64,000 nucleotides of DNA from Aurelia coerulea (Eukaryota; Cnidaria; Scyphozoa; Semaeostomeae; Ulmaridae), in the NCBI GenBank assembly GCA_039566865.1, contig CM076943.1, forward strand, positions 20,804,501 to 20,868,500, written 5' to 3'. Both the position numbers and the translations under genes were made by a program. This document shows positions 1 to 64,000 of the stretch, one piece after another. Each line of letters opens with the position of its first letter. Position 1 is the first letter of the stretch. Under the pieces are notes generated by a model that saw nothing but the letters and a program-made list of their open reading frames with translations, made no database searches and was not told where the DNA came from.

Positions 1-501
1 TCTCTTCCACCTGAGAAAAAATTGGTTTCGACTCACAACACAACAGTATTGTTGTTGAATCTTTCCAAAACTTAAAAATCAATCGTGTAATACCTTATTC
101 ACACTGCAAATTAAACTAGCGTAAACTAACCCAGGTTATCGAATGGGGCCTTCTAATTGGTCAATCCAACATATCCAATGCATTTGATTGGTTGAAATTT
201 AACCTGGTTTAGGTAAAGCTGGTTTAACTGTTTCAGTGTGAATGCAGTATAAATGTGATTGCCCATTAGGTCAATTGCCATAATCGCAGAGACAGATTTT
301 TGATGGCATCATTATTCTGGAATAACATAGTTTTCTATACTTCTCTAGTTTTGAAGTTGTGACGTGATCAAATTGCTAAATCGTAAACAAAAAAGCTACA
401 GTCTTTTGTTGCATGCCACCATTTTGTAGGTCATATTGACCTTTCTCAGTCAGTTTGAAATTAATGATGAATCAATTCCTCTCATGAACGCTGTCATACT
501 A
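1..501. other. No gene seen; probable intron sequence
   Basis: No coding exon is recognisable on either strand. The next kelch exons of the minus-strand KLHL-type gene must lie to the left of the window, so this stretch is probably its second intron. The 1106-1541 segment between the palindromic element and the second exon is likewise empty. Confidence 0.5.
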
Positions 502-1103
502 CCGGGTGCGCCAAAATAAACTATGCACGTTTGGCAGGCCACAATAAATCGTACACTGGACCGATTTTAAAGATTTATGACTTAATCTTTAGCAGAAAGC
601 CTGAATTAGATCCTAGAACTTTTGCAAATTTTTCCGTGTTCAGGTTTTAGAGCTAGAAGCGAGTTTCTTAAAATGTTCGTTTTCGAAAACATTGAAAACG
701 AAAAAAAACGTTGATCAAATTTTAAAGGATTCAGCATGAATGAACAAAGAAAAACTGTTTTTAGAGGGATTTGGGAGTTTAGTACGAACTCTCGTACAGC
801 AGATTACAATTGGTTGACTTCTAAATCGCAAATCACCACGAACAAGTTCTCTCTTTGTCCATTCATGTCGATTCTTTAGAAAACTTGATCGATGTTTTTG
901 GACCGTTTTCAGTGTTTTCGAAAACTAAAATTTTAGGAAACCCGCTTCTAGCTCTAAAGACTGAAAACGAAAAGATTTGCAAAAAATCCCAGTATCTAAT
1001 TCAGGCTTTTTGCTAACGATTAAGTTATAAATCTTCAAAATCGTTCCGGTGTACGATTTATTGTGGCCTGCCAAACGTGCATAGTTTATTTTGGCGCACC
1101 CGG
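502..1103. mobile_element. Palindromic TA-flanked foldback element, copy 1
   Basis: The sequence starts CCGGGTGCGCCAAAATAAAC and ends with the reverse complement. Each half (about 300 bp) is a diverged inverted copy of the other. TA dinucleotides at 500-501 and 1104-1105 flank it, as expected for Tc1/mariner-type insertion. It has no coding capacity. A second copy with the same termini lies at 61405-62003. It sits in an intron of the KLHL-type gene. Confidence 0.8.
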
Positions 1104-1541
1104 TAAATAAAACAATAGACTTGCTACAAGCCTGCTCTCTTCTTGTCCGCACAAGATAAAGACAGAGCAGGAAGAAGGAGAAATGTTATTCCCAAAACAA
1201 TGATGATATCCAAAACGTTCTCCCTAGAATTATGGTAAATTACCTAAAGTTCCCTTCGAGAATTCATTTGAAAGAATTAGGCAATAACATTTACATGATT
1301 ACAAATATTTGAAATTAAACTGAAGTCCAACATTTTAGCTAAGAAGCTACGATTTAGCAAATTTGTTGAAATGATTCTTGGTGCTCTACTCATCCAGTAC
1401 TTTGAACCTTCTTTATGATTTAAACTTTCAGAATATTACATCAAAACAGTAAAGGACATAAACAGCAAATAATCAAGGGAGACTGACATGATCATATGAA
1501 TGAACTGTGCAATGAGGCTGGATTCACACTCAAAATCTTAC

Positions 1542-1682
1542 CAGTAAGATATAATTTATTATCAAGAACAGCGACACCAAATTGTAGCCGTCGTGTCGTC
1601 ATCGTTGCCACATGTCTCCATGTGTCTGACCTCGGATTGTATTCTTCAATGCACAAAGAAGCTCCTTTCAGAGAATCCATGC
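1542..1682 (-). CDS. KLHL1/4/5: KLHL-type gene, exon 2 (kelch 1-2)
   Basis: 141 bp. The acceptor AG is at 1683-1684 after a T-rich tract and the donor GTAAGA is read from 1541 downwards. The product begins with the Gly-Met that completes kelch 1 (MDSLKGAS) and stops in kelch 2. Confidence 0.85.
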
Positions 1683-4600
1683 CTGATGAAATAAGGAGAA
1701 CTAACTCATTATTTTAAAAAGGTAGGTGGCCTTATCTTTTGAATATGTACAGAGAAGTGCTTTCTATTGAAACGTCATATAAGCCAAACTTTGTCAATAA
1801 ACGCACTCACAGAAATTGAAAGATCGAAGAAACTGTTTATTCTTTAGTTGGCTTGATTTAGAAAGGCTTGCCCCGGTAGTTTCAGCATTGGAAGAAGTAT
1901 GAATCTTTGTTCGTTTCTTAGCAGTTTTTGACATGCACAACTGTTAGTATTCCTGTAATTCATGGGGAATAAGCTCCACTCATATTAAACGCAAGAAATC
2001 CTAAATTTATCTGACCAAATCCGAGGCCTTAATCATCAATGCTCATGAAGTTCAAACTTCGCTGAAACAATTCAAGAAATAAACATCTCCTCCTCGTAAA
2101 AAGTGCTAAACATTGCGTTAATGTGGCATGCAAATATTCGTTGTTTTCATGCTGAAGCCTTTCTGGTCATTTCCTGAATCATGCAACGGGAGTTAAACTT
2201 CATATTTTGTCCACAATTTCTCCCAGTGCAACCCCAGTTCAGCATCGCGGAGGAGATTCCCTCGTATCCGCCATCTTCCAGAAAGTAATGCACCGTCCCA
2301 GACCCCTTTGAAAAGGTCTATTAATTTACCATTACAACAATACGTGTGAACGATTTTGGAACCTTGAAACGAAAATGATGTGAATGATTTTGGGACCTTA
2401 TAAAATTCATCTATTTGTCAAGCCACGTGACTTCATACTTCAAGGATTACAAAAGAAGAGAAGCAGGTCACTTTTGGGTACGATACCGCAAAATCCACGA
2501 TGATCTTAATCGTTCAGTGCTGTGCTTAAGGACAATCATTCATGCATGAAGTGCAAATTAATGGACTTAGTACTCTTCCTCTGAGGTATTGCGGTTATGG
2601 ACAACCTGTGCACCCTTCTGGAAGATCGACGTACAAAAGAAATAGATTATTTATAGTTCCATTTAAATTACCCAATCCGTCTTGCTTCCAATGCTTCCTT
2701 GTGTCCGATCTATCAGTTTTCTTCAAAAACTCTAACCGTTCCGTTCTATGTCAGGCCCTGATAGTCTGAAATAACTTTGTTAATGCTGCCTAGAAAAGCT
2801 CATATTATACTCCCACCTAGGGTCCAGTTTCAACATCACTTTTTTGCCGCGTCCAATTTAATAGATGTTGCTAAAAACTTCTAAGTGTCAATTAAATTCA
2901 ATATAAAAATGATGTTCAAACCGCCTGCTGTTTTAAATAAATAAAATGGCAGGAGTTCACCAGCTCTCTCGTATCAAACGGCAGAAACACGACTTGGTTC
3001 AAATATCGTATTTCTGCTGCGTTTAATTAATCAATTCCAGGCCATGGTCCATAGTTTCTACGTTTGATCAGCCACTGCACATGTGCATTTTAAAAATTGC
3101 CATTTCAACTATTCTAATGTCAATCCAACAAGGCAAAAAAATGATGCTTAAATCAAATTTTTAGACACGGTAGATTCTGCCGTTTTTAATATAGGGTAGT
3201 CCAATTCGACACGGCAAAAAACGATGTTTAAATCAAATTGTTAGACACGGCAGATTCTGCCGTTTTTAATGTAGGGTAGTTCAATCCGACACGGCAAAAG
3301 AACGACTTTTAAATCAAATTTTTGGACACGGTGGTAGATTCTGCCGTTTTTAATGTAGGGTAGTTCAATTCGACACGGCAAAAAACGATGTTTAAATCAA
3401 ATTGTTAGACACGGTAGATTATGCCGTTTTTAATATAGGGTAGTCCAATTCGACACGGCAAAAAACGATGTTTAAATCAAATTGTTAGACACGGCAGATT
3501 CTGCCGTTTTTAATGTAGGGTAGTTCAATCCGACACGGCAAAAGAACGACTTTTAAATCAAATTTTCGGACACGGTGGTAGATTCTGCCGTTTTTAATGT
3601 AGGGTAGTTCAATCCGACACGGCAAAAGAACGACTTTTAAATCAAATTTTCGGACACGGTGGTAGATTCTGCCGTTTTTAATGTAGGGTAGTTCAATCCG
3701 ACACGGCAAAAGAACGACTTTTAAATCAAATTTTCGGACACGGTGGTAGATTCTGCCGTTTTTAATGTAGGGTAGTTCAATCCGACACGGCAAAAGAACG
3801 ACTTTTAAATCAAATTTTCGGACACGGTGGTAGATTCTGCCGTTTTTAATGTAGGGTAGTTCAATTCGACAGGGCAAAAACGATGTTTAAATCAAATTGT
3901 TAGACACGGCAGATTCTGCCGTTTTTAATGTAGGGTAGTTCAATCCGACACGGCAAAAGAACGACTTTTAAATCAAATTTTCGGACACGGTGGTAGATTC
4001 TGCCGTTTTTAATGTAGGGTAGTTCAATCCGACACGGCAAAAGAACGACTTTTAAATCAAATTTTCGCACACGGTGGTAGATTCTGCCGTTTTTAATGTA
4101 GGGTAGTTCAATCCGACACGGCAAAAGAACGACTTTTAAATCAAATTTGCGGACACGGTGGTAGATTCTGCCGTTTTTAATGTAGGGTAGTTCAATCCGA
4201 CACGGCAAAAGAACGACTTTTAAATCAAATTTTCGGACACGGTGGTAGATTCTGCCGTTTTTAATGTAGGGTAGTTCAATCCGACACGGCAAAAGAACGA
4301 CTTTTAAATCAAATTTTCGGACACGGTGGTAGATTCTGCCGTTTTTAATGTAGGGTAGTTCAATTCGACACGGCAAAAGAACGACTTTTAAATCAAATTT
4401 TTGGACACGGTGGTAGATTCTGCCGTTTTTAATGTAGGGTAGTTCAATCCGACACGGCAAAAGAACGACTTTTAAATCAAATTTTTGGACACGGTGGTAG
4501 ATTCTGCCGTTTTTAATGCAGGGTAGTTCAATTCGACAGGGCAAAAAAAAGATGTTTAAACTAGGCCTAAAAAACATTATCAAATCAAGAAAAATTCAAC

Positions 4601-5546
4601 TTACCCCCAATAGCATACAAAACACCAACAGTTTAAACTAGGCCTAAAAAACATTATCAAATGAAGAAAAGTTCAACTTACCCCCAATAGCATACAAAAC
4701 ACCAACAGTTCCTTTCCTCGGTTTTGCTTTCAGCTGTTGCAGTTCTCCCCTCCTTTCTGGCACCAAATGGTATTTCATCGCTTCAAGCAATAGATCTTTG
4801 CAGGGATTGCTGTCTGCTATAGCAGGAAAGCGTGCCACTTCATCAACCAAGAACTGAGGTGGCAACAAAGGCAGTCTGATGTGCCGTAAAATATCACCAA
4901 CTGCAGACTTCCTAGTTTCATAATCATGATTTATCCAGCTCAAAACACAAGAAAATATCTGCTCTTCTGACGTGACATTGATATCTTCTCCCATCAATAA
5001 ATCACATATCTGTTCTGAGCTTAGCAAGAAAAATTCTTGATTTTTGCAGACATCTAGGAAATGGTCTTGAGCATATTTGTCTGCAATTTTAAACAATTGT
5101 TCACAGCTGTGTGCATCAGCAAAAGCTCTGATACCGAGACAATTTGATGGATGTAACTGGCTTTTCATGAATTCACAACAAGCATCTCTAATGTCTTTTA
5201 TTTGAAGAATGGAAGATGATGCAAGAAGACTTTCTACATTATCTACTCGTATTTCAAGTTCTGAGGTATAAGCATAGTTTATAAGTGCTTCTAAAGCTTC
5301 TGGCTCTATGTTGTTGAGAGTAACAACATTCTGGTGAGTCTCTGCAAGTTCCCCTGTAAACATGGCACTAAAATAATCGCAAAGAGAACAGATAACTACT
5401 TTATGAGCTCTGATTTCTTTATCTCCAGCAACCAATACAACATCTGTGAATTGATCCCTTTCACGAAATTCTGCCATTCTTTTGAAGGATTCCACAATGC
5501 GATTGAAAGAACGGTGGATAACTTTGTCAACTGATATGGTATCCAT
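1542..5546 (-). CDS. KLHL1/4/5: Kelch-like BTB-BACK protein, KLHL1/4/5 subfamily (5' part, two exons)
   Basis: Proteins of this family are substrate adaptors for Cullin-3 ubiquitin ligases: BTB binds Cul3, BACK positions the substrate arm, and the kelch propeller binds substrate or actin. Two exons are visible. Exon 1 (4682-5546) encodes 288 residues: BTB about 27-130 (DQFTDVVLVAGDKEIRAHKV, AMFTGEL), BACK about 135-240 (LHPSNCLGIRAFAD), then a linker typical of KLHL1/4/5 (AMKYHLVPERR, KPRKGTVG) and the start of kelch 1 (YAIGG). Exon 2 (1542-1682) carries the rest of kelch 1 and part of kelch 2 (GRRLQ-type segment RRLQFGVAVLDNKLYLTG). Donors GTAAGT and GTAAGA and a TTTCATCAG acceptor are present, both introns are phase 1, and the reading frame joins correctly. 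The start is the first ATG upstream of BTB. The remaining four or so kelch repeats lie beyond the left edge. Assignment to the subfamily is from remembered family motifs. Confidence 0.85.
3127..4553. repeat. 84-bp minisatellite in KLHL intron 1
   Basis: About 17 tandem units. The main unit is 84 bp (for example 3571, 3655 and 3739 start equivalent units); variants of 80, 81 and 83 bp occur at the left end. Each unit contains the near-palindrome CGGNAGATTCTGCCG region and GACACGG boxes. Because 84 is a multiple of three and the unit has no stop on the minus strand, two long repetitive reading frames appear (3485-3877 and 3900-4583, period 28 residues, PCRIELPYIKNGRIYHR core). I regard these as a by-product of the repeat and not as a gene. 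Confidence 0.9.
4554..4710. repeat. 77-bp tandem duplication including the exon 1 splice donor
   Basis: Positions 4554-4630 and 4631-4710 are two copies (a few mismatches) of the end of KLHL exon 1, its GTAAGT donor and about 40 bp of intron. The copy nearer the ATG (donor at 4680-4681) keeps the reading frame into exon 2. The distal donor (4603-4604) would add 77 bp, which breaks the frame and includes an in-frame stop. Confidence 0.85.
4682..5546 (-). CDS. KLHL1/4/5: KLHL-type gene, exon 1 (BTB and BACK)
   Basis: 865 bp from the ATG at 5544-5546 to the donor at 4681. It encodes the complete BTB and BACK domains and the first residues of kelch 1. The 3' end lies within the duplicated 77-bp block. 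Confidence 0.85.
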
Positions 5547-5735
5547 TGCTTTAACTCATTAAAGCCATTACCTGATCTAGAAAATGAAGTAGAGGATCTA
5601 CTTTCACTGGGATGAAAAGAGCACAACTGCATTGATCAACAACCAAGCATTTTGGTGGAACACAATTTGAGACAAATGTACTGTATGCCTGACCACAATC
5701 CCAGCCTGTTCCAAACAAAGATTGTCAGTAGGACA

Positions 5736-6135
5736 CAGGGACGCCAGAGTGATGGTAGGGCAAGGGGGGCGACTAGGAACGTAAGGGCATTCGAGACCGA
5801 AGGCGAGCGAAGCGAGCCAAAAAACAGGGGGGCCCGGGGGTACTCCCCCGGGAAAATTTTTGTGGCAACGCCCTTTAGATTGGCTTAAAATGCTATCAAA
5901 AATGATTCAACAAACATTAATCTTATTTTGTAGTTGCAATTGCCAGTCATTTTTCATTACTGGGCGGCTTTTCTATCAAGTTTCAACATAAGTTGCTTTC
6001 CGTTGTATCGTATTTAACGTTGTCAAAGTAAATTATTGTTTTTCATTGAAAGGGCACTTTTTCCCCCCTTGCCCCCCTTAGGAAAGGGCAGGAGGGGCGC
6101 TTGCCCCCCGCGCCCCCCCCTCTCCGGCGTTCCTG
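5736..6135. mobile_element. Non-autonomous hAT-like element, 400 bp
   Basis: Termini CAGGGACGCC and GGCGTTCCTG are inverted repeats, and GTAGGACA is duplicated exactly on both sides (5728-5735, 6136-6143), an 8-bp target duplication as in hAT elements. The interior is C- and G-rich and contains GCGAGCGAAGCGAGCC and a small CCCGGGGGTACTCCCCCGGG palindrome related to the G-run MITE family. There is no transposase. Confidence 0.75.
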
Positions 6136-6701
6136 GTAGGACAGATTGGAATGTGTCCATTTTTTCTGGAACAGAGCTTCAAAGCCATTCTTCAAAAAAG
6201 GATATTTTCTATATTTTGTAAACATCAGGGGAATGTTCGACTGTGCACAGCAGTGGAAGCTGTAATGCTACTCAAATATTTTGTATCAAAATGTATAACA
6301 GTATGGCATGATCATTGGTTTTTGACTAGCTGACTAAGAGAGTGATATATAGCTTCTGATTAATGACTAATTTTGTGTTGAAGGTTAAACTAATAGATAT
6401 TCCTGTCAGAACTGTTGCATGTGTAAGTGCATTACTCAGCAAATCTAAACACAGCTATTTTGCACATGAAAGATCTCAGATTGTCAGTTCACACTCTGCA
6501 TGCCTTCTTCCATAGGCATTAGTCATGGAAAGGTCATCATTCAATTGTTAAGGACATCTACAGTACACTGGTATCAAACTCTTTGTAGAGAACTCTAAAA
6601 TTATACAATTCATGAGATTTGAATTTCATGTTCAGCGTCAGGAGGAAATAGGCCATCAACAGGAATTGACTTCTGTGATATTTGAAACAAAAAAGTTGCC
6701 A
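6136..6701. other. No gene seen
   Basis: AT-rich sequence with no supported exon, RNA gene or repeat boundary. Confidence 0.5.
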
Positions 6702-7645
6702 CTGGGTGTCCCAAAAAATGCTAGTGACAAGAATTTAGGCTGAATAAATTTCCATCAAGTTTTTAAATGACCCTCGATAGTTAACTTGAACATGGATACC
6801 TTTTTTGCTGACATTGGTGCTTTGAGAGTGAAAATATTAACCTTGAAAGTCCAAATTTGTCTCCACCTCCAAACCAGAGCTTTTGGGTCTTGGCCTAAAT
6901 TGCAAGATGTTTGGGGAATCTCCTGAATCATAGTCAAACAAAATCAAGAAGCCTTGTGCTAAGGAATTCACATCCAAATCTTAACTTGACAATTGGATTC
7001 ACGAATTTACGTCTAGTGGCATTTTTTTCACTCCTCAAAAAAGGTTCAATTACATCTGTCTTATAAAAGAGAGTCACTTGCAAAATAGTTCCCTTGCATT
7101 TGAAAACACTCTTCCTTGAAATCATCATACCGTTGCTGAATGAAATGCATTTTATGCACTTATCTCAAACTTATTACGACAGCCTTCTCCAACAAGCAAT
7201 CATATATACCCAAGGGAACAAATTTCCACGGATAAGATCCTTAAAAATCCTCACTTTTCTACTTTTTGAAGGTGCATTTTGAATTCCTTTGGGTATTGAA
7301 ATTTGTTTTTCAATTTTCATCTTTTCAAATTTTTATTCAAATGTGTGCCTAAACATGGGTCCTTTTTCAAAACTACTGTAAGCTATTTCTATGACTCAGG
7401 AGATTCCTAAACAGTGTGTTTGCAGTATAGGCCTAAACTCAAAAGCTCTGGTTAGGAGGTGGAGGCAAATCTGGACTTTCAAGATTAATATTTCAACACT
7501 TAAAGCACCAATATCAACAAAGAAGGTATTTATCTTCATGCTAACTATCTAAGAGTACTTCAAAACTTACCAAGAATTGATGCAACCTAGATTTTGTTGT
7601 TGTCAACCTTGCTGATATCTGTAACATTTTTCTGAGACATCCAGT
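6702..7645. mobile_element. TA-type element with CTGGGTGTCCCAAAAAA terminus
   Basis: The left end CTGGGTGTCCCAAAAAATG and the right end TTTTTCTGAGACATCCAG are inverted. Subterminal inverted segments (AAACCAGAGCTTTTGGG at about 6877, CAAAAGCTCTGGTTAGGAGG at about 7440) are shared with the element at 14372-15286, so both belong to one family. Non-coding. The flanking TA is clear only on the right. Confidence 0.6.
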
Positions 7646-8095
7646 AGAACACCCCGGGCCAAATCATCTTGATCCATCAAAATCAGCACTTTTAGGATTC
7701 AAACCCACTCTGTTACAAGATTTGTGTTGTTGATCAATGCCTATTTAAACGAACATTGTTTAGAATCTAACAAACTTACAAGAAACCTTATAGGTTTTAC
7801 TGATCAAACATGTAGATATGTAGAGGTTTGCTTGCAAATGCCCTTACTTTGCAAAACTTGTTACCAGCCTTGGACTCTTATGGATAGTTGGATTTTTTTG
7901 TGCTGGACATACATGAAACTTATCAGCTGACAAATACATGAAAACTATATATAGAAACTAAGTTATATGTGTTTCTGGTGCACAAAACCTTTCTTTTCAC
8001 ATGGGGTGTGCCCTGGACATAACTTTCTTACAAAATGTGTGTACCTCAAGTAGACTTGCATTCTAAAGAATCACAGCTGATGGCGATGTGAAGTC

Positions 8096-8233
8096 GGGAA
8101 GACCAAATAGAGTCCACAACCCCTTGTAATCATGCGCAAAGGGTGGGGCTCACTCTACCTAGGATTGAAACCTGTCCCGCCTGACTTTTCTGGCTGCAAA
8201 GTCAGAGGATTATACCACTGCACCACAACACCT
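8096..8233 (-). repeat. tRNA-derived SINE-like unit
   Basis: Read on the minus strand it has an A-box-like GTGGTGCAGTGGT (8214-8226) and a B-box-like GGTTTCAATCC (8162-8172) at tRNA spacing, with a possible anticodon arm between them. The rest of the cloverleaf does not look like a functional tRNA. I call it a SINE head. Confidence 0.6.
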
Positions 8234-8313
8234 TCAGGTTTTGTTGGTTGTAATTTTTGGTCACTGTTCTACACCACAGATCTGTGACCTCAGATGCCAT
8301 CTGGTTTGGCTGA

Positions 8314-10060
8314 AGGTGTTGTGGCGCAGTGGTGTCATTCTCTTACCCTGCACCCAGAAAGATAAGGCTCAAATCCTTACTGGTTGCCAGAGCATGCGGA
8401 AATCATCCAATTTCATGCTTGTCAGCCAATGAGATCACAGCTTTCTAGCCCCTGGAGACAAAATCGGCCGTTTGAGGTAAATTTTCTAGTACCCTCACTA
8501 AAACTGAAATGGATGCTAGAATACTTCAGTTATTCGCAATTTTTTTTGATAAATCAGTTGTGGGGATGTCCGTCCAGAGTTGTTTACATGTTTAGGCACA
8601 TAGCTTGTTTGGGGCCGGAGCTGCGTTCATTTTCCGGTCGAAGAATATTGACCTTTGTTGAAATATCTATAGAAATCGCTACAAATGAGATATACAGATA
8701 AGAATTTCAGCAATTATGCATACTGACCTGAGCAATAACCCAAACTCCTTTACTGCTATCATATCTCAAAATTGGAGGCAATTTCTCATGATTTCTGGTA
8801 GAGATATCATTTGGGCCTAAGCTTGTCCTCACTTAAAACTCATTCCATTGCACTTAAAAAGTAGTGGTAAAATTCTAGAGCTGAATAATGCACTTACCCA
8901 TGACTCAGGCACAAGTTTGACTTGGTTTGCCTTTTTTACATTAGCAAATTTTTATAAGAAACGACCAGTTGTGGGTGAATTGCAAAAACTTTCCTCGGTC
9001 CATATTTTTATCTGCACAGTCCGCTTCAAACAACAAACAGTGAACTTTGTATCATAAAAGTCTTGCATTACAAAACATTCCTGTAGAACGATTCCATGCG
9101 CCTTAGCGAGACACTCGTGAATTGTTTTCACGCATTTGGTTCAATCAGTCAATGCAAACAAACAAAAGTGCAAAACCAGGTATCTTTTTTAGCAAACCCA
9201 AAACAATGTTTTGTTCTTTTTATGTTTTGCATTGATTGAAATAAGAACGAAAAGAACGAAATGCGTGAATACAATTCACGAGTGCCTCGCTAAAGCGCAT
9301 GGAATCGTTCAAAAGGAATGTTCTGTGATGCAAGACTTTTATGATGCAATGTCAAAGTTCACTGTTTGTTGTCTGAAGCGGAGAATCTGTGTAGAGAAAA
9401 ATATGGACCGAGAAAAGTTTTTGCAATTCGCCCACAACTGGTTGTTTCTTACAAAAATTTGGCAAATTAAAGAAGGCAAACGAAGTCAAACTGGTGTCTG
9501 AGTCATGGGTAAGCGTATTATCTAGCTCAAGAATTTTACCATTACTTTTTAAGTGCAATGGAATGAGTTTTAAGCAAGGACAAGCTTAGGCCCAAATGAT
9601 GTCTCTACCAGAAATCGTTAGAAATTGCCTCCAATTTTGAGATATGATAGCAGTGAAAGAGTTTCGGTTATTGCTCAGGTCAGTATGCGTAATCGCTGAA
9701 ATTCTTATCTGTATATCTCATTTGTAGCGATTTCTACAGATATTTCAAGGAAGGTCAATATTCTTTGACCGGAAAATGAACGCAGCTCCGGCCCCAAACG
9801 AGCTGTGTGCATAAACATGTAAACAACTCTGGACGGACATCCCCACAACTGATTTATCAAAAAAAATTGCGAATAACTGAAGTATTCTAGCATCCATTTC
9901 AGTTTTAGTGAGGGTACTAGAAAATTTACCTCAAACGACCGATTTTGTCTCCAGGGGCTAGAAAGCGGTGATCTCATTGGCTGACAAGCATGAAATTGGA
10001 TGATTTCCGCATGCTCTGACAACCAGTAAGGATTTGGGCCTTATCTTGCACCCAGAACAG
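8314..10060. mobile_element. Large inverted pair of repeats with tRNA-like heads
   Basis: Arms of about 800 bp (about 8362-9165 and 9222-10040) are inverted copies with roughly 90 percent identity by eye, separated by a loop of about 60 bp. The left arm is preceded by a tRNA-like head on the plus strand (A box GTGGCGCAGTGGT 8321-8333, B box GGCTCAAATCC 8366-8376); the right arm keeps a B-box-like GGATTTGGGCC in inverse orientation at 10027-10037. The similar open frames in both arms (8384-8701 plus, 9705-10022 minus) have no recognisable domain and reflect the shared repeat. Confidence 0.65.
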
Positions 10061-10887
10061 TAGGGCAAACAGGGTTGATCCCAGGTAGAGCCCCCCACCA
10101 CATCAGCACCATGACAAAGGCTTGCACACTCGATTAGGGATCCTGGCACTTGGTGCTAAAAACCACAATTTCACCTCCACCTTCGCCAATGGTTTGTCAA
10201 AGGAAACAAACTGAAGGCTTGTGCATGAAACAATCATTCATTTGTAAATCTAGACTTTGTCTCGTCCTTGGGATAACGCAGCTCAGATTTAATCCCTGGT
10301 TGCCAAAGTTTTCCTAGCTGCTTTACACATCGACGATCTTGAAAAGTCAACACATTCTCCGCACACAAAGATGCGTTTTGATACTTTTGGCAAGCTGCTA
10401 AACAATCCATATTCAAGAACTATTCTTGTTTTGTTGCATTGTCATTGTGATGTGAGTAGATTTTCTTTCTGGGCTGTTTGTTTTTGTTGACATCTAAATC
10501 AGAAAATCATAATAACCCCAGGTTCTTGTGCAAACTTTACCCTGAGTATCATATATTTTTTTTGATGTACCTATCTTAAATAACTATGAAATTCAAAGCA
10601 GAGCACCTTCTAACGTTCAAAGTCCTTTCAAAGTCCTATTCAAGTCGCCAAAGCAATGATAATATTGTCAGGCTTCGCCGTGAACGAAGCTTAGGCCGGT
10701 TGTTGTGAAAGATGTTGGACTATCTATACCAGCGAGGGCGAGAGACTCTTGGTGGATATTTGTGCGGGGAAGGAAGATACATGTTTTCAGCTTCGTAAAC
10801 AGTGCCATTCACTAAATGTCTTACCAGTAATCCAATGAATAACTTCTCCTCATCTTGGTATAACGTGGAACGGCTTCAAACTTCGTC
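10061..10887. other. No gene seen
   Basis: No supported exon, RNA gene or complete repeat is recognisable here. Confidence 0.5.
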
Positions 10888-11241
10888 GTGTCGACTGCTC
10901 TCCAAATTTCGCGTTTGACATCACAAAATTTCTACACAAGAACAATGAACAATAATGACCAACAAAACCAACACCGTGGGATCCCGGATGTGGCTGCTGT
11001 GAAGGCGATGCTTAGCGCCCTGGGCGTTAGTACTTTTTATTTTTTTGTTTACAGAAGTCATAAGTATGTATTTTTAACTACTTGTTTACTTCATTTATTT
11101 ATTTTTTCAATTCTTGTTATTTATACGCGGTGGCCCAATCAATTGAAGATTGTTTTACAGGGACCCTTGTTCGCGCTTTGCCTATTTTATTCTCTTGGAG
11201 TTTGCCTAGAGCCAGGCTCAACACCAGCCATGAATTCATAG
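10888..11241 (+). CDS. Unrecognised small hydrophobic ORF (117 aa), doubtful
   Basis: The polar N-terminus (NNNDQQNQHRG) is followed by two or three strongly hydrophobic stretches (about residues 45-75 and 82-106, FLTTCLLHLFIFSILVIY), then a short tail ending PGSTPAMNS. A second frame (11082-11360) is open over the 3' part. It could be a small membrane protein, or the damaged N-terminal part of a non-LTR retrotransposon ORF; no domain is recognised. I find no promoter or splice evidence. Confidence 0.25.
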   Translation: MSTALQISRLTSQNFYTRTMNNNDQQNQHRGIPDVAAVKAMLSALGVSTFYFFVYRSHKYVFLTTCLLHLFIFSILVIYTRWPNQLKIVLQGPLFALCLFYSLGVCLEPGSTPAMNS

Positions 11242-11545
11242 GGGGGCGAAGAACCAAAATTTTCCGACGCCAAAATCAACAAATCAACAACAACAACAGC
11301 ATAAGCAATAACCCCAATTTTAGGGATCATGCACGAAAAAGGACTGACGTGCTCCTTTAATGACTAGATTTTTGAATTATTTTCCAGTTTCAACGTTGGA
11401 GCCTTCAAAATTAGTGAATATGAAGCAAAAATATGCTGTAGATTCAAAATTATGTCAGAATGTATCCTCGAAAGTCAATAAATTCATGTTCTATGCATCA
11501 TTCTCCCAATAAAATCGTCTAGATGTGGGCCTGTAACCCTGTAAC

Positions 11546-12070
11546 AGCATAGGTTCCAAATCTTTAACTCAGCGTAGAAAGGTGGGTGTAAAATTCAATG
11601 ACCTATTTCTTCTGATTGAATGGCTTGAAAGAAACTTTAGATACTTATCTATAATTCTACCGTTGGACTTTCCAGAAATTTTGAATATTTTTCAAAATTA
11701 TAGCGTATTTTACATTTCAGCTCATTTTAGGATGTGACGTCATCAAATTTCTAAATCATAAACCAGATGAGTGACAGACTTTTGCTTGATACCATATTGT
11801 AGGCATCCATAAGCTATAGTTCTCTTCAAAATTACTTCATGTTGTGTCAAACTGTTTAGAAATTACGATGGTTTGAAGTTTTATTGAAAATCTTTCTTGA
11901 ATTGTTGAAAAGGAAGAAAAACACTCTAATTCTGAAACTATTAAAGATTTCAGAAAAATCCAACGGTAGAATTATAGAGAAATAGCTAAAATTTCTTTGA
12001 AGTAATTCAGTTCAAAGAAATAGGTCACTCAATTTTACACCGTCCTTTTTAAAGATTTGGAACCTATGCT
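11546..12070. mobile_element. MULE-like foldback MITE, copy A
   Basis: Ends CATAGGTTCCAAATCTTT and AAAGATTTGGAACCTATG are inverted, and the two arms are inverted copies with GTGTAAAATTCAATGACC / GGTCACTCAATTTTACAC subterminal blocks. Flanks CCCTGTAAC and CACTGTAAAC are only imperfectly alike, so this looks like the oldest of four copies (others at 41830, 48208 and 51938). Confidence 0.65.
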
Positions 12071-13392
12071 CACTGTAAACCACACAAATATTTCGACAGG
12101 GAGAATAAAATTTCCGACAAAGAGCCTCCTGGGAGGCGCTCCGCCCCCAGCCCCCCAACTGGCTTTGGCCCCGCCTAAAGCAACTTTCCGAATTTTGATG
12201 TTATTTTATGAATTTTGCGCCATTTTGCTATGACGTCGACGTCACAATGAAATCTATAGAAATTCGACAAAACTTATAGAGGTTCTGCCAAAAAGGGGTA
12301 TAACCCAGAAATGTTTGACTCAGCTGGATTTGACATCAATCTATGCACAATTCATTTGTTTGCAAAATATCCAAGCTCCATGAAAAATATTACTTCAGGG
12401 GAATAGGGCCTTCAGTCCACAGCTGTGGTCACAAGTTTAAAGTAACCCTTGGAAAAGAGTGGACAAATTATATGCTTATGAAGGATGCAAAAGCCTTTGT
12501 AAATAGAACAATTCTTGAAAGCCAAGGGCTGGTCTGAAACTTATATGGTCATAACTACGTACTACGTATTGATTGAAGGCCGTCATGGGTGGCACATACC
12601 CATACCCTCAACAGGTTATCTACCACCGAGCATAAAAGACAGAAAACGTTCTACTATCATTCACTGTCTGGCCTGTTACTGTAGTATCTCCTTTGAAATC
12701 GGATCTTGTGAACAGGCAATTTATTTCCAATAGCATAAAATATTAATAATGCTACTTGTGAATATCAAGCTGAAACGATTTTCTCGCAGTAGGATGTTTC
12801 ACATGTTTATCAACAATAATTCTTGATAAATTTTACAGTAAAACTTTGTTCAAGACTAATTCTTAAATGAGAAGGATTTTGCTTCCGACAGGTGAAAACA
12901 AACTCGAAAATGTTCAAAAAATGTTGCTACATTATCACTATTTTTGAAAGCCTCGGTCTTTGTTTGCATAATAAAATGTCATTAGAACTGTTTAATCGAA
13001 AGATAAATTTGCTTCTTATGGGCAAGACTTTGTTGCAAGTGCATCTTTGCAGTGGCAAATAGATTGGTTTCTTTTTGAAGCATACACGAAAATATACGAG
13101 AAATGCATTTCCCACTGTTCAACTATATGCAATTGTACATACAGTATGGATAAGAACTATATCTACAAATGCCTCAACATACAAGTATTTTTTTATAACA
13201 AACTAAGGATTTGGGCCAGTACTGGAAGTTTCTTAAAATTATCAGATTTTGAGTACTCAGGGTTTCTTACGAGTTTCTTAGAGGTTCCACACAACCTTCA
13301 TGTTCACTACCTGTGACCTCGTAAACATTTCAAAACGATGTTTTTAAGCCTTTCCAATGTTTACACATTACTGAAGTACCTTACGAGTAATA
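12071..13392. other. No gene seen
   Basis: AT-rich. Short open frames show no family resemblance. 12110-12180 is a C-rich block typical of the small foldback elements in this window, but I could not set its ends. Confidence 0.5.
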
Positions 13393-13777
13393 CACTCATT
13401 TTTTTGTAAGAAACTATAGTCCGGTGCTGGCAGGCAGTTTCTTAAATTTTTGGGCCATTTTGTTACGAAAAGTTTCTTATGTGTTTCTTATATTTTTGAT
13501 GCCAGAAGTGTACAGTTAATTTTGTTTTGTCTAAAGGGCTCCCAAATTACTTAGTAAGATCTCAAGACAAGTAAATTACATAATTCGCACTCAAAATATT
13601 GTCCAAACAGTTGCTATAACTGTATGGTGTCAAAACATTTTTGAGTGCGAAAGGAAACTTGAAATTGTAATTTGCAAAAGTTTCTTAGCTTTTTCAATTC
13701 AGGTAGGGTTGTTTCTTAACTTCAGAAAAATTGAGCCTACCGTTTCTTATAAGCGGTTTCTTATAAAAAAATGAGTG
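13393..13777. mobile_element. TA-flanked element rich in GTTTCTTA
   Basis: Termini CACTCATTTTTTTGTAAGAAAC and the inverse TTTCTTATAAAAAAATGAGTG are flanked by TA on both sides. The interior repeats GTTTCTTA or TAAGAAAC many times in both orientations; similar octamers continue outside to about 14340. Confidence 0.6.
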
Positions 13778-14371
13778 TATGATACAGGAAACGAGTGAAG
13801 GTGAAGTAAAAATATGTCAAGGATGTCCTTTATCAAAGTAAATAGTTTCTTAACTTATATTCTCCCAGTATTGGAGTTTCTTAATTTTTTGGCGATCTGA
13901 AAGTTGAGTTTCTTATAGGCAGTTTCTTATTAAAAAAATACGCGTAATCGCATCATATTGCCTTATCAATGTGCCCCGGCAATGTGCCCATATCGATGAC
14001 AAGTTTAGAAAGGTTACAGGCTTCTTTATAAGAAACTAGTTTATAAGAAGCTAGCATGCATGAATGATCTATTTGGCCTCTACACTGCTGCAGATATATT
14101 TCTTGGCATTAAAACACCATATGGGAATAATCAGTATTCTACTATGTTCAAAACATAAACGGCCACTCAACACTTCTCAAGAATGTTCTTTAACGACACA
14201 TTTCCCATGATATGTCTTTCTTTAACTTACAAGAGTTTCTTATTACTTCTCAGACATAGTTAATACTAGAGTCTCTCAAAATTTTGGCCATCTTAGCATC
14301 TAAAAATGATTAATAAATCAAGAAACTTTAAGTACTAAGAAACTTTTGAAAGTAGATTTTCTCCCCATATA

Positions 14372-15286
14372 TCGGGTGTCCCAGAAAAAGTATGCAGACT
14401 TGGTTGGGTTAGGCAATGAAAACTTGGCTTCAATCATGGCTAATCAATTCTAAAATGTTCTTCTAGAGTTTACTTGAGCATAGATACTTCGTTCGTTGAT
14501 GTTGGTGCTTTTGATGCTGAAATATTACAGTTGAAAGGTCAAATATTTACTGTCACCCCCAAACCAGAGCTTTTGCGATTTGGCCCCGGAGGGTACTCCC
14601 ATACTTGACCTGACGGGATGTGCCGCTCAACAGGGTGTCCTTTTGCGATAAAAATTATGCGACAGGGTGTCCTTTTCTGACGAAAATTATGCGACAAGGT
14701 ATTATAATAGGTAAAAAAATTATGCGACAGGGTATCACAAGCAAAAATCGCGTTCTACTCTGTTTTCTGAGCGGCAAAATTTTATGCGACAGGGTACACT
14801 TTTGGCCCATTTTTTTATGCGACAGGGTGCAGGGTGTGGAGAGGTTTTCCACACACCCCTGTCACTTCCCTAGTCAAGTACCCCCTCTGGGGTTTTGGCA
14901 TAAGCAAATTCTTGAAGCACGGCGAATAAATCAACAAAATCCTTGAAAACATGCCAACAAATCTTAGATTATATTACATGCTGTTTGCTAAAAGTAGAAG
15001 TCACTCATCGTGCCGTTTTTCATTTTGCTTTTATTCTAGTTTTAAATTTCAATGTACTTTAGCAATTTGCTTAGGCCAAAGACCAAAGCTCTGGTTTAGA
15101 GGTGGAATTAAATTTGAACTTTGGAGATTAATATTGCAGCTCTCGAAGCACCAATATCCACAAATGAGACAGCTATGTTCAAGTTAACTAACGAGGAACA
15201 TTTCGAAATTGATCAGCCATTGATAAAAGCTAAACTCTTATCGTTGGACCCAACCAAGTCTGTATACTTTTTCCTGGGAAACCCGG
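14372..15286. mobile_element. TA-type element carrying a nested G-run MITE
   Basis: Left end TCGGGTGTCCCAGAAAAAG and right end TTTTTCCTGGGAAACCCGG are inverted and flanked by TA (14370-14371, 15287-15288). Subterminal blocks match the 6702-7645 element. A G-run MITE (14585-14891) is inserted in it, so the TA element is older. Confidence 0.75.
14585..14891. mobile_element. G-run hAT-like MITE, copy 1 (nested)
   Basis: Starts CCCGGAGGGTACTCCCATAC, ends AAGTACCCCCTCTGGG. Flanks GATTTGGC and GTTTTGGC form an 8-bp target duplication with one mismatch. The interior repeats TTATGCGACAGGGT several times, as in the copy at 24247. Confidence 0.75.
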
Positions 15287-15338
15287 TAATACAATAAATT
15301 CCACATTGTCCTTGAGTAATCAAGATGCTTTTCTCCGG

Positions 15339-16598
15339 TCAGCTGTCCTCATTTTGATCAGTTACTCGACTACTGTTGTCAATGATACCATCATATTTGC
15401 TATATACCATAAAGACCAGTGGATCTAACACCACTGTCAATGCAGCTAAGATATAGTTAATTGTAAAGACGCTACTTTTGAGGCAAAATTTTCCATAATA
15501 AAGACATGAAGTTGATAATGGCACAAAGCATAGTGTATAACAGGCCAGCATTAATACACATACGGATGTAACCTGCTTTTCATTTCCTAGTCGACGAAAT
15601 TCCTTCTCTCGTCGCCATATTTCCAACTCTTCTCCAAAGACAAAGGAAACATGTCGTTTAACAGATTCTTCAAGTTCTTCTCTTGTTGATTTGAGACTGC
15701 TTTTCAAGGCTCGCATTTTGGAAGGTGATTTGATGGGCGAAATCTTCATTGGGGGTCCCGTAGGTATCGAATGAGATCTCAAGGGTGTAGTATTCAAAGG
15801 AGATCCCAAGGGTATAGTCCTCGAAGCAGGTCTCGTGGGTATCGAAGAAGATCTCAAGGGTTTAGTATGCAAAGGAGATTTTATGTTTGAGGTTTTCACA
15901 TTAGTATGTAACTGAATCGTGCCTTCGTTCTGAGATGCAAATGCCTCTAGCTCCTGTGATCGACCTTGAATTTGCGATGACGAGAAATCCGGACAATATT
16001 GACCAGTTTTAGACGACTGAAACACTGTGTCTTCGTTTAGTGGCATCACAACCATCAACATCCTTCTTACTTTCCTAAGAAACAGACAAATTGACAACCA
16101 CGAGCTAATGACGGTAAATATTACCAATACCGGTATCAATTCCGCACCTGCAATCTGCTTTTTATGAGCACCGATTGCACCGAGTGTTCCGGACGTAGCT
16201 ATTGGGACCAGCAAGTTTAACCATACGCATACATGCAGTATACTTTTCCGGTATGTTTTCCGGTACAGCGAAAGCACCCTGTCGATTGTCATAGCTATAA
16301 AACAGCACGTAAGGTTGGCTATTAAATAGACGATTACCACAAGCAAGAAAATCTCAATTCCAACTTCAAGAGAAGACGATCTGGAGATTCTGGCAGCTAA
16401 TAGGCCTAATGAGCTCAGCAAGGAGATGAACAAGTTGCTTGCTGTTGTAAACTGTATGTGTCGGGTCAATCGAGTCTTGCTTTTTCTTTGAAGCGAAACG
16501 ATGAGTTTAGCTGAGTTTAGAACTATTCCGGTTAGGAAAATTCCTGTTACTGTGTAATAGAATATCTCCATGTTCGGCATGGCTCTTCTCTTTGCCAT
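15339..16598 (-). CDS. Orphan class A (rhodopsin-like) G-protein-coupled receptor
   Basis: Plasma-membrane receptor of 419 residues in one exon, with the stop and ATG clear. Seven hydrophobic segments are visible at about 10-34, 47-70, 78-104, 119-141, 152-175, 342-365 and 376-399. The DRY motif at the end of TM3 is DRV (106-108), and the NPxxY motif of TM7 is DPLVFMVY (392-399), both common variants in divergent class A receptors. The extracellular N-terminus is only about ten residues. Intracellular loop 3 is very long (about 175-341), basic and Ser/Pro-rich with degenerate internal repeats (TKPLRSSSIPTRP, TTPLRSHSIPTGP). The ligand cannot be deduced. Intronless receptors of this kind occur in large numbers in cnidarians and some other invertebrates. 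Alternative downstream ATGs exist (residues 7 and 10). Nothing nearby suggests co-regulation; a 144-bp satellite begins about 200 bp upstream. Confidence 0.85.
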   Translation of the reverse strand: MAKRRAMPNMEIFYYTVTGIFLTGIVLNSAKLIVSLQRKSKTRLTRHIQFTTASNLFISLLSSLGLLAARISRSSSLEVGIEIFLLVVIVYLIANLTCCFIAMTIDRVLSLYRKTYRKSILHVCVWLNLLVPIATSGTLGAIGAHKKQIAGAELIPVLVIFTVISSWLSICLFLRKVRRMLMVVMPLNEDTVFQSSKTGQYCPDFSSSQIQGRSQELEAFASQNEGTIQLHTNVKTSNIKSPLHTKPLRSSSIPTRPASRTIPLGSPLNTTPLRSHSIPTGPPMKISPIKSPSKMRALKSSLKSTREELEESVKRHVSFVFGEELEIWRREKEFRRLGNEKQVTSVCVLMLACYTLCFVPLSTSCLYYGKFCLKSSVFTINYILAALTVVLDPLVFMVYSKYDGIIDNSSRVTDQNEDS

Positions 16599-16809
16599 TA
16601 TATTACCCTTGCATATTCACATTTGCAATAATTTCTCAGAAATTAAATTTGCCCATATACTGCTTTTAGAATATCTAGTGATAACTTCTAACATATCCAG
16701 TGCTAATGATTTCAGTTGATTTACTGTGATTTCATGATTCCAAGATAATCAAAAGAATAACCATTGCGCAAACGCATTATTGTTAAAGCACGACTGTTTC
16801 AAAGCTCCA

Positions 16810-18405
16810 TCTTGATTGAATGCAATTTTATACACAGTCAATTTACTGTCAATTCAATTTTAACCAATATTTCAGCTCCAGTGATTTCGATCTATTAGGT
16901 GTGATTTCGTGATTCAAAGTATTGCCATTATCAATGTATCATTGATTGATCACCACATTGATAGAACAAAATATGATACAATCCAACGTACTGTCAATTC
17001 AATTTTAACCAATATGTCAGCTGCAGTGATTTAAATATATTAGGTGTGATTTCGTGATCCAAAATATTGTAATCATCAACGTATCATTGATCGATCACCA
17101 CATTGATAGAACAAAATATGATCAATCCAACGTACTGTCAATCCAATTTTAACCAATATTTCAGCTGCATTGATTTCAATATATTAGGTGTGATTTCGTG
17201 ATTCAAAGCATTGTAATCATCAATGTATCATTGATGGATCACCACATTGATAGAACAAAATATGATCAATCCAACGTACTGTCAATCCAATTTTAACCAA
17301 TCTTTCAGCTGCATTGATTTCAATATATTAGGTGTGATTTCGTGATTCAAAGTATTGCCATTATCAACGTATCATTGATCGATCACCACATTGATAGAAC
17401 AAAATATGATCAATCCAACGTACTGTCAATCCAATTTTAACCAATCTTTCAGCTGCATTGATTTCAATATATTAGGTGTGATTTCGTGATTCAAAGTATT
17501 GCCATTATCAACGTATCATTGATCGATCACCACATTGATAGAACAAAATATGATCAATCCAACGTACTGTCAATCCAATTTTAACAAATCTTTCAGCTGC
17601 ATTGATTTCAATATATTAGGTGTGATTTCGTGATCCAAAATATTGTAATCATCAACGTATCATTGATCGATCACCACATTGATAGAACAAAATATGATCA
17701 ATCCAACGTACTGTCAATCCAATTTTAACCAATCTTTCAGCTGCATTGATTTCAATATATTAGGTGTGATTTCGTGATCCAAAATATTGTAATCATCAAC
17801 GTATCATTGATCGATCACCACATTGATAGAACAAAATATGATCAATCCAACGTACTGTCAATCCAATTTTAACCAATCTTTCAGCTGCATTGATTTCAAT
17901 ATATTAGGTGTGATTTCGTGATTCAAAATATTGTCATTATCAACGTATCATTGATCGATCACCACATTGATAGAACAAAATATGATACAGTCCAACGTAC
18001 TGTCAATTCAATTTTAACCAATATTTCAGCTGCAGTGATTTCGATATATTAGGTGTGATTTCGCGATTCAAAATATTGTCATTATCAACGTATCATTGAT
18101 CGATAACCACATTGATAGAACAAAATATGATACAGTCCAACGTACTGTCAATTCAATTTTAACCAATATTTCAGCTGCATTGATTTCAATATATTAGGTG
18201 TGATTTCGTGATTCAAAGTATTGCCATTATCAACGTATCATTGATCGATCACCACATTGATAGAACAAAATATGATCAATCCAACGTACTGTCAATCCAA
18301 TTTTAACCAATATTTCAGCTGCATTGATTTCAATATATTAGGTGTGATTTCGTGATTCAAAGCATTGTAATCATCAATGTATCATTGATGGATCACCACT
18401 TTGAT
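16810..18405. repeat. 144-bp satellite array
   Basis: About eleven tandem units with a 144-bp period (equivalent TCAGCTGCATTGATTTCAAT boxes at 17161, 17305, 17449). Each unit contains GGTGTGATTTCGTGATTC, ATCATTGATCGATCACCAC and CCAACGTACTGTCAAT. Variants (GATTCAAAGTATTGCCATTA against GATCCAAAATATTGTAATCA) alternate in blocks, which points to expansion by unequal exchange. The first unit is degenerate. Confidence 0.9.
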
Positions 18406-19229
18406 AGAATACAATTAGATTATACAATAGAGCTAATCATCAGTTGTAACAAAACTTGATAATATCGTCTGCTCTGTTGCAAAATTTACATTGAAGAGAT
18501 TCGACGAATCCTGCAATCAGGTGGTCTAATTATCAGACAGGTTGTTCTTATCTCTTACTTTTTGAGCTCCTCATGGCTCGTCAAAGCAGTAACAAACAAC
18601 ACAGCATGATTTTAGTTTTTAAGCAAATTTTTGATAGCAAGATCCAACAACTTTGAAATTATTTTACAAGATTCAGTGTATTCCTCTCTGCCCTCGCATA
18701 AAATCTGAATTGAATCCATTGACCTCTCTGTTATCTTCGTTTATGATAAAACAAACAAGGAAATAATTTCAGCAGTAAATTGACAATTCGTGCTCTTGGA
18801 CAATTCGAAGCTTCAACGATAAATAATACGCTAAGAATTGCGACCGAGTTGTTCTTTATATGAGAGTAAATCATACTTTATCGACAAGACTGTATCCATC
18901 TGCAAACACTCTGTTCATGAAATATTAAGCTGTCGGAATAGTGGCTTTATCAAGTGAAATCTGCTTCTGCTGAAAATAGTCAATCATATTCGGCATGGTG
19001 TTGTCTGAGAATCGCTTTGTTCCCTAATGTTATTAAAAACTACAGCAAAACTGGTTTATAAAGAAAATAATTGATACTGTACAATGAAACCTCCTTGAGC
19101 TGCTCCTGAATGAATATCATATGGAACTGAGTTAACTTTCTAGCACGTTCTGTTATCAATGACTACATCCACTGTCTTTGTTCTAAACTATCTATTCATT
19201 GCAAGAGTAACACATTCATCCTTCCGAAT
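18406..19229. other. No gene seen
   Basis: Unique AT-rich sequence between two tandem arrays; no supported feature. Confidence 0.5.
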
Positions 19230-20015
19230 AACCTGTATGAAAATGGTTACGCTTTTTCTGCAAGTTCTTTGATCAAAGTCTACCACCGTTCTTCTGTTAG
19301 ACAAAGCAGTAATGATCTTCTTAACACTGCATCTGTTGAATATATCTGCAATAACATTCAATCTGTTACTGTTACATTTACTGCCTGCGAAGCACTTTGA
19401 TAATTGTGAATAATCTGTATGAACATTGGTAAGCTTTTCCTGGAAGCTCTTTGATCAAAGTCTACCACCGTTCTTCTGTTAGACAAAGCAGTAATGATCT
19501 TCTTAACACTGCATCTGTTGAATATATCTGCAATAACATTCAATCTGTTACTGTTACATTTACTGCCTGCGAAGCACTTTGATAATTGTGAATAATCTGT
19601 ATGAAAAGTGGTAAGCTTTTCCTGGAAGCTCTTTGATCAATGTCTTCCACCGTTCTTCTGTTAGACAAAGCAGTAATGATCTTCTTAACACTGCATCTGT
19701 TGAATATATCTGCAATAACATTCAATCTGTTACTGTTACATTTACTGCCTGCGAAGCACTTTGATAATTGTGAATAATCTGTATGAAAAGTGGTAAGCTT
19801 TTCCTGGAAGCTCTTTGATCAAAGTCTACCACCGTTCTTCTGTTAGACAAAGCAGTAATGATCTTCTTAACACTGCATCTGTTGAATATATCTGTAATAA
19901 TATTCAATCTGTTACTGTTACATTTACTGCAAGCGAAGCACTTTGATAATTCTGAATAGCTTGTATGAAAATGAGTTAATTTTTCCATCAAGTTCTTTGA
20001 TCAAGGCTACCACCG
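19230..20015. repeat. 182-bp tandem repeat, four-plus units
   Basis: Units of 182 bp recur (equivalent points 19358, 19540, 19722). Shared boxes include TACCACCGTTCTTCTGTTAG and CTGCATCTGTTGAATATATC. The outer units are diverged. On the minus strand each unit carries an open frame of about 61 codons whose stop overlaps the ATG of the next, because the period is two more than a multiple of three; I do not think it is coding. Confidence 0.85.
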
Positions 20016-20667
20016 TTCTCCTGGCAGAAAAATGGAGCAATTATCCTCTAAAAAGCAGCGAACTATAGCAATATTTCACCAATTGAAAATAGCCTAAGCA
20101 TTTCATTATTTTGTCCTTCAGTTACTTCAAGTTCGGCAAGTCTAGACTTGAACACTGTTCACTACTACTTCTTGCTGGCAGGTAAAGTAATTATGCCTCT
20201 CTATATGCCTTATGATATGAGATATGATCTGTAAACCGTAGTTTTGTCTTATTTTTCTTCAATCTCAGCAGCACCTAGCAACGGCTTGCTCAATGACCTG
20301 TCTGCTCCTGTGAATATCTTCAAATGAAATCTTTTGTACACACTAAACCCGTGAGTATTTCTGCAACTGCTTACCCAAATCCTTTCTTTTGTATTTCTTG
20401 AAAAACAGAACCTGTGAATAAAGCAAATAATAACAGTGACAAGTCGTGAATTATCAATGTCTTTCAAACGAAACAACGGGCAGCGTATTTATGACGCATG
20501 AAGGGGAGTAGTTCTACATGAGGCAGCACTTCAGAATGATGCTTTATTATTCTGCAGTTTCTAAAAACCACTTTAACACGGCAGGATGTGTAAGTAAATT
20601 GAGATACACACCTCACGACTAGTTCAGTTTGTAACGTCTAGCCCCAGGAGAGGGAATTGCCATTAAT
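20016..20667. other. No gene seen
   Basis: No supported exon or repeat. Confidence 0.5.
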
Positions 20668-21020
20668 AGGTGACGGGGGGGGGGGGGATGGGGGTCAGAC
20701 CCAGCACCTTGCGAAAAACCCAAAATATATTGAATGTTCTTTGAATGTTAGAGCTTTTTAAACCCCAAAAATATATTGAACTCCTCCTGAACCTGGTACC
20801 AATGGTGAGCACATTGAACTATTTTCTAGAAGAGAAAACGGTCAATTCTTTAAACTGCAAACTGATCTTGGGGGAATATGACAACGTTTCAGGGGAAAAT
20901 AGACTTGATTATCAATATACTGCATATTAAATTACGGCCCCAAAAATGTACTACAGGATGGCTTTTTTGAGACCGAAAAAAATGTCTGACCCACAGTCAC
21001 CTACCGATAGCACCTCGTCA
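20668..21020. repeat. Inverted-repeat segment with G/C-run ends, poorly defined
   Basis: ATAGGTGACGGGGGG at the left and CACCTCGTCACCCCCTGG at the right are inverted relative to each other, as are TGGGGGTCAGACCCAG and CTGACCCACAGTCACCTA. It resembles a small foldback element, but no target duplication was found. Confidence 0.35.
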
Positions 21021-21624
21021 CCCCCTGGCCGCCCGGCATAAGATTCGTTCATCAAGAATCGTTTGTTCAAGTCAAACACAGCTATATACACAGCAAACAA
21101 AGCAGGTTTCTTTACTTCTAGGCCACTTAGCGTTCTGAAGTTTGGTTCACACTAGTTTAAAAGATGTTAGCCTCAGTTCGAGATTTTGTCAATGTGTTTG
21201 AAGATGTCGTGACGCATTAATAATCTTGATTCCATTTGGAATGATACCCAGAATGATAACTCACCAAGAGTGCGTTTAAAGGGCCACTGTCGACCATTCA
21301 TCCGCCGCCACCCTGACTGTTCTGGCTGGACAGTCATAGGTTTACAAAACCTTCAGGTTAATGCTTCTTTTTGCCATAAAGGGCAAAGATTTCATTGTTA
21401 TTCTTTCAAATACCGTTCAATGATTGAAGTTATTCACGTTTTTGTGTATGTAAAATTATAGGCCATAGTTTGAGCGACGAGGTATAGAAATAACTATATC
21501 TAGTGGCAAATAAAAACGCGCTGTGCTTTTCCATAAATTTTTGTTTATTTCTGCAAGGAGATTCCTCTGAATTCACCTTTATCTCGTGAAGTGGTGGTAC
21601 CTTACCTCTCGCTGATATACAGTG

Positions 21625-21801
21625 CATAAGTGTACGGGAAGAAAAAGTCTACGGGGGCTGCCCAACACAAAGTCCATTGTTAAGCATAATTTTTGCCCGA
21701 CTGAGGGCATTTTTTTTGCCCGATTGGGGCTCATTTTCGACAATTTTTCTAAAGTTGGGGGGCTGCCGCCCCCCAGCCCCCCCCCCCCTCGTACGCTTAT
21801 G
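21625..21801. mobile_element. Small foldback MITE (CATAAGYGTACGG family), copy 1
   Basis: CATAAGTGTACGGG and CTCGTACGCTTATG are inverted ends. The interior has GGGGGGCTGCCGCCCCCC and GCCCGATTGGGGCTCATTTT. Related copies lie at 24973, 35630 and 49918. Flanks ATACAGTG and TACAGTAG are similar but not identical. Confidence 0.65.
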
Positions 21802-22429
21802 TACAGTAGTATAAGAGCAAGAAACGATTGGTTAATGTTTGAGATCATTCGAATGAATGAGATCATTCGATCAGACAACAAGCTTGATCATAGTAACTTG
21901 ATCAAATTCAGATCAGAACAATGAAATTTTCATCTGGAGGTTGACAACATTTGGTTGTCAATGCAGTGTGTGTTACAGAATGTCCACCCCTACAGTTGCG
22001 TACCCAGCTCGCGCATATTCATTCATTCACAAGTTTTCATTTTCAAGTAGACTGATTAAACTCACGAGATAATCCTAGTTCTCGCAACAAGAACAACGAC
22101 AACAACAATAACAGTTTTTTGCTCAAATTGGGACTTACGGACTTTCACATTTCACATAAGAAATTGGGATGGAAAGGGCACAAATTTCTGAATTAGATTA
22201 GAAAAAGAAACTTTACATGTAAGAGGTACGACGGTGTCATAAGATACAGTTGAACATCTCAATTGGCCTAATTTTTGAGTGATCTCTTCGGTTCGATGAA
22301 CTAGTGCGGACCGAATTGGAACATCTGTAAATGTGTGGGTAAATGGTTTCCGCTAGCCAAATTAGATTTTTGGATAGTCGGAAACTGCAGCGTGCCTGCA
22401 AAGGACCCTGGGTTAAAGTGGCTCTTTAA
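21802..22429. other. No gene seen
   Basis: Contains an ACAACAACAA-rich simple tract near 22095. Nothing else is supported. Confidence 0.5.
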
Positions 22430-23133
22430 AGTTAGTTGACGGAGATAAATAGCCACCTCCAGGCCTGCATATGCAGGGAGCTGGGCAAGCTAAAAATAGG
22501 TCTTGCTTCTTAGCCAATGAAAATTGAGAACTCCTATGGTGATCACCACTTTCACGTGATCAGGTTTTCTCGAGATCAAACAAATTCAAAATGGCTAACG
22601 GATTCAGAGTTGTGCTCTCCTGCAAGAAACTAGCGAACTCAACGAGTTGGAAAGTTGTGCACTTTGTTTTTGGGGTACAGGTAAAAGGAAGAGGAGTTGT
22701 TGGACGAGCACAACGATATCCAGTTGTTATTAGGCTTCGAGACTTCAGCAGAGACACTCTAACAGAATGGATTTTGGAAACAGTTGAGTTAGGCGCCTAG
22801 GCCGATCGTTGCCGAAGATGTACCTACGAAACTCCCCAGAAACTCAGTCCGTGCATGACAAAATTTGAAAAGCTGGAGGATGGATATATCCACATGCTGG
22901 AAGATATTCGTATGCAAGAAAGTTCCACGAAAAGAGGGCAAGTGTGATTATAGAGGATGATATTATTTTTATTGTAGTTTGTACGGCCTTGTGCGTTTTC
23001 CATCCAGGGGTTTCCCCTCTTCCTCAATTCAGTGGCGTGACGAAAGGCAATCGCTGATTGGTCAATTCATTTCAATTGAGTTGAATTGAAGTTATTTTTA
23101 GAAAGCCGTTGGCTTTAGCTCCGTCAACTAACT
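22430..23133. mobile_element. TTAA-flanked element, 704 bp
   Basis: Ends AGTTAGTTGACGGAG and CTCCGTCAACTAACT are perfect inverted repeats, each bordered by TTAA (22426-22429, 23134-23137), as for piggyBac or Kolobok elements. Short open frames inside (22591-22800 plus) match nothing I recognise. It is presumably non-autonomous. Confidence 0.75.
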
Positions 23134-23137
23134 TTAA

Positions 23138-24238
23138 ACCCCTTTAAACATGGCATCTTGTCAATACTATTGCTTTGAAACAGTAGCTTTCCAATAGGGA
23201 TTGTTTTTCACTAATATTGTAGGACTAAAGTCTCTCTCAAACTAGTACGTTAAGATTTGCGATTGCACAAAATTACTGCAAAGACTTCAATAGTTTTTAT
23301 TCACGCACATTTTCGCGTGACGTCTAACTTGAGACAGACTCAAGAGGCGTTGATGCACAAGTTATCTTAATAGTGATAACGTTTTGCTAATGATAGATTC
23401 CAAGGGGCAAAGACTGCGCAAAGAATATCTGTTCCTATTAATTGCACTTGAAAGCAGCTGCAAAATAATCGGCTAAAAGTAGAAATGCTAAAACTTGCTT
23501 CCAAAGCTCGTTAATGCTAATTCTAAGTCATGTTTTGGTGAAGGTCACCCACATTTTTCGGAGTAATCTGCAAAAACAAATGTTAGACACTCCGTATAAG
23601 TGGAACCATAAGATGTCAAATGCACGCAGGGTTCCTTGTAATTGAAAAAAATAGTCTAACTTTTGCAGAGGAGCTCCAATCCTATGCCGAAGATAGCATA
23701 ATTTTTGATGGGGAACATTACCTGCGTCAAAATATTTTCCCCAAATTTTCCCAGGGATCTGAACGATGTGTAGCCAAGGCTTTCACTTGTAAGGCGTTTT
23801 GTGCAGAGGAATGGGGAGATTCATATATCTAAAGCATCAATTTCTTTAAAAATACGACAATGTACAAGCCCGTACAAGGACTTAAGAACTTTAACAACCA
23901 TTCGAGCTTAACACGTAATCAGGTACAAAAAATTGCCATGTTTTTTATACGCTTGAATCTAACTTCATCCTAAATACTTCGTGCAAAATCCCATGCAAAA
24001 CACACACTGATTATGCAAAACATCTAAATAATTCATGCTTGCAGAGATTTCAACATGACATCTAATTTGAGAAGGTGAAGTTACATCCTACTTTTCGCGG
24101 CTAGGCTAATTACTTGTATTTGCATTTTTTACTTATCAAATCAAACCATATTGTTTGCTATATTGTTTGTTTGAATGTACTACCTGTGGAGCATTAGGTG
24201 CCAGTGTCCTGACATTATGAATGAATATTTCCAGAATG
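23138..24238. other. No gene seen
   Basis: 1.1 kb of AT-rich sequence with no supported feature. Confidence 0.5.
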
Positions 24239-24246
24239 GGATCTTC

Positions 24247-24692
24247 CCGGGGGGGGGGGGGCACTCCCATACTTGACCTGACGGGATGTGCCGCTCAACA
24301 GGGTGTCCTTTTGCGGTAAAAATTATGCGACAGGGTGTCATTTTCTAGCAAAAATTATGCGACAGGGTATTATAATAGGTAAAAAAGTTATGCGACAGGG
24401 TATCACAAGCAAAAATTGTGTTCTACACTGTATTTGAGACGCAAAAATTTTTATGCGACAGGGTATCACAAGCAAAAATTGTGTTCTACACTGTATTTGA
24501 GAGGTAAAATTTTTATGCGACAGGGTATCACAAGCAAAAATTGCGTTCTACACTGTATTTGAGAGGCAAAATTTTTATGCGACAGGGTATACTTTTGGCC
24601 TATTTTTTTATGCGACAGGGTGCAGGGTGTGGAGAGGTTTTCCGCACACCCCCGTCACTTCCCTAGTCAAGTATGGTGTCCCCCCCCCGGGG
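24247..24692. mobile_element. G-run hAT-like MITE, copy 2
   Basis: Starts CCCGGGGGGG and ends CCCCCCCGGGG. GGATCTTC is duplicated on both sides (24239-24246, 24693-24700). Inside, a 62-bp unit beginning TGCGACAGGGTATCACAAGC is repeated three times (24391, 24453, 24515) and partly a fourth (24578). Confidence 0.8.
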
Positions 24693-24718
24693 GGATCTTC
24701 TGTTGTTAGATATATCTA

Positions 24719-25491
24719 CCGGGTGAGTCAGAAAAAAGGATCCCAAAAAGGATTCCCCGCTTGGAAGGCCACTGCTCCATGAATATCAAAGCAATAATAT
24801 TGAAAAATGTCTTGTGTTATTGCCAATATATTCAATTAGGTTCAGTAATTTACACGGCCTTAATTGGCCATTCCTTCCCGTGGATAAGGGTGATTTTCTA
24901 CGGAAAGCCCCTTCAAAAAACCTGCAAAAACGAATGAAAACAATGAGCATATTTTCCTTCCCTAAAATTGATGCATAGGCGTAGGAGATAGGGGGCTAGG
25001 GGGGGCTGCAGCCCCCCAACGTCAGAAAAATTTGCAAAAATCAGCCATAATCAGGCAGAAATCCGCCTCAAGTCGGGCAAAATTTTCTCAAGCAATGGAT
25101 TTTTTGTGGGGCAGCCCCCCAAATTTTATCTCCCCTACGCCGATGTCCTCTTGGGAGAATGGAATCCTCCTGAATAGGTCATCGATACCAAGGGGAGGAC
25201 TTGTTCATCCTCCCAAGAGGATAGCACGTGCTAGAGCGTTCACAAGTCATTGCTGTAAGGCCATTGTATCTGTTCATGATTTTGGGCACGTTTTGAAGGT
25301 TTTTGAAGAGGCTTTTTGGAGAAAATCCCTCATAATTTCAGAATGGAGTGGCCGATTTCAGTCAGGTAAATTTTATAGTAGATTTGAACATTTCTACCAT
25401 TAAACTATATATTTGCCGATATCATTGTCTTGATATCCAGGGAGTCGTGACCTTTCAATTCAAACGGGGATTCTTTTTCTGACTCACCCGG
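24719..25491. mobile_element. TA-type element with CCGGGTGAGTCAGAAAAA ends
   Basis: CCGGGTGAGTCAGAAAAAAG and the inverse CTTTTTCTGACTCACCCGG are the termini, with TA on both sides (24717-24718, 25492-25493). A small foldback MITE (24973-25145) is inserted in it. Non-coding. Confidence 0.75.
24973..25145. mobile_element. Small foldback MITE, copy 2 (nested)
   Basis: Ends CATAGGCGTAGGAGATA and TATCTCCCCTACGCCGATG are inverted. The interior GGGGGGCTGCAGCCCCCC palindrome and TCGGGCAAAATTTT match the copies at 21625, 35630 and 49918. Confidence 0.6.
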
Positions 25492-25493
25492 TA

Positions 25494-26207
25494 GAGAAAA
25501 CTTCTCCGACAGATTTCTTTCTCGCGGTAACTTTTTATTCATTACAGTAGATTTCCTTGTTTATTCTAGTTAGTCAAATATTCAAATTGGCGTTTCTTAC
25601 TATTTTCAAAGAGCTATTTGCTTTAATCAATATTCGTTTTAGCTATCTATTTAGACACATCTAATATTAATTTAGCTGCTATAGGAATACTTGTTCTGTT
25701 TACTTTTGATGATGACTCTGCAAATACTTCCCTGGAACAAACAAATTAATAATTAATCGATTCTTACGGTAAAGGAGCAATAATTTGGCTTGTTTGAACG
25801 AACAATAAGATCAATTGTCAACGAAGATTTTGAACGGAATCGGGTCACTTTTACCAATCTTTTCAAAATAAAGAGCTGCCAAAAGTAAAGGCAAATTTTT
25901 TAGATTAAAAGATATACCGTAGGTCTGGTTAAGGGAAAGCCAGCCATAATGCTTCTCCTCTTCTGTTTATTTTGATTTGATTGAGGAATCGAGTGCACTC
26001 AGAGGTGTGAAATCTATTCTTCTGAAAGGGAAATCGCTTTGTCCTCTGCTCTCTGTTTTAATAAATTTATCCAAAGGAAATCAAGATTTCCGACAAACAA
26101 TTTTGCAAACTTGCTCGGCAGCGGCAAACGTAGATTGATACAACAGTGTTATTGAAATGAAAGATTGGGGTCAATCGAAGTCTTTATCCTTCTATATATG
26201 TTTGTCT
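25494..26207. other. No gene seen
   Basis: AT-rich spacer up to the BEL/Pao insertion; no supported feature. Confidence 0.5.
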
Positions 26208-26211
26208 GCTC

Positions 26212-26759
26212 TGTCGGGAATTTGATTCTGTTACCACGACAATAAACTCACGAGTAGATTGAACTTCACAGAAAATGCACTCTTTCAGTGTAATTACTCT
26301 CACAGCTTAATCTCACGAATCGAGTCGTCTGAATTGAATAAACTTGAATGATCTTACGTTCTACTGTTTCAGCTTATATACTGTTTGTAGCGAATGTTCT
26401 AGTACATAGTGATCATCGTGATTCAGCTTTATTACTAATTATTGCCTAACATTACGTAAGCTCAGCAACTACTATGTAACTAATTTTAGTACCCCTAGAA
26501 TGTTCCTGTCAAGTCCCCTAGTTTCTAGAACTGTGTCATGCTGAGGCTACTTAACTAAAACGAGACTACGTGTTTACAAGCATGATTAGGCCTAAATGGC
26601 GATCTACAAATACGCAATGACTACATACATAGTTATGATGTTGACGTATGGTTGATTAAGCATGCAGTCAGCTAACTTGAAAACAAAGCGAAGGTAATTA
26701 ACTGTTTCTAGATTGTTCGAATACCTAGAATGTTCCACAAATTACTCAAATTCTCCACA
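26212..26759 (-). repeat. BEL/Pao 3' LTR
   Basis: 548 bp, identical to the 5' LTR except for one transition. A TATA-like motif (TATATAAG on the minus strand, about 26373-26380) lies inside. A purine tract, AGGGGGAGTG on the minus strand, borders it at 26760-26770 and is the likely polypurine primer site. Confidence 0.95.
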
Positions 26760-26802
26760 CACTCCCCCTATTTGATCTCAAAGAGAGCAAATATTGATAA
26801 AG

Positions 26803-29211
26803 TTACAGCTGTTCATCTTCTTCTTCTGCCGCAATGATTCTCATTGTCTCTGCTGCATCTGCCGCCGCTCTTCTTCTCGGTCTGAAAGCTCTGGCTTCTG
26901 GATTCAGTTGGTCTTGGACTCTTAGTTTGGTCACGTCGCATGACAACTCTAGCGGATACAACTGTTGTACAGCTCTCTCAAGGTATGATTTCCCGGCTCT
27001 GAGTTTTGCAGCTCTCACAACTCCGTCTCTACCAGAAATGAGATTTGTGATAATTCCGATACTCCACTTGCCTCGGTTACGTTCCTCTCCTTTTATTAGC
27101 ACGACATCTCCTTCCTTGAGCGATGGGGTCTTGCTATCATGCTTTAGGTTATGACGTTCTCTTAGCGCTTTTACGTACTCCCCCGTCCACCTTGACCAGA
27201 GAGAATCTTTGCATTTCCGCAAATACTTTGCACGATTCCTCAAATCTGTATCCTCTACATCGTCAGCATCTTCCTCTGGTAAGTGGTTTGGAATGCTGAA
27301 CATCATCACGTTAGGTGTGAGAATAGGCAATTGGACATCATCTTCGACATAGCTTAAGGGGCGATTATTCAAGGCAAGTTCAATGTCAAGGATCACTTCC
27401 TCAAGTCCACTCCAACTCAGGCATGCTCTTCCCAAAGTTTTGTAGAGAGATTGTTTCACCAGCCCCACCATCCTTTCAAACTGCCCGCCCCACCAAGGAG
27501 CCTTACTCAAGTTGAATTGCCATTTGATGTGCTGATGGGCCAGAAAATTTTGAAGACTCTCCTTTTTCATGATCTTCTTCAGCCATTTTGCTCCAGCAAC
27601 GAAGGTTTTCCCATTATCAGAATAGATCTTCTCAGGCCTTCCTTTTCTGGCAATAAAGCGTTTCAGACTCTTCAGGAATTCTTCTGCTGTTTGATCAGGC
27701 AGCAACTCTAAGTACAAGGCTCTTGTGAGGCTGCATGCAAAGAGTAGGATATATGCTTTTCCTTCTTGCCGTTGTTTGCGTTTGTAGATGATCGGTCCAG
27801 CATAATCGACTCCAACTACTTGAAATGGTCTAGATCCTTCGGTCCTGTCAATTGGCAGATTTCCTTCTGGTGGACTCGCAAATGCTCTTGCCTGGAATCT
27901 TTTGCATCCGTTGCATTTCCTAATGACTTTCTTCGCCAGTTGGCGAAGTCGCAGTCTCCAATAGTCACGACGAATGAACTCCATTGTTAGGCCAACTCCC
28001 CCATGCAAGGTTTTGGTATGAGAATCCATGACCATTTTTGCACTCAAGAGGGATCTTGTTGGAAGATACTTTGGATAAACACCCTGAATTCTCCCTCTAC
28101 ATTCGTAGATCCCGCTCTCATCTTCTTGTAAGTTCAGTCTCAACTGATCTGCTTTGAATTCTTCAGTATCACTGTAGTGACGTTGCTCCCTTCTCACCCA
28201 AATCTTGATCTGCTTGTCAATTTCTTCTGTGGTCAATGGTCCAGATAGTCTCTCTGACTTATTTGATTTACAGTTGTGAATGAATCTAGCAATCCATGTG
28301 GTTATTCGCATCGACTTCCAATAACTGTGCCTTTCAAGAATCGTCAGCAATTCGTCTTCGAATTCTACTGCAACACCCAGAACTTCTTTTGTCAGTTTTG
28401 CTTCTGCTTCTGTGTCATGATTTGGCTCCGTTACTATGTCTCTGGGCCATTGTTCAGTCATTGACAGCCAGTTTGGTCCAATCCACCAGCTTTCCTGTAG
28501 TTTCGCAGCTGCTGCTCCTCTGCTAGCTACATCAGCAGGATTCTGTTCAGTTGGTACATATCGCCATTGTATGAAACTCTTCTCTCGAATTTTCCTCACC
28601 CTGTTAGCCACGAATTGCTTGTAGTTACCCTTTCCTCTGATCCAGTGTAGTGCAACTGTGCTGTCAAGCCATCCGGTCACTTGTTGAACTGGAAATCCAT
28701 CCAACGCATCCTTGACGCTTTGTGCAAGATTTGCCGCCATATGAGCAGAAACAAGTTCGAGTCTTGGAATGGTCACTCCTTTCTTTGCTAAACGAGATCT
28801 TGCAGCTACAAGTCCTTGACTCAGTCCTGACTTTTGATGTACGACTGCATAGATGACTGCTGCAGTTCCTGTTCCACTCGTGTCACCAAATACATGCAAG
28901 TCAATTGCTTCAATCTGCTCTTGATGCGCTACAAGGCTTCGTGGCAATTCAACTTCCAATGGTAAATTCTTCTCAAACTTCTCCCACTGTTTATGTATGA
29001 CATCTGGAAGGTCTTTATCCCATGGTACGCTCTCGTCACATGTGGCTCGGTAGACTTCTTTCCCAGTCAAGGTTATTGGTGATACCAGTCCAAGTGGATC
29101 GAAAATTGAAGCAAGAAATCGCAAGATACCTCGCTTTGTGACAGCTGCTTTCTCTTGTGGAAACGTGACTTTTAGTGTGTCACTCTTCTTGTTCCAGGTT
29201 AGGCCCAGCAT
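26803..29211 (-). CDS. BEL/Pao pol, C-terminal part: RNase H and integrase
   Basis: Frame of 802 residues. The N-terminal part is the end of the reverse transcriptase (MLGLTWN, FDPLGLVSP). RNase H follows with FGDTSGTGTAAVIYAV and the usual BEL stretch IPRLELVSAHMAANLAQ. The integrase has a zinc-binding H-H-C-C region (TLHGGVG... CNGCKRFQ), then the catalytic acids in VDYAGP, SDNGKTF and GGQFERMVG. The C-terminus has the RPLSY and GDVVLIKGE segments of BEL integrases. The frame is open upstream of the listed ATG for about 14 codons before the break that separates it from the reverse transcriptase, so that ATG is not a true start. Confidence 0.9.
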   Translation of the reverse strand: MLGLTWNKKSDTLKVTFPQEKAAVTKRGILRFLASIFDPLGLVSPITLTGKEVYRATCDESVPWDKDLPDVIHKQWEKFEKNLPLEVELPRSLVAHQEQIEAIDLHVFGDTSGTGTAAVIYAVVHQKSGLSQGLVAARSRLAKKGVTIPRLELVSAHMAANLAQSVKDALDGFPVQQVTGWLDSTVALHWIRGKGNYKQFVANRVRKIREKSFIQWRYVPTEQNPADVASRGAAAAKLQESWWIGPNWLSMTEQWPRDIVTEPNHDTEAEAKLTKEVLGVAVEFEDELLTILERHSYWKSMRITTWIARFIHNCKSNKSERLSGPLTTEEIDKQIKIWVRREQRHYSDTEEFKADQLRLNLQEDESGIYECRGRIQGVYPKYLPTRSLLSAKMVMDSHTKTLHGGVGLTMEFIRRDYWRLRLRQLAKKVIRKCNGCKRFQARAFASPPEGNLPIDRTEGSRPFQVVGVDYAGPIIYKRKQRQEGKAYILLFACSLTRALYLELLPDQTAEEFLKSLKRFIARKGRPEKIYSDNGKTFVAGAKWLKKIMKKESLQNFLAHQHIKWQFNLSKAPWWGGQFERMVGLVKQSLYKTLGRACLSWSGLEEVILDIELALNNRPLSYVEDDVQLPILTPNVMMFSIPNHLPEEDADDVEDTDLRNRAKYLRKCKDSLWSRWTGEYVKALRERHNLKHDSKTPSLKEGDVVLIKGEERNRGKWSIGIITNLISGRDGVVRAAKLRAGKSYLERAVQQLYPLELSCDVTKLRVQDQLNPEARAFRPRRRAAADAAETMRIIAAEEEDEQL

Positions 29212-29234
29212 CTTTGTTTCATTCGCTTTTACTC

Positions 29235-30137
29235 CTAGTTGCTGTTTTGCATAGGTATTCCTCCATCAGAACCTGCATCTTCACCCTCTAACTCTGGGAT
29301 ATTTGAATGCCATTTATGCAGTTTGAATTGTGCTCTCCCAAAGATTTCCACCGCACCGTGTTTCAGATGTTGTGCTTCTTGGACATTGTTCGCACCAGTG
29401 ATTACGTCATCGACATAGAGTGACTTCCAAATCTCCTTGACTTCTTCTGGATACTCGGCTTCGCAGCTCCTTAGATGTTCCTCAATGGTGCCTCCCAAGA
29501 GAAATGGACTTTGAACAAGGCCAAATAGAGCCCTCGTGAAACGATAAACTTCAACTTTTGATGGATCTTTGTCCTTTATCCAATGAAATCTTAAGGCGTC
29601 CCTGTCTTCTTCCCGGATCCTCACTTGCAGAAAGGCCTTCTTCAGGTCTCCCGTCAGTGCAACTGGCTTGAATCTGTTTCGCACTAGGATAGCCCACATT
29701 AGATTTTGCAGAGGGGGTCCCGTCTCCAAGCAATCATTTAATGATGGGGCATTGTCACTTGCTCTCGCTGATGCGTCATAGACAATTTGTGTTTTTGTAC
29801 TCTCTGCTTGCTCTCTCACTACTGGTTTGTGCGGTATGCAGAACTCTCTTCCTGTTGCCTCTGATGGTGCTTTTTCGACAATTCCCTCTTCTAATTGCTC
29901 TTGAATGATCTGGTCGTATTCTTCGAGTAGTGCTGGATCTCTTTTGAGTTTTCTCACCAGGCCTGAAAGTCTCCCCAAGCTTCCACTCTGATTGTTTGGA
30001 AGGGGGGCATGTCCACTTTTCCACAGTAAGCCAGTCTCATACCATCCTTCCGGGCTTCGAGTCAACTGCTCCTTGAAGTCTTCGAATACTGTTGCTTGGT
30101 CATCTGATGCTCTGTCTTCTAATCCCAACACATCCAA
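29235..30137 (-). CDS. BEL/Pao pol, reverse transcriptase part
   Basis: Frame of about 300 residues that begins in the linker after protease (GLEDRASDDQ) and covers the fingers and palm of the reverse transcriptase, including DLKKAFLQV with the first catalytic Asp and LYVDDVITG with the YVDD box. It ends early at a stop (29235-29237), where a one-base frame change moves the homologous sequence into the 26803-29211 frame. Relative to gag this frame is shifted by +1. Confidence 0.9.
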   Translation of the reverse strand: MDVLGLEDRASDDQATVFEDFKEQLTRSPEGWYETGLLWKSGHAPLPNNQSGSLGRLSGLVRKLKRDPALLEEYDQIIQEQLEEGIVEKAPSEATGREFCIPHKPVVREQAESTKTQIVYDASARASDNAPSLNDCLETGPPLQNLMWAILVRNRFKPVALTGDLKKAFLQVRIREEDRDALRFHWIKDKDPSKVEVYRFTRALFGLVQSPFLLGGTIEEHLRSCEAEYPEEVKEIWKSLYVDDVITGANNVQEAQHLKHGAVEIFGRAQFKLHKWHSNIPELEGEDAGSDGGIPMQNSN

Positions 30138-30156
30138 TTTGCACAGGTCTTCGTAA

Positions 30157-32028
30157 TCAGCTGTTGAGCTTCTGGTAAGGTAGATACTGCCTCAAGTCAG
30201 CTTCTTTTCCTGGTGACATTACTGTCCATCCCAATGCTGTCAGTTCGGCCACTGGTTCGCCAGGATCTCCTATTCTTGGTTTAGTCTCGGTTTTGATTTT
30301 GGCATACTCGCTTGCACCAACAATCATGTGTATAGGCAGCTCAGGTTTTCTGTCCTTGTCATCCATGATAACTTCTTTCAGATGCTGATGTCGTTCAATG
30401 AGACGTCCATACTGCGGATTTGGAAGTGAAAGCAGAACTGCTTTGTCTACTTTAGTCACTGTAGCCATCATCTCAAAAGCATTTGTAATGCTTGCAACTT
30501 GCATGTGGTAGATTTCAACCTTCTTGCTGGTAGTATGCATCATCATGTCAATTCGCCTTGTTTCTTTTCTGATAGGTCTCTTCCCGATTCGTTCTGCTAG
30601 CGTCGCTGAAATGTATGAGCTCTCAGCTCCAGTGTCAAGTAAGGCTCTGCATTTAACGTCATTTACCTTCACTACAACAACTGGGTAAATCACTGAGCCT
30701 TCACCAGTTGCTACCATAATTTGCTGATTATCTTTGTCGCAAATTGATGTGTGATGTTTACCACTGCATCTCTGACATGTAACTTTACTCCTGCACTCTG
30801 TTGCTCTATGTTTTTCTCCAGTGCAATTGAAGCAGAGTTTCTTCACGCTCAACAATCGCTTCCGTTCAGTGACGCTCTTCACTTTCTGACATTCGCTTGA
30901 CTTGTGTTCGGTTGAATCGCAGTACGCACATGGCCTTGGTTTCCACTCGTGCTGTTTCACTTGGAAAAACCTCTCCCTTCGCTGCTGTTTGTTCACTTTG
31001 TCGCTTGACTGATAATCGCTGATAAGGACTGGATTTCTCTCACACCATTTTCGTAACGCTTCGATCAGCTGAGGAAATCCCCACTTCTGCCAATTGTCGT
31101 CCATTCTCACAAGATCTGCTCTGATTGCTGGGAGCTTGTCAAGGGTCATCCTCACATATCCATTTACTTCAATAAGTTTCCCCATTGTTTCCAGTGCTTG
31201 AACACTTGTCACCAACTTTTCGTAGAATTCATGTACTCTTCCTGGCTGCGATCCGTGCACGGTCTGCAAAGACATCAGTTTCTGGACATGGGCATGGACA
31301 ATTTCGCTTGGCTCGCCATACTTCGTCTTCAAAATTTGTTTTGCTCGCTCATACCCCTCCGTTGTAAATGGAAGCCCATCAATAGACAGTCGCACTTTGG
31401 GTATCACCAACTCCTTGAGGTATGAGAACTTGGCCACTTGTCCTATCTCTGCCTTGTCGATTTCTGTCTCGAACTGATTCCAAAATCGCTGCCAATCCAA
31501 ATGAGTTCCTTGGAACTTGGTAATGACCAGCTTTGGTAACTTTGCATGAATGTTCTTGTCTGCTTGTGTCTGAAGCCTTTCTTGTGTCCTATCCAGCTGT
31601 TTCTCCATGTCTTGCTTCATTTTCTGCTTTGCCTCCTCTATTCTGAGCTCTTGATCATATTGACGCTGCCTCTTCACCTCTTCGATCTCCTCTTCCCTTC
31701 GTCTCTCTTGATCTCTTTCACGTTCCTTCAAAGTTTTGATTTTCTGATCGATTTCTTCCACTATTTCCTCGTAGACAGCCATATGATCATCTGTTTCTTG
31801 CCTCCACTTTTGGACATCTTCCATTTTGTCGCCTTTCTGGATCATTTGCTTCTGAATTTCCAACTTCATCGCGTGTATTTCGTCTGTTTGACTCTCCATA
31901 GCTTTCAAATGACGTTCAAGTGGTCTTACAGCGTTCTTATCCAAGATTTTTGGTGTTTCATCACTTGTAAACTTCAGCATTTGCACCATGCCATCGAATG
32001 TTTTCTTCAGTTTCTCGATGTCTCCCAT
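30157..32028 (-). CDS. BEL/Pao gag and protease
   Basis: 623 residues: a charged coiled coil (about 40-165), a DUF1759-type gag region (about 170-315, KFQGTHLDWQRFWNQFE), Cys/His zinc knuckles (about 367-430, CAYCDSTEHKSSEC and CFNCTGEKHRATEC), then an aspartic protease with the active-site LLDTGAESS (about 463-471). The start ATG is 115 bp inside the 5' LTR border. The stop near 30157 comes just after the protease and is created by a frame change; the pol frame overlaps it. Confidence 0.9.
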   Translation of the reverse strand: MGDIEKLKKTFDGMVQMLKFTSDETPKILDKNAVRPLERHLKAMESQTDEIHAMKLEIQKQMIQKGDKMEDVQKWRQETDDHMAVYEEIVEEIDQKIKTLKERERDQERRREEEIEEVKRQRQYDQELRIEEAKQKMKQDMEKQLDRTQERLQTQADKNIHAKLPKLVITKFQGTHLDWQRFWNQFETEIDKAEIGQVAKFSYLKELVIPKVRLSIDGLPFTTEGYERAKQILKTKYGEPSEIVHAHVQKLMSLQTVHGSQPGRVHEFYEKLVTSVQALETMGKLIEVNGYVRMTLDKLPAIRADLVRMDDNWQKWGFPQLIEALRKWCERNPVLISDYQSSDKVNKQQRRERFFQVKQHEWKPRPCAYCDSTEHKSSECQKVKSVTERKRLLSVKKLCFNCTGEKHRATECRSKVTCQRCSGKHHTSICDKDNQQIMVATGEGSVIYPVVVVKVNDVKCRALLDTGAESSYISATLAERIGKRPIRKETRRIDMMMHTTSKKVEIYHMQVASITNAFEMMATVTKVDKAVLLSLPNPQYGRLIERHQHLKEVIMDDKDRKPELPIHMIVGASEYAKIKTETKPRIGDPGEPVAELTALGWTVMSPGKEADLRQYLPYQKLNS

Positions 32029-32117
32029 TTTCTCTCACGTTGTGATTCCGACTGTTACTCTCTTCGTTTCGTTTTGAAATTCTCTGTTCTTGTGTTTGCT
32101 TCTAAGATTTTTGTCAC

Positions 32118-32142
32118 CAAGCTCCCATCTGGGGTGCCACTT
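32118..32142 (-). promoter_or_regulatory. Primer binding site of the BEL/Pao element
   Basis: Three bases after the 5' LTR (minus strand) lies TGGCACCCCAGATGGGAG. It starts with the TGG expected for pairing with a tRNA 3' CCA end. I could not assign the tRNA. Confidence 0.6.
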
Positions 32143-32690
32143 TGTCGGGAATTTGATTCTGTTACCACGACAATAAACTCACGAGTAGATTGAACTTCAC
32201 AGAAAATGCACTCTTTCAGTGTAATTACTCTCACAGCTTAATCTCACGAATCGAGTCGTCTGAATTGAATAAACTTGAATAATCTTACGTTCTACTGTTT
32301 CAGCTTATATACTGTTTGTAGCGAATGTTCTAGTACATAGTGATCATCGTGATTCAGCTTTATTACTAATTATTGCCTAACATTACGTAAGCTCAGCAAC
32401 TACTATGTAACTAATTTTAGTACCCCTAGAATGTTCCTGTCAAGTCCCCTAGTTTCTAGAACTGTGTCATGCTGAGGCTACTTAACTAAAACGAGACTAC
32501 GTGTTTACAAGCATGATTAGGCCTAAATGGCGATCTACAAATACGCAATGACTACATACATAGTTATGATGTTGACGTATGGTTGATTAAGCATGCAGTC
32601 AGCTAACTTGAAAACAAAGCGAAGGTAATTAACTGTTTCTAGATTGTTCGAATACCTAGAATGTTCCACAAATTACTCAAATTCTCCACA
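32143..32690 (-). repeat. BEL/Pao 5' LTR
   Basis: 548 bp, upstream on the minus strand; it would hold the promoter (TATATAAG about 32304-32311). It is one substitution away from the other LTR. Confidence 0.95.
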
Positions 32691-32883
32691 GCTCCACTCA
32701 GATCGCCTGCTTTCCCTTGCCCCAGACGCTGGCTCTTTCCGTGGAAAAATCTAGCGGAAAATCTAAGTTTGTTAAATACATGTGAGAAGTTAGGGCAGGG
32801 CAGCCACTGGTGCTGGGGTATTAGGACTATTAGCGGGGAAAGCTTTTGGCAGCCGACATTTTTCAGATTGACGTAGGTTGAAC

Positions 32884-33330
32884 GCCCGGGGGGTACTCCC
32901 ATTGTGGCCTGGCAGGGGGGGTCCAGTCAGGGTTAAAGAGGGCCAAAGCAAAAATCTTGAAAAATACCCTCAAATGGTAGTACCTTTTTACAGACGCCCC
33001 CAAATGGTAGCTTGTGGACCTAAAATTGGGCCATTTGGTAGCATCTGGTAGCGAAATTTTTCTGCAGTTTTTTTAAATTTTCTATTGTAAAAACTGATTG
33101 AACAAAGCAAGAAAACTTTAAAATTCAATGATAATTATTGCTGCAACGACCATATTGCCATGCGGAGGAGCCTACTGAATTGAAATCTTATAACTGGTCA
33201 AGAATCTTGGAATACCCCCAATTGGCAGAATGAGTTTGACAAAAAGGGCCATTTGGTAGCCATTCCGTCAGACCCTCAAACCAACTGGACCCCCCTGTTA
33301 GGCCATAATGGGAGTACCCCTCCCCCCCGG
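32884..33330. mobile_element. G-run hAT-like MITE, copy 3
   Basis: Starts GCCCGGGGGGTACTCCCATT and ends GGAGTACCCCTCCCCCCCGG. GGTTGAAC is duplicated (32876-32883, 33331-33338). The interior holds inverted copies of AAATGGTAGC-type boxes. Confidence 0.8.
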
Positions 33331-33338
33331 GGTTGAAC

Positions 33339-33625
33339 ACCACGAAACAAGTATAAGACCACCAAAGCAACTAAGGCCAGTTAGGCAACTAACGCCACTA
33401 AAGGCACTAAGGCAGCTAAGTTCACTAGGACAAGAAACGCCCCTAGATCAACTCAGCTGAAACAACTGAAACAACCAAGGCACCCACAACAATAACGGCA
33501 ACTAACTTTTCAGCAGATTCACCTCTTTTACATCACCGTGAGCCAGCATACCTCCACGGAAAAGCAAAACCCAAAATCACCCCAGTTGCCACTATGTAAC
33601 TCGAAGATGCATTTTCCACTCAAGT
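33339..33625. other. No gene; irregular CAACTAAGGC-type repeats
   Basis: 33360-33500 repeats short, imperfect GGCAACTAA / GGCACTAAGGC units. Nothing else is supported up to the transposon. Confidence 0.4.
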
Positions 33626-33634
33626 ACTGCCACT

Positions 33635-34226
33635 AACAAAGGCAAATTTTGTAATAGCCAATCAGGAGGCGTTGTCAGCAACCAATCAGAAGCCAGAACG
33701 GTGACGTCACTTTGTTTACATTTTGCCCGCCTCCCCCCGAAAGCTGTGGGGAGAACCTGGTCGCACAAACACGGCCGTCACCAATACATACTTCCTTGAA
33801 ACTCTCCCAGTTTTCGGTAAAATCTTTCTAAGGAGACAACTCGTAAAAAACTCGCGGCCCTAAGCGATCGCTTCGTGACATTTTTCTGCAGCGACGTCCA
33901 AATTTCACGCTTTCAAAATTGCATTTTAGACGGGCCTAGGCACCCAGGGAGGTTGACTCCCACGCCAAAAGAACATAATAATTCGCCACCAAGACCGCAA
34001 AATTCCCCAAGAAAACCATTTTTTAACAGCTCCTTTATTTTGATATTGATTTCTTATCAACTGTAAATTTATCTTTCCCCCCGCCCCTCAAAAAAATTAA
34101 TCATTTGAAAATTTCCCGCGGAAAAAATTCTGCATTGGGTGGGCGTGATTCTGCGATGGAGGATAACACGAGAAGGAGGACAAAGAATATAAAACTCTTC
34201 TTCAACACGAAGTTGTTTCATCATGG
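33635..34226 (+). repeat. Left terminal inverted repeat of the 6.7-kb transposon
   Basis: 592 bp. It contains two CCAATCAG boxes (33658, 33682) and a perfect TGACGTCA (33702-33709) within the outer 75 bp. Confidence 0.95.
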
Positions 34227-34261
34227 CCAACATGGCAAACAAGCATGGACAAAAATATCAC

Positions 34262-34628
34262 TCAGAGAGTCAAAAAAGGTCTCTTCCAACTTAAAATGTC
34301 ATTGATGATGTAATCTACGCGACCATGTCCAGCTTCAGGAACAGTTACATCTTCGTCGGCATCATCATCACGCTCCATCTTTTGCTCATCGTCACCAGCA
34401 TCCATCTCGTCGTCTTCTTCATCACTGTCATCGTAGAGATCAGGGTTCAGTACAGCTGTGTTTGCTTTTTTACTGAGCTCGCAAACGAATTGTTTCAGAA
34501 CTTCCTTGCATATTGGACAAGATCCGATGTCTGGAAGCAAGCACGCTGTGTGGAATGAATGGCCACATCCATGAAAAACACGCCAAATTGGCCCTTCCTT
34601 GTTTTTGCAAGTTTTCAAGTCACACTTC
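34262..34628 (-). CDS. Transposase gene, last exon: RING finger and acidic tail
   Basis: 121 codons plus stop. Cys and His spacing CDLKTC, FHGCGHSFHTAC and GSCPICKEVL is that of a RING-H2-type finger, a fold used mostly by E3 ubiquitin ligases. The tail (DLYDDSDEEDDEMD) is strongly acidic. Confidence 0.7.
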
Positions 34629-37600
34629 CTACGATGAAAATCAGACAACGAACAAGAAAAATCATCAGGTAACTTTGATCAGATTGTCCGTTATTTTAAG
34701 GCTATTTTTAAATTTTGTACCACGAATCATTTGTTCACAGTTTTTCAGTACCAGTAGTGGCTTGACAGTTACAAATTTCAAACCCTTCCTTCACTTTGAG
34801 AAATACTATGAAGCATCTCAAACTTGGTTGCGTCTATCAGTCAAACCACTTTCAAAATATAATTAGATTCTTTATACCATTGTCCCAAAGTCCTCTAACT
34901 TGACAATCTTTTTCTATTCCTAACTAACTGAACTGTAAAAACAAGTCATCTGCTGACAATACCAGCAGAAATATGTTATGTGGCTGTGCAATATATTAGA
35001 GAATCATGCCATGGGCCATGCTACGGCTAGTAGCAAGAACATTTGATTTGGGAAAATCTTTTGGAGATAATAATACAAATTAGTTAACACATATGTAGTC
35101 AGTTTGACAAGATGGAAAAGTTCGACAATTTTTAAAATATATGAAATATTTACAGCAAGTACATAATCTTTTTCTGAAACCAGAGTGAGTGACCCTGACA
35201 TGGGCTCCAAGTTTGACTTTCTCTAGTCTCAATGACAACATCAGGCAACAATCAAGACTGACATACCACCCTGACTCCTCCACCCAGGGGGGGGGGTACT
35301 TAGTATATTGTTCTGGTGGGGATGTGCCATTTTTCAGGGTATCGCTTTTGCAAATGCAATTTTTTTCTGGCACGGGGTATAAAAACAAGGCAAATTTTCT
35401 AGAGCAGATTGTCAAAACATGCAAAAGGTGATATTTTGTTAGGGGTCATTTTTCAGTCAAATTTTCATGGTTTGTTGTATACTTTTCACCAAGTTATAAA
35501 AGAATTGGTTATCATTCGCGGAAAAATTCTGAAGCAGGGTAAAACAAATTTTTTGGGCACATCTCTGCACAAATTTAAGTCAAGTAGCCCCCCCAGGCTC
35601 CTCCATTTAGGCTGATCTACACTAGATGACATAAGCGTACGGGGCGGGGGGGCCAGGGGGGCGGCAGCCCCCCCAATGTTGGAAAAATCATCGAAAATCA
35701 GCCCCAATCGGGCAAGAATCTGCCCTCAGTTGGGCAAAAATGTTGGTAAACAATGGACTTTGTGTCGGGCCGCCCCCTAGATTTTTTCTTCCCGTACGCT
35801 TATGCTAGATGATCTTTTCAACGATTGACCCAGAAAAGCTGTTTCGATTTCTACAAAGTGTTACTATAATTTTATCACAAACACAAATCTGGGTTTAGGC
35901 AGGAGAATCCTGCGATTCCATTAGCCAAAAACTCAGCAAACAAAACTGTCGGACAAAAAGTAGAAACTAACTCCTACTTTTCGTCCATGGAATTTTTGAT
36001 GCAGCGATAAGAGATGTTCTACTGCACATGTGTTGTCCAAAATCTTTATGAAAATCATCTAGGAAATTATCCCGTGGAGGTAGGCCTTTACCGTGCTCTC
36101 TGAGATAAAAATAGACTGTACTGGTACTGTAGCAAGTAAATTTTGATGTAACATGATGTGTTTTTGGGGCTCCTGTGACCATGGTTGTTTTTTGTGAAAG
36201 AAATTGCTACACAAGGTTTTCTTAGAAAGAATTGCATAGGCAGTACCATTTTCAAATGATCATTTATAGGGGTGCAACCAAGATATTTTGTGGGGTGCAC
36301 CATGGTTTTGACAAACAAACCGCCTAAAGAGCAAATGATGGCATATTTTTATTATATGGAATAAGGTGTTTCCCCCAACTTATCATACCCCTTGGATACC
36401 CCACTGTGCACATTTTTATAGATACGGGCTTACTTGTTTGGATCTGGAGAAGATTCATGGCACAAAAAGCCTAGTGGCAGGACATCATTGGTCACAGTGT
36501 TTTCACCAAAGATGTCTGGTAAGTGCCATTTTGTCACCCTGCTGTTGCTCTTTTTTGTAGGGGCTTTCACCAACTTTCCTTCATTAGGTTTTTCAAGAAT
36601 TGACTTGAATTTCTTTGCAAGGAATTCTGCAGCCTTGATCTTCAACAGTTCAACATTCTTATGTGTGAAGTTTTGCTTTCTATCAGGGACAAATGCAGAC
36701 TGAAATTCGCCAAGTTCATGTTTTCGTGCATCGATCTCCTTTGCTGCTAAGCTGATCATTTCTGGGGTATCAGTAACCCTCGTATGTGCTCGTATAACCG
36801 AGTGAAAGTTTTCCACAGGGTACTCATCAAAGGCGCAAACAGAAGACAGCAGTGTGGAGACAAGGGGATGATCAATACTCTTCCAGTACTCAAAATTGGA
36901 TAGAGCAATCAGTGGGGCTTTGTCATAATGCCTCCTCCGATACATCAAAAACATCACCCAACAGCGAAGCAGTGACTCAAAGTATAGATCTGCCATATTA
37001 TCTCTGAATACAACAGAGTAAATGCACAAACTAAGAGGCACATAAGTATCAAGAAGGTTTAACAAAACCAGATACTGGACATCCTTTGAACTAACAAAGA
37101 CTGACATTATGGCATCACGAACAAGAAGCCATCCACCATACAAAACCTCAAGGAGGAAAGATATACGCCAAGGCTTTGGCTTTTTTGCAAGAGGTTTTTT
37201 GGTGCCAAAGAGAAAAGCATAGAGATCAGCAAACAATTTGTGAAACTTCAACAAAATGTTTTCCCTTGCATTCAGCGAAATATGCAAAGGACCAATGAAT
37301 GGAATCAAGTTATGGATACCCTCATTATAAACAATTTGCCGGACATAGAACTGGCAAGGCCAATCTCCTACAATGGGCACCACAAACTGATCTAAATACA
37401 GACTCAGGCCACTTTCTAGAATAATACGAAGTGCAGAGTGAAAATCATCATATGACTTCAATGGCAGCTCCACACAATCAACCAGCTTGCATTCTTCCAT
37501 AGACCTCATCCTCAAAATTTCATGTTGCTGATAATCATGGGTTAACAGCCTGTATCTCTGAGACTCAGGATCGAAAAACTTTGCTTGTAGCCAATCTGGC

Positions 37601-39279
37601 ATAACTTCAACATATGATTTGGCAAGCTTTGTTGAATTCCTTTCAATAAGATCACTGAGGAGAGCACTGTTTGCTGGCATGGGGTCCTGGTCATCAGGTC
37701 CAACAGAATAAACTGACTGGATGTTCTTGAAACTCTTCAAAAGCAAGGTTGCCATGTGTGCTGGTTGAGTCTGGGTAGCATTTGAGGGACGGTGAGTTGT
37801 ATGAATGTTATGGTAGTCATCGATAAAGATGACTACCATATGTTCATTTGAAATTGCCTCCTCAAAGAATTTTTTGACACTTTCGTGATGACTTAATGAC
37901 ATTTTTTTGCATGCCTTTGAAACTGTTAAGGGGTGGGATGTCAACCCCATGTTTCGCAATGTCTCTATGCCTCTGGATGAGACGCCCAAACCTTTGACTG
38001 TACGTGCAGTCGCAACCTGGAACCAATTGGCTTGTTGCGACTGCCCGTACATCATTATGTAAATGATTGAGACAGCTCTTCTTTCATTCAGTAGCTGTCT
38101 CTGTTCTGACTGTCGATCACCTTTCATTGCTTCAGTTATCGTGTCAAATAATTTCAAGGATCCTGCTTCCACACACAGCATCCTAAACTCTGCTGGGTCA
38201 GTTACCGGTTTGCCCCCTTTTCCAAATTTTTTTGAACACTTTAATCTCAGCTGTGTTAGCTCTTGGTTGTTTAGATTACATGTTTTTGTTACTTTACCCA
38301 AAAGATCTTCAAATAATGCTTTGTTAATTATCACATTGTCATTTTCATCAATTTTCACTTCTTTCTGTAATTCATTGTAATATTTTACATTCATTTTTCC
38401 TTCCTCAGTATTTTTCTCATGTTCTAATTCTGGAACACTTTGGCATGGCTCATCACTTTCTTGGGAGCTAATCCACAATTTTTGGCTTGGGCAGCTTAGG
38501 GTTTCTGTTCTCTCAGAGTCATCCTCATCGTATAATTCTTGCACAACCTCTGCAGGTGACACTTCATTTTCTGGCTCCATTGGTTCTGCACATGATTGCT
38601 GCAAAATAGTTTGTTTTATCTAAATTTGAAATCTTATCTGATAAATTTTTATTTCTTTTAGCTTAGAGATCAATTTAATCCCCCCATTTGAGATGAACCA
38701 GGAGCTAATAACAAAGATCAAAGTGTTCATTTGAATCCTGGCACCAGCAAACCTTAAACAATGGATATGTACCTCAACTGCAGCACATGACACTGACTTG
38801 CTATTGATCAGTAATAGACAATTTAAACAAGACAAAGTAAACTAACAGCCATGAAGCACCAATGTCAAGAAATATAGCTTAACTGATGAAGAAAGCACAA
38901 TAAGTGGAGATTCCAATGAAAGATGTACAGTATGAAGAAAATTCAACAAAGGCTTTGGACTGGCACATCTCTTTTGAACTAACAAATTGGAAGTATCTCA
39001 CCCAAACAAATTAAATGTTAAAGGAGTGGAGAAAAAGAAAGTACCTCTTCACTGGTAGAAACTGGAGCATCATTACATCCAAGGAATCGAGTAAAATCTC
39101 TCTTCATTCCTGCCTTCTCGATACATTTCTTACATACAAAGCGGACCTTGTGAGGCTTTAGGCCATTCTCCTTTGCTACATTCTTGAAAGCCTGAAGATA
39201 TCGCTTGGTTGGCACTTTCAAATCAACATTTCTAGCATATCCTTTAAACCAAGTGTTGTGCAAAGGATTGCTGCACAAT
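34262..39279 (-). CDS. Putative transposase with N-terminal Cys cluster and C-terminal RING finger (spliced)
   Basis: Three exons are visible on the minus strand: 39279-39045, 38598-36434 and 34628-34262. Donors GTACTT and GTAAGC and acceptors TTTTGCAG and TTTCATCGTAG fit, and the phases (0, then 2) join without a stop. Exon 1 has Cys pairs (LCSNPLHN, CKKC). The central 721 residues are acidic at first (1-70), then a long alpha/beta region with candidate catalytic acids in VIFIDDYHNIH (262-263), VPIVGDWPCQF (414) and FDEYPVENFHS (593-598). The last exon gives a RING-like C-x4-C...CGHSFHTAC...CPIC and an acidic tail. I presume it catalyses transposition of the surrounding element. Proteins of this layout are, as I remember, common and unnamed in coral and other invertebrate gene sets. 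The N-terminus is incomplete: the first visible exon has an acceptor and needs an upstream start. Confidence 0.7.
35283..35597. mobile_element. G-run hAT-like MITE, copy 4 (inside the transposase intron)
   Basis: Starts CCCAGGGGGGGGGGTACTTA and ends AGCCCCCCCAGG. CTCCTCCA is duplicated (35275-35282, 35598-35605). Confidence 0.8.
35630..35804. mobile_element. Small foldback MITE, copy 3 (inside the transposase intron)
   Basis: CATAAGCGTACGG and CCGTACGCTTATG ends with an exact 8-bp duplication CTAGATGA (35622-35629, 35805-35812), which suggests hAT-type mobilisation for the whole small family. Confidence 0.8.
36434..38598 (-). CDS. Transposase gene, main exon
   Basis: 2165 bp, 721 codons, open throughout. 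It begins at a TTTTGCAG acceptor and ends at GTAAGC just before the TAA that terminates the unspliced frame. Segments such as IPFIGPLHISLNAREN, KPKPWRISFLLEVLYGGW and RRRHYDKAPL look like conserved blocks. Confidence 0.75.
39045..39279 (-). CDS. Transposase gene, 5' visible exon (Cys cluster)
   Basis: 78 codons. Read from a GATTTGTTAG acceptor to a GTACTT donor. Contains C and CxxC pairs and basic stretches, consistent with a zinc-stabilised DNA-binding region. The acceptor position is uncertain by about nine bases. A start exon closer to the right TIR is expected but not identified. Confidence 0.6.
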
Positions 39280-39788
39280 CTAACAAATCGAAAACAACTT
39301 AAACTAATAAACTTTCTTATTTTGAGAGCCTCTAAACAGACAAAAAAGGACAGCAAAGTAACAAGATAATGAGTCTAATTTTCCCACCAAAAATGTACCC
39401 TATCCCTGGTTATATTTCATTCACGAAAAGTCAGACACGCGTCTGTCTGGAAATCTACACGTCTAGACGGTTAATCAGTAATTTCCTGGAAAGAATAAGA
39501 CCTGTTTATTAAAAAATATATAAAAATATACTCCCTCATGTCAACGAAAATGTTAGTAGGCCAGTCTCCACCATCCATATGTTTGTGAGGAAAATTTACT
39601 CTTTTCGTTGACGGTCATATCAAATCAAGCCACGAAGTCAGCAAGTTGATAGCTTGACCATGCAATCATTATGTTCCTTGCAGCCATCAACAAGTGACCG
39701 AAAAAAGTGAATTTTAATTCACTGACAGTGAAAGGCAATAAATAAGTATTTCACTTCAATCCAATTTAGTTTTATTGCGAAGATGCTG

Positions 39789-40380
39789 CCATGATGAAAC
39801 AACTTCGTGTTGAGGAAGAGTTTTGATTTTCTTTGTCCTCCTTCTCGTGTATCCTCCATCGCAGAATCACGCCCACCCAATGCAGAATTTTTTCCGCGGG
39901 AAATTTTCAAATGATTAATTTTTTTGAGGGGCGGGGGGAAAGATAAATTTACAGTTGATAAGAAATCAATATCAAAATAAAGGAGCTGTTAAAAAATGGT
40001 TTTCTTGGGGAATTTTGCGGTCTTGGTGGCGAATTATTATGTTCTTTTGGCGTGGGAGTCAACCTCCCTGGGTGCCTAGGCCCGTCTAAAATGCAATTTT
40101 GAAAGCGTGAAATTTGGACGTCGCTGCAGAAAAATGTCACGAAGCGATCGCTTAGGGCCGCGAGTTTTTTACGAGTTGTCTCCTTAGAAAGATTTTACCG
40201 AAAACTGGGAGAGTTTCAAGGAAGTATGTATTGGTGACGGCCGTGTTTGTGCGACCAGGTTCTCCCCACAGCTTTCGGGGGGAGGCGGGCAAAATGTAAA
40301 CAAAGTGACGTCACCGTTCTGGCTTCTGATTGGTTGCTGACAACGCCTCCTGATTGGCTATTACAAAATTTGCCTTTGTT
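39789..40380 (-). repeat. Right terminal inverted repeat of the 6.7-kb transposon
   Basis: 592 bp, inverse of 33635-34226. It lies upstream of the transposase gene, so its CCAAT boxes and TGACGTCA (40306-40313) could form the promoter. Confidence 0.95.
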
Positions 40381-40389
40381 ACTGCCACT

Positions 40390-41149
40390 TAGACGAACTA
40401 CAGCGAAGCTAAAGAGAACGTGGAGACGCGGCGAAGCCGCACTGAGCGGGCCTAGTCATTGCTCTAAATTTTTGCGATTATGCTAAGCCCGTTTGATAAA
40501 GTATGTGCCCAACTATTAGGAACGAAAGTTAGCTGGCAAAATTTTCGAATATCATATCGTTTTTGTAGTTTTTGCGAAGAGTTGTAAAAGGTAGGTAAAA
40601 CCCGGTAAAAACCACCAGAATCTGCGCTTCCCACTGCCCTTGCTACTGTTATTCAGCCAGATGCTCTATTTTCAAGATTCGGCGCCTATGATGTTGGCAT
40701 GATCTACCATCATTAAAGAGCCATTGTCACCCAGGGTCCTTTGCGGGCAGGAATGTTGCAATTTCAGAATATCAAATTCGGCCTGAGCGGAAAATGCAGA
40801 TCTACACTGCAGTAGATGAATTGGCACAGTAGAAAAATTTGACTTTTGTTGAGTTTTCTGGCAGTTCAACTTCTGTAGTATGGATCCATATCTTAGTTTA
40901 GGCCATATTTGATTTCAGACAGTCTGGAATTGTGGCATGCCCGCAAAGAATCATGGGTGACAAGGCAGTGGCTCTTCAATTATAGATGAAGATAAGGAAC
41001 GAATAAAAAAGGTAAAGCACAGTAAAAACCTGTGCATAAGAACCTACAATTTTGCCAGCCTGGGCTCTTAAACAATTAATACAATGGATTGGTTCTTATA
41101 AAGCAACTGAGACTGAGACAATTTCAGCATGTAGGTTCTTAATCCACTA
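40390..41149. repeat. Inverted repeat around 40713-40985, otherwise empty
   Basis: AAGAGCCATTGTCACCCAGG (about 40718) and the inverse, diverged TGGGTGACAAGGCAGTGGCTC (about 40952) form a foldback of about 270 bp. A related single block (CAAAGGACCCTGGGTTAAAG) occurs at about 22400. No gene is seen. Confidence 0.45.
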
Positions 41150-41157
41150 GGTTCTTA

Positions 41158-41480
41158 CCCGGGGGGGGGGGGTACTTAGTATATTTGTCCGACGGGGATG
41201 TGCCGTTTTTAAGGGTATCGTTTTCACCAATTTTTTCTAGAACAGGGTATCAAAATGAGGCAATTTTTCTAGAGCAGATTTTCAAAACATGTCAAAGGGG
41301 AATATTCTGCTAGATCGGGTCGTTTTTCGGTCAAATTTCATGTTTTTGAGTATACTTTTCATCAATTTTTTCTAGAACAGGTTATCATTTTGAGCGAAAA
41401 ATTCTGGACCAGGGTAAAAAAAATTTTTTTTCGTGGGCACACTCCCGTTCAAATTTAAGTCAAGTACCCCCCCCCCCCGG
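41158..41480. mobile_element. G-run hAT-like MITE, copy 5
   Basis: Starts CCCGGGGGGG...GGTACTTAGT, ends AAGTACCCCCCCC...CCGG. GGTTCTTA is duplicated (41150-41157, 41481-41488). It is close in sequence to copies 4 and 6. Confidence 0.85.
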
Positions 41481-41829
41481 GGTTCTTATAAGCGGGTTTT
41501 TACTGTACTGATCTACTGGGCGTGTCAGAAAAATGTATCCACTATTTGAAAAATTGTATCACAAATTGATTTTGGAAAATTACAACGCAGTTGTCTGGCT
41601 GAGGGTTTAACTTTATGTCAAGAATGTATCCATAATTTATAATTTCCAATCTTACTCAAATCGAGAATTCCTGAAAACTAGCTTTTATGGGCTAAAGCTT
41701 CAAGTGAGTGGCTCAATTTAATCCATTTTACAACCATCAAAACGATGAAGCTATGTCGTTCAAGCTTAGTCATTGCCTTCCAATGATACGGAAAATGTTG
41801 AACTGCAATATACGACTATGGAAAAGATG

Positions 41830-42339
41830 AACATAGGGCTCAAATCTTTAAAAAGGTCGGTGTAAAATTCTATTGCAATTTTCTTTGAAATAAATGGCTT
41901 GGAAGGAACTTGGGGCTTTTTAACGTAAATCTACCGTGGCAATTTATTGATATCTTGATTAGTTTCAATATGGCAGCATTTATTAAATTCGAAGCTATGA
42001 CGTCATCAAATTCTAAATCCTAAACTAGAAAAGCTACAGATTTCTGCTTGCCCCCATATTGTAGACCTTCATAAACTATGGTTTTCTTGAAGGTTATATA
42101 ATGTTTCCTCTATTAGTTTAGGATTTACGATGATTTATATTTTCTCAAAATTTTCCATGAATTTTTTCAAAAATAATTAAATTGCCGCCATTTTGAAAAA
42201 ACCAATATATCAAAAAATTTCCACGGCAGATTCATAGCAAGGTACGATAAGTTTCTTTCAAGCCATCCAATTCAAAGAAAACTGCAATAGAATTTTACAC
42301 CGACCTTTTTAAAGATTTGAAAGATTTGAGCCCCAGGCC
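41830..42339. mobile_element. MULE-like foldback MITE, copy B
   Basis: Starts AACATAGGGCTCAAATCTTT. Arms of about 230 bp are inverted copies (GGTCGGTGTAAAATTC / GAATTTTACACCGACC). GAAAAGATG is duplicated exactly (41821-41829, 42340-42348), a 9-bp duplication as for Mutator-like elements. It inserted into an older foldback (GGAAAAGATGGCGTC, inverse at about 42455-42472). Confidence 0.85.
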
Positions 42340-42348
42340 GAAAAGATG

Positions 42349-44851
42349 GCGTCGAAGGGCATTTGACCAAGATAAACTGCGCTTGATGATCGAATCTCTA
42401 TAGAACGACTGCTGATTTCCTTATAGAACGCAATGCATCTTGGACAAATGCCCCTTGACGCCATCTTTTCCGTAGTTTCTCTCATCAATGCTCTGCATCA
42501 AAGATTCAAAAGTTCACGAGATAGTCAATAGCCAATTTTTGGCTGCTTTTTGGCAAATTGAGAAATAGAACTTTGGACTAAATCGTGATTTTAGAAGGAA
42601 ACGATGCGCCTAAAATGATGAGAAAAATCTCAAAAATTAAGTTAAAGCCTCATTAAGATGATGAAATTAAATTTTTACAAATGGGTCGCATGGCTTTTCC
42701 TTTATGATTTTTCAAAGAATGGAAACATTTTTCGGGCTCACCCAAAAATTCACAGTTCACAGCTTCACATACTGTGTAAGTAGAAACGTTTGAAAGCCTG
42801 TAATAGGCAAAATAAACCTTTTAGCTATTCTGAAGCAGAGTCCGAATCGAACGATACTTTGATGTACTTTGTAGAATTTTCGAATAAGCACAATAGTGAA
42901 AGAAGCTTCATAGCCACTCAATCGAACCTCGCATATAAAAATATCGCTCGATCCAGACATTTTGTAGAATAGATAAAAGGTCTAATTGCTGCCTATTGAT
43001 CAGATTCATTGCAACTGGTTATCATGCATGGTGTGGGTTTGTGGGTACTTTGATGATACAAAAATGTAGTTGTTAAAAGTCGGTGCATGGTTCTTACATG
43101 CCAAATCGCCAAATGATTGTTTCATCTCGGCCTAAAATCCTTGACTAAATTTGTTAAGTATTCAACTTGCCGATTCTGAAAAAAAACCATATTAACTAAG
43201 GAAAACTAGCTGAAAGTTCTGAAAGAAATTACCGTTATTTGGCACGCAAGAGATTACCGTAATTACAAACAGCTTGCATTAGCCCGATTGAGTTTAACTT
43301 TCATCGCTGCAGAGTTAATGTCAGGAAATTTGATTCAGAAGTAGAAGCTTGATTTGAAGGATTTTGAGAGCAAAAATTATATAAGATTGCATGTAACTGC
43401 AGGCCGACATGACCAATTGCAGCTAACTAAATTTTTGTATCCAAGTTGACATGGCATGTTACCCACACACTGATAACAAATTCCAAGGAATCTGATGAAT
43501 ACCTAGCAAACTACAGGCTTGCAAAAGTTTCAATTATTTTCATTTTTGACGTATAACGGCTGATAATCGAAATTTGATACATTATCCCATGTTGATACCG
43601 TGATTAAAAATAAAAGGTAAAATAAGAAAGATAGAATTTCCGGGAAGTTACGATGTTTCCTTTTCCTGGTCTTTTCCCCAGTTTTAATTTCCCTTTCGGA
43701 TTTAAGGCTCTGGTACCAGGGTGCCCTATTGATAGTTTCGTTTGTTTCTCGTCTAAATAAAATCGTGACAGGCATCTAAACTTCTTACTCAAACTTACCA
43801 ACGAATGTTCTATTTAGCTTCTAAGTTGCATCTTCCCCAACCACTAGAGTTCGAAGTTATAATCACAATTCGCAATCGTTCATCTCATAAAACCATACTT
43901 AATCCAAGTGAATTTAAATATCCAAATGAATTTTGACGAAGTTGATCAGAGTAAGTCTTGCATATAATTCGATAATGCCGAATTTGCACAAAATAAAGAC
44001 GGCTTTTCATTGACGCATCAAACACTTACAACTTGTGTTAGTCAAATACATACAACGATTGTTTCATATCCAGCCCTTTGCAATCAAATTATTTTCTGCT
44101 TTATGATTGTTAAGACAGCATATATCAAATAAAACTCCACATACCGAATGAAGTTTTAGATGGGGGCTTATTCGAGGAGGTATACCAGCTTATTCGAAGG
44201 AGGAGGCTTGTTGAATAGTAAGGTAGATGGGTGATCCCCCCCTCCCCATTGCAGTTTATTGACTAAAACATGATCTAAGATGGGGGCATATTCGAGGGGG
44301 AGCTTACCGCATTCGAGGATTTACGGTAAAAGACACTTTATGAATCTCGTTTGAACAAATTATCCAAATAGAATAGTCTCGGATTACATTACGAAGAATT
44401 GATAAAGTTTAGCCCGTAGGATCTCGGCTGCAGGATTGCTTTTTAGTGCAAAGCCAAGTAGGCCCCGAACAAGGAAGAAACTAAAGCTTCTTGTATGCAG
44501 TTTTTTATTGTTTTCTATCCCTCTTCTATAGTCTGGAACAAAAACATTCAGCCTGCCTGTTCTTAAAAATAAGAGAGCTTTTAACTTAAAGTTAACTAGT
44601 TTTACCATAAAGTCTCGAATGCGTTGAAAACACATTTTCTGAGGTAGGTACGTGGTTAGAACTTTTCACTAAATGTCTTGTCTTTTGCTTGCTTCTCATT
44701 GGAAATTCGATAGATTCTCACATGCCAACCCTCTTCAAACGACTTTTGATAAAATGAGACTATGTACAAAATACCCATAACTACAAAATATCGTTCCAAA
44801 ACATAGAATCAGTATTCAGAGGAAAAAGATTCTTCTGTTTCATTGTATGCA
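42349..44851. other. No gene seen
   Basis: 2.5 kb of AT-rich sequence. 44155-44330 has repeated GGGGGCTTATTCGAGG-type boxes, probably a remnant of the GGGGCTTAT foldback family. No exon could be supported. Confidence 0.5.
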
Positions 44852-44858
44852 CTCAAAC

Positions 44859-45058
44859 CATGGGTAGTTAGACACTGCTGGTGTGCTTCTATGGTGGAGC
44901 GCTGGATAATATGTATCTGCGGAGGAAATATTGTTTAGTGCTGCGGAGGTTTTGTTTTTTCGATATCTCCTCCGCAGTTCTATAAAAATTTCCTCCGCAG
45001 ATACATATTATCCAGCGCTCCTCCATAGAAGCACACCAGCAGTGTCTAACTACCCATG
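44859..45058. mobile_element. 200-bp near-perfect hairpin element
   Basis: CATGGGTAGTTAGACACTGC opens the left arm and its complement closes the right arm. Arms of about 90 bp match almost perfectly around a short loop. CTCAAAC flanks both sides (44852-44858, 45059-45065). Confidence 0.75.
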
Positions 45059-45581
45059 CTCAAACACCGCAATTCGTTTTGCAGTATTCAAAAACATGTA
45101 TCTTCAAAATGCTGACGACAAAAATTTGTTTAGAACTTCCATTTATTTCTCTTACTGTTTATTGCTAATTCACATTAAAACAAACATCCCAAGCTAAATC
45201 CATCATCCTGAATATAAAAGTCAGCTTTTGATACAGTCGTTCCCTGTCTGATTATATGCAAACAAACGCTGGAATTTGCCAGGAGGCATTGCAATATGAG
45301 ACCATTCAAAGCATTTTAGGTATTCGGATAGACTATTGCAATTTGGAAATCATTTATTTACCAAGCCAATCTGGCTGCTCAGCGAGGAACACTCGAATAT
45401 CAGCTAAGAAGATCCGATTTTTCTGGATATTCTATCAATACTTTCGGCAGTTCATATTTTCGGACTAAAATTGGCGAAATGTCTTAGAAACCAAATGCCG
45501 CTATTTTTTAAGCGGTTTTATCGGCTGTCTTTCCAAAACCTTTCTTTTGCTTTCTATGAGGTCTCATTTTGCCGAAATTTA

Positions 45582-46004
45582 GGGAGTGGTCATTTTTAAT
45601 CCTGGGTACCAGGGCGGAGGATAATTTCACATAATTAAAACAACATTTCCTGCCCCCATCTTGAATATCGAAAAAAGATTTATACCCCATCACCTTTCAG
45701 CGAAATGGTTTGGTACCCCATCCAGAACTCTTTGAGGACGTATAACATATATATGCGCACATGCCAATTTGTCCCAGGTGATTTTCATACAGGTCCAGTG
45801 ATTCATCATTTCCAGTTGTCTGTTAATTTTACCTTTTAATGTTAACTGATGACTTCATATAAATATTTTTCAAGCAAAATAGTTTTGCACCTCATAAAAA
45901 TTTCCCTTGATATTTTCATACCCCCACAAAGTAATTTGAAATATTTTCATACCCCTGTCAAAAATCCTCAGCCCTGGTACCCAGGATCAAAAATGACTGC
46001 TCCC
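45582..46004. mobile_element. TTA-flanked foldback element, 423 bp
   Basis: GGGAGTGGTCATTTTTAATC and GATCAAAAATGACTGCTCCC are the ends, and TTA borders both sides (45579-45581, 46005-46007), as for PIF/Harbinger MITEs. CCTGGGTACCAGGGC blocks recur near both ends. Confidence 0.7.
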
Positions 46005-46269
46005 TTAGCCGATCAGTTCAGACGGTTCCTAAGATATGACAATCAGTTTTGAAGACAAAACGGCCGTTCTTTCTGATTGTTTATAGACGAATATTGTTAT
46101 GTCTTGTTATGAAGCATTGACGCCTTGTCTGTTCAACAAAACAGATATCTCAAAAAGTTTGAAAACGCATATTTCTGAGGCAGATCCCAAGGAATAGTTA
46201 ATGGGATTGAGATCGTTTCGAAATCATTTCTTCGGCAATGTTTAGACTTCCTGAAGCCTTTCTCACTGT

Positions 46270-48138
46270 TTACTGAAAGTTCATATTAAAACCGATCTGA
46301 CCACCTGCTTGAAAGAAATCGACATGACCACTACCATCTTGACCGTTTCCAGTGATATCACTCTCATTTTCCGATTCCCCTTCATCTGATGCTGGCTCCC
46401 CTTTGGTCACATGACCAGCAATGCGTGATGATTCCCGCTTGCGTACAACATCAAGGCCAAACTCAGCGAGCTCATTCCCCGGTTTCTTTTTACGTCGTCT
46501 CCTTGGCTTGATCCCCTCGGCAGCGTTTTCACAACTTTTCAATGCTCTGGTGACAAATTTAGCATCAAGGCGTTCCATTTCACTTTCCATATCTATGCCA
46601 ATGCTGATCTTAACAGCAATTATGTGTTGACAGAACATAGCCGAGTCACACGTACATGTGGCACGAGGATGTAACTTGACAAGGAAGCTTTCATCGGGTC
46701 GTTCCCATTCTTTGACAACGAACGCTTGAATCGCGCCATTATGATGTACCCCACCATTTTCATAGATGTTTCTGCCTTTATTAAGCAGTGTTTTCTTTGC
46801 ATCAATCTCAGCCCTTTCTACGACAAAGCCATCTTGTACCACTAACTGATCATTCTTGATGTAGTGAACAATGTTGTCTGGTAGACATAAAAATGGCACG
46901 GGCTTCCAATCCTGGATGCTCGTCTTCCAATCTGTGGTACTCTCTCTCGGGCTGAATCTGCCCATGCCATGCAAGCTATCCTTGAGATCTTTCTTCACGA
47001 ACTGCTGAACAAGATAGCATGCTAAGGCAGTGGTATAAGCTGATGCATTTCCTAATGCTTGCAGATGCTGGATGACAATTTCAAGGCAGTCATTTCGACC
47101 ATCGTTCACTCCTGTATACGGGTTGAAAATTCCCCATCTGTCAAGAAGCCATCTTCCTAGCTTGGCTCTAACTGTTGGGTCGATATTCACGGCATAATAC
47201 TCCTGCAACGCTGTTCCCCAATGCTCTTTACATTGTTCTACACCCTCTTGGTATTTCTCTAAAGATTCATTAGACATAAGCTTCCGCATGTCATCAAGTC
47301 CCGTTGCCACTTCCTGTTGCGTTGCACCATTTTCATACAACCACTCTTTTGCTTGCAACACAATTGCTTTCCATGAGGCTATCGGGGTTAGGTTTAGTCC
47401 CATTTCCTGGATACAGTTATCCTTTAGCAGGTCACCTTCAGTGATGATCGGAGCTTCAATCGTTTTAAAAGAAGGAGCTTGATTCTGGATGATGCGGAAA
47501 AACTCTTGGTGTACTGTTACATCATTTTTCTCGTGGATGACAAAATGCGATGGTATTGCAGGCTTACCATCAAATGCAATATGAGAAAAAAGCAGAGGTG
47601 AAAGAATTAAACCACCTATCTCGTAGGAACTGCAGTAGGAGAACAGCACAGTTTCATTCAATGCGATGCTTGACTGCAACACAGCCTCGAGATGATCAGC
47701 AAAATCTTTCACAGCAATGACACACTGAAACGTCGGGGCAATCTGCACATGGTTAACGAATCCATTGAGATTATAAGCCAACTCGTGTAGCTGCTTAAAA
47801 TCATTTTTGGTTACGGGTAGCTTTCGTTGTATCACTACGGGCGGCCGTGCCACATTGACAGAGGCACTGCCTGCTGCAAGTGATCTTGATCTTTTGCTGG
47901 CTGATGATGGGGATTCTGATTTATCCGCTTGATTGCGCGGTCTCTTTGCTGATACAGTGATTCCATCCATGCTTCCCATGTACTGGATAATACAGGGCTT
48001 TAGCTGTCGAATGTCATTTATTAACGTGTACACACTTTTGTGAAACTTGGATGGTCGGCCATCTGGTAGTTTAGCAACGAAATACCGCTTCTGGATGACC
48101 GGTTTCTTCACTGGTATTGCTTTAGGGCCATGGTTCAT
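46270..48138 (-). CDS. SWIM zinc-finger protein derived from a MULE transposase
   Basis: About 622 residues from ATG 48136-48138. The region equivalent to a Mutator-like transposase is recognisable: LILSPLLFSHIAFDGKPAIP (about 179-198), FVIHEKNDVTVHQEFF, then HWGTALQEYYAVNIDPTVRAKLGRW (about 308-332) and NPYTGVNDG, and finally a SWIM finger with CTC...FCQH (C497, C499, C505, H507 in the frame beginning 48144). A basic patch RPRRRRKKK-like (about 547-554) suggests nuclear entry, and the tail is acidic. Where active MULEs have catalytic acids, I see FSYCSSYEIG (no Asp) and IITEGDLL, so it is probably not catalytic. The frame stays open upstream of the ATG into 48240, so a 5' exon may be missing, or cut by the MITE at 48208. 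Could be a domesticated gene or a decaying copy. Confidence 0.7.
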   Translation of the reverse strand: MNHGPKAIPVKKPVIQKRYFVAKLPDGRPSKFHKSVYTLINDIRQLKPCIIQYMGSMDGITVSAKRPRNQADKSESPSSASKRSRSLAAGSASVNVARPPVVIQRKLPVTKNDFKQLHELAYNLNGFVNHVQIAPTFQCVIAVKDFADHLEAVLQSSIALNETVLFSYCSSYEIGGLILSPLLFSHIAFDGKPAIPSHFVIHEKNDVTVHQEFFRIIQNQAPSFKTIEAPIITEGDLLKDNCIQEMGLNLTPIASWKAIVLQAKEWLYENGATQQEVATGLDDMRKLMSNESLEKYQEGVEQCKEHWGTALQEYYAVNIDPTVRAKLGRWLLDRWGIFNPYTGVNDGRNDCLEIVIQHLQALGNASAYTTALACYLVQQFVKKDLKDSLHGMGRFSPRESTTDWKTSIQDWKPVPFLCLPDNIVHYIKNDQLVVQDGFVVERAEIDAKKTLLNKGRNIYENGGVHHNGAIQAFVVKEWERPDESFLVKLHPRATCTCDSAMFCQHIIAVKISIGIDMESEMERLDAKFVTRALKSCENAAEGIKPRRRRKKKPGNELAEFGLDVVRKRESSRIAGHVTKGEPASDEGESENESDITGNGQDGSGHVDFFQAGGQIGFNMNFQ

Positions 48139-48207
48139 CCACAAATATTGGTCACGTTTCTTATCTGAAATGTCAAATATGCACTGGGTGAGTAATGAAT
48201 GTATCCA

Positions 48208-48720
48208 AGCATAGGGCTCAAATCTGTCAAATCTTTAAAAAAGTCGGTGTAAAATTCTATTCTATTTTCCTTTTGAATTGGATTTCTTGAAAGGAACTTA
48301 TGGTACTTTGCTGTAAATCTGCCGTGGAAATTTTCTGATATCTTGATTTTTTTCAAAATGGCGGCAATTTGATAATTTTTGAAAAAATTCATGGAAAATT
48401 TTGAAAAAATTTAAATCATCGTAAATCCTAAACTAATAGAGGAAACATTACATAACCTTCAAGGAAACCATATTTTATGGAGGTCTACAATATGGTGGCA
48501 AGCAGAAATCTGTAGCTTTTGTAGTTTAGGATTTAGAAATTTGATGAGGTCATAGCCTCAAATTTAATAAATGCCGCCACATTGAAACTAATCAAGATAT
48601 CAATAAATTGCCACGGCAGATTTACAGCAAAAAACCCTAAGTTCCTTCCAAGCTATTTATTTCAAAGAAAACGGCAATAGAATTTTACACTGACCTTTTT
48701 AAAGATTTGAGCCCTATGTT
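48208..48720. mobile_element. MULE-like foldback MITE, copy C
   Basis: Ends AGCATAGGGCTCAAATC and GATTTGAGCCCTATGTT. ATGTATCCA is duplicated exactly (48199-48207, 48721-48729). Arms are about 230 bp. It lies directly upstream of the SWIM-finger gene. Confidence 0.85.
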
Positions 48721-48775
48721 ATGTATCCAATGTTGCAACAATCATACTGCTAAAACCTATAAAAATCTACCGGGT

Positions 48776-49400
48776 GCACCAAAAAAAGTCCAGACGATTG
48801 CAAATTCTAAGGAACAAGAATGCTGGATGGATTTGAATGAATCGAGTTTCGGATGATAACAGTAAGATTGAATTATGTCTCGTTCAATTCCTACCCTGAC
48901 CATCCCCCCGGGCATTTGCACGAAAAATATTCCCAGCCCCCGGGCATTTGACCGTAGATTTTTCCCCGGCCCCCGGGCATTTGAATAGCATTTGACTAGA
49001 ACAGGAGCTTTTGCAATATACGGTAACTGGGAATATGGCATTTTCTCATTGCCTGGCCCCCAGGCATTTGACCACCGATTTTTCCCCGGCCCCCGGGCAT
49101 TTGAGCAAGGAATTTTTGTTGAACCCCGGGCTGCCCGAGGGGGGATGGTCAGGGTAGGATTTGAACGAGACATTGGTCCACTGTTTCCTCAATAGACCCG
49201 GGACTGGCTGGAGCTTTGAAGATATATAGCACAAAGAAGATTTAAAATCAAGAAGGACCCACAATTAAGTGTCAAAGACTACTGAGTGCGCCAAAAAGGT
49301 CAGTTTGAAATTTTAACCGTAAAACTGAGAGTGCTGGATGGATTTGAATGAATCGATTTTGGTTCATAGCAGAAAGATTGAAGTATTTTTTAATTGTTCT
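48776..49400. repeat. Direct repeats enclosing a foldback with CCCGGGCATTTG units
   Basis: Two direct copies of about 110 bp (48776-48890, 49285-49395) share GCTGGATGGATTTGAATGAATCGA-like sequence and start with GGGTGCACCAAAA / GAGTGCGCCAAAA, relatives of the TA-type ends. Between them 48874-49173 is an inverted repeat (TGTCTCGTTCAA...CTACCCTGACCATCCCCC) whose core repeats CCCGGGCATTTGA five or six times. Confidence 0.6.
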
Positions 49401-49430
49401 TGCGTTTTTATGAGTACTGAAAATACCATA

Positions 49431-49852
49431 AAAGCGCTATTAAGCCCCTCTCTATCAAGGTCCCCTCTCTAATATAAGCCCCCCTCTGAGCCAACATTTC
49501 AAATAAGCCCCCCTTTCTATTAAGGCCCCCCAACTTATATCAAATTCCAGAGGCTACCAAAGATTTTCCATTTATTTAGCTAAACAAGTTTGCATGTTAA
49601 AGTGAATGAACGGAGCTAAGTGGGGGTAATCTGTAAATAGGCCAAAGAAAAGTCCTACCAACACGTTTGGACAAGTCTAAAGAAAACTTGATTGATGTGT
49701 TTGATCTTTTTCCTTTTGAGACCACAATTTAAAAGAAACTTGCTTAGAGCCCAGGCAATAGAAGATTAGAGACGGAGCTTATTCAAAATTTTGGCCTAGA
49801 AGGGGCTTATCAGAGAGGGGGACTTGATAGAAAGGGGGCTAAATAGAGCTTT
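49431..49852. mobile_element. Foldback element of the AAGCCCCCTCTCTA family
   Basis: AAAGCGCTATTAAGCCCC and GGGGGCTAAATAGAGCTTT are inverted ends, with tandem AAGCCCCYCTCTAT-type boxes next to each. A second member begins at about 63496. No clear target duplication. Confidence 0.6.
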
Positions 49853-49917
49853 CACAATATCTTTGTTGTCTGTGTTATCTCATAATCTTTAGGAATCTAT
49901 GCCCCCTGTTGCTGAAC

Positions 49918-50089
49918 ATCGGTATAGGGGGAGATAAAATTTGGGGGGGCTGCCCGATAAAAAATTAATTGTTTAAGAAACTTTTGCCCGACTTAACGCG
50001 GATTTCTGCCCGATTATAGCAGATTTTTGCAAAATTTTCCGACATTGGGAGGGCTGCAGCCCCCCAGCCCCCGATCTCCTACGCCTATG
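49918..50089. mobile_element. Small foldback MITE, copy 4
   Basis: CATCGGTATAGGGGGAGATA and the inverse CTCCTACGCCTATG ends, with TGCCCGATAAAAAA and TGCCCGATTATAGC inside, as in copies 1-3. Confidence 0.55.
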
Positions 50090-50800
50090 GAGACCACGCC
50101 CTTTAAATTGTCGGAAAAGACTCCTGTTGTAATTGCCATTCATGTGAACGACAGATCCCAACCAAAATGGAAGGCTTTCCGGGGAAATTTTGAAAATGGG
50201 ACTGCCAAATCACTTAGAAATGGATTGCCTTTTACTAGAATAACTTTCTTTGGCTTGATTTTCAGAACCCTTTTCGGTAAAAAAGGAACAACTGTATCAA
50301 ATTATTGGGGGGGGCTGTTTCAGCCCCTCAGCCCTCCTATGAAAGGCCCGAATCTGTGTATGCATATGCCACAGAATATGCTAGCCTCTTTTGTTCTTTC
50401 TGCTATAACTTTGACTTGACACATCTACTGATCATGGCACGATAGACATGTGGCGCATGCATTACTATGGTGCATGGTACATTCCATGCACTTATGCTAG
50501 CTTTATGCCCAAGATCTTTTTGACATGGAAACAAAATATTCTCAGCATATTGGTGCAAACAATTGGTAGAAATTATTATCACTTAATTCAATTCAATAGA
50601 TTCATTGCTTTCCTGGCTGTGTGTACAAATGACATCATCATAGGGGTAACTTTGTTTGGCATAGCGAGTTGGTCTGCCACAGCGCTGGCATCCTACATCT
50701 GGCATTTTCAGTTGGGCTACCTTTGGTGCTATGCCTATGTTGATCTTAAAAACAAGGTTCAATAAGCAGAGCCTCATTCAATTCAAGACAGTTCAAGCTA
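50090..50800. other. No supported gene
   Basis: A 105-codon plus-strand frame (50448-50765, hydrophobic C-terminal half) is open, but has no family resemblance and no splice or promoter support. Confidence 0.4.
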
Positions 50801-51091
50801 CTAGAACCTACTTTGATCATCACTCTTGGGTATGTAAAGAAACACATTGCCAGCCTTTGGATCTGGTGGAATTGCATCACATGCGATAGATTCATATTTG
50901 TCAATGTTCTTTAGGATGTCTACAACGGTATCGATGTCGAGTGGTTTGCTGTTGGCTGTGGTGAAAATGGGTAGGCCAGGAGGTGGAGACTTGGGCAGTG
51001 GTGCTTCTGCTTCACCTTGGACTTCTTCTTGCCGAGAAGGAGATACTGCAGCTGGTGGTGACTGGATCTCACAGCTTTCGCCTTCTTCCAT
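50801..51091 (-). CDS. Unrecognised 96-residue protein, divergent from KIF3A
   Basis: ATG to stop without interruption. The N-terminal 35 residues are acidic and Pro/Ser-rich (QSPPAAVSPSRQEEVQGE); the rest is more ordered (FTTANSKPLDIDTVVDILKN, GNVFLYIPKSDDQ). The composition looks like real protein and not like repeat. A possible GTAGGT donor near the C-terminus (before the TAG) means it could also be the first exon of a longer gene. It is transcribed away from KIF3A, with about 740 bp between the two ATGs, an arrangement compatible with a shared promoter region. I do not recognise the family. Confidence 0.5.
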   Translation of the reverse strand: MEEGESCEIQSPPAAVSPSRQEEVQGEAEAPLPKSPPPGLPIFTTANSKPLDIDTVVDILKNIDKYESIACDAIPPDPKAGNVFLYIPKSDDQSRF

Positions 51092-51827
51092 CTCTGCTTA
51101 GTTTAGATGATAGCAGCTGAAGGAAATTGCAGTTTATTATATCCAATTTCTGCTACTTTAAACTTTTCTGCTTCACGAAGCTTGCTCCAAAAATAGTGAT
51201 CCAAACAAAGATTCTTGTCGCTGTGAAGGAAATTACCTCTTTTCAAACAACAAACATAGCAAAATATTTTTGTTCCAAAATAGTTACAAAAATGATTTAC
51301 TTTGAAACGACTGTATGTGACAATAAAGTATACACACTATTAGCAATTTTAATGTCTACTATAGAAGGAAATTTGAGTGTAAAAGTGCCACTTTCTGCTC
51401 ATACAATACAAATTTGGTGCAGGACGCTATGTTTTTGTTTGAACCCTGCGGGGGAAATGACCTCTGTATCAAACATAGCTTCGGCATAAATTTTTGAGAT
51501 AATAATTCACTTGACAACAACGACAACGACTACCATCGAAGAAAACATCAAATTTTTGCAGCTAAAAAGTGTTGCTTTCCAAGAGAAATCAATAGCATCT
51601 TGACCCAGAAATGACGAAGAAATAGCAACATGACTCTGTTGTATCAAAATAAGACGATTTGCTGAGCCAAGCATTTAAAGAAAGTGTGCATTTTGGTGCG
51701 CCAAACCAACAAATTCTAGCAAATTCTTCTGCAAAGTTTCACTTGTTGTGGCCTAAACTTGAAAAAGCAAGGCAAGAAATCCAACGAAGGTTGATAGCGA
51801 GAAAGACCGGTTGTTTCTTATTGCAAA
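51092..51827. promoter_or_regulatory. Intergenic region between divergent ORF and KIF3A start
   Basis: Presumed to hold the promoter and 5' UTR of KIF3A and perhaps of the divergent ORF. No TATA box or CpG-rich stretch stands out. Confidence 0.3.
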
Positions 51828-51833
51828 ATGACG
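51828..51833 (+). CDS. KIF3A: KIF3A probable start exon (coding part, two codons)
   Basis: ATG ACG followed at once by GTAAGTATGG, a strong donor. Exon 2 begins in phase 0 with [10 protein letters not shown], so this start gives a normal kinesin-II N-terminus. The alternative is reading through the 52890 frame, which crosses a MITE and is unlikely. Confidence 0.5.
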
Positions 51834-54800
51834 GTAAGTATGGCGATCACAAGAACTGTTGTGGTTGAACAATGGTGCAACAATCTGCATACCACATTCA
51901 ACAATGCAGTCACAATAACTGACAAGATTGTTGGTACACCAACATGATAGGGCTCAAATCTTTAAAAAGGTCGGTGTAAAATTCTTTTACAGTTTTTTCT
52001 TTCAATTGAATGGCTTGAAAGGAACTTAGGGATTTTTGCTGTAAATCTGTCGTGGACATTTATTGATATCTTGATCAGTTTCAAAATGGCAGCATTTATT
52101 AAATTTGGGGCTATGACGTCATCAAATTTCTAAATTCTAAACCAGCAAAGCTACATATTTCTGCTTCCCACAATAGTGTAAGCCTTCATAAACTATGGTT
52201 TTCTTGAAGGTTATATCATTTTTCCTTGATTGGTTTAGGATTTACAATGATTAGAAATTCTTCAATATTTTCCATGAATTTTTTCAAAATTAATTGAATT
52301 GCCGCCATTTTGAAAGAAATCAAGATATCAAAAAGTTTCCATGGCAGATTTACAGCAAAGTACCATAAGGTCTTTTCAAGCCATTCAATTTACAGAAAAA
52401 TGTCATGTAGAATTTTACACCCACCTTTCTAAAGATTTGAAAGATTTGAGCCCTATGCTTGTTGGTACTACTGTAAAGTCTTGGAACCAGTGAACAATGT
52501 TTCTGGTGCAATCTTTGCTGACTTCAACCTGTACTGTGCAGTCATGATGTGAAGATGGCACCGCTGTTTCACCTGTGGAAGTCGGCAAGACTCCAGATGC
52601 TTAATTTGTTTGCTGATTTCAAACCATATAAAAGAATGTGTGCATGAAATGCCCGGGGGGGGGGGGGTACTTGACTTAAATTTGTACGGGGGTGTGCCCA
52701 CGAAAAATTTTTTTTTTACCCTGCTCCAGAATTTTTCGCTCAAAATGATAACCTGTTCTAGAAAAAGTTGATGAAAAGTACACTCAAAAACATGAAATTT
52801 GACCGAAAAACGACCCGATCTAGCGGAATATTCCCCTTTGACATGTTTTGACAACCTGCTCTAGAAAAATTTCCTCATTTTGATACCCTGTGCTAGAAAA
52901 AATTGGTGAAAACGATACCCTTAAAAACGGCACATCCCCGTCGGACAAATATACTAAGTACCCCCCCCGGGATAAAATGTATGTCGGACAGGAACCCAAT
53001 TACAGACGTAGCATGATGGAAAAAGATTTTTTGATGTTGTTATTCATAAATTGTTTCAAATTGCAGGTGAACCAAGAAACTGACAATGTGCGTGTCATTG
53101 TAAGGTGTCGTCCAATGAATGATAAAGAGAAAAGTAGTGGCCACAAGATGGCAGTCAAAGTCGATGAAGTCAGAGGATCAATAACAATCTCAAATCCAAC
53201 ATCTAAAGGAGCTGAGCCACCGAAAGTGTTTACATTTGACAGAGTTTTTGCCCCAGAATGCAAACAAGCAGATGTGTACAATGATGGTGCAAGACCAATT
53301 GTTGAAAGTGTTATTGAAGGATATAATGGTATGCAGTTGAAAAAGCCTTTTCAGGATAACTTATATTGCACGAAATAAAACGATGATATGAAATAATTGG
53401 CTGAAATTCCTAGCAGAAAATTTTAACCATAAATACACCATTTGCAGCAGAGGTCTCATTTTGAACCTTTTTTCCAAGAATTTCTAGTCTGTAAAATTGT
53501 TTACCACCCCAGATTCAAATTTAACACCTGAATGTCAGTCTACGTACAACTTTGGACCCTCCCCCCTGGTATTCATGATGTTGTTTTGATGATGATATAC
53601 ATTAAAAGCCAGCAATTTTGGACTTTAATATTTTCGGACATTTCTATACGTTGGAAAAGTTTACTGTCGGAAATTTTTGTAGTCCGAAATATCTAGTGTC
53701 CGAATTTTTTTGCATTATAGAAAATCACTGCAAAATGTTTCCATTGTTTGAAAACGTAATGTCTTGCTCACGAAACACTTTGCATTGAAAAGGAATGTGG
53801 TTCGAGTGTTAATTAGTGAAAAATATTATATTTTCTCGAACAAAATCCATATCCTCAACAAGAATCATTTCTGGAAATTTCTGACGAAGCATCCCTACAA
53901 TGAAGCACAATCTACGTATAAATGTTTTGATATGAAATAAGCAAAAATTATACTGAAAATACAGTAGACTTTTTTGGTTGGCCGAAATTTCCTGTAAAAA
54001 CATCCTAAATTCTGTGAAAAAATGTTTGTGTCCGAACTGTTTGGCTTCTAATGTAAAGTTTGAAAATTTATAAAAGGATGTGGCCACCACAAATTATCCA
54101 GGGTCAAAATGTCCACCCTCCACCATTATTCACATTCAAATCCCATATTAACTTTCAAAATTCTCTAGTTTTATAGAATCAACGGGAACATGAATACTGT
54201 GATGAGCTGAGGGGTAGGGCATAGTGGGCATGCAGTAGTAGCTGAGGGGTAGGGGTAGGGTATGTGGGTATTTTTAGTATTAATTGCCATGACAGGCAGC
54301 CGCTAATCAAAATAAAATCAAAGCAGATAAAGACCTGAGGGGTAGGGGTAGGGTATGTGGGTATTTTTAGTATTAATTGCCATGACAGGCAGCCGCTAAT
54401 CAAAATAAAATCAAAGCAGATAAAGACCAATTGTAGCAAGTTGCCTTAACAAGGTTTGTTTTTGATTTGTAGGAACAATTTTTGCATATGGCCAGACTGG
54501 TACTGGGAAAACCTTCACAATGGAGGGAGTGAGGACAGTTCCTGAGTTGAGAGGGATAATTCCAAACTCCTTTGCACATATATTTGGATTTATTTCAAGG
54601 CTGGATGAGGATGTGAGGTATTTGATCTGCAGTCTTTCATTGTTATTCATATTCTTTGTGCAAAGAATATACTGCAGTAGGTGACCCATAAAAGAGTTTC
54701 TAAATTTTGACATATATGATGAGATAAACAAAGTGGACTACAGACTACAATCTTCACCAAAACCCTTTTTTCACAAACGGGAAACATTGGATATGAAGAG

Positions 54801-57800
54801 CAAAAAATTCCTTCGTCTCCCAGTGTCAATGTTTATAATTTCACTAACTTGAAAAGAATCTTGCGGTGAATGTCTAGATTGATGAAAAACAATATTGAAG
54901 TATGGGAAGGGAGTTTCACGATACAGTATATTACTGCTTATATACTGCTTATATACTCATCTACTGTATAACTTATATACTGTTGCACTTTCTTCTTTCA
55001 TTGGAATAGCGGGGATGAATCATGGTTTTGTGACAATGGGTATTGTTGAGGACATTTGCTACGAACTCGTTTTCAAATTTTCCTTGCTAACAGCATTACT
55101 CTTATCAGAAACATGAAATGAGATAGAAATTGGTATCAATATTTTAGTATGCACCATAAAAATTTCTATGTTTTTGACTCATTTTAGAGTTTCTGATTTG
55201 ATTTCTTCAGGTTCCTTGTAAGAGTTTCGTATCTAGAGATTTACAATGAAAATGTTCGAGATCTATTGGGCAAAGATCAAAAAGCAAAATTAGAGGTAAA
55301 TATGTACAATTTTTCTTTATCTTTTCAATCTTCGTTCTTATAATTATTACCTGGATATCATTAGAAAGAAGACAAATTGTGCTTTCAGGTGGTATGCGTC
55401 GAATTGATTAAAGGAACTGGGTCACGTAAAGTAAACAAACTTCTTTCGAAACGACGATTTTGCAGCTTTTTTGACAGGCCATATCAGCCAGATTTTCCAC
55501 TATTTTTCTCAAAATGAAAGTGCTATTTTGAAGATGAACTCTTAAACTTCAAAGAGAAACAAACGAAACAACCATACGTTGTAAGATTGCAAAGATATTA
55601 GTGGATTTTGGTAGTAACTTTATTGTGGATTCACCCCATCCACCAAAATCTGTGCAGTACACAATGGCCACGTGTGGGCAACAATATAGATTATAGAGTT
55701 TACGGTTACGTGACCCAGCCCCTTTAAAATATCACCATTTTCTGTAGGATCTTGAATAGAGCTGGGTTTCGTTCTTTCTGAAACACCCTGTATGTTCTGC
55801 TCACGACTCACCAGGAGTTTTCTCTAACTCAACAGAAAAGAGCTGTACTAGATCTGTTTAAGTCAGATACGTATTTTAGAATGCGATTATTCAAGAACAG
55901 TTTGCTGTTTTAGAAATTTATAAAAACATAGCAGTGCGAGAATTATCACTTTTTAAATAAAATTGATCTAATGTATCAAAACTCTTCGACTAACATGGTG
56001 CACAAAGAGTCAATTGAGACTGTTTCCCTTTCACGAAACTGTTAGAAAGATTCTGAGTACGTGAGCACGATCAATTTTACTGTTTGAGCACGATCGATTT
56101 TACTGTTTCATGCATTAAAAGATAAATTGAGATTTAGAAATTGCGAAATAACTTTAATCCATTGAATCAAATCAGTACGAATAGACCACTGGTAGTTTTG
56201 TGTGCGTTAATTCCGAAACAAGCTACCTATACGCGTTTGAGCTACATGGCTGAAAAATTGAGTTTTGCACGAGAGATATATCTACCGCATGTATGAAAGA
56301 AATCAGGCGTTGTCGAGATCTGTTTTGATTAAAGACTACAAAGATCATTTTTTAGGACATGTAGGCCTACTTTGCTCTGAAATTACTTAATCAGTTTACC
56401 ATTTTAATGTCCTGGATTGAGTCGGAACGAAAGTGTCTTTACCATTTTCTTCCAAGGATAGAGCGGGGTAGACTTACGACATATCGCAACGACAGTTCCA
56501 GATATCGCAACGACAACAACAACAACACTTTTTACACAGTTTCTACATGTTTTTAATTGAGTTGGATTTTTTATCAGTCTATCAATAATCAGTCTAAGAG
56601 CGGGGGAATTTCCATATAATAGAGGATCGCTGAATTCTTTATTAACGGTCTTACCCTTGTAGCATAAATTGTGATTTGTTTGGAGGTCTGTTTTGAACTC
56701 TTAAAGAAAAAAGAAAACACTGTTGATCAAGCCCCCTTATTTGTCAGGTTTAAAACATTGGCAGTGAAAGAAGCCATCCTCTAGGGATGCGCCAACAAAT
56801 TACAAATTTTTTCTTGCCTCTAGAAATATATACTGTGCATGGCTTGTTTGAGGTCTAATACAGACCTACTTAATTACAAATGTTTGATGCTTAAAACGGG
56901 AGGAAAGAGATTGAAATTTCTGCTTCTTTTTCAAAATTTTTCAACAATTTTAAAAATGACAACAATAACCATATTTTTGAACCGAGGTACATATCTTTCA
57001 TTCGATTTAAATTATATTATTTGACATTGTTAATAATTGATTATTGACCCGAAGGCCTGGCACGACCAAAACATTCGGTTGAGACTGGAACCATTATCAA
57101 CCAAGGTCCAAAGAGAAAAGTTGACCTGTTCTGCTATTACGATGACATCTGTTACGTTGAAATTGACCTGTAATTCATGACCACATATTTTGCAAGCGCA
57201 GCACTATGCTGCATGTTTATGCCACAAAGGCCTATCTCCTTGCTCTTAGGTTTCGAGTTATTTCGGCGGAAGTCTTTAGTTTATAGGCACTGTTGCCATG
57301 TAGCGTGAAATGGTTATGTTCACACTTCCTCTTTGTTGCGCTCTTGTTAACGTTTTATTTTAGAAATTTTCCCAAAGCTAAAAATGGTTATTTTTCAATC
57401 GAATCACCTTGGAATCTTTTACCGTTGTCGAAAGGAGATCCTGCCTTAAACGCCGGTTGGATCTTAAATTATCATTCTGATCATTATAGGTCCATATTAC
57501 TGTACAGGATGTCCCAAAAAATTGTGCCCCATTTGAATGAAGATTGTGACAAAACGGCAAACGATTCTTGCCAAACTTTTGCATGATGTTATTCTTCAGA
57601 TATTCAATTAAAGTTTGAGACCATCCCCTTAAAAATCCGTTGAAAAATGATGGAGCTATGACCTTCAGGAAACCAGTGGTTGGCCATTTTGTCTTACTAT
57701 TTTGCAGCGATAAATAGCTTCATGGATGGACTGAAACAGCAGTCTCCAATATCATAGCTCTCGTGAAAATTCCGATAATCATCAGAGAGTTCAACTATTT

Positions 57801-60800
57801 CTGATCCCACAAATACTTATTTCTTATCTCACGTGAAGCTTTTTATCACTGCAAAATAGTAAGAGAAAATGGCCGACCGCTGGTTTAAGTCATCAGGCAA
57901 ATTTCCCAGGGGGGGGGGGGTACTCTGGTATATTCAGGATAGGGATGCTCATGGGATAATTTTTTGGGTCTAAAATTCAGGCAAGGATTTTTTTTTGGTC
58001 AATGATTTGTACAGTTATTTTTTTGGGTTCAAGAAATTCTGGCTTACTTTTTTGGGTCTCAAATATGAGAAAAAGTAAAAAAATTGGGAAAATAAAATTT
58101 ACAAACAAAATTAGAGTCAAGTAACAGTACTGAAATCAAAAAACATAAATATCCAAACACATTATGAGAAATCTAATCAGTTGGTGCACTTTTAGGCAGA
58201 TTTAAGATACTGACTTCATAACTTTTGGGTATGAAACGTCGGAAAAATTATTTTGTTGGGTCTATTTTCATGCTAGAAATCATTTTTTTGGGTTGATGCG
58301 TTGTACCCCAGCCTGAGCACCCCTATCCTTGATATACCTGAGTACCCCTCCTGGGGCAAATTTAGTCTTCTGACAGTCATAGCTCCATCATGTTTCAACG
58401 GATTTTTACGGGGATGGCAGCAAACTTTATTTGAGCATCTGAAGAGTAACATCATATAAGAATTTTGTGAGAATCTTTTGCCGTTTTGACGCAATCTTTA
58501 GGCAAGCAGGGCACTTTTTTTGGGACACCCTGTAGTTCAGAGATGTGTACTATAAGAGTCGGATGCAAAAAATGAAAAGTTTTCGAAGCACACTAAAGGC
58601 CTGATGAAAAGATCACTGATGCGATAAGAGAAGTCTTCCTATTTTTGCATCCAACTCTAATAGTGGCTGCGGTCACACTATTGTATTTTCCCGTTGTAAT
58701 ACGAATTGCTTCACTTTCTTGCAATTTGTTTTTGTAGCCAGAAAGTACGGCAACATAACGGTACAATGACTCCCGGTCACACAGTGATATGATTTATCAT
58801 GTGACAACTACGCAAGGCTGTGATTGGTTCATTTTCCAAAACAACGCTAAAATATACCTCAGGACCTTGTTTTGCCCGTTGCTTTGCATCTGATAATTTT
58901 CTTATGGAATCAGCTTTCAGGACCAAAGCGCTGTAACAGCGTTGTATGTGAAAACGAAATGCGGTCACATATCACAGCGTAGTTAACCCGTTGTTTTGAA
59001 GGTATACAACGAGGTAAAAACGTCTAGTGTGACCGCAGCCAGTATCTATCTTTTGGTACAAATTTTTACCAATTTCTCTGTATTTCAAATATTTTTTAAA
59101 GGTTAAAGAGCGACCAGATGTTGGTGTTTACGTTAAAGATCTTTCATCTTATGTTGTCAATAATGCTGATGATATGGACAGGACTATGACAACTGGAAAC
59201 AAAAATCGTAAGTTTTTAAAGCAGTCACTTCAATAATTGTATTTTCAGCTCCCAGACGTCGCTTGTGGATTATTTAGTTTTATGTATTTGCGAAGTTGAA
59301 TTGAACTGTATGGTCCAATGAGAATAATTTTCATCTTTTATGATGACTTCTTTTGAGCAGGTTTTTGAACAACTGAAGCCCGGGGGGGTACTTCACATAT
59401 TTTGGGTACGGGGACGTGCCATCGGGAAGGGTATCGATTTTCGCGATTTTGGTATAAGGAACGGTATCGATTTTCACGATTTTGGTATAAGGAACGGTAT
59501 CGATTTTCGCGATTTTGGTTTAAGGAACGATTTTGGTATACTTTTTCGGAAAATTGGTATAAAGTCGGGTATACTTTTTCGCAAAATTGGTATAAGGAAC
59601 GGGTATGTTTTTGAAGCTTCGATGGCACGTCCCCGACCAAAACCTGGTCAAGTAACCCCCCCGGGAACTGAAGATGCAATAGACGTTTTTACTTGCAAGA
59701 AAAGAGGTTTGGATCGAGCGTCCAAATCTGGTAAACTTTGGGAAGGAAAATGAAAGAATGACCCCCGTTCTCAGTAGATACACTGCTAGCTGTGGCATGA
59801 AGTTGCTAAAAATTATTTGGTTGCAGGCTGTCCTGACTTGTAGCTTAGTTTAATGTTTGTATGCTGTTCGTTCTGTTTTTTGACCCCTTTACACACTGTT
59901 CTGGTATTGTCCTTGTTTTTTGTTTCATGTTATGGCCTTGGGGTAGTCGTGCCACTTCGCTCCTCTTGGTATCGTCTCGGTAGTGTCGTATAGTTGTAAT
60001 TAGAGAGTATAGTAGGAGGTATCATTGTATTATACATTTTTATCTTGAATATAAAGAAAAAAAAAAGTTGCTTCGGAGCTCAACACTTTTCAGAGAGGTC
60101 GTTATCAACTACTTTGCGCAAAGTGAGTTAGCAATGGTTTAATTTACACATAGGCAAGTGTTAGTGGTCTTTTTGCTTTGTTTCTCGGAATTTTCATTCA
60201 TTTTTAGCTGACTTTTCTCTTGTTTGAATAACCACGGTTGAAAACACAAACTCTCAGATTTGCGAAGTCGCAAAATCAAACCCTTGTATACTTGCACTGC
60301 GTTTTGAAACTGTTGCACTACAAAATCAGCTAATGATGAATGAAAATAATGAGAAACAAGGCCAGGAGGCAAGTAAAACTTGCTGATGTATGGACCACTC
60401 ATAAGTCAATTTGAGCAAAGTTTTCATTGCTTAACTTTGTGAAAAGTGTTCTGAGAACCGAAGGATCTTCTTGCCACAGCTAGCAGGTATCTACCAACAA
60501 CGGGGATGGGGGATCATTACTTCGTTATATTTTTCAATATTTTTCAAAGTTTACCAGATTTGGTCGCTCGATCCCAGGGCGTTATTTTCTCCGTGACCGC
60601 ATGACCATTGGTCAAAGGAAATCACAGGACAGGACATTTTTCTCACAGGAAATTTTCAGTCATGAAGAGGAAATTTGACGTTTCCATCCATATCACAGGA
60701 AGAAACTGAATCGACCCAAACCTCTTTTTTTAGCAAGTAAAAAGGTCTATTGTACCTGTCTTTATTAAGCTGAAGTAAACGGGAATCAAGAATTGTATCA

Positions 60801-63209
60801 CGATGACATTTGTCCACTGTTTTTATTGAGCTGCTGGGAACTTACTCCCTAATAGTTTTTGAAAATGTTCCTGCTGAGTTCTCCGGCTGTCTAATTTGTT
60901 TCTTCATCACCACATTCTGACGACAACGAATTTGCTTGGCGTTTCATGTTTTATGATACCGAAACTTGGAAATCTGATCAAAACAGACATTTTTCATGCA
61001 CCTTAGCAAGGAATAAAGTTTTCTTGCTTGTCATTGTTGGTGGCTCATAAAATACCTGTACCATAACCGTCCACCTTTCTTGTTGTTACTCTTGCACATC
61101 AAGCGATTATAACAGAGTGCCGAAGCCAAGAAGACAGGTCATTAATCTTCTGTTTATTTGCAGGATCTGTCGGTTCCACCAACATGAATGCGACATCATC
61201 AAGATCTCATGCAATTTTCACCATAACCATTGAAAGAAGTGAAAAAGGCCTAGATGGACAGCAACATTTGCGTATGGGCAAACTTCATATGGTTGATTTG
61301 GCGGTACGTCAATTGACTCGGAAGAAGCAATCTTTCGTCCTAAAAAATGCTTGGAATTGGAATATGCTTTTCATTTCATTCATTTTGTATCAGGAATTAT
61401 TCTACCGGGTGCGCCAAAATAAACTGTGCACCTTTGGCACGCCACAATAAATCGTACATTGATCCAATGTAGAAGATTCATGACTTAATCTTTAGCAAAA
61501 AGCCTGAATTGGATTCTAGGATTTTTTACAAATTTTTCTATTTTCAGTTTTTAGAGCTAGAAGCGAGTTTCTTAACTTTTTTCGTTCTCGAAATCACTGA
61601 AAACGATCAAAAAACGTCGATCAAATTTTCTAAAGAATTGACATGAATGGACAAAGAGAAAACTTGTTCATCATGATTTGGGATTTAGAAATCGATTAAT
61701 TGTATCGATTAATCAATTTCTACATCCCAAATCACCATGAAAAGGCTTTCTCTTCGTCCATTCATGTCGATTCTTTAGAAAATTTGATCTATGTTTTTTT
61801 TATCGCTTTCAGTGTTTTCGAGAACGAAAATTTTAAGAAACTCGCGTCTGGCTCTAAAAACTGAAAACAGAAACATTTGCAAAAAATCCTGAAATCTAAT
61901 GCAGGCTTTTTGCTAAAGATTAAGTCATGAATCTTCAAAGTCGGTCCAGTGTACGATTTATTGTGGCCTGCCAAACGAGCATAGTTTATTTTGGCGCACC
62001 CGGTATGAATAAAACTGAATTAATGTTCAAACATGGTGATCATAACGTCCTTTGTTATCCCTTTGGAGTCAAAACGGGCCATTGTTTAATTGTAGCTTAC
62101 TTTACCTTGTCCAAAATTTTACAACAACAAAAACACTTCAAATGTTGGTTTGTATTGTATGCAAAAAGGACGATTACAAATCAGTTTTATAGTATCCATC
62201 TACTAGACTGGCTACATGAGTAAAATATCAGCACTTTGATGCGAATTGACATAAGCACGACGTTTTGAGCATAGCCCGTTATCAAGCCTAATAACGGGCT
62301 TAATAACGGGCTATGCTCGAAACGTCGTGCTTATTTCAATTCGCATCAAAGTGCTTATATTTTACTTTATTTACTTGTTTATCATTGTACAATTGCACTA
62401 CACGCAACAAGAAGATTTTTTGGCTACATGAGTGCCAGTTTTCCGCATCGAATTTAATAAACTGCTTGAGAAAGAATGCAAAAAATAGACTAAAGATGTT
62501 AACGAATACCAGGAATTTCGTCATAAGTCTTATCCTGTACTCGGAGCAGTGACGAAGTTGCAATCCTCATCTTCTTGCCAGTCATCTCCATAGATTTGGT
62601 TTGTAATGTACAATTTGTTTTTATTTCAGGGATCAGAACGGCAAGCAAAGACTGGTGCTGATGGAATCAGATTAAAAGAAGCAAATAACATCAATCTATC
62701 GCTGTCAACTCTTGGAAATGTGATTTCTGCATTAGTTGATGGAAAAAGTACACACATTCCCTACAGGAATTCGAAACTGACAAGGCTTCTGCAAGATTCG
62801 CTTGGAGGGAATTCAAAGACTGTTATGGTATGATTTGCTCTCATCTATACAAAATATTTTCAATTCTACCTGATTTTGTTTGGGTCTGTCTCACATTTGC
62901 TGTCCCCAACTGCAGCCCCACAGCGTTAAAAATTGTTGTACTAAATCTTGAGAATTTAGTCGACAAAGGGCACATTATTTCGCTCGAAAGTAGAGAATAA
63001 ATCGAAATTTGCAACTGTATATTGAAAGACAAGTTTTGGGTTTCCAATTGTGTCAGCCTGATATTGTTATTTCACGATGTCAACTTATAGCAAATGATTT
63101 ATTTTGCTTTATTTTACGATGGATCTTATGCATAAACTTTATATTTTGATTAGATTGCGAATGTTGGCCCAGCTCACTACAATATTGATGAGACAATCAG
63201 TACATTAAG
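51828..63209 (+). CDS. KIF3A: Kinesin-II motor subunit KIF3A (5' eight exons, motor domain)
   Basis: KIF3A pairs with KIF3B and KAP3 in heterotrimeric kinesin-II, the anterograde intraflagellar transport motor that builds cilia. Exons: 51828-51833 (probable), 53067-53328, 54473-54617, 55211-55295, 59102-59217, 61164-61303, 62630-62827, 63154-63209, all with GT-AG borders and compatible phases. Motifs in order: [35 protein letters not shown] (P-loop); [27 protein letters not shown]; switch [16 protein letters not shown]; switch II DLA|GSE split by an intron; [48 protein letters not shown] and the loop sequence fit KIF3A better than KIF3B. About 336 codons are present; neck, stalk and tail lie beyond the right edge. 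Introns hold at least eight mobile elements. Switch I reads NATSSRSH where most kinesins have NEHSSRSH. Confidence 0.92.
51938..52459. mobile_element. MULE-like foldback MITE, copy D (KIF3A intron 1)
   Basis: ATGATAGGGCTCAAATC and GATTTGAGCCCTATGCT ends. TGTTGGTAC is repeated at 51929-51937 and 52460-52468; six extra bases sit at the left border. Confidence 0.8.
52652..52971. mobile_element. G-run hAT-like MITE, copy 6 (KIF3A intron 1)
   Basis: CCCGGGGGGG...GGTACTTGAC to AAGTACCCCCCCCGGG, opposite orientation to copy 5. Flanks ATGAAATG and ATAAAATG differ at one base. It ends about 95 bp before exon 2. Confidence 0.8.
53067..53328 (+). CDS. KIF3A: KIF3A exon 2
   Basis: Acceptor TTTCAAATTGCAG, donor GTATGC. 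Encodes the first beta strands of the motor (VRVIVRCRP to VIEGYN). Confidence 0.93.
54242..54427. repeat. 93-bp perfect tandem duplication in KIF3A intron 2
   Basis: Two identical copies begin CTGAGGGGTAGGGGTAGGG at 54242 and 54335 and end GCAGATAAAGACC, about 45 bp before exon 3. Confidence 0.9.
54473..54617 (+). CDS. KIF3A: KIF3A exon 3 (P-loop)
   Basis: Acceptor TTTGATTTGTAG, donor GTATTT. Carries GQTGTGKT, the nucleotide-binding P-loop, and the kinesin-II-type [12 protein letters not shown]. Confidence 0.93.
55211..55295 (+). CDS. KIF3A: KIF3A exon 4
   Basis: 85 bp, acceptor TTTCTTCAG, donor GTAAAT. Encodes [13 protein letters not shown] and the start of LLGKDQ. Confidence 0.93.
55412..55723. 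mobile_element. TTAA-flanked element, 312 bp (KIF3A intron 4)
   Basis: AGGAACTGGGTCACGTAA and TTACGTGACCCAGCCCCT ends with TTAA on both sides (55408-55411, 55724-55727). Confidence 0.75.
55728..57504. other. KIF3A intron 4, no further feature
   Basis: AT-rich intron with a short ACAACAACAACA tract near 56515. No exon or RNA gene is seen. Confidence 0.5.
57505..58532. mobile_element. TA-type element (CAGGATGTCCCAAAAAA) with nested MITE (KIF3A intron 4)
   Basis: CAGGATGTCCCAAAAAATTG and TTTTTTTGGGACACCCTG ends, TA on both sides (57503-57504, 58533-58534). Inner blocks (ATGGAGCTATGACC, inverse ATAGCTCCATCATG) continue the inverted repeat. A G-run MITE is inserted at 57905-58355. Confidence 0.8.
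57905..58355. mobile_element. G-run hAT-like MITE, copy 7 (nested)
   Basis: CCCAGGGGGG...GGTACTCTGG to CTGAGTACCCCTCCTGGG. GCAAATTT is duplicated exactly (57897-57904, 58356-58363). Confidence 0.85.
58665..59040. mobile_element. Inverted-repeat element ending 61 bp before KIF3A exon 5
   Basis: GGCTGCGGTCACACTA and TAGTGTGACCGCAGCC ends with AGT on both sides (58662-58664, 59041-59043). Non-coding. Confidence 0.7.
59102..59217 (+). CDS. KIF3A: KIF3A exon 5
   Basis: Acceptor ATTTTTTAAAG, donor GTAAGT. Encodes [15 protein letters not shown] and NNADDMDR. Confidence 0.92.
59379..59665. mobile_element. G-run hAT-like MITE, copy 8, with 33-bp internal repeats
   Basis: CCCGGGGGGGTACTTCACAT to GTAACCCCCCCGGG. 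AACTGAAG is duplicated exactly (59371-59378, 59666-59673). Inside, a 33-bp unit (GATTTTCGCGATTTTGGTAT) recurs three times and a related TTTTTCGGAAAATTGGTAT unit twice. Confidence 0.85.
59676..60752. mobile_element. Inverted-repeat element in KIF3A intron 5
   Basis: CAATAGACGTTTTTACTTGC and the inverse GCAAGTAAAAAGGTCTATTG mark the ends. Further inverted blocks inside are CCAAATCTGGTAAACTTTG and CACTGCTAGCTGTGGCA. Borders are approximate and no target duplication is clear. Confidence 0.55.
61164..61303 (+). CDS. KIF3A: KIF3A exon 6 (switch I)
   Basis: Acceptor TTATTTGCAG, donor GTACGT. Encodes [20 protein letters not shown] and ends in the DLA of switch II. Confidence 0.93.
61405..62003. mobile_element. 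Palindromic TA-flanked foldback element, copy 2 (KIF3A intron 6)
   Basis: Same termini as 502-1103 (CCGGGTGCGCCAAAATAAAC), TA on both sides (61403-61404, 62004-62005). Arms are about 290 bp. Confidence 0.85.
62222..62420. mobile_element. 199-bp insertion with hairpin and 13-bp target duplication (KIF3A intron 6)
   Basis: TGGCTACATGAGT stands at 62209-62221 and 62421-62433. The insert is a hairpin (arms GCACTTTGATGCGAATTGA... about 65 bp, loop around 62288) followed by a tail ending in a short T run. Length and duplication size suggest a retroposed small element. Confidence 0.65.
62630..62827 (+). CDS. KIF3A: KIF3A exon 7
   Basis: Acceptor TTTTTATTTCAG, donor GTATGA. Encodes [12 protein letters not shown] to LGGNSKTVM. 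Confidence 0.94.
63154..63209 (+). CDS. KIF3A: KIF3A exon 8
   Basis: 56 bp, acceptor TTTTGATTAG, donor GTAAAC. Encodes [19 protein letters not shown], near the end of the motor. Confidence 0.92.
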
Positions 63210-64000
63210 GTAAACGATAGATTTCTTCTTTGTTTAGAAGCTGATTTTCATTTTGATTTTTACGTGTTCAGTCTCCGTTTCATAATTGTTGTGCTGGAAA
63301 ACGATAGAACGTGCCCCAATGTTTTGTCCTTGCTGTCGAAATTCTTTGTTTCTGCTGTCCGCACTGCTGAATCTTTCAATGTATCCGCCGTGTTTTCTTA
63401 TGTGCCATCTTTAAACAAATTTTTTAGTAAGATGTCTCAGTTTTGTAGATGGCCTTATCAATGCTTTCAGTGTAAACATAAATCTGTACACCGTAAAGGC
63501 TATATAAAGCCCTCTCTCTACGAAGCCCCCTCTCTATTAAGCCCCCTCTCTATTAACCCTATCCAGACTGGGCTTTTTTAGCTACTAGAAGACTGGGGGG
63601 GGGGGCTCATTCAGCCCCCCCTCTCTAAAATCGCCATTCCTTCACTTACGAAGACGAAACTCACCATGCAGGTAGCCGTACTTATGATCTATCATTTCTA
63701 GTAAAAAAATTTCTAAAAATAGATATGACGTCATAATTATTCAGGACCAACTGGCACGTGTCCACGAAAAAAATGAAAAAAACAACTTTTTTTTAAATCT
63801 TTATAATTTTCTAAGAATGATTCATGAAACCAAATTATGCCTATCAAAGCATTGTTAGAAGGTGAAAATATACTTATAAAGTGAAAAATTTGATTTTCGC
63901 AAATTCAAGATGGCGGACAAAGAGATTAAAAATCTTGTTTTTCAGAAAAATGACAAATGCAGCCATATTAGAGAATTTCTCCATAGTTTACAATGAAAAC
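63210..64000. other. KIF3A intron 8 with the start of a foldback element
   Basis: No exon is visible. From about 63496 repeated GAAGCCCCCTCTCTA-type boxes mark the left end of an element related to 49431-49852, and a G run follows at 63594. The right end is outside the window. Confidence 0.5.

Follow-up and report, generated by a model that had tools for sequence, protein, structure and literature searches.

The window analyzed here is a 64-kb stretch of the Aurelia coerulea genome, within which a 6.7-kb DNA transposon has its ends at positions 33635 and 40380. The left terminal inverted repeat is 592 bp long, lies on the forward strand (33635–34226) and begins with AACAAAGGCAAATTTTGTAA; the right terminal inverted repeat lies in reverse orientation (39789–40380) and was placed by alignment with the left end. 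The two repeats were aligned over 594 columns with 590 identities and zero differences in the first 531 bp. Between the repeats is an interrupted gene on the reverse strand, comprising an N-terminal Cys domain, a predicted DDE transposase core and a C-terminal RING finger.

Target site and copies of the element

A 9-bp target site duplication, ACTGCCACT, directly and exactly flanks both ends of the element (left copy, 33626–33634; right copy, 40381–40389; both located by end alignment) and is absent elsewhere in the window. The chance expectation was 0.31 matches per window, and 5 of 100 shuffled windows held two or more copies somewhere; therefore, it is the exact placing at both ends that counts. 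The window flanks were then joined with a single ACTGCCACT, and this empty-site query was searched against the genome. It produced 42 matches, two of which were the window's own flanks, and the junction was crossed in 36 of the other 40 at 71%–90% identity. Four of these loci were aligned: three (L080–L082) are gap-free across the junction and carry ACTGCCACT once each, and the fourth (L079) carries ACTGTCACT once, with two gaps elsewhere, one of them 3 bases long and lying some twelve bases away from the junction. Because the flanks match loci with a single ACTGCCACT, the element was inserted into an interspersed repeat, other copies of which represent the empty site. With its ends, near-identical repeats, exact duplication and empty sites, 33635–40380 is a real, recently moved DNA transposon copy, as the preliminary description of this locus had proposed.

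That description had also suggested looking for the ends elsewhere in the genome. Searching with the left end yielded 15 DNA matches, and seven copies, from three families, could be read at both ends. Family 1 contains the window copy, C8:19.86M (duplication ATTTATAGT) and C14:19.77M (duplication CATCGCCAC; its left end has two additional A). In family 2, C4:16.65M has the duplication ATTTCCCGG and C8:6.8M has none; these two copies are 99.55% alike over 6883 columns, and their 596-bp repeats are identical within each copy. Family 3 likewise has one copy with a duplication (C12:11.52M, GGTCCATGG) and one with none (C11:12.0M), and its inverted repeats are 98.5%–98.7% alike over 466–467 columns. 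The general pattern of DDE cut-and-paste elements, terminal inverted repeats with a target duplication of fixed length, is therefore found in five of the seven two-ended copies, spread over all three families and always with 9 bp. The terminal sequences of the three families (AACAAAGGCAAATTTTG, AACAAGGACAGATAATG and AACAAGGGCAAATTTTG) resemble one another; the repeats of families 1 and 2 have only short stretches in common, the best of which matches at 16 of 17 bases.

A protein search of the genome gave 64 core matches, derived from 525 candidates (62 scored); 46 of the matches are without a stop, and two are small pieces. Besides the window, there are at least 60 places with a core gene, and some pairs are 99.5%–99.9% alike (L026/L028, 99.9%; L014/L015, 99.7%).

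Gene structure and accessory domains

The gene is read from the reverse strand, and both of its splices are predicted from sequence, not from transcripts. The exon 1 region (39045–39356) is an open frame encoding a C-x4-H...C-x2-C domain, with no ATG before the domain. It would be joined across a 446-bp GT...AG intron (38599–39044) to exon 2 (36434–38598), which is delimited by an AG acceptor and a GT donor and encodes the predicted transposase core. The putative second intron (34629–36433, 1805 bp, GTAAGC...TAG) was placed from its splice-site sequence and homologs. Exon 3 (34262–34628) encodes a C3H2C3 RING finger and an acidic tail and closes with a stop codon. The splice sites, Cys cluster and RING of the architecture described previously are all present; the start is lost in the window copy. 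A 31-bp segment of the C8, C14 and C22 copies that includes their ATG is missing from the window copy, and no in-frame ATG was found upstream of its Cys cluster. The spliced gene of over 900 residues noted in the preliminary description is thus not confirmed as complete in this copy, where exons 2 and 3 amount to 843 residues. In the C8 sister copy, exon 1 is 84 codons long and, with exons 2 and 3 of the window type, would make a protein of 927 residues; the start methionine of the other families is in the same place, ahead of C-x-N-P-L-H. Because the 31-bp start-codon segment is absent, the window copy is probably unable to make the full protein alone and is probably non-autonomous. It would take its protein from a sister copy.

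The RING exon has eight zinc ligands in C3H2C3 order (C-x4-C-x11-C-x-H-x3-H-x2-C-x7-C-x2-C). Six distinct sequences in the genome fit a strict RING pattern, and a looser pattern adds the family 3 copies and L025. Among the 133 homologs listed, 15 show a RING, and single-exon pieces are frequent among the others. RING and N-terminal Cys domain occur together in all three families with mapped ends and in L089, a homolog on a soil contig. Pfam RING scores were below the cut-off. The PHD profile gave 12.4 bits against a cut-off of 24, and the spacing is that of RING-H2. In the P0013 model, pLDDT was 79–95 over residues 791–850, with the RING at 790–831, and below 50 in the N-terminal domain; exon 1 had no match in Pfam. 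The RING is likely to be a ubiquitin-ligase part, and as such it would recruit a ubiquitin-conjugating enzyme.

One branch of relatives (P0099, P0100, P0102, P0104 and P0107) has an additional domain C-terminal to the RING. P0107 has a weak match, at 16.2 bits with a cut-off of 25, to the N-terminal family of herpesvirus tegument proteins, and the other four have no match to that family. According to the available portion of PMC9741609, tegument-like deubiquitinases occur in Helitrons and, among Cnidaria, as fusions with domains associated with transposons; this aspect is therefore partly known already.

Predicted fold and comparison with named superfamilies

The preliminary description had asked for an RNase-H-like fold in the main exon, and one was confidently predicted (pLDDT 83.6), as an RNase-H/DDE transposase fold with a helical insertion. 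The nearest solved structures are the P-element (6PE2/6P5A) and Hermes (hAT) transposases, which were best in both predicted models and whose core fold the models resemble. The best Foldseek match had E 4.7e-3 and none reached E 0.001, and the helical insertion can raise Z in such structural matches. No MULE transposase was among the 50 structural matches listed.

Predicted models, structural matches and conservation agree on an RNase-H-fold core with conserved D, D and E. Residues are numbered in the 724-residue frame at 36433–38604, which places D262/D263, D414, GPLH at 438–441 and E598; the candidate acid motifs IDDY, GDWP and DEYPVEN are all present in the window protein. In an alignment of 134 rows, with gapped rows left out at each position, D262 and D263 were conserved in 118 of 118, D414 in 129 of 133, G438 in 131 of 133, H441 in 132 of 133, E594 in 121 of 123 and E598 in 118 of 122. 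The L089 homolog reads N-D at the D593/E594 positions but keeps E598, so E598 is favored as the catalytic glutamate. Among the positions suggested earlier (262/263, 414 and 593–598), we therefore propose D262, D414 and E598 as the triad that would hold the metal ions. The second Asp is followed by GPLH (GxxH) where hAT, P and MuDR have C/DxxH. In the P element, according to the accessible text of PMC8230255, DxxH comes directly after strand 5 and the overall layout is D, D, xxxH, helical insertion, E. The all-helical block at approximately 455–592 may be an insertion domain as in the hAT and P transposases.

Our main reading, held at a probability of roughly 80%, is that the locus is a DNA transposon copy with an interrupted gene for a predicted RNase-H-fold (DDE) cut-and-paste transposase of an unnamed, superfamily-level lineage. 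The lineage is best called one within the hAT/P/MuDR/Kolobok/Dada-like transposases, with GxxH for C/DxxH. The mechanism is likely to be the known one, DDE cut and paste: the C-x4-H...C-x2-C domain would bind the transposon ends, and the enzyme would excise the element and join it across a 9-bp staggered target cut, which host repair would fill.

Among the profiles searched, no named family was recovered for the protein, in keeping with the earlier remark that its type could not be named. Neither of the two results set out in the preliminary description as refuting it, a clear match to a named superfamily or a structure lacking an RNase-H-like fold, was thus obtained with these profiles and models. 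Pfam was scanned with the window protein (E ≤ 10) and with 37 members (E ≤ 0.1, 25 of 28 families listed), and no transposase family was among the matches listed; specifically, there was no row for hAT, P-type (PF21787–21789), MULE (PF10551), DUF6589 (PF20231), KDZ, Plavaka or SWIM. An AAA match (20.9 bits for the window protein, where the cut-off is 21.2; also in 9 of the 37 members at E 0.1) was taken as chance because it is below the cut-off and overlies the D1 strand in the RNase-H fold predicted here. A search of PDB sequences with the window protein gave three matches (E 0.22–0.23) to a cytochrome subunit, and the family profile gave none at E 10. The literature search found no title or abstract opening that describes the group, which is not proof of absence. 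"Unnamed" is best read as relative to Pfam and this literature search.

The order of motifs in the element family, GDWP...GPLH...VENFH, is paralleled in P-like (LDEM...DVCH...QDHIELFFGAVR), MULE (LDSTH...CAWH...ALENFHRVLK) and DUF6589 (GDQLT...ADFH...LEHFN) frames from the same genome, and the profile comparisons with all three were not significant. It is unlikely that the element is a very divergent MULE, on the MuDR/Rehavkus side, that inherited its 9-bp duplication and long repeats from MULEs. The duplication does fall within the 8–11 bp of MULE/MuDR (PMC6446971), the long repeats are also MULE-like, and some MULE frames here have E-[NS]-F-H-x2-L-[KR] around the Glu; the duplication and repeats had led the preliminary description to MULE or foldback lineages. 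However, the scans above contain no MULE or SWIM row, hhalign with six MULE frames gave P 0.22 (reversed control 0.81) over a stretch that leaves the MULE motifs unpaired, the CxxH of MULEs is GPLH in this group, and higher scores were obtained with the P and Hermes structures. A Cys-rich finger, of the PHD type, is present in Rehavkus as well; the one here has RING-H2 spacing. There is no long minisatellite array of the kind that marks the 3′ end of Rehavkus: only two low-score arrays of approximately two copies were found (35694–35741 and 38816–38842), and no array in the element exceeds about two units.

It is also improbable that the element is a highly diverged P or hAT transposon, although the top structural matches in both models and the P-element layout of catalytic residues (PMC8230255, as far as its accessible text goes) speak for this. 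Hhalign with five P-like proteins gave P 0.042, the best stretch closing at D1 in register, and a deeper run paired D1 too; however, the deeper alignment had P 0.25 and its reversed control was better, at 0.11, so P-element kinship was not accepted. The present protein differs from the Drosophila P-element transposase in its C-terminal RING and in the G that replaces the D of DxxH, and the two do not match significantly by sequence or by profile. A THAP source for the N-terminal domain was rejected (hhalign P 0.18, no AVPTIF motif). We know of no RING in P or hAT proteins. The duplications differ as well, 9 bp here against approximately 8 bp quoted for P and hAT (PMC3706591).

Membership of the DUF6589 or KDZ group, or of Plavaka, had been raised as a possible relation and is very doubtful. 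The GD...xFH...ExFN/H motif order is shared with DUF6589, which is common in this genome, and a real hhalign P of 0.078 beats the reversed control (0.76). The values overall (P 0.071–0.084) are nevertheless not significant, deeper runs align regions other than the motifs, and none of the 103 DUF6589 matches in the genome overlaps the 64 core matches. For KDZ and Plavaka, there was no row among the hmmscan matches listed, and the duplications given in the available part of PMC12730594 are 2–3 bp for Plavaka and 8 bp for Zisupton. Because the real MULE and DUF6589 comparisons both scored better than their reversed controls, a very remote tie to either group may exist, though these comparisons do not establish one.

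The window element also differs from RAG1/Transib. Transib duplications are 5 bp long. The RAG1/Transib signature in the available part of PMC12730594 is C(2)C...H(3–4)H; in the window protein, the stretch from D414 to E598 contains no C-x2-C.

Finally, the missing start-codon segment might suggest that the repeats are an artefact, of foldback or segmental type, flanking a host gene with no relation to them. This reading is refuted by the copies on other chromosomes: repeats and gene travel together as whole copies with the same ends, in two further families as well, with exact duplications and empty sites.

Relatives and selection on the core frame

With a limit of E ≤ 0.001, 155 relatives of the main exon were found; one of the 120 listed has a Pfam domain (NIF3, a fusion), and the named relatives among the matches listed belong to Rhopilema, Dendronephthya, Exaiptasia and Acropora. 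A search by profile recovered 188 relatives, with no Pfam domain in any of the 120 listed. A viral source was set aside after two scans of viral contigs, in which no relative was confirmed. In prokaryote contigs, a scan confirmed a single relative, L089, whose contig is 4276 bases long and is assigned to a Bacteroidetes MAG. This contig has 23% GC and an uninterrupted 930-codon frame combining Cys domain, core and RING; a search for inverted repeats on it gave only low-identity, AT-rich pairs. It is probably a mis-binned eukaryote.

About twenty superfamilies of eukaryotic DNA transposons are listed in the accessible text of PMC9587614. The present lineage keeps its core frame open at many loci of a single genome and has a signature specific to the group, so it would form a further branch of the hAT/P/MuDR-like transposases. 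We put at even odds the fuller proposal that these elements are a new superfamily of eukaryotic DDE transposons, with GxxH, 9-bp duplications, AACAA...TTGTT ends and a RING ligase of their own, found in cnidarians and a soil eukaryote and including a branch with a tegument-like deubiquitinase. If that is true, the elements would control both the attachment and the removal of ubiquitin, on proteins of their hosts or on their own. The RING, kept from the cnidarian elements to a homolog in a probably unrelated soil eukaryote, is a testable case for ubiquitin ligation as a routine component of transposition.

Selection was assessed at 30 loci, 24 of which have a core frame of 550 residues or more, using 13 pairs with dS of 0.02–1.5. 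Nine closer pairs had dN/dS of 0.35–0.59 (0.53 for the window copy and the C14 copy), and these values for closely related copies count against the main explanation, as do the Foldseek scores, the missing start-codon segment and the two of seven two-ended copies that carry no duplication. The core frame had dN/dS of 0.12 between two related families, and L029 compared with L026, L027, L028 and L032 gave 0.12–0.15 at dS of approximately 0.8, although these pairs are not mutually independent. The near-identical copies are ready material for an activity test.

Transposase homologs outside the element

Five homologs retrieved by protein search with the main exon of the element (P0099, P0100, P0102, P0104, and P0107) form one branch of the transposase family that carries an extra C-terminal domain. 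Its motifs are a GSNACTVIA-like stretch and, in most members, D/E-S-H, in place of which P0102 has ESR. Among the five, P0107 alone matched the herpesvirus tegument deubiquitinase family, and weakly; a single transposase in this branch would combine a RING with a deubiquitinase-like domain.

A full-length homolog with an uninterrupted frame was found on a prokaryote-filed contig (L089:392-3148). The contig is of soil origin, AT-rich (23% GC), and filed under a Bacteroidetes MAG; it is probably a mis-binned eukaryote.

Transposon copies across the genome

Both element ends were present in a family 2 copy (C8:6.8M, locus L039) and a family 3 copy (C11:12.0M, loci L058 and L059), but the target duplication was absent from each. 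Such copies could have arisen by one-ended events or by recombination of one copy with another. Whole-genome searches returned at least 103 DUF6589, 150 P-type, and 105 MULE matches, equal scores being common among them; several kinds of DNA transposon may be recently active.

Other features of the window

Candidates were identified by eye, all on the minus strand: three adjacent frames (26803-32028) that resemble the gag/protease, reverse transcriptase, and integrase of a BEL/Pao-like retroelement; a frame of 624 residues in which CTCDSAMFCQHI looks like a SWIM motif (46270-48144); a BTB/Kelch-protein-like frame (4644-5546); and a seven-helix-receptor-like frame (15339-16598). Tandem arrays occupy 3120-4560 (84 bp x 17), 16844-18409 (144 bp x 11), and 19226-20023 (182 bp x 4.4).
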